A stretch of DNA of 23,746 nucleotides from a virus: positions 1-23,746 of IMG/VR virus record IMGVR_UViG_3300037557_000349. One strand, given 5' to 3'. The position numbers and the translations under genes were made by a program. Positions 1 to 23,746 of this stretch are shown here, piece by piece. Position 1 is the stretch's first letter. Each line of letters begins with the position of its first letter. The notes beneath the pieces were generated by a model that worked only from the letters and a program-made list of their open reading frames with translations, ran no database searches and was not told where the DNA came from.

Positions 1-283
1 CTGCGGTTTCTAATTGCTGAACTTTATAATCTAAGGCCGCTTCTTCTCCAGAAGACTGCCATAAAAAGCCAAAGGCTCCAGAAACTGCCGCGGGCAAACC
101 CAAGACATACGCAATATTGTCTTTGATTTTGTCAATTAGGCTTGTGACTTTATCAGTCGCCTTCTTAGCGCTATCAATGACATTACTGCTCACATCTGGG
201 TTTGCCCCAGCATTCGTCTCTTCTAAAGGTTGCGAAAGTAATTCCCCAACCTCGTTTAGACGTTTTCGCAGTTTATCATCCAT
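1..283 (-). CDS. Small membrane protein, partial (runs off left edge)
   Basis: Reading the minus strand from an ATG at 283 gives an open frame of 94 codons with no stop before the window edge, so the C-terminus is missing. The product begins MDDKLRKRLNEVGELL, has a hydrophilic helix-prone first half of about 55 residues (Asp/Lys/Glu-rich, IDSAKKATDKVTSLIDKIKD), then one hydrophobic segment (about residues 62-78, IAYVLGLPAAVSGAFGF), then a return to charged sequence (SSGEEAALDYKVQQLET). This looks like a single-pass or hairpin membrane protein. It lies downstream of the holin on the same strand, where lysis-associated genes such as spanins or a second holin are often found. The family is not recognised; a lysis role is inferred from position only. 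Confidence 0.6.
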   Translation of the reverse strand, partial: MDDKLRKRLNEVGELLSQPLEETNAGANPDVSSNVIDSAKKATDKVTSLIDKIKDNIAYVLGLPAAVSGAFGFLWQSSGEEAALDYKVQQLETA

Positions 284-354
284 AGCAACCCCGTAAATCC
301 CATACAGGACTTAAGTCCTAGTTGCTAGTCATGATACCTGCTAATCCCATACAG
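284..354. promoter_or_regulatory. Palindrome and direct repeats between holin and next gene
   Basis: The roughly 100-base gap between the two minus-strand genes holds a perfect 14-bp palindrome AGGACTTAAGTCCT at 306-319, flanked by inverted arms AGCAAC (284-289) and GTTGCT (321-326). A 12-bp direct repeat AATCCCATACAG occurs at 296-307 and 343-354, spaced 47 bp. No T-tract follows, so it does not look like an intrinsic terminator. A protein-binding site controlling the left-most gene is the best guess; nothing in the sequence proves this. Confidence 0.35.
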
Positions 355-385
355 CAATGTACAGAATTGTATGTCTTTTGGTGTC

Positions 386-592
386 CTACGACATCATCGA
401 CGGAGAGCGATCACCAAACTTCGATGCCATCCAACCTTTGATGACTGCAACTGCGGCAGAAACTCCTGCCGCAACAATCATTTTCCAGTTATCAACACCT
501 AAGTCCATTACGCTGTTAGTACCCATGGCACCAATAGCGGCCTGAACGAAAGTGGCAATCGTCCGTTCGGCTAGATCTTTGTACTCAGCCAT
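386..592 (-). CDS. Phage holin, r1t type
   Basis: A 68-residue protein that reads like the Lactococcus phage r1t holin family. The N-terminus is KDLAERTIATFVQAAIGAMG, followed by a short linker with a conserved-type VDNWK, a second hydrophobic segment IVAAGVSAAVAVIKGWMASKFG, and the characteristic end GDRSPSMMS (family pattern G-D-x-x-S/T-P-S). Two membrane segments are visible (about residues 12-26 and 38-53). Holins of this family oligomerise in the inner membrane and open holes that time lysis. A good ribosome binding site (GAGGTGA) precedes the ATG. No endolysin is seen in the window, so it presumably lies beyond the left edge. Confidence 0.85.
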   Translation of the reverse strand: MAEYKDLAERTIATFVQAAIGAMGTNSVMDLGVDNWKMIVAAGVSAAVAVIKGWMASKFGDRSPSMMS

Positions 593-623
593 ACGTCACC
601 TCGTATTCCTCGCCTGTTAAAGA

Positions 624-639
624 TGGTCATTGTTGACCA
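624..639. promoter_or_regulatory. Operator-like inverted repeat over the -35 box
   Basis: TGGTCA (624-629) and TGACCA (634-639) form a perfect 6-bp inverted repeat with a 4-base centre, and the right arm includes most of the -35 hexamer TTGACC. A dimeric repressor bound here would block polymerase. No regulator gene is visible in the window. The small size means chance is possible. Confidence 0.35.
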
Positions 640-662
640 ACATGAATATTACTCTCTATAGA
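633..662 (+). promoter_or_regulatory. Sigma70-like promoter for the plus-strand operon
   Basis: TTGACC (633-638) matches the -35 consensus TTGACA at five of six positions. An 18-base spacer leads to TATAGA (657-662), which matches TATAAT at four of six. Transcription would start near 669 and leave a leader of about 95 bases before the ATG at 765. It is the only convincing promoter-like pair seen upstream of this operon. The call is by eye. Confidence 0.45.
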
Positions 663-764
663 GCACTCGAAAAGGGACGTATACTGTTACAGGTTGCGAT
701 GCAAGTCGATAATCTCATGTATGATCTAAGTAATTAGGCGATCCTTTCATAGAGGTATTTATTT

Positions 765-1001
765 ATGGATTTTCAAACAACAATTGCGAATGCAACAAAA
801 AAGTCTTTATTGCTTGAAGTCATAGGTGGCGTTGAGCCAAATGTCTTTCGTCTTTCGTGGGCAGTAAACATCGACCCCGCTACTCTTTCTGACACTTATA
901 CGGCTCCTGCGGATAGTACTAATCCAGCCGAAGCCCAACTGGAAGAAGCCGTCAAACACTGGAAAGCGTTAAAAGACCAGCGTGACGCTATTTCCGAGTA
1001 A
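765..1001 (+). CDS. Hypothetical phage protein (78 aa)
   Basis: First gene of the plus-strand operon, with ribosome binding site GAGG about ten bases before the ATG. The product (MDFQTTIANATKKSLLLEV...) is soluble-looking and acidic, with a helix-prone C-terminal third (NPAEAQLEEAVKHWKALKDQRDA) and no signal peptide or membrane segment. The family is not recognised. The next gene starts 9 bases after the stop, so the two are probably co-transcribed. Being first behind the operator-bearing promoter could suit an early or regulatory function, but no DNA-binding motif is seen. Confidence 0.65.
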   Translation: MDFQTTIANATKKSLLLEVIGGVEPNVFRLSWAVNIDPATLSDTYTAPADSTNPAEAQLEEAVKHWKALKDQRDAISE

Positions 1002-1010
1002 GGTAGCGTA

Positions 1011-1220
1011 ATGGCATTAACAGCAGAACAAGAAACAACAGCAAAGGCTTCCGCTAAGAGTTATTTAGAATATTCAATTTATGTTCTTTGTGTCTCTCTT
1101 GGTTTAGACCCTTCTGCCTGTAATCATCCTTATACAAATCCCGTTGCTTCTGGCACATGGTCGCATGACGCTCATGAATGTTTGAAAGAACAATTAGCCT
1201 CATTAAACGCGTTGGGGTAA
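1011..1220 (+). CDS. Hypothetical phage protein (69 aa)
   Basis: A short ORF with ribosome binding site AAGG just upstream, in the same close series as its neighbours. The sequence MALTAEQETTAKASAKSYLE opens with a helix. A moderately hydrophobic stretch around YSIYVLCVSLGL contains one of two cysteines, the other being in DPSACNHPY. It ends with a second helix (DAHECLKEQLASLNAL). No family recognised and no catalytic motif visible. It is supported by operon position, spacing and the ribosome site. Confidence 0.6.
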   Translation: MALTAEQETTAKASAKSYLEYSIYVLCVSLGLDPSACNHPYTNPVASGTWSHDAHECLKEQLASLNALG

Positions 1221-1224
1221 TCAA

Positions 1225-1470
1225 ATGTTGGATGACAAGACCCAACTTGAGATAGCAGTAGCGCAGGGTAAACAACTAAGAGACAAAACCCAAATCCATA
1301 CAAAAGAAGAACATGTAAATGTTAATGGATTTGAACTCAAGTCTAAAGACGAAGAAATAGTTCGTTGGGTTCCAGAATTGGCTGGCTGGGAATATGACAG
1401 AGACCCAGTTATGTGGTTCTGCAAACAAATCAACGATGACGATCCCGATTTGAAGGGAGGAATGATCTAA
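1225..1470 (+). CDS. Hypothetical acidic phage protein (81 aa)
   Basis: Starts 4 bases after the previous stop; GGGG within the end of that gene can act as ribosome binding site. The product is highly charged (MLDDKTQLEIAVAQGKQLRDK at the N-terminus, QINDDDPDLKGG near the C-terminus), with a central Trp-rich patch (VRWVPELAGWEYDRDPVMWF). No known family recognised. The stop overlaps the next start by one base (TAATG), which indicates translational coupling. Confidence 0.65.
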   Translation: MLDDKTQLEIAVAQGKQLRDKTQIHTKEEHVNVNGFELKSKDEEIVRWVPELAGWEYDRDPVMWFCKQINDDDPDLKGGMI

Positions 1471-1793
1471 TGGCAGTTAGAAACAATGCCTCCGGTAACA
1501 CTTACGATGCCGCTAAAGATCTTGCTCAAAATGAAGTGGAATTAGCGTCCTATTGTTATGTTCTTGGATTGGATTACGCCGCCAATAGTGAAACCATTAC
1601 AATTGATCAAATTGTTGAACGAATAAGAGTTCAATATAAATTCAATGACATGGTTAATGCTTTGAATGAAACATTGGACGAAGCGGAACGTCTACCATGG
1701 CACGCTCCTAATTATTATCTTCGGACACAACACAGTCGAATAACCAAACTAGTGCGTAGACGCTGGCATTGGGTGAAAATGGCGGGAGGCTGA
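1470..1793 (+). CDS. Hypothetical phage protein (107 aa)
   Basis: Coupled to the upstream gene by a TAATG overlap. The product is mainly helical in appearance: residues 10-35 (TYDAAKDLAQNEVELASYCY), 45-75 with IVERIRVQYKFNDMVNALNE, and a strongly basic, aromatic C-terminus (SRITKLVRRRWHWVKMAGG) that could bind nucleic acid or an acidic partner. The size and basic tail recall small virion or packaging accessory proteins, but no family could be named. The final codons carry the ribosome binding site (GGGAGG) for the next gene. Confidence 0.65.
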   Translation: MAVRNNASGNTYDAAKDLAQNEVELASYCYVLGLDYAANSETITIDQIVERIRVQYKFNDMVNALNETLDEAERLPWHAPNYYLRTQHSRITKLVRRRWHWVKMAGG

Positions 1794-1794
1794 T

Positions 1795-2541
1795 ATGGCT
1801 AGTTCATGGTTTGAACGCAATACCGTCGCAAAGATGTTGACTAATGCTGATGGGGATATGGCTAAATGGATTTCCATTATGCAAGATTACATTGCTGGAA
1901 TTAATACTTTTCAAGACACCAATGCAATGGATAAACGGCAAATTGCTGTAGGCGAAGATGCTGAACTTCTTAAATGGGAAATGCTAAAGACTCCAATTCC
2001 GGGTTGGGAAGAAGCCATTTGGATGCCTCTAGCAGTGCGTCAAATGTTCCTTGAACTTTTAAATCCAACAAACATTTTGTCAGACAATCCTATCGGATTT
2101 TTTTACAACCTGAATGAGTTGGTAAAAGCAGGCAGAACCCATAATTTCATAAACAACATCGAACTTCATTACTTTGAACAATACGGACTAACACAATCAG
2201 ATGTTGCCGCTGTTGCAGGTTCTATGGAATATAACGCAATTGACGTTCAAGACATTCTGGATGGAACAGATGCCGGAACGAAAGACTATGTAGACCTCAG
2301 ATTCCCTCATGTTGTAGCACTTGGTACTGATCTTTTAGAGGCTTATGCGGGTCAACTTGCTGTCGGTGGGACAATGATCATAACCGAAACAGCAAATTAT
2401 GGTGGCTTGTACAAATCAAGTGCAATTGTTAAACACCACCACTTGTACATGCCTCACGAATGGCTACTTGCACAATCTAATTTGCACGTTCATCACATGC
2501 CTATTGACCATGGATACTCGATAGTCCAACGGGTATCGTGA
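1795..2541 (+). CDS. Hypothetical protein; C-terminal half methyltransferase-like
   Basis: A 248-residue protein behind a strong ribosome site. The N-terminal half (residues 1-120) is Trp-rich and helical and not recognised. From about residue 130 the order of segments resembles the second half of a class I methyltransferase: an acidic turn at residues 150-157 (DVQDILDG), a strand and helix at 171-187 (PHVVALGTDLLEAYAGQ), GG followed by a hydrophobic strand at 191-198 (GGTMIITE), and a last strand pair (HMPIDHGYSIVQRV). The glycine-rich SAM-binding loop that should come earlier is not seen. The protein is therefore either degenerate or a different fold with a similar outline. It is the last gene before three oxygenases in the same operon. 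Confidence 0.6.
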   Translation: MASSWFERNTVAKMLTNADGDMAKWISIMQDYIAGINTFQDTNAMDKRQIAVGEDAELLKWEMLKTPIPGWEEAIWMPLAVRQMFLELLNPTNILSDNPIGFFYNLNELVKAGRTHNFINNIELHYFEQYGLTQSDVAAVAGSMEYNAIDVQDILDGTDAGTKDYVDLRFPHVVALGTDLLEAYAGQLAVGGTMIITETANYGGLYKSSAIVKHHHLYMPHEWLLAQSNLHVHHMPIDHGYSIVQRVS

Positions 2542-2553
2542 TAATCTGACTCT

Positions 2554-3492
2554 ATGAGTCCTTTTCCGCAGTACAAAATCTCTGACGATGATTGTAAATC
2601 CATTTCTGAAATGGATATTGAAATTCTTTCAAATGGAATAGTTCTATTTAAAAATGCTATAGACGTAAACGAAGATCGTCTCCTTTCTTGGTTAGATGAA
2701 AATGTTTCCCCTTCTAATTGTGGATTGGAATGGAAAGAGGAAGGCGATGAACAGTGGGCGGAAGATTGGGAAGGTAACCGTCATCCGATTCAAAAACTTT
2801 TAGAACAGCCGTTCAGACTCGGACACGAGCAAGAAAAAATGCCTGTTCAAGATGACACTCCCTCTGACATAAAAGAATTCTTCTTCAACTGTGAGAAAAC
2901 CATTTACCACGGATTGATGCGTTACATCCATCTCTACCCAATGATTCTCAACACTATTTGGTGGAAGAACCGTGGTCACATACTCCGCTACACCGAAGGC
3001 AATCAATTAGGTCATCATAATGACAACGACACCAACTTTAGAGTTGTAGATGGATTACGATATCCAACTTCTCGACCTCAAGCCATTTATCAAGTAGTGG
3101 CAAATATTATCTATTTAAATGATAATTTCAATGGAGGGGAAATGCATTTCCCTTATGCAGATGTTACTTATAAGCCTGTCCTAGGGGACATGATTTATTT
3201 CCCTCAAAATTACACAGGCACACACGGAGTAGCGCCTGTCACTTCAGGGAAACGCTACGTTTATCTTTCTAATTTTGGACAAGGGGAAGATGACATAGTT
3301 CAAATTCATGAACCAGACGATGAAACAGCAAACTGGGTTTCCCCCACTTACCTCCCATGGGTTTTTCAAGATTACGAAAAATACTTTAATTCTTCCTATT
3401 CTTCGCGTGTCCCACCCGGAGAACTGAATCCTGTAGAACAAGAGCGCCCACTAGAAGGGGAACCAACCGGAGTTTTTACCTCTTATGAGTAA
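2554..3492 (+). CDS. 2OG-Fe(II) oxygenase, prolyl-4-hydroxylase-like (A1)
   Basis: A 312-residue member of the prolyl-4-hydroxylase-like 2OG-Fe(II) oxygenase superfamily, which uses O2 and 2-oxoglutarate to hydroxylate substrates and release succinate and CO2. The double-stranded beta-helix core lies at about residues 140-245: RGHILRYTEGNQLGHHNDND gives the HxD metal ligands (H155, D157), GGEMHFPYADV is the characteristic GGE...FP strand, GDMIYFPQNY follows, then distal ligand H224 (THGV) and R234 (GKRY) for 2OG carboxylate binding. All core residues are present. An N-terminal NGIVLFKNAI segment is shared with several paralogues here. The substrate is unknown. The gene lacks a strong ribosome site, so the start is uncertain. 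It overlaps the next gene by 8 bases. Confidence 0.9.
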   Translation: MSPFPQYKISDDDCKSISEMDIEILSNGIVLFKNAIDVNEDRLLSWLDENVSPSNCGLEWKEEGDEQWAEDWEGNRHPIQKLLEQPFRLGHEQEKMPVQDDTPSDIKEFFFNCEKTIYHGLMRYIHLYPMILNTIWWKNRGHILRYTEGNQLGHHNDNDTNFRVVDGLRYPTSRPQAIYQVVANIIYLNDNFNGGEMHFPYADVTYKPVLGDMIYFPQNYTGTHGVAPVTSGKRYVYLSNFGQGEDDIVQIHEPDDETANWVSPTYLPWVFQDYEKYFNSSYSSRVPPGELNPVEQERPLEGEPTGVFTSYE

Positions 3493-4510
3493 AGGTCTAC
3501 ACGATGCGAGTACACCTCAAATAACAGATTCTATTATAAAAGAAATAGCCGAATATGATGCTGAACATATTGGAGGAGGGGTAGTTCGTTTTTCTGGTGT
3601 TTCGTTTATCCCTGATTACATCTTCCCTTGGATTCAGCAAGCGGCACAAGAAGCCCACGAACAGCGTTGGACGTATGAAACAGATGAAAACGGGGTTACT
3701 TATGCTTTGAATGAGGATTTAAACAAGTTTGACTTAGAACAAGTAAAACTAGTTCCAACAAGAGTTCTAGATCCTGTTACAGAATCCACTCCATCAGAAA
3801 TCACAGAAACATTGAATTACTGGGAAGACATGATCTATAAGTGTCTTATTAGATATGTTGACTTTTTTCCAATGGTTTTAGGAACATTATGGTGGAGAAA
3901 TAGAGGACATATTCTTCGTTATAAAGAAGGAAATTTTCTAGGCACTCATAACGACAATGACGCGAACTACCGTTCCACTAACGGAACAAAATATGTTCCT
4001 CAAGTTCAATCCGCTTCTCGTCAAACTCTTGCTGTTTTACTTTATTTGAATGATGGTGTTCAACATCCAGACAAATTAGACGGCACTAATTACACAGGCG
4101 GAGAAATGAATTTTCCCTACTTGGATATCAACTATCAAGGTAAAACTGGAGACATAATCATTTTTCCATGCAACTTTTTAGCAACTCATGGAGTAAACAC
4201 CGTAACGGCTGGAGACAGATACACATATCTAGAGTTCTTTTCACAAGGAAGCCCACAACCAGAAGTAGGGGTTAATGTAGTAGAGCCAGATGCAATCGAC
4301 TCGTGGTGTCCCCCGCATTGGTTAAACAACATCTACGATGATTACGCCAAGTACGCTAAACATAGTGAAATAGGAGCGAACAAAAACGTAACGGATAGAA
4401 CTAATCCTGTTTTTCAAAATCGAACGCTAGAAGGCAAAGAAGGACTATCAAAAGGATATGACCACGGAGATGTCGTAGATATTAACTATCAACGAAATCT
4501 GTCTACATGA
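3485..4510 (+). CDS. 2OG-Fe(II) oxygenase, prolyl-4-hydroxylase-like (A2)
   Basis: The longest paralogue (341 residues). Ligands are H155 and D157 in LGTHNDND, distal H235 in THGV and R245 in GDRYTY. The GGEMNFPYLDI strand is preceded by a loop containing DGTNYT, which occurs again in the minus-strand oxygenase at 6548-7375 but not in the other paralogues. The N-terminal GGGVVRFSGV matches the family opening motif. A C-terminal extension of about 95 residues after the catalytic core (VVEPDAIDSWCPPHWLNNIY onwards) resembles the tail of the preceding paralogue and may bind substrate or partner. It overlaps the upstream gene by 8 bases and the downstream one by ATGA. Confidence 0.9.
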   Translation: MSKGLHDASTPQITDSIIKEIAEYDAEHIGGGVVRFSGVSFIPDYIFPWIQQAAQEAHEQRWTYETDENGVTYALNEDLNKFDLEQVKLVPTRVLDPVTESTPSEITETLNYWEDMIYKCLIRYVDFFPMVLGTLWWRNRGHILRYKEGNFLGTHNDNDANYRSTNGTKYVPQVQSASRQTLAVLLYLNDGVQHPDKLDGTNYTGGEMNFPYLDINYQGKTGDIIIFPCNFLATHGVNTVTAGDRYTYLEFFSQGSPQPEVGVNVVEPDAIDSWCPPHWLNNIYDDYAKYAKHSEIGANKNVTDRTNPVFQNRTLEGKEGLSKGYDHGDVVDINYQRNLST

Positions 4511-5307
4511 AGCATTTAGATGGCGGAGTCGTTTTATTTGAAAAAATAATCGACATTCCAGATCACATAATCCCCGAACTATCCGAAATGGTCGATATAG
4601 CGTTTAATACTATGTATGACTTCGTTTACGATGAAAACGGAGAACTCCAATATGGAATCAACCTGAGTGGTCACACTATTTACAAAGACGACTTACACAG
4701 CGACCCAATAAGAATTACTGGACCCGGTATTATTATTAATCCTGAATTCTTTAGTAATTGCGATAAAGCGATTTATCAAAAATTGCTCAAATATTTTTCT
4801 CTATTTCCCGATGCTTTTCCTTGCGTCTGGTGGGAAGTAGGAGGACATGTCGCTTACTATCCCACTGGATCTAAATATGGATCTCACTGCGACAATGATG
4901 TCAATTATGTTTATGGTGACGTTCCAGTAGATCAATCTGCGTTAAATCAAACAATCTCATGCAGTCTTGTCCTCAATAACGATTTTGAAGGTGGAACCAT
5001 GGCATTCACATATTTAGATCTTGATGTCAAGTTGAATGCTGGAGACTTGTTGATGTTTCCTTCTAACTTTGTTGCTACTCATGAAGTGAAAGAAGTAACT
5101 GAAGGCTCAAGATATTCTTATCTTGCTAATTTTGCTCAAGGTTCTTCTGCCCCTGACCGTAATGTCGTTGTCCAAGACACTCGTGAATCAGGCGCTCAAG
5201 GTAAATCTTGGCTTCCTGATATAGCAAAAGATTTCAAAGAATTATTAGAAAAAGAAGGAAAACTTATTCCTCCTGTTTTAACTCGTCTTCCTGACCATGG
5301 GCGCTAA
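4507..5307 (+). CDS. 2OG-Fe(II) oxygenase, prolyl-4-hydroxylase-like (A3)
   Basis: A 266-residue paralogue beginning directly with the family opening motif (MKHLDGGVVLFEKIIDI). Ligands are H127 and D129 (GSHCDND), distal H192 (ATHEV) and R202 (GSRYSY). The core strand reads GGTMAFTYLDL, with Thr replacing the usual Glu after GG. The start overlaps the previous stop as ATGA, so translation is coupled. The last 44 bases overlap the end of a convergent oxygenase gene on the other strand, so this operon has no room for its own terminator before opposing coding sequence. Confidence 0.9.
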   Translation: MKHLDGGVVLFEKIIDIPDHIIPELSEMVDIAFNTMYDFVYDENGELQYGINLSGHTIYKDDLHSDPIRITGPGIIINPEFFSNCDKAIYQKLLKYFSLFPDAFPCVWWEVGGHVAYYPTGSKYGSHCDNDVNYVYGDVPVDQSALNQTISCSLVLNNDFEGGTMAFTYLDLDVKLNAGDLLMFPSNFVATHEVKEVTEGSRYSYLANFAQGSSAPDRNVVVQDTRESGAQGKSWLPDIAKDFKELLEKEGKLIPPVLTRLPDHGR

Positions 5308-5992
5308 GTAGATTCGGAAACCATTCAGCGGCATTATTCGCCGCCTTTGGAGTTCCCTGCCCATAGAACTGCAAATAAGAATACCTCTCCCCAAACAAAA
5401 CAGGAGCCACAGCATGTGACCCTATGTAATTAGAGGGGTACAAAATAGCAGTTCCTTTAGGAGGTCTGACGCTCAACCCTGCATGAGCAAACTCTAATTG
5501 CCCTCCTGAAAATCCTTCATTCAATGCTATGGAAGCAGTTATTACATTGTGAATGGCATGTTCATTCTCAGGGTTAACACCCGGTGTGTACTCAATTCCG
5601 TTGTCGTGATGTGTGCCCATGTGCTGTCCCTCAATGTAAGTAGCAACATGACCGGGGGATCGCCACCAAACAGACGGAGCGACTTCTGGAAAGATTTGAA
5701 TATACCGTTGAATACATTCAAAAAGAGCATCATCCAATGCTTCGACAAATGCCCTATCTTCTTCCGTTACATCCCGTGGTAATAGATTTAGGAACCGACC
5801 CGGTGCTCCTAGATACTCCTCTGGAGTGAACTTGTAACCACCACGATTTATGTAATTTCCTTCTTCATCAATAGTGTAATCATCTGGTTCATTCGCACGA
5901 CGGCGTTCCAACCAACCAGAAAAAAAGTCGTCATCTATTTCTATGGCATTATCGAATTTAACAATCCCATTAGCAAATTTATGTTCTTTCAT
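5264..5992 (-). CDS. 2OG-Fe(II) oxygenase, prolyl-4-hydroxylase-like (B1)
   Basis: The open frame extends to an ATG at 6040, but the start at 5992 is preferred: it begins MKEHKFANGIVKFDNAIEID, exactly where the paralogues begin, and overlaps the upstream gene by only 14 bases. From there it has 242 residues with H118 and D120 (GTHHDNG), GGQLEFAHAGL, distal H183 (GSHAV) and R193 (GERYSY), so the active site is complete. It ends inside the 3' end of the convergent plus-strand oxygenase. It is the last gene of the long minus-strand series and immediately follows the dehydrogenase-like gene. Confidence 0.88.
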   Translation of the reverse strand: MKEHKFANGIVKFDNAIEIDDDFFSGWLERRRANEPDDYTIDEEGNYINRGGYKFTPEEYLGAPGRFLNLLPRDVTEEDRAFVEALDDALFECIQRYIQIFPEVAPSVWWRSPGHVATYIEGQHMGTHHDNGIEYTPGVNPENEHAIHNVITASIALNEGFSGGQLEFAHAGLSVRPPKGTAILYPSNYIGSHAVAPVLFGERYSYLQFYGQGTPKAANNAAEWFPNLLSAHGQEDELKQEE

Positions 5993-6551
5993 CCGCCTCA
6001 TTGTCCATTCTTTGCTGTCTAAACATTTTGGCAGGTTCATCTAAAACAATCCCATCAAAGGGTGTTTCTTCAAAAAGGTCTGCAACAATTTTTGCATCTT
6101 TTCCAAACAAATAAAACGAACGCTCGTTCGTATAGTTATCTGGACCGGGTATCGGATATCCATAAATTGCGGCATCCACATAACTAAACGATCCCGCATT
6201 AGATACTGCTAATAATTCTGATTGAAATATCCCTTTAGAGTTTGCGGCTTGTATATGTTTTCCAATATCTCCACTCTCAACAAAATTAGCGTCTACAAAG
6301 ATCCCTTCATAATTGGCAGAAGTTGCAGTGTGAAGATTTGGGATCACTCCACCCTGCCAGCAAATAGAAAAAACAATATCGACTTCACCTAAAAGTTCTT
6401 CAACAGTGTCCTTTTCAATAAAAGACTCTGCCCGTTCTCTAGTTGCTTCTGATCTTTCTTCTGAAGCCCAAAAAATATCATGTCCTTGTTCTTGTAAAAC
6501 CTTACCGATACTAGAACCCATCGCTCCGGGATGAAGAATTCCTATTTTCAT
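5979..6551 (-). CDS. NAD(P)-binding dehydrogenase domain, truncated (6PGDH/DUF1932 type)
   Basis: A 190-residue Rossmann protein. It starts MKIGILHPGAMGSSIGKVLQ, a GxxGxxG-type dinucleotide loop, and continues with GHDIFWASEERSEATRERAE, VDIVFSICWQG and FVDANFVESGDIGKHI. This is the pattern of the N-terminal domain of the 3-hydroxyisobutyrate/6-phosphogluconate dehydrogenase superfamily, closest to members with a C-terminal DUF1932 domain. Those proteins are usually near 280-300 residues; here the protein stops soon after a degenerate AKM motif, so the helical C-terminal domain that completes the active site is absent. It may dimerise, act with a partner, or only bind NAD(P). The start overlaps the upstream oxygenase stop as ATGA. 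Confidence 0.8.
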   Translation of the reverse strand: MKIGILHPGAMGSSIGKVLQEQGHDIFWASEERSEATRERAESFIEKDTVEELLGEVDIVFSICWQGGVIPNLHTATSANYEGIFVDANFVESGDIGKHIQAANSKGIFQSELLAVSNAGSFSYVDAAIYGYPIPGPDNYTNERSFYLFGKDAKIVADLFEETPFDGIVLDEPAKMFRQQRMDNEADERT

Positions 6552-7375
6552 AACTTATAACCTTCCGTCATATAGATATTTGTTGCTGATTTCGCCGCCT
6601 CTGGATCATCAGTCGGATCTAAAACTGCTTCATTAAACTCTTTGTTTGGACTTCCGTGGCAATACCACCCCACATGGGAGTACCTAGCCCCACCTTTAAC
6701 CATGCTCACTCCATGAGAAGCAATGTAATTAGACGGAAAGAAAAGAATGTCTCCTTTCTTGGGCGCATATTCAATATCTAAATATCCAAACTTGACTAAC
6801 CCGCCCGTGTAATTGGTGCCGTCTAACTCTTCTTCTGTTTCTACGTGATCGTTGAAAAAGGCAATAGTTGAAACTGTGGTTCGTGTTGCTATTTGATCTG
6901 TTGGATGAGGAGAACCGTATTCATAATCCACACTTTGATCAGAATGCATTCCCAGATAAGCACCCTCTGGATAAACCAAAATGTGACTTTTTATCTTCCA
7001 CCAAATACATTTGCCCGCTAATGGAAATAGATTTAAATAATCCAAAAGACAATTATCTGTTGTGTTTTGCAAAAGTTCCAAGATTTTGTAAATATCAGAA
7101 GGTGTTTCTCGGTGGATGAAAGCACAATGTTGTGGCATTTTGTAAACAGAATCGGATGGAAAAAAGTATCCGTTCCTATTTATGAAGCCTTCTTCACCAG
7201 AAATCGGATCTTTTCCGGGCGTGTACATGACTTTGCGTTCTTTTTCCACTGATTCCTCAGCGAAACAGGCTAAAGCACCCCAATCGGTCTCTACGGCGCT
7301 CTCATAAAGAACCACGCCACCCCCTAAATGCTTGCCTTTTGCCTCACGAGGTTGCCATGCCGTTCCTTCGGTCAT
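6548..7375 (-). CDS. 2OG-Fe(II) oxygenase, prolyl-4-hydroxylase-like (B2)
   Basis: The open frame reaches an ATG at 7423, but the ATG at 7375 forms an ATGA overlap with the upstream stop, as elsewhere in this operon, so that start is chosen (275 residues). The family opening motif GGGVVLYESAV follows at residue 18. Ligands are H144 and D146 (GMHSDQS), distal H221 (SHGV) and R231 (GARYSH). The core strand is GGLVKFGYLDI. The preceding loop ELDGTNYT is shared with the plus-strand oxygenase at 3485-4510, marking these two as closer relatives. The downstream gene is the truncated dehydrogenase, coupled by ATGA. Confidence 0.88.
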   Translation of the reverse strand: MTEGTAWQPREAKGKHLGGGVVLYESAVETDWGALACFAEESVEKERKVMYTPGKDPISGEEGFINRNGYFFPSDSVYKMPQHCAFIHRETPSDIYKILELLQNTTDNCLLDYLNLFPLAGKCIWWKIKSHILVYPEGAYLGMHSDQSVDYEYGSPHPTDQIATRTTVSTIAFFNDHVETEEELDGTNYTGGLVKFGYLDIEYAPKKGDILFFPSNYIASHGVSMVKGGARYSHVGWYCHGSPNKEFNEAVLDPTDDPEAAKSATNIYMTEGYKL

Positions 7376-8244
7376 TCGTCGTCCACCGCTGGCCAATAGA
7401 CAGGTGCTTGCTGATGTCCCCATGCTGGATATTTGTCATGCATTTCTTCATCAGTCCACCCAGAAGACTCTATGAAATCCCTCTCAATATGTTTTTGCCA
7501 CAAAAAATTGGCTTCTGGAGATTCATCAGGATCGAATATAAGAAGTCTTTCAACTTCATCTTCTACAGGAGTGTTAAGAGGCTCTGTTGAACCTTGTCCA
7601 AACCACCCCAGATAAGAAAGCCTTCGAGATCCTTCTTCGACAGTACGAACCTCATGTGCCCCCAAATAGTTAGCAGGAAATATCAACAAGTCCCCACGCT
7701 CAACAGGAAAATTCAATCCTGCGTATGGAAAATGCATATCCCCACCTTTACAACTATCCACATGCAACGTGGTAGTCAACACGTTTCGACTTGACACTTC
7801 GTTCCGTCCTACAACTTCATTCCTAGTATTCCAAGAATACCCAACATTATTATCTTGATGTAGTTGCAACCCTGCTCCCGGTTCGTAAACCAAAGCGTGA
7901 CCTTTATCTCTCCACCATAAAGAATGAATAAGAACCGGATATTCTTCTAAATATTTTAAAACATGCTTATAAATTTGCTGTTCAGTTTTATTCCAAAAAT
8001 CAACAGCACCTTCTGCTCTTTCAAAATTTTGTGGCGGATAGTGAGGATGAACAATAATTGGCCATTCATTTACAGTGTTTATTGGGTAAACAACACCACT
8101 GTCACGATGAGTTACATGAGTATCGGTAAAGTCATAAATAAGATTCTGCGTATAGTCACGCATAGCAACAAGTTCGTCAATGATAAAATCAGGAACCTCA
8201 ATGGCGTTACGCTCTATCGCAATCCCGTTAGAGAAATGTTCCAC
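7372..8244 (-). CDS. 2OG-Fe(II) oxygenase, prolyl-4-hydroxylase-like (B3)
   Basis: 290 residues, starting with GTG at 8244 that overlaps the TAG stop of the upstream gene by one base (TAGTG). The sequence begins with the family motif (HFSNGIAIERNAIEV). Ligands are H129 and D131 (LQLHQDNN), distal H197 (GAHEV) and R207 or R208 (GSRRLSY, one residue longer than in relatives). GGDMHFPYAGL is the core strand. A C-terminal extension of about 70 residues (EDEVERLLIFDPDESPEANF onwards) parallels those of B2 and A2. Substrate unknown. Confidence 0.88.
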   Translation of the reverse strand: MEHFSNGIAIERNAIEVPDFIIDELVAMRDYTQNLIYDFTDTHVTHRDSGVVYPINTVNEWPIIVHPHYPPQNFERAEGAVDFWNKTEQQIYKHVLKYLEEYPVLIHSLWWRDKGHALVYEPGAGLQLHQDNNVGYSWNTRNEVVGRNEVSSRNVLTTTLHVDSCKGGDMHFPYAGLNFPVERGDLLIFPANYLGAHEVRTVEEGSRRLSYLGWFGQGSTEPLNTPVEDEVERLLIFDPDESPEANFLWQKHIERDFIESSGWTDEEMHDKYPAWGHQQAPVYWPAVDDE

Positions 8245-9227
8245 TATTTACCTTCTTTATAATTTCCTGTATCAACATGTTTTTGTAACCTATTAGTAAT
8301 TACTAAAAGAAATGCTAGTCGATCTTCGTTGTTCAAGTGCCCCAGACTAGCCCAAACAACATCCATACAGTGTTGAAGCAATAAATCGGTAGGAGGAGGA
8401 TCTTCATCTGAGTATCTGTCCACCTCATTAATACCTAGTCCTTTCCAATCAAAAGGTCTGCTTTTAGGCATCAAAGATGAAGGAACAGGACCAATATCTG
8501 GATAATGCCATTCATGTCCAACATGTTTAGGACGACGCGGTTGTTTTAAAACAAAATCAACAGCCTCGCGAACTGTCCACTTTCCCCCAACATAAATAGA
8601 TTTATCCATAAGAGGTTCTTGGGCATAATTAAACCGTGTTTCTACTTGACCATCACGATCAAAAAGAAACTTCTCAAACAATCCATGTATTTCCTGTGAA
8701 GCACCACCTGTTACATGAAAAGGTTCAGCATGTTCCCAAATGCCTTGCTCGTTTTTAATCAACGGACCATAATCATCAACAGCCCGAATTTCATAACCTT
8801 TTAAATACAAAGCCAAAGAATGTTCAGGCTTATAGTCATCCCCCACTCCTTCAGGATTAATATTCATTTTTTCCGTAAAAGGAAAAGTGACATAAGGGTA
8901 TTCAGACTTTAAGAACTCTAAAATCTCCTCATTCTCACAAGGTTCCTGCTCACCCAACTGATTAGTCGGAATCGCTATAACAGAAAATCCTCTATCAAAA
9001 AACTCTTCGTGGAGCACCTGAAGATCCTCAAACTTCTTGTGCGTTCTCTCCAAAGACATAATCTGATCAGTTTTTGCTTTATACCCACATTTTGTTGCAA
9101 CGGGTAAAAACATTGTGACTTTTCCCTTGAAAGCCTCCAACATGTTTTCTTGACCATCTAATGAGCGAACTGGAATGTCATAAATCCCATTGACTTCTTT
9201 GTTTTTTATATGAGAATCCATGGTCAT
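8244..9227 (-). CDS. Glutathione-peroxidase-like thioredoxin-fold protein with extra C-terminal region (1)
   Basis: 327 residues, against about 160-200 for ordinary glutathione peroxidases. Residues 15-195 follow the family: GIYDIPVRSLDG, KGKVTMFLPVATKCGYKAKT with the peroxidatic Cys at C47, then FSVIAIPTNQLGEQEP (N89, Q90) and IHGLFEKFLFDRDG. In typical enzymes the last motif is WNFxKFLVDR; here Gly and Leu stand where the catalytic Trp and Asn should be. An insertion of about 40-50 residues precedes it, and a unique region of about 120 residues follows (PRRPKHVGHEWHYPDIGPVP). Family members reduce peroxides with thiols, but the missing residues leave activity uncertain. The start overlaps the TauD-like gene as ATGA. 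Confidence 0.8.
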   Translation of the reverse strand: MTMDSHIKNKEVNGIYDIPVRSLDGQENMLEAFKGKVTMFLPVATKCGYKAKTDQIMSLERTHKKFEDLQVLHEEFFDRGFSVIAIPTNQLGEQEPCENEEILEFLKSEYPYVTFPFTEKMNINPEGVGDDYKPEHSLALYLKGYEIRAVDDYGPLIKNEQGIWEHAEPFHVTGGASQEIHGLFEKFLFDRDGQVETRFNYAQEPLMDKSIYVGGKWTVREAVDFVLKQPRRPKHVGHEWHYPDIGPVPSSLMPKSRPFDWKGLGINEVDRYSDEDPPPTDLLLQHCMDVVWASLGHLNNEDRLAFLLVITNRLQKHVDTGNYKEGK

Positions 9228-10024
9228 GCTAAATATTCTGGTTTAGCCAGTTGTCCCTCTAATTTGTCAAAAATTCTTTCTCCATGTTGCCAGCCCCCTA
9301 AAAAACCATGAACCATAGAGGAATTGTCCCAAACCAGCAAGTCACCCTCAGACCATTCCCATTGAATTTGATTTTCTGGCTCATAAAGAACGCCATCAAC
9401 TTGTGTGCCGTTTAGCCAAGTTTTATATTCATTAAATAATTCTGTTTCCCCATCCACAGGATCACATTCCGGTCCAGTATAAAAAAGAGACGTTGCTCCC
9501 GTTACGGAATGAGTTCGTAAAGCAGGATGAACAGCACCTTCAGCCAGTTCCCCAGTCTCAGGATCATTTGCCCCAGAACGATGAAGAACCATCAAGTCCT
9601 TTAAATATTCCCGTAAATGAGAAGGACATTTTTCGTACAACTTCTGACAGTCCACCAAGACTGTGTTTCCTTTACCTTTTTCGCCTGTCCATGTATGCAT
9701 ATGCATACTTGTAATAGTTGGAGATTCTTCCCAGACAGTATTATCGGCGTGCCAATGCCCCACCAAGAAATCATCTGGCATGTCAGGTAAAACCTTCTCT
9801 AGGTGTGGATGAGTTATATCCCAAATTCCATTAGCGTCACGACTTCCTTCGCCCCTCATTAAAGAAACCAAGACTTCTTTATGCTGTCGTCTGTTCGGAC
9901 GTAATTCAACAAAACCTAAAACTTTATTTTGGGCTAAAAGATCTGCGTAATAATCACTATTATCCAAGATTTCTTTAACAGTTACATTTTGTAAATGAAC
10001 CCATGAATCGCATGTGACCAACAT
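9224..10024 (-). CDS. TauD/TfdA-family 2OG-Fe(II) dioxygenase
   Basis: 266 residues. This oxygenase belongs to a different branch from its neighbours. GHWHADNTVWEESP carries H92 and D94 in the TauD-type HxD context, VLVDCQKLYEKCP matches the strand and helix that follow it in TauD, HPALRTHSVTGATSLFY is the family's substrate/2OG segment, and WDNSSMVHG (H239) with GER (R250) completes the triad and 2OG-binding Arg. Known members hydroxylate taurine, 2,4-D, carnitine precursors or free and carrier-bound amino acids, so the substrate cannot be predicted. It is coupled to both flanking genes (TAATG upstream, ATGA downstream). Confidence 0.88.
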   Translation of the reverse strand: MLVTCDSWVHLQNVTVKEILDNSDYYADLLAQNKVLGFVELRPNRRQHKEVLVSLMRGEGSRDANGIWDITHPHLEKVLPDMPDDFLVGHWHADNTVWEESPTITSMHMHTWTGEKGKGNTVLVDCQKLYEKCPSHLREYLKDLMVLHRSGANDPETGELAEGAVHPALRTHSVTGATSLFYTGPECDPVDGETELFNEYKTWLNGTQVDGVLYEPENQIQWEWSEGDLLVWDNSSMVHGFLGGWQHGERIFDKLEGQLAKPEYLA

Positions 10025-10743
10025 TATGGCTTGTCCAGTTCAGGATGTCCTTCGTGCTTTGGTCCGATTCGTTCATCTTTCTCATTCAATCCTGTACGGA
10101 TACTCCCCATCCAAGTCCACGGGTTTTCGGTATTGTTTTTAAACTTGAAATCACCATACTCTTGGCGTTCCTTCATCAAATCTGGTTTATCCCACAGATG
10201 CTCCACTTCAAATTCAACATTTGAAAGCAAATCGTCTTGATACACCTGAAAGAACATAAAAGGCATACCTTCTGGAAAGACAACAGGTTCCCCTACCTTT
10301 GTTATCTTCCAGTTCATGTTCCATTCATCCGGCCACCAAGAAGTAGGAATCGTCGCCGTTAAAGGAACTGCCCCATCTACAAAGTAATTAGGTGAACCTG
10401 AGATCCATGTGCTGTATCCCTCAGGAGTTTCCATAGACCAACCAGTAGCAAAAGACATGATTCCGATAATGCTTGGAATCACCACTGCTCTCTCATACTC
10501 CTGCCCATCAACCGTATGAGTGATCGTTTCCCCTGAAAGAACACGTGGGACAGCATTTCCGCCATCCCACTGAACAACAACTTCTTGTTGAAGCACCATT
10601 TCCCATCCACATACATTTGCCGCTGTTAAAGGTAAGCATTTGTATGCATGTTTGTTATAAGTGTCATCCATCCAACCTCGTTTACGACGCGACTGTTGAA
10701 TTTCTGGTGGGTTTTGATGATTCTTTCTTAAAACTACTTTCAT
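10024..10743 (-). CDS. DUF6065-like protein
   Basis: 239 residues. The pattern RGWMDDTYNKHAYKCLPLTAANVCGWEM, then VVVQWDGGN, FATGWSMETPEGYSTWISGS, VDGAVPLTATIPTSWWPDE, WNMNWKITKVGEPVVFPEGMPF is what I recall for DUF6065, a family of unknown biochemical function. It is beta-rich, with many Trp residues and no membrane segment. Its core is echoed in the gene at 20166-20918, next to the halogenase, so both gene groups carry a protein of this kind. It starts as an ATGA overlap with the upstream oxygenase stop and ends as TAATG with the TauD-like gene. Confidence 0.72.
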   Translation of the reverse strand: MKVVLRKNHQNPPEIQQSRRKRGWMDDTYNKHAYKCLPLTAANVCGWEMVLQQEVVVQWDGGNAVPRVLSGETITHTVDGQEYERAVVIPSIIGIMSFATGWSMETPEGYSTWISGSPNYFVDGAVPLTATIPTSWWPDEWNMNWKITKVGEPVVFPEGMPFMFFQVYQDDLLSNVEFEVEHLWDKPDLMKERQEYGDFKFKNNTENPWTWMGSIRTGLNEKDERIGPKHEGHPELDKP

Positions 10744-11444
10744 GAAGAAGCCGATTGTATCTGTCCGCCATATTGCTCAACCACCTGCTCTGCTATTACT
10801 CGCCTGTTTTGCTCAGGCGAATGATCTTGATGGTTTCGGTCATTGTAGTCATACATCGTTACCGCAGAATATTTCATTCCCTCTGTTACAGGCAACGATT
10901 GATGTGCATACACAAACGTGGACGGATGAACAATCACGTCCCCCTGTTCAGGAGTGAATTTAATATCCTGATAAGGAAGGACGTACTCTCCTCCTTCGTA
11001 ACCATCATTCAAATATCCGATTGCTGAGACAGTGGCACTATAAGAAAAACCATGATCAGCATGAACATTGAAATGTTGCCCAACGTCATATTTGACGAAG
11101 TTTGTCGCTTCCTCGTATTCCATTGCAATGTTGTACAAATTGCAATAGTGATTGACGCATTCTCTTACACCTAGAATAACTTCTTTGTAAATTTCGCCTG
11201 CTTCTTCAAAAGCAGGATCACAAATAGGAATATCGCTTTGGCGAAGTTTGAAGTCCCAACAATCTCTATATTCGGGCATCTTTTCTCGATCCCCAACAAG
11301 CGACTCTTTCCATGAGAAGTACTCGTGAGCACTATCTCCAATGCAATCCTCTAAACGCTCTATAAAGTTAGCGTCCTTATTCCATACATTCTTATATAGA
11401 ACTATTCCCGAATGTTCGTTTCCGACATATCCTGCGATATCCAT
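10740..11444 (-). CDS. 2OG-Fe(II) oxygenase, compact P4H-like with Lys at the 2OG site (B4)
   Basis: 234 residues. It lacks the NGIVLF opening of the longer paralogues and belongs to a separate subgroup. Ligands are H128 and D130 (FNVHADHGF) and distal H181 (YAHQSLPV). The usual Arg that binds 2-oxoglutarate is replaced by Lys (K191, EGMKYS), as it is in eukaryotic prolyl 4-hydroxylases. GGEYVLPYQDI and GDVIVHPSTF are the core strands. A strong ribosome site (AGGAG, 6 bases before ATG) suggests efficient independent initiation, unlike the coupled genes downstream. Confidence 0.88.
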   Translation of the reverse strand: MDIAGYVGNEHSGIVLYKNVWNKDANFIERLEDCIGDSAHEYFSWKESLVGDREKMPEYRDCWDFKLRQSDIPICDPAFEEAGEIYKEVILGVRECVNHYCNLYNIAMEYEEATNFVKYDVGQHFNVHADHGFSYSATVSAIGYLNDGYEGGEYVLPYQDIKFTPEQGDVIVHPSTFVYAHQSLPVTEGMKYSAVTMYDYNDRNHQDHSPEQNRRVIAEQVVEQYGGQIQSASS

Positions 11445-11452
11445 ATTTACTC

Positions 11453-12073
11453 CTAAAGGCTAGTTATTGTATAAAAAGAAGGTGTAGTCCATCGTGTTCC
11501 AGAAATCATTTGTTTAACTCCATGCAAATAATGCACATCACCGGGATGTGCTACTGCCAATCCGGGTTCTATTTCTAATTCTATTCCGTGTTCTGGATAA
11601 TAAAACTGACCACCTTCAAAATCTCCATTCCAATAGATAATAGAATTAATATCGTAGGTAGGAAAGGGATTAGGCGTTCCATCGTTTAATTGTTTATCGG
11701 CATGAGGCTGTTGTTCATTTCCTTCAAGCCAACGAATCAAAACAGGTGGACGCTGAGAAACACTTACAGAAAACTTGTCTTCAATCGCGTTTTGCATTTT
11801 TACAATGTATTTATTGATCAACTGATGTATTTCTGGTGCTGTCCGTTCAAGTATCTGACCACTACACATCCTGTCCCACCAGTAAGAAGCATCATAGATG
11901 CATTCTCCCTCCTCGTTATATTCTGTTTCACGAGGGTTTTCCCATTCGGTAATAGTAGGAAAGAACTCTTGAAGTGTTTTTAAATCATTTTCTTCAACAA
12001 AATTATGCATAATCATAATGTTGTCTTTAGAAGAACCGAAATAACCCGGTGTTATAAGTGACTTCTCTTCCAC
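11453..12073 (-). CDS. 2OG-Fe(II) oxygenase, compact P4H-like (B5)
   Basis: 206 residues from a GTG start at 12073; an in-frame stop four codons upstream makes this the earliest possible start, and an internal ATG (MIMHNF) remains possible because the ribosome site is weak. Ligands are H124 and D126 (QQPHADKQLND), distal H184 (YLHGV) and R194 (GTRWTT). The core strands are GGQFYYPEHGI and GLAVAHPGD. It represents a third sequence type in the array, distinct from both the NGIVLF group and the Lys-type pair. It lies between the second peroxidase-like gene and B4, with short gaps on both sides. Confidence 0.85.
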   Translation of the reverse strand: MEEKSLITPGYFGSSKDNIMIMHNFVEENDLKTLQEFFPTITEWENPRETEYNEEGECIYDASYWWDRMCSGQILERTAPEIHQLINKYIVKMQNAIEDKFSVSVSQRPPVLIRWLEGNEQQPHADKQLNDGTPNPFPTYDINSIIYWNGDFEGGQFYYPEHGIELEIEPGLAVAHPGDVHYLHGVKQMISGTRWTTPSFYTITSL

Positions 12074-12085
12074 ATTGTTAGGTTA

Positions 12086-12910
12086 TCACTCAGATAGAAA
12101 CCGATCAATGTCTTCACAAATCGAGTCCAGAGAGTAATCTACCCCTGCACGTTGCATGGGAGTTGGCCAAGGACCATCGTTATTGGCAGAGTCATCGTCC
12201 CACCATGAAAAAACTTCTCCACTTTTATCTCTTTGCCCAAGAAGAAAACTACTGGTATACCTAAAAAATCGTTTACCAGTTCTATCAATCAAAAATTTTT
12301 CAAAGTTTCCTTTGATTGGTGAAAATCCGGGTTTGGAACGATCTTCTTTTTGTTCTATTGCCGCCCATGGACTTTCTTCATAATGATGAGGAAGGTTCAG
12401 TTCATTTCGAGGTAGCGCATCTGCTCCAGTGATATGAAGCCAAAATGGATGAGGTTCTTGTTCGTATTGTGTTCCCGGAATCCAATTAGGGTCATAATCA
12501 TGTTTATCGAAGCGCCCATTTGTTAATTCAGAAAATTGATATTCGACACCATAGTGTTCACGCACATAGGATTCTGCTATTTGACCCGGAGTCAAATTTA
12601 AATTTTTGCGTTCCCCATAAGCCTCTAAACCATCATTGAATTCTTCATACCCGTGACATGTGAAATCATCTACCACAATTGCCTGAAGATTGAAGTCTGG
12701 TTCATTTCTATATAGTTCATCCAATTCTTTTAAAACAGAATGTTGAGGAACATTTCCACATCCAGCCGCACAATTGAAAACAAGAGTTACTTTTCCTTGG
12801 TATTTACTCAAAATGTCTGAATCTGCACCATCAGGAGACGCAATTTTGAAATCATAAAGTGATTTACTTTTTGTTTCTATAATGTCCGGTTTTTCTAATG
12901 TTGTCTTCAT
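12086..12910 (-). CDS. Glutathione-peroxidase-like thioredoxin-fold protein (2)
   Basis: 274 residues, again longer than the usual family. SLYDFKIASPDG and YQGKVTLVFNCAAGCGNVPQ align with the peroxidase start; C51 is the expected peroxidatic Cys, with a second Cys at C47 spaced CxxxC. The motif that normally reads FPCNQFGxQEP is degraded (VDDFTCHGYEEF), so the catalytic Gln is not evident, and WNF is GNF (G201, N202) in GNFEKFLIDRTGKRFFRY. A large insertion of about 100 residues (QIAESYVREHYGVEYQFSEL onwards) lies between. It shares the extended architecture with the protein at 8244-9227 but is clearly diverged. Good ribosome site (AGGA). Confidence 0.75.
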   Translation of the reverse strand: MKTTLEKPDIIETKSKSLYDFKIASPDGADSDILSKYQGKVTLVFNCAAGCGNVPQHSVLKELDELYRNEPDFNLQAIVVDDFTCHGYEEFNDGLEAYGERKNLNLTPGQIAESYVREHYGVEYQFSELTNGRFDKHDYDPNWIPGTQYEQEPHPFWLHITGADALPRNELNLPHHYEESPWAAIEQKEDRSKPGFSPIKGNFEKFLIDRTGKRFFRYTSSFLLGQRDKSGEVFSWWDDDSANNDGPWPTPMQRAGVDYSLDSICEDIDRFLSE

Positions 12911-12915
12911 TTTTC

Positions 12916-13371
12916 CTACTTAAAAGACGGTGGGAAATATGGAGGGAAGAACGGTGGAAAGAACGGTGGGAAAAATGGTGGGAAGAATGGAGGAAAGTGG
13001 GGTGGGAAATGTGGTGGGAAGAACGGAGGGAAGAATGGAGGGAAGAATGGAGGAAAGAATGGAGGGAAGAACGGTGGGAAATAAGGAGGAAAATAAGGAG
13101 GGAAGTAAGGACTGTAATATGTGTAATCAATTGCAGTAACCAACGGCATTTCTGTTCCTGCCGTTTGAACCTGACTTTTAACCTTATTTAAATTACCACT
13201 ACCAATAGAACCACCAGAGTCATCAATATTCTCTGCCGTAGCAGTACCCACTACGAAACCAGAAGTGGTTATCGTATTGTCAGACTCTCCTCCACTTGTT
13301 CCCTTTGTCTGCCCGACAATATTAGGAATAGTGTCTTTTCTCGGTCCGGTTCTACCTTCTGCTTCAGCCAT
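12916..13371 (-). CDS. PASTA-like protein with (Y/F/H)FPP-repeat tail
   Basis: 151 residues in two parts. Residues 14-85 resemble one PASTA domain (TIPNIVGQTKGT, then SGFVVGTAT, then SQVQTAGTEMPLVTAIDY), a small fold that binds peptidoglycan or serves as an adhesive module. Residues 89-148 are fifteen perfect four-residue units of the form aromatic/His-Phe-Pro-Pro, ending SFK. The tail is uncharged apart from that end and could form an extended polyproline-type rod. The gene sits between the tail-fibre gene (5 bases after its stop) and the oxygenase series, so it is probably a virion tail protein. The regular Pro and aromatic content makes it a candidate substrate for the neighbouring hydroxylases and the halogenase (inference). 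Confidence 0.8.
   Translation of the reverse strand: MAEAEGRTGPRKDTIPNIVGQTKGTSGGESDNTITTSGFVVGTATAENIDDSGGSIGSGNLNKVKSQVQTAGTEMPLVTAIDYTYYSPYFPPYFPPYFPPFFPPFFPPFFPPFFPPFFPPHFPPHFPPFFPPFFPPFFPPFFPPYFPPSFK
12928..13107 (-). repeat. 15 x 12-bp tandem repeat encoding xFPP units
   Basis: Fifteen in-register 12-bp units. The plus strand is strongly purine-rich (variants of GGGAAGAACGGT) and the coding strand pyrimidine-rich. Units differ mainly at third positions and in the first residue (Tyr, Phe or His). A block of this type can change copy number by slippage, and its strand asymmetry could favour unusual DNA structure. Confidence 0.9.
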
Positions 13372-13376
13372 TATCC

Positions 13377-16300
13377 TTACGCCTCAAGGTCTCCAACGAG
13401 TATCCACTCATCTGTAGCGATCTTAATACAAGTCACAGATGAATACTGTGCTCGTAACTTCAAACCGGGTGTAGAACGTAAAGTCACACCAGAACCAGCA
13501 ACCATGGTTACTTCACCAGCACCAAGACCAGCAACCTGAACTTGAGTTCCTACAGCGTATGCAACACTGCTGTTAGGCGGAACTGTAATGCTCTGTGCTG
13601 AACCATTGTTCGTTGTAACCAACTTTCCTCGGTCCGCCAATACCAATGTATAGGCGGTTCCGGTCTGGGTATTCAACGCTACGTTGTACATAACATTGCC
13701 TGTAACGTCAAGTCCTGTACTATCAATCACCGCTGTTTCGGTTCCACCAACATCAAATCGGATCTTGTCCTCATCTGAGGATTCCTCAACCTGAATTTTG
13801 GTGTCGTTATCAGCATCTTTGATTGAGTCACTGCTAAGAGCACCTAACTCTGTCTGAACATAAGCAGTAGTAGCAATCTGAGTGGTATTCGTATCTGCGG
13901 CGGCAGTTGGAGCCGCTGGAGTACCTGTAAGAGTTGGAGAAGCCAAAGTAGCGTAATCGCCTAACTCTGTCATCACGAATGCCGTAGTTGCGATCTGAGT
14001 CGTATTCGTATCCGCAGAAGCGGTAGGTGCGGCAGGAGTACCAGTCAAAGTTGGAGAAGCCAAAGGTGCGTAATCACCAATTTCAGTCATTACGAACGCT
14101 GTAGTCGCAACCTTTGTCGTACTGTCATCAGCCGACTGGGTAGTAGCAGTTGTTCCGTCAAGAAGTGCCGCCGCATTACCAGTTGTTATAACCGTACCTG
14201 TTGCATCAGGAAGAGTAATTGTTCTATCTGCGGTTGGATCAGTAATAGCCAGCGTGGTTTCAAAATCATCTGCTGTTGCACCTTCAAAGATGAAGGGACT
14301 AGCACCTGCGATTGTTCCACTAAATGTGGCAATACCTGAAACTGTTAAAGCAGTTAGTGTTCCAACACTTGTTAGTGAGGATGCGACCACTGCTCCACCT
14401 AGTGTGGTGGCATTTAGAACTGAAGCACCTGCGACATAGAGGGCTTTTCCAGAAGCGAGATCAATATGTTCAGAAGATGTCCAAGCATCTGTCGAATTGA
14501 CCCAGTTCCACGTTTTATCTGTTGCACCCTTTAGAGTGAGTCCGCCACCATCTGCGGTGGTATCGTCAGGGGAAGCAACCGAACCTATTTCGATGTTCTT
14601 ATCATCAACTGTGATCGTTGTAGAACTAATTTCAGTTGTAGTTCCATTAACTGTAAGATCGCCAGTAATGGTTACAGTACCTGTAGCACCAATCGTCATA
14701 CGCTCTGTACCAGCAGTATCAAAACGAATAATGTCTTCGTCTGCACCTTCTTCTACCTGAATCAGAGTGTCACCATCAGCATCAGTCAAAGAGTCACTAC
14801 TCAAAGCACCTAGACCAGTATCGACATAAGCCGTAGTTGCTAGTTTCGTTGAGTTGTCACCAGCCGACTTTGTGGTTGCCGTGGTTCCATCAAGAAGTGC
14901 CGCTATGTTTCCTGTGGTTATTACCGTACCCGTTGCATCAGGAAATGAAATTGTTCTATCCGCCGTGGGGTCGATAACCGTAAGAGTGGTCTCAAAGTCA
15001 TCCGCCGTTGCACCCTCCATAACAATGGATGCACCAGAGACATTTATCAATGGAGTGGTAAGAGAAGTCGTAACAGTTACATCGGCAGGTAAACCAACCG
15101 TTACTCCTGCGGTTTCTGAACCTGAACCGCTTACATCCACCTCGTTAGCGGTTCCCGCTACCGTGGCAACATAATTACCCGTAGTATCTGTACCTAGAGC
15201 AACCGAATCAGCGGCAACTGTTGCTGTAAGAGTTGCACTAGCCAAATCTGTGATTGTTACGTTACCTGTAAGGTCACCGCCCAATGTGATTGTGAAATCT
15301 GCGACATTAAGATCAATCGCCCCATCACCGCCATCATCGTAAGTAGCGGCAATACCTGAATGTGAACCATTTGTAACTAACTGTCCTCCAACGATGTCTT
15401 GAACATTTTCTGTTACTAGAGCCAAGTCAATAGCACCGTCTCCAGCATCATCATAAGTAGCCGTGATGCCTGTATGAGAACCATTAGTTGCTAACTGAGC
15501 ACCTGTAATGTCTTCGACATTCTCAGTGACAAGAGCCAAATCGACAGCCCCATCACCAGCGTCATCATAAGTAGCCGTGATCCCCGTGTGGGAACCATTG
15601 GTCGCAAACTGTGCGCCCGTAATATCTTCGACGTTTTCAGTTATGAGCGCTAAATCAACAGCACCATCGCCTGCATCGTCATAAGTTGCCGTAATGCCAG
15701 TGTGAGAACCGTTAGTGGCTACTTGAGCACCTGTTATATCCTGAACATTTTCTGTAACGAGAGCAAGATCCACCGCTCCATCACCGGCATCGTCATACGT
15801 TGCGGTAATGCCGGTGTGGGAGCCATTGGTAGCGATTTGTGCGCCTGTAATGTCCTGAACATTTTCAGTTACAAGGGCTAAATCGACAGCACCGTCTCCG
15901 GCATCGTCATAAGTCGCTGTGATCCCCGTGTGAGAACCGTTCGTTGCCAACTGAGCGCCAGCAACATCCTGAGTGGCTTCCGCAAAATCTGTAACAGCAG
16001 TGGAAGGAATAGCAATAGTTGTATTAGAAGCGGCAGTCAAACGACCATAAGCATCGACCGTATATCCGGGAACTGCTGTAGCACTTCCATAAGAAGCGGC
16101 TGTAACAGCCGTAGTCGCTAAATCAATATCGTCAGCATTCGTAACAATTCGAGCACTACTCGCTGTTCCAACATTGATTGTATTCCCAGTGATGCTTGCA
16201 CCAGTACCAGCAGTTATTGCTTGTGTACCAGTGAATTGCGTAAACGCGATGTCGTTAGTTCCCACGGCATGAGGATCACTTGTCGATGTGACTATGAAAC

Positions 16301-16955
16301 CTTGTCCACCATTCGTGGAACCAGCGAGTGCATATGATGACTCACCGGCTTTGATCTGTCCTGCTGGACTTCCATCGAAGTCTTCGGCTCTTGTAAGAAC
16401 CCATGCGGCTGATCCGTCTACACCTTGTGTAGTTACATCGTAAATACCGTTTTGTAATGCGCTTGCCTGATCTTGTACGAGTACACGATCTCCTGCGGTT
16501 GCGTTTGCTCCGTCCACGACAAGTCGTGCATTAGCACCAGCGGTAAGAGTCGCACCGACACCTGAACTACCGTTACTGTAGGTAGGAGAGTTAGGTAGAA
16601 CAGCGGCAGTGGCTAGTTTTACTGCTTCATGCCAATTTGTAATACTTTCGTTACTGACCCACTTGACACCACTAGATGCGCTGGAGTCAGCAGTTAATAC
16701 TTGTCCGTTGGAACCGACTGCAACTCGTGCGATTGTGTTGTCTGCTGTACCAAGGATCAAGTCACCCTTAGCGTCAATAAAGGTTGTACCGAGTACACCT
16801 ATACCGTAACTGAGACTTGTCCAAACAGTACTGCCGTCACCGATCTTATACTGACCAGTATCCGATTCTATTCCGAGTTCACCAGCCGCTAAGGTCGGGT
16901 TATTGGAAGTCCAGTTGGATGCTGTATCCCTTCTAAATTGAATTATTGATGCCAT
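13377..16955 (-). CDS. Large tail fibre / receptor-binding protein with Mtd-like N-terminus
   Basis: 1192 residues. The start MASIIQFRRDTASNWTSNNP through IGDGSTVWTSL (residues 1-48) matches the N-terminal attachment domain of major tropism determinant-like fibre proteins. A domain GDRVLVQDQASALQNGIYDV...LTRAEDFDG follows and also occurs in the fibre at 17441-18991. Six 38-residue repeats come next, then two copies of an EGATADDFETTL...PDATGTVITTG module, two 39-residue ASPTLTGTPAAPTA phage-fibre repeats, and a C-terminal domain (GKLVTTNNGSAQSITVPPNS to ILVGDLEA). The modular make-up indicates a trimeric distal fibre. A good ribosome site (AGGTAGGAAAG) lies before the ATG. No C-type lectin domain or variable repeat is seen. 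Confidence 0.85.
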   Translation of the reverse strand: MASIIQFRRDTASNWTSNNPTLAAGELGIESDTGQYKIGDGSTVWTSLSYGIGVLGTTFIDAKGDLILGTADNTIARVAVGSNGQVLTADSSASSGVKWVSNESITNWHEAVKLATAAVLPNSPTYSNGSSGVGATLTAGANARLVVDGANATAGDRVLVQDQASALQNGIYDVTTQGVDGSAAWVLTRAEDFDGSPAGQIKAGESSYALAGSTNGGQGFIVTSTSDPHAVGTNDIAFTQFTGTQAITAGTGASITGNTINVGTASSARIVTNADDIDLATTAVTAASYGSATAVPGYTVDAYGRLTAASNTTIAIPSTAVTDFAEATQDVAGAQLATNGSHTGITATYDDAGDGAVDLALVTENVQDITGAQIATNGSHTGITATYDDAGDGAVDLALVTENVQDITGAQVATNGSHTGITATYDDAGDGAVDLALITENVEDITGAQFATNGSHTGITATYDDAGDGAVDLALVTENVEDITGAQLATNGSHTGITATYDDAGDGAIDLALVTENVQDIVGGQLVTNGSHSGIAATYDDGGDGAIDLNVADFTITLGGDLTGNVTITDLASATLTATVAADSVALGTDTTGNYVATVAGTANEVDVSGSGSETAGVTVGLPADVTVTTSLTTPLINVSGASIVMEGATADDFETTLTVIDPTADRTISFPDATGTVITTGNIAALLDGTTATTKSAGDNSTKLATTAYVDTGLGALSSDSLTDADGDTLIQVEEGADEDIIRFDTAGTERMTIGATGTVTITGDLTVNGTTTEISSTTITVDDKNIEIGSVASPDDTTADGGGLTLKGATDKTWNWVNSTDAWTSSEHIDLASGKALYVAGASVLNATTLGGAVVASSLTSVGTLTALTVSGIATFSGTIAGASPFIFEGATADDFETTLAITDPTADRTITLPDATGTVITTGNAAALLDGTTATTQSADDSTTKVATTAFVMTEIGDYAPLASPTLTGTPAAPTASADTNTTQIATTAFVMTELGDYATLASPTLTGTPAAPTAAADTNTTQIATTAYVQTELGALSSDSIKDADNDTKIQVEESSDEDKIRFDVGGTETAVIDSTGLDVTGNVMYNVALNTQTGTAYTLVLADRGKLVTTNNGSAQSITVPPNSSVAYAVGTQVQVAGLGAGEVTMVAGSGVTLRSTPGLKLRAQYSSVTCIKIATDEWILVGDLEA
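13854..14087 (-). repeat. Two 117-bp phage-fibre repeats (TLTGTPAAPTA)
   Basis: Two adjacent 39-residue units of the form TE(I/L)GDYA(P/T)LASPTLTG followed by TPAAPTA, ADTNTTQIATTAF/YV. This motif is common in tailed-phage fibres. The two copies are nearly identical in protein but differ at many synonymous DNA positions. Confidence 0.85.
15306..15989 (-). repeat. Six 114-bp repeats in the tail fibre
   Basis: Six consecutive units of 38 residues containing ATNGSHTGITATYDDAGDGA. Units 1-5 (from the N-terminal side) are almost identical in protein apart from one variable residue (AQLAT, AQIAT, AQVAT, AQFAT, AQLAT); the sixth is degenerate (GQLVTNGSHSGIAATYDDGG). The DNA differs at many third codon positions, so protein sequence is conserved far more than DNA. 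Confidence 0.9.
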
Positions 16956-16968
16956 ATTTCTTTCCTAC

Positions 16969-17430
16969 CTATGCGTATGGATACGTCGAAGACGATCCAC
17001 CATCTGCCGTCACGTAATATCGAACCCAAGCGGCAGAAGTTCCACCGTCTGCTTTAGTGCTACTCACTTCTGAGGTGGCACCCTCACCACCTGCTAAAAT
17101 CCATGCGCCTCCAGAACGAAAATAAAACAAGTCACTACCTGTATCTACTGCCAGAGCACCATCTGAAAGAGATGCAGTAGGTGTATCGGCATCAGCCATT
17201 GTTACAACACCTGCACTTGCTTCAAAAGTGTCATCCGTTTTCAAAGTGTTCGCCGCAGAACGATAAAGAGTTGTATCGCCTGTTGCGGCTCCACTACCCC
17301 AAGTCATTTTTCCGTCAGCAGTAATGATGATTCGTTCTGTACTCTCTGCGTCTAATTTGACCGTAAACGCCTCAGTAGACGTAGCGGCAAGTTCTTCTAT
17401 GTTGATTGGGGTTTTGAATTTCTGTGCCAT
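16969..17430 (-). CDS. Small tail/fibre structural protein (153 aa)
   Basis: Begins MAQKFKTPINIEELAATSTE, the same MAQKF opening as the next upstream fibre gene, which suggests a shared attachment peptide. The body is typical of phage fibre sequence: Gly/Ala/Thr/Ser-rich, with ADGKMTWGSGAATGDTTLYR, a segment DGALAVDTGSDLFYFRSGGAW like the LIYDTTNNLIKYYNSSAW of the upstream protein, and a Ser/Gly-rich end (TADGGSSSTYPYA). No catalytic residues. Probably a tail fibre subunit or adaptor. It lies 13 bases upstream of the large fibre gene and 10 bases after the preceding one. Confidence 0.75.
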   Translation of the reverse strand: MAQKFKTPINIEELAATSTEAFTVKLDAESTERIIITADGKMTWGSGAATGDTTLYRSAANTLKTDDTFEASAGVVTMADADTPTASLSDGALAVDTGSDLFYFRSGGAWILAGGEGATSEVSSTKADGGTSAAWVRYYVTADGGSSSTYPYA

Positions 17431-17440
17431 TACCTCACCC

Positions 17441-18991
17441 CTAACCTGTTACCACTACTCGGTATGCATTACTTGCAGGAGCCGTGGAGAATGAGATCGT
17501 TGCAGAGTGAGTGTCAGTCCGAACCACGTCACAAATAATCGTGTCATAATTTGAATTGTCAAAAACCTGAACTGTTACATCACGAGTACCTAAACCGTGA
17601 GTAATTGTGTAAGAGGTAAGAGAAGCATCTCCTACATTTTGTGCGACTGTACGACTTACTAGTGGATTGGTTGTAGTTCTTGAACCTGAAGAAGAATCTC
17701 CAGCCGCAAGATAACCATTTGCTCGTGCATCAGAGGCAGTTGTCGCTCCTGTACCACCACTTGCAACTGGAAGAGTTCCAGTCACACCACCTGAGCCACT
17801 AGCCGCAAGATTAGAAGCATCTGCGCTTAAAATGCCTGCGGTGAAAGTAATACCTGTACCAGCAACATCTGACTTGAGAGCCAAACCACTACTGTCTGTT
17901 TCGAGACCCGCAATACCAGTATTTATTTTGATTTGAACATTGTCTCCAGAGGTTTCTAAACCTCCAGCAGAAGCAATATTGACGGAAAGAACACCGCTTG
18001 CTATTCCTAGACCGTCACCAGCCGCACTTGTAGAAATTGAAAGAACGCCAGAAGTGAAAGTAATTCCGTCACCGGCCGTGCTACTTGCTAAAGCAACATC
18101 ATTTGCATTGACTGTAATTCCATCACCTGCGCCGACATTTAATACATCACCGCTCTTCGTTAAACCAGCGCCAGCATCTATTTGCCCTGCGCCTGAGAAC
18201 TGTGAAAAGACAAGAGTGTCAGTATCTATTGTGTAAGAACCGCCACCCGACTTCGACTGAAGAACGTAACCACGATTTGCATTTGCGGTACCTTGTTCTA
18301 CGAAGAAGAAACATCCAGCAGTCGCTTCGGTGCCTGTATCGAAATCTGTAGCACGAGTTGGTGCACCAGAACCATTAACTGTGTAAACACCGTTTTGAGA
18401 ACCTGTTGTTTGGTCTTTAAGTAAAATCCTGTCGCCTGTAGAAAGTGTTACACCATCTAAAGAGTCCCCATCTTCTACATCACTTGCCAAAGTAATATTT
18501 GCTGTCGAAGCCGCAACAACTGATTCTTTTGGATCTAATCCAGCGGCACGAGCATCTACATAACCTTTTGTTGCCGCATCAGTAGCATTAGTGGGGTCTG
18601 CTAATCCTGTTACTTTTGTAACATTTACATGTCCACTAGCATCACGCTTCATAATCGTAGAAGCAGTGTCGGATTCCGTAGCGTTGTTTACAAGCGTGTA
18701 ATGGGATGCTGACATAATTCCAGCAGTAGAACCATTTGCTTCCGCAATCGTTAATTGAGGACTTCCTGCCGTACCAGCCGTAACTGTTAAAGCAGTTGTA
18801 TTAGAAGTGACATCAGTGAGGACTTGTTTCCAAGCACTACTGTTGTAATACTTGATTAGGTTGTTCGTGGTGTCATAAATTAATCGACCCTCAAACTCAC
18901 CAGAACCCGGATCTCCAGCAGAAAACTGAAATTTGGCGTTCTGAAGTTCGTTTTGGTTGATGTTTAAATTAGTGACAAACTTCTGTGCCAT
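17441..18991 (-). CDS. Tail fibre protein (516 aa)
   Basis: Begins MAQKFVTNLNINQNELQNAK and GRLIYDTTNNLIKYYNSSAW, an N-terminal attachment region common in marine phage fibres. A domain at about residues 150-275 (GDRILLKDQTTGSQNGVYTV...TRATDFDTGTEATAG) is repeated in the large fibre at 13377-16955. Then follow degenerate repeats of the form GDGITFTSGVLSIS / GDGLGIASGVLSVN / GTGITFTAGILSAD, a GTLPVASGGTGATTASDARAN phage-fibre motif, and a beta-rich C-terminal domain (SLTSYTITHGLGTRDVTVQV to AYRVVVTG). The C-terminal domain reappears in the gene at 19005-19463. A structural, receptor-binding role is likely. Confidence 0.82.
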   Translation of the reverse strand: MAQKFVTNLNINQNELQNAKFQFSAGDPGSGEFEGRLIYDTTNNLIKYYNSSAWKQVLTDVTSNTTALTVTAGTAGSPQLTIAEANGSTAGIMSASHYTLVNNATESDTASTIMKRDASGHVNVTKVTGLADPTNATDAATKGYVDARAAGLDPKESVVAASTANITLASDVEDGDSLDGVTLSTGDRILLKDQTTGSQNGVYTVNGSGAPTRATDFDTGTEATAGCFFFVEQGTANANRGYVLQSKSGGGSYTIDTDTLVFSQFSGAGQIDAGAGLTKSGDVLNVGAGDGITVNANDVALASSTAGDGITFTSGVLSISTSAAGDGLGIASGVLSVNIASAGGLETSGDNVQIKINTGIAGLETDSSGLALKSDVAGTGITFTAGILSADASNLAASGSGGVTGTLPVASGGTGATTASDARANGYLAAGDSSSGSRTTTNPLVSRTVAQNVGDASLTSYTITHGLGTRDVTVQVFDNSNYDTIICDVVRTDTHSATISFSTAPASNAYRVVVTG

Positions 18992-19004
18992 ATGTACCCC
19001 GGAA

Positions 19005-19463
19005 CTACGTCAAATAAGCCGACCCTGAAAATGCCGCAGAAAACGTAATTGTAACCTGCGTATCTGAGTCATATTGTACATCACCTACTACCACTGTGCC
19101 GGTAGAATCTACAACTGTTACAGAAGGTCTACCTCCTAATGTGTGCGTAACGACCCAACTAGTAGCCGCAGACCCTTGTGTATGCACATATCTGTTAGAT
19201 CCGGTAATAGTTATGTATGCAGAATCCCATTCTCCAGAGGCTTTTGGTCCGTACAAACGTGCTTCCCCAGAGGCGGAAACACGGTGAATGTACCAATTTC
19301 CATTTGCTCCAGTAGCAGTGGTGGGTGCTGTAGTTCCATCTAGCAGAATGGCACTAGAACTGCCAACCGTTGACATGACCTTGACATAAACCTTGTTTGG
19401 GTCAGACGCGGTTGTCGTAACAATATTTCTAATTTCTTCTGCCGTTACGTTATAAACTGCCAT
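19005..19463 (-). CDS. Small tail/fibre-associated protein (152 aa)
   Basis: The N-terminal half (MAVYNVTAEEIRNIVTTTAS, then ILLDGTTAPTTATGANGNWY, LYGPKASGEWDSAYITITG) is an unrecognised beta-rich module. The last 55 or so residues (ATSWVVTHTLGGRPSVTVVD to TITFSAAFSGSAYLT) match the C-terminal domain of the adjacent 516-residue fibre, keeping the order TH-x-LG-x-R...V-x-V-D...V-x-I-x-FS. This shared domain may be a trimerisation or host-contact unit. The start overlaps the upstream stop by one base (TAATG), so expression is coupled with the baseplate-like protein. Confidence 0.72.
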   Translation of the reverse strand: MAVYNVTAEEIRNIVTTTASDPNKVYVKVMSTVGSSSAILLDGTTAPTTATGANGNWYIHRVSASGEARLYGPKASGEWDSAYITITGSNRYVHTQGSAATSWVVTHTLGGRPSVTVVDSTGTVVVGDVQYDSDTQVTITFSAAFSGSAYLT

Positions 19464-19810
19464 TATGTTGTCACATTCTGCTCAAGGTTAAAATTACCCT
19501 CTATAAGACGCTCCACATTACTCGAAGCATCAACTAATTCTAAATCATATATTCCACCCTGAGTTAAAGATGCAGTTTCTGCCGCTGATAAAGACAATGT
19601 TATAGTGCCCAATTCACCATTAATAGCCATTTTGCCATTAGAAGTAGTGAATTCAACAAGCGCAGAAGACGCTTCTAAAGAGGTTCTTACTTGCATTCTT
19701 CCTGTGACACCATCAAGGTTCTTAATACTGTCGTCATTATTAGTGACTTCAATGATCCTTTCAAAGGTTGAACCTTGCTCACAGTTAAAGTTGTATACAC
19801 CAGCGGGCAT
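19463..19810 (-). CDS. Baseplate/tail protein with Ig-like fold (115 aa)
   Basis: The sequence opens MPAGVYNFNCEQGSTFERII and continues EVTNNDDSIKNLDGVTGRMQVRTS, SNGKMAINGELGTITLSLSA, GGIYDLELVDASSNVERLIEGNF. The alternating-strand pattern, QGSTFER opening and YDLEL...VERLIEG ending resemble the small beta-sandwich N-terminal domain of BppU-type baseplate upper proteins as found alone in many marine phages. It lacks a fibre region, so it is more likely an adaptor between baseplate and fibres. Its gene is the first of a run of four coupled or closely spaced tail genes. Confidence 0.65.
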   Translation of the reverse strand: MPAGVYNFNCEQGSTFERIIEVTNNDDSIKNLDGVTGRMQVRTSLEASSALVEFTTSNGKMAINGELGTITLSLSAAETASLTQGGIYDLELVDASSNVERLIEGNFNLEQNVTT

Positions 19811-19883
19811 TATTTACCTCATTAAAGATAGTTTAGAAAATCTGCCCTCTGCCTTGGCAGACCTCCTCATAAAACAGTCTATA
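19811..19883 (-). terminator. Possible weak terminator/attenuator upstream of the tail genes
   Basis: In the 73-base gap, reading the minus strand, TCTGCC (19861-19856) can pair either with the immediate GGCAGA (19853-19848) or with the second GGCAGA (19846-19841). The second pairing is followed by TTTT (19840-19837). The six-pair stem and short T-run would be a weak terminator, and the two alternative pairings could serve as attenuator or processing site. Confidence 0.35.
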
Positions 19884-20144
19884 TCATTCATTGCCTATAT
19901 CTGGGTTAAAGTTAGGGTTATAGAACTGATCTTCAAAAAACCGTTCACCATACTGCAAAAGACCATAAACAGCCCATGGCGTAGTAGTTCCACCTGATGA
20001 AACCAGCAAACTACTACCTTCATCTGTCAGGATTTCGGCAACGACCACATAGTCTTTAACAACTACTGGAAGTTCATCTCCGAATTTATCTGATACCTCT
20101 ACATCAACTAATTGCTTGCCGATATCAGAAGTTTCGTCTGCCAT
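19884..20144 (-). CDS. Hypothetical phage protein (86 aa)
   Basis: A soluble acidic protein, MADETSDIGKQLVDVEVSDK, followed by an alternating-strand stretch ELPVVVKDYVVVAEILTDEG, then SSGGTTTPWAVYGLLQYGER and a C-terminal end rich in Asn/Pro (FYNPNFNPDIGNE). No family recognised. It lies between the DUF6065-related gene and the tail genes on the same strand, with a gap of 21 bases upstream and 73 downstream, the latter containing the possible terminator. It may therefore be the last gene of the halogenase transcription unit. Confidence 0.6.
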   Translation of the reverse strand: MADETSDIGKQLVDVEVSDKFGDELPVVVKDYVVVAEILTDEGSSLLVSSGGTTTPWAVYGLLQYGERFFEDQFYNPNFNPDIGNE

Positions 20145-20165
20145 AACGAGATGTTAGTCGATCTT

Positions 20166-20918
20166 TCAAGAATCAGCGTCAGCCTTGCGTTGATGTTTCC
20201 TGTAAAGACCTTTTCTTGAAAACACGTTGACATTTCCGTGTGACACACCTTGACCTCGCATTTTCAAGGCGGCTTCATGAGTACCAAGTGTCATAGTCTT
20301 GATGTTGTCTTTTCTTTTAAATGGAATTAGTTGAAATAACGGCGTTCCTGCTTTAACAACAAATTCTTTATCGGTATTGATTTGCAAAACTGCATTAACT
20401 GCATGGTAATAGTCCGTGTGAACAACCCCCGGCAAAGCGTGGTATCTCGGATCTGCGTTGTAAAGAGTTGGTATTAAAAGCGAAGAATAACCTTTTGCAG
20501 TTTTCACATACCAAGGGTTGACTAATTTCGGCCAATTCGCTTCAGAAGCAGGTCGTGCTTTTGCAATCGGACACCCAACCGTGTTGGAATAAGGGAAACT
20601 TTCTGCCCAAAACCTTTTATCACTTGCATTAGCAATGAAACTCTGCTTTGAAGATTCCCAAACGAATTCGTAGTCACACCATAAGTGAAAAGTAATACCC
20701 GTGCTTAAAAGATCTTGTATTCCTTTACAACTCGCTATTGTTCCGGGTTCTGCTATCCGAGGATCTTTAAACCAATCTGGCCAAGTTGTTTCATTAACAA
20801 CAGGAGGAAATTCCAAACAATCATCTATTAGAGGAGCAACAAAGATTTCTCCGGGTTCGACTTTTGGCAAGTCACTATATATTCTGATTTTGTCAGAGTT
20901 CTTTAATCTTTTTAGCAT
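20166..20918 (-). CDS. DUF6065-related protein next to the halogenase
   Basis: The frame is open from an ATG at 20927, but the ATG three codons later (20918) is preceded by GAGG and gives less overlap with the halogenase, so it is preferred (250 residues). The product includes STGITFHLWCDYEFVWE, WYVKTAKGYSSLLIPTLYN, ALPGVVHTDYYHAVNAVLQI and VVKAGTPLFQLIPFKRKDN. This order (GYS, a Pro-rich loop, G-x-V-x-T-D, a strand, then AGTPLFQLIPF) parallels the DUF6065-like protein at 10024-10743 (EGYSTW, VDGAVPLTATIPTSW, NWKI, EGMPFMFFQV). A Lys/Arg-rich C-terminus (FSRKGLYRKHQRKADADS) is specific to this one. Function unknown. Confidence 0.65.
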   Translation of the reverse strand: MLKRLKNSDKIRIYSDLPKVEPGEIFVAPLIDDCLEFPPVVNETTWPDWFKDPRIAEPGTIASCKGIQDLLSTGITFHLWCDYEFVWESSKQSFIANASDKRFWAESFPYSNTVGCPIAKARPASEANWPKLVNPWYVKTAKGYSSLLIPTLYNADPRYHALPGVVHTDYYHAVNAVLQINTDKEFVVKAGTPLFQLIPFKRKDNIKTMTLGTHEAALKMRGQGVSHGNVNVFSRKGLYRKHQRKADADS

Positions 20919-22365
20919 GATCCTCATAAGCGGTAGATAACATCTGTTCTCTCATTCTATACAATACATCTTTCACTGCTTTAGATAAGCCAAAAGACTC
21001 TAAGGCTCTCATCGCAAGATCTGGATTCAACAACCCTTGCCCTTGTGCAACTACATAAAAATTAGGAGCATGAAACATGTGCATATCCCTATTACCCATT
21101 TTCACATCTGACGGGTCAGGTAGTCTTTCTTGCCATAATCCCAACATTCTTTCCACGTTGTCTGTAAGAGGAGCCACTTTTTGTGCTTTCCAAAATTCAG
21201 TATCCTCACGATCACTCACATAATGCAATCTGATCATGTCAAGAATATTAATCATTAAAGATTCAAAATCTCCGTTGTATTGCCGTCGAGAATTTTCATT
21301 CTCAGGTTGGTAAGTTGCTAAATAAGGCAGTAATCCGTTTGTTTGACAAATCGTGGTTCCTATGGAAGTCGCCTCTAATGGTTCTACAAAAGAACCTGCA
21401 AGACCCATGGCTACACAGTTCCCAACCCAACCACTTTCTAAATGTCCGGGATCGAATTTGAAATGTTTGTAATCCGATATTTGGATGTCCAATAGTTCTT
21501 CCATTTCAGAAACTGCTTCTTCTTCAGAACAGAATTGCGAAGAATAAACATAACCGTTACCTCTTTGAGTCTGCGTGGGAATTTCCCAAGCCCACCCAGA
21601 ACTCAAGGCTCTCGCACGGGTATACGGACGTATTTTCCCACTTTCATCTGATGAGGTACGAAAAGCAATAGCAGAATCTGTTAAAAGATACTCACTGTAT
21701 GAACACCAATTATTTTCAGAAAGATTAGACATCAGAACACGACTAAAACCTGAAGCATCAATCCAGAAATCACCGTGTATCAGAGAACCGTCTTTCAATT
21801 CAACACTTCCTATAGTGTCATTCTTTGCATTAACTTTTTCTACATGCCCATTAAGAACCTCAATATTTCTTTGTTTTGCTTTAACCGTGAAATAATCATT
21901 TAATTCATAAGTGTCAAAGTGGTATTGATTTACTGATCTAAATGATCCTTCTGCCCTAATTTCATCTGAGAAGAGCCTCTCTTTTGTAGTAAGTCCTTCA
22001 CATATCGGAACTTCTCTTTGGAGATATTCTGCGTATTCTGATTGAAAACCAAAAACATTACTCCTCACATCTGGAGATGCTGTAAGTCCAACAATTGCAT
22101 GGAAATAATCAGGGAACTGGTTGCCCCAATCTTCAAATCTGATGCCTTTTTTTAGAGTCCCTAAAGACGCTGGCAATATTTCGGCTCGTTCCAATTTGCA
22201 AAAGTCCAAAAAAAGTGCAAGATGTTCTTGGCTTCCTTCACCTACTCCTATAACTGGAACTTCTTCTGAACCGATAATTGTTATCGGACAATTAGGAAAA
22301 GCCTGTCTGAGTATTAAAGCAGAAATAAATCCAGCGTTACCACGCCCTACAACGACAATACGCAT
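20893..22365 (-). CDS. Flavin-dependent tryptophan halogenase family protein
   Basis: 490 residues, slightly shorter than PrnA/RebH-type enzymes (about 510-540). FAD is bound through VVGRGNAGFISA (residues 5-16). IGVGEGSQEHLALFLDF corresponds to the family's GVGE-T-P segment. TLKKGIRFEDW (69-80) carries the lysine (K72) that forms the chloramine or guides HOCl. DASGFSR (203-209) is the second FAD motif, GWAWEIP (257-263) contains the diagnostic WxWxIP that excludes monooxygenase activity, and FVEPLEATSI (326-335) holds the active-site Glu. All hallmark residues are present, so halogenation is likely; the substrate could be tryptophan or another aromatic. A flavin-dependent halogenase, VirX1, has been described from a cyanophage. 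No flavin reductase is visible here. It starts right after the upstream stop (TAAATG). Confidence 0.9.
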   Translation of the reverse strand: MRIVVVGRGNAGFISALILRQAFPNCPITIIGSEEVPVIGVGEGSQEHLALFLDFCKLERAEILPASLGTLKKGIRFEDWGNQFPDYFHAIVGLTASPDVRSNVFGFQSEYAEYLQREVPICEGLTTKERLFSDEIRAEGSFRSVNQYHFDTYELNDYFTVKAKQRNIEVLNGHVEKVNAKNDTIGSVELKDGSLIHGDFWIDASGFSRVLMSNLSENNWCSYSEYLLTDSAIAFRTSSDESGKIRPYTRARALSSGWAWEIPTQTQRGNGYVYSSQFCSEEEAVSEMEELLDIQISDYKHFKFDPGHLESGWVGNCVAMGLAGSFVEPLEATSIGTTICQTNGLLPYLATYQPENENSRRQYNGDFESLMINILDMIRLHYVSDREDTEFWKAQKVAPLTDNVERMLGLWQERLPDPSDVKMGNRDMHMFHAPNFYVVAQGQGLLNPDLAMRALESFGLSKAVKDVLYRMREQMLSTAYEDHAKKIKEL

Positions 22366-22947
22366 TTACATGTACCAATTTACTGCCGTATACTTTGTTC
22401 CGCTTTCTACAGGATGAGCGATGTGCAAATATGGAAAGTTGGATGGGAATACACAAACCTTGCCTTGTTTGGGAGTCACCTTGTAGTCGAAATGCGGAAA
22501 TTCTAATTCTCCACCTTCAAAGTCATCATTAAGAAAAATTACAACACTTAAAATCCGCTGATTGTCTTTTGAATGATCCCAATGCGCCCGATACTCTGCC
22601 TTGTTTGCATATTGGATTACTGTGTATTGAGAATCTCGCGTAAGTTTCAAATCGTAGGAATTGTCATAATCGTGCACTAACTCGGTCACACGCAATTTGA
22701 AATGTTCCATAGAGCGACTTAACTCTGCGAAATCAGGATCACTAGTTGCCAAAGCGACTTCAGGGGCGCACTCAACACTGCTTCTGAAATTATCCTGCCT
22801 TTGGTCATCCCCTATTGTGGATCGCCTCCAAGGGCAAATCGAATATTCTTTACTTGCGGCTTCTATAACATTTTCTAAAAACTTGTCGCATTCGGGATAC
22901 CAGTCATCATAAATACGCAAACAAGGGATTGGAGTTTCTACTTTCAT
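22366..22947 (-). CDS. 2OG-Fe(II) oxygenase, compact P4H-like with Lys at the 2OG site (C1)
   Basis: The frame opens at 22965, but the ATG at 22947 overlaps the upstream stop as ATGA and is preferred (193 residues). Ligands are H122 and D124 (YRAHWDHSKDN), distal H175 (YLHIAHPV) and K185 (GTKYTA) in place of Arg. GGELEFPHFDY and GKVCVFPSNF are the core strands. It is closest in type to the compact oxygenase at 10740-11444 (same Lys, same F-x-Y-x-H...PV...G-x-KY spacing). It stops immediately before the halogenase start, so the two are made from the same message. Acting in sequence on a common substrate is possible. Confidence 0.88.
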   Translation of the reverse strand: MKVETPIPCLRIYDDWYPECDKFLENVIEAASKEYSICPWRRSTIGDDQRQDNFRSSVECAPEVALATSDPDFAELSRSMEHFKLRVTELVHDYDNSYDLKLTRDSQYTVIQYANKAEYRAHWDHSKDNQRILSVVIFLNDDFEGGELEFPHFDYKVTPKQGKVCVFPSNFPYLHIAHPVESGTKYTAVNWYM

Positions 22948-23746
22948 TTTAACCAACCTTTCCAATCTACTTTGCCATCAGCAAAGTCTAAATACATGTA
23001 ACCAGTAGGACCAACTGGTCTAGCAGACGTGCCAGATCCCTTTGGGATTTTTCCATGCGAAATACAATTCAAATTAGAAATTCTATGTCCACTTAAAATT
23101 CTGTCTACTTCATGTGCATACAAAAAATTCGCAGGATAGATCAACATGTCTCCTTTTTGAGGAGTAAATGTTTTGTCTGTTGCATATGGCCAAGAAACCT
23201 CGCCACCATCAAATTCACCCCATTCAGCATCTTCGCCATCGGAAGAGTCGCTTAAATGTTGAACACAGCAAATAGTTCTAAGCATATTTATGTTTTCAAG
23301 CCCATCAGCAGGTTCAGGACGACCACCTTCCTCGTTAAATGAATGATCGCCAGCGTAAGATTGATCAGTATGAAGACCCATGTAATTACCAGACTGATAA
23401 TAAATCAATCTATACGCTTCAATAAAATGAATATCTTTTTGCAATAAAGGGTATTTTTTTAAATACTCTGCTAATCCCTTCATTAACACTTTATGCAAAT
23501 ACAAGGTATATTCACCATATTTATTATTTTCTATTACTGTTTCATTGTTTTCATTACGAAAAAAGTTGGCAACCCTCAAAGGCGAATGTGCATTCTCATA
23601 CCATTTTAACTTTCCGTCATGCACCTCCTTAGCGCCCCTCCAAGGAATATTTCGCTCTTGTTCAAACCGATAACCGAAATAATCTTCAGCAAAACCATCT
23701 TCAATTTCAAAAGCATTACGCCATAACGCTATGCCTTCTGCTATTA
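22944..23746 (-). CDS. 2OG-Fe(II) oxygenase, P4H-like, partial at right edge (C2)
   Basis: The reading frame stays open to the last base of the window, so the gene starts outside it. The GTG at 23624 is unlikely to be the true start, because the 40 codons before it read IAEGIALWRNAFEIEDGFAE, the family opening motif. Active-site residues are in GLHTDQSYAG (HxD), YAHEVDRI (distal His) and SGHRISN (Arg one residue later than in relatives). The loop between the ligands is longer than usual (HSFNEEGGRPEPADGLENIN and DSSDGEDAEWGEFDGG). It is coupled to the downstream oxygenase by ATGA. The cluster therefore continues past the right edge. Confidence 0.87.
   Translation of the reverse strand, partial: IAEGIALWRNAFEIEDGFAEDYFGYRFEQERNIPWRGAKEVHDGKLKWYENAHSPLRVANFFRNENNETVIENNKYGEYTLYLHKVLMKGLAEYLKKYPLLQKDIHFIEAYRLIYYQSGNYMGLHTDQSYAGDHSFNEEGGRPEPADGLENINMLRTICCVQHLSDSSDGEDAEWGEFDGGEVSWPYATDKTFTPQKGDMLIYPANFLYAHEVDRILSGHRISNLNCISHGKIPKGSGTSARPVGPTGYMYLDFADGKVDWKGWLK

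Follow-up and report, generated by a model that had tools for sequence, protein, structure and literature searches.

The window analysed here is a whole virus record of 23,746 bases. On its minus strand, genes follow one another in the order tail fibre, FPP-repeat protein, glutathione-peroxidase-like (GSHPx-like) protein, two core 2OG-Fe(II) oxygenases, DUF6065 protein, TauD-type oxygenase and a second GSHPx-like gene. The tail fibre gene (13377..16955) encodes an Mtd_N domain (PF18454, E 1e-14) and matches PHROGs tail fibre families. The FPP gene (12916..13371) starts 5 nt beyond the stop codon of the tail fibre gene, and the GSHPx-like gene (12086..12910; thioredoxin fold; PF00255 at E 1.2e-5, under the family cut-off) begins 5 nt downstream of it. 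The core oxygenases are a putative prolyl hydroxylase of the clade we call og11453 (11453..12073), recognised by its orthologue profile and an HxD..H..R pattern, and a putative prolyl 4-hydroxylase of the clade og10740 (10740..11444), recognised by its orthologue profile and PF13640 (E 6.6e-10). They are followed by the DUF6065 gene (10024..10743; PF19541, E 7.5e-42) and by the TauD-type 2OG oxygenase (9224..10024; PF02668, E 6.8e-22), an optional member. A first-pass annotation of this DNA had placed the FPP gene directly between the tail fibre gene and the oxygenases; the position and shared strand hold, and the direct contact does not, since the GSHPx-like gene (read from 12910 to 12086) intervenes.

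Other 2OG oxygenases with PF13640 matches, optional in FPP phages, are encoded on the plus strand (2554-3492, 3485-4510 and 4507-5307) and the minus strand (5264-6040, 6548-7423 and 7372-8244). A further 2OG pair (22366-23624) adjoins a tryptophan halogenase (20893-22365; PF04820, 2e-92), and 2OG genes besides the core pair are thus found at both window ends. Beside the halogenase lies a gene for a 253-amino acid protein with no Pfam match (20166-20927).

The FPP gene is an ATG-initiated frame of 151 codons that encodes a short leader, a PASTA domain, 15 xFPP units and an SFK terminus. Its [FYH]-F-P-P tract (12928..13107, minus strand; residues 89-148) runs uninterrupted up to the SFK-stop, confirming the initial reading of 15 units after a PASTA-like module, and the x position of the 15 units reads YYYFFFFFHHFFFFY. 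The unit, [FYHW]-F-P-P across the family, contains no glycine, and the Gly-X-Y repeat of collagen-like phage tail proteins is absent; PHROGs holds no family for the FPP protein.

The PASTA assignment (13111..13338, minus strand; about residues 12-87) draws on relatives and on structure prediction. The window protein alone, which has a small insertion, gave no Pfam match, while PF03793 was matched by 23 of 28 aligned relatives (best E 7.8e-10) and a profile of the family hits PknB PASTA chains (3e-5). In an AlphaFold2 model built from the family alignment, most of residues 11-87 reach a pLDDT of about 90, with two loops lower, and Foldseek ranks PknB PASTA domains first for this model (E 1e-3, probability 1.00); the best PDB matches of the modelled domain are the PASTA domains of PknB, StkP and PBP. 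The tract itself is modelled without secondary structure at a pLDDT of about 60. The N-terminal domain thus shares fold and family profile with PASTA domains such as those of PknB and PBP2x, which belong to cell-surface kinases and penicillin-binding proteins, whereas the phage protein has a single PASTA domain carrying the repeat as a presumed stalk.

The tract is maintained at the protein level, because only synonymous changes separate the window tract from that of its closest relative, L360: all 18 changes in codons 89-151 (63 codons) are synonymous, and the x pattern is identical. In the 88 codons preceding the tract, the same pair differs by 10 replacements and 5 synonymous changes, with 5 codons containing ambiguous bases. 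Within the window tract wobble bases vary, while codon positions 1 and 2 of F, P and P are invariant in all 15 units. Across the family, the second residue is F in all 2301 units of 191 tracts – a count that permitted F, Y or W, on a set part of which came via a DNA pattern requiring F in four units – and in 810 of 823 units from 49 tracts reached via DUF6065 rather than via the repeat. The first position is occupied by F, Y, H or W in all but a few units, and synonymous sites differ freely. A comparison of 68 related tract pairs, which overlap and are non-independent, gave 298 synonymous and 0 non-synonymous changes at the second residue and 295 replacements at the first; it is no independent test of the prolines at positions 3 and 4, because the pattern forces proline there.

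Plus-strand open reading frames across the tract resemble mirror images of the repeat. These frames and the low complexity of the tract are what would favour a DNA-level artefact, either a repeat misread as protein or a spurious frame, but we give this idea practically no credence given the absence of replacements against L360 and a tract that is intact in well over 100 distinct loci. An origin of the tract as a DNA microsatellite or by chance was likewise rejected on the codon analysis, with its synonymous-only change and invariant F-P-P. A phage contig binned as Verrucomicrobiales (L361:6892-7586) has its FPP tract split across two reading frames, possibly a real break or an assembly error in the repeat.

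The first-pass annotation had proposed a genome survey of FPP-repeat genes against oxygenases, and such a survey revealed a strong link. The FPP loci came from a search with nothing but the DNA pattern, so the set is not conditioned on enzymes, and records of at least 30 kb were counted (31). PF13640 is present in 27 of these 31 records, most with 5-11 copies; some of the four records without it are fragments or carry another, internal type of FPP tract. By comparison, PF13640 was found in 2 of 16 FPP-less records that share the window tail-fibre N-terminus, with a single match each (the control search also contained four FPP-bearing records), and in 2 of 18 random viral records matched by an arbitrary 15-mer. 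One-sided Fisher tests, which ignore phage kinship, give about 8e-7 and 2e-7, respectively. Tail-fibre relatives of at least 8 kb behave similarly, with a 2OG gene in 7 of 9 FPP-positive versus 3 of 53 FPP-negative loci (kinship again ignored), and 44 random loci (356 kb) contained no FPP tract, 2OG or DUF6065 match. The association is also directional: among DNA-pattern loci, a 2OG gene lies within 5 kb downstream of the FPP gene in 53 of 62 and upstream in 1 of 39, and the first downstream 2OG belongs to the og11453 or og10740 class in 52 of the 53; kinship is ignored in these counts too.

To define the gene content behind this link, we used 52 FPP loci with at least 6 kb of downstream sequence, fetched via the FPP protein or the DNA pattern, neither of which is conditioned on the enzymes. 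The og11453 and og10740 classes are each present in 44 of the 52 and DUF6065 in 42, and every other gene is present in about a third or fewer; a GSHPx-like protein (14 loci) is common rather than universal, and a TauD-type 2OG oxygenase occurs in 13. Viewed from the other end, all 45 distinct DUF6065 loci carry both core 2OG genes within 6 kb. The FPP gene is found in all 17 DUF6065 loci with at least 6 kb of upstream sequence, and the 12 without it all have less than 4 kb. FPP, og11453, og10740 and DUF6065 therefore form a cassette. Gene order and the strand of og11453 vary among groups, as do the proteins that carry the tract – PASTA, fn3, S74 chaperone and large fibre-like proteins – and the FPP-2OG-2OG-DUF6065 set persists.

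Two loci (L028:2603-3289 and L032:377-1063, the same sequence) encode an S74 chaperone-of-endosialidase domain behind an FPP tract. In L028, the copy used for the domain search, the S74 domain (PF13884, 3.7e-11) comes with matches to tail-fibre and tail-spike PHROGs, and the fusion puts the tract within a tail fibre or spike that is presumably trimeric.

The cassette is specific to particular enzyme clades. Neither the FPP protein nor DUF6065 had a tblastn match in INPHARED; because low-complexity masking hides the tract from such a search, we ran the DNA pattern on eleven records of named phages, chiefly complete genomes – cyanophages, one methylophage and one pelagiphage, plus one single-cell-derived fragment – that have 1-13 PF13640 matches each. 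Neither the FPP pattern nor DUF6065 was found in these eleven, with two FPP phages serving as positive controls. In a tree of 135 2OG sequences, all 10 sampled from those phages and all 5 from FPP-less contigs fall outside both core clades, with moderate support (0.89 for og10740) and a small FPP-less sample. We therefore dropped a general association between FPP tracts and oxygenase arrays: the expected tie to the array stands for two 2OG clades and DUF6065, and fails for the series as a whole, since there are 2OG-rich phages without FPP.

The tryptophan halogenase, previously put forward as another possible modifier of the tract, is not supported as a partner. It lies within 9 kb downstream in 1 of the 52 FPP loci, and FPP is present in four, and absent from three, of the seven fetched loci that carry a homologue. 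The adjoining 2OG pair belongs to other clades, grouped with 2OGs of FPP-less contigs. The halogenase and the other nearby oxygenases fall outside our best explanation. In fn3-type FPP phages, homologues of the 253-amino acid protein beside the halogenase are found again close to the cassette (10 of the 52 FPP loci).

Both core enzymes have peptidyl prolyl hydroxylases as their nearest solved structures, which is suggestive of a prolyl-hydroxylase role. For the og10740 orthologue profile the best solved match is a bacterial prolyl 4-hydroxylase (3.6e-7; PDB 5hv0, 3itq), a cellular enzyme of Bacillus anthracis type, followed by the lysyl hydroxylase LH3; the likeness to the former is confined to the catalytic core, over about 85-90 residues. 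For og11453 it is prolyl 3-hydroxylase 1 (1.1e-8; PDB 8k0e), with about 70 residues aligned, followed by the bacterial prolyl 4-hydroxylase (1.8e-6). Prolyl 3-hydroxylase 1 is a multi-domain enzyme that acts on collagen. Catalytic residues are invariant among members of each class (H128, D130, H181 and K191 in og10740; H124, D126, H184 and R194 in og11453), including, in all sampled members, a basic residue ten positions past the HxD..H, which is K in og10740 and R in og11453. In this oxygenase family, that residue binds 2OG. The matches are not exclusive, in that the PKHD-type hydroxylase PiuC also scores against both core profiles and the window 2OG at 22366-22965 has the same prolyl 4-hydroxylase-like best match. 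The two adjacent prolines of each unit would make a neat, if conjectural, fit to one prolyl 4-hydroxylase-like and one prolyl 3-hydroxylase-like enzyme.

DUF6065 is the constant companion of the core 2OG pair in the phages studied. A sequence search for a solved relative found none (best E 0.15), and its model is a beta fold whose nearest neighbours are trimeric dUTPases; the likeness is weak (query TM 0.39), and we claim no function from it. In an alphaproteobacterial MAG (L363:9977-11551), DUF6065 is fused to a PF13640 (2OG-FeII_Oxy_3) domain in one open reading frame, which provides independent support for the partnership between DUF6065 and 2OG enzymes. That it acts as a helper or scaffold of the cassette is our guess. 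A bacterial DUF6065 is fused to an alpha/beta hydrolase (L365:9968-11647).

The presence, in many uncultured aquatic phages, of an FPP protein beside the tail-fibre gene and together with this cassette suggests that these phages may modify prolines of their own tail. On balance we favour the reading that the FPP protein is a tail-fibre-associated virion protein whose prolines are hydroxylated by the two core 2OG enzymes, with DUF6065 as a helper, and we consider it fairly probable. The small protein would display, on its PASTA domain, a stiff, extended stalk of aromatic-Phe-Pro-Pro units. Inside infected cells, the two core enzymes, one of a class resembling prolyl 4-hydroxylases (og10740) and the other of a class resembling prolyl 3-/4-hydroxylases (og11453), would hydroxylate both prolines of each unit, with DUF6065 as a dedicated helper. 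Hydroxylation could then fix polyproline-II geometry and turn an otherwise greasy stalk wettable, leaving a tip that is stiff, sticky or protease-resistant. We infer the virion location, the FPP protein as substrate, the proline chosen by each enzyme and the purpose of the modification. We read the FPP protein as the substrate because of the co-occurrence, the cassette, the downstream position of the enzymes, the changing carriers, the clade specificity, the nearest structures and the invariance of F-P-P. The earlier suggestion that the adjacent hydroxylases modify this protein accordingly narrows: strong linkage and proximity in sequence to peptidyl prolyl hydroxylases favour the two FPP-tracking enzymes as modifiers, and not the oxygenase series as a whole.

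Linkage between FPP and the enzymes could also mirror inheritance as one block. The FPP protein might then be an unmodified, hydrophobic, extended tail-tip adhesin, with the oxygenases and DUF6065 travelling as a single exchangeable block and modifying a different target: the neighbouring tail fibre, some other protein of the virion, a polymer on the host surface or a small molecule. The location of the cassette in a tail-fibre-adjacent region rich in optional genes would suit such a block, as would the match of PiuC to the core profiles, but the set stays together through changes of carrier, gene order and og11453 strand, and FPP-less tail-fibre relatives lack these enzymes; we regard this alternative as unlikely, though worth keeping in view. 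A more elaborate version of tract hydroxylation would make the stalk a collagen analogue, in which three FPP chains, trimerised by the fibre, form a polyproline-II stalk stabilised by hydroxyproline, with two different hydroxyls per Pro-Pro from the 3- and 4-hydroxylase-like enzymes and DUF6065 as chaperone or scaffold. We find this picture rather doubtful.

It is also conceivable that the tract is the substrate and that its aromatic residues are oxidised instead of its prolines, through Tyr or Phe hydroxylation to DOPA-like adhesive groups or through His hydroxylation. The neighbourhood contains several optional oxygenases and a halogenase, and x is nearly always one of F, Y, H and W, in the same pattern in the window and L360. 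Between other relatives, however, the x residue does change while the following F does not, and the closest relatives of the core enzymes with a known substrate act on prolines, which makes this chemistry distinctly improbable in our view. If proline hydroxylation of the tract is correct, a phage would be using protein hydroxylation to build its own tail, and DUF6065 would gain a context. 2OG oxygenases are abundant in marine and freshwater phages, and the cassette offers a concrete candidate substrate for one enzyme pair – one so simple and repetitive that the question is directly testable with a small peptide.

Known viral systems offer partial parallels. A Baltic Sea survey found viral prolyl 4-hydroxylase genes to be abundant and their use cryptic (PMC9301287), cyanophage proteins with prolyl 4-hydroxylase domains have been discussed as repair enzymes (PMC2984593), and marine phage 2OG proteins have been connected with AlkB-like repair or with the metabolism of nitrogen (PMC2984593, PMC5628999). 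As in FPP phages, PF13640-type 2OG proteins are numerous in marine phages such as the cyanomyoviruses S-PM2 and Syn9 (PMC2984593); none of the sampled 2OGs of this cyanomyovirus type groups with the FPP clades, and the phages they come from contain neither FPP nor DUF6065. The chlorovirus PBCV-1 encodes a sequence-specific prolyl 4-hydroxylase (Eriksson et al. 1999, cited in PMC7019647), and PMC7019647 reports that hydroxyproline was not detected in purified virions. By analogy, this would count against hydroxylation of FPP. PBCV-1 infects algae and, unlike FPP phages, is not described as having an FPP tract or DUF6065. Full-text searches of open-licence papers found no description of the cassette and no FPP repeat strings of the FFPPFFPP type.

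The FPP gene of the window reads straight through, with no frameshift, whereas in nearly all of 28 distinct freshwater-type members the PASTA domain is encoded in the +1 frame relative to the leader (M..RK..KPTV); two or three show a different offset upstream. Sites among these 28 include L019:6969, L021:1133, L036:4359, L038:2872 and 9980, L040:3032, L100:2730 and 11872 and about 20 more. The junction is strongly conserved, with a +1-frame stop (TAG or TAA) in 28 of 28 and a 0-frame CGG in 27 of 28, and CGG is used at 0.26 per 1000 codons in freshwater-type loci versus 2.57 in other FPP loci. These features make the freshwater-type FPP genes candidates for programmed +1 frameshifting inside the PASTA domain at a hungry arginine codon. 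As in yeast Ty1, a +1 glycine codon overlaps a slow arginine codon in the A site, and the GCN preceding the slow codon recalls Ty3 (PMC5009743).
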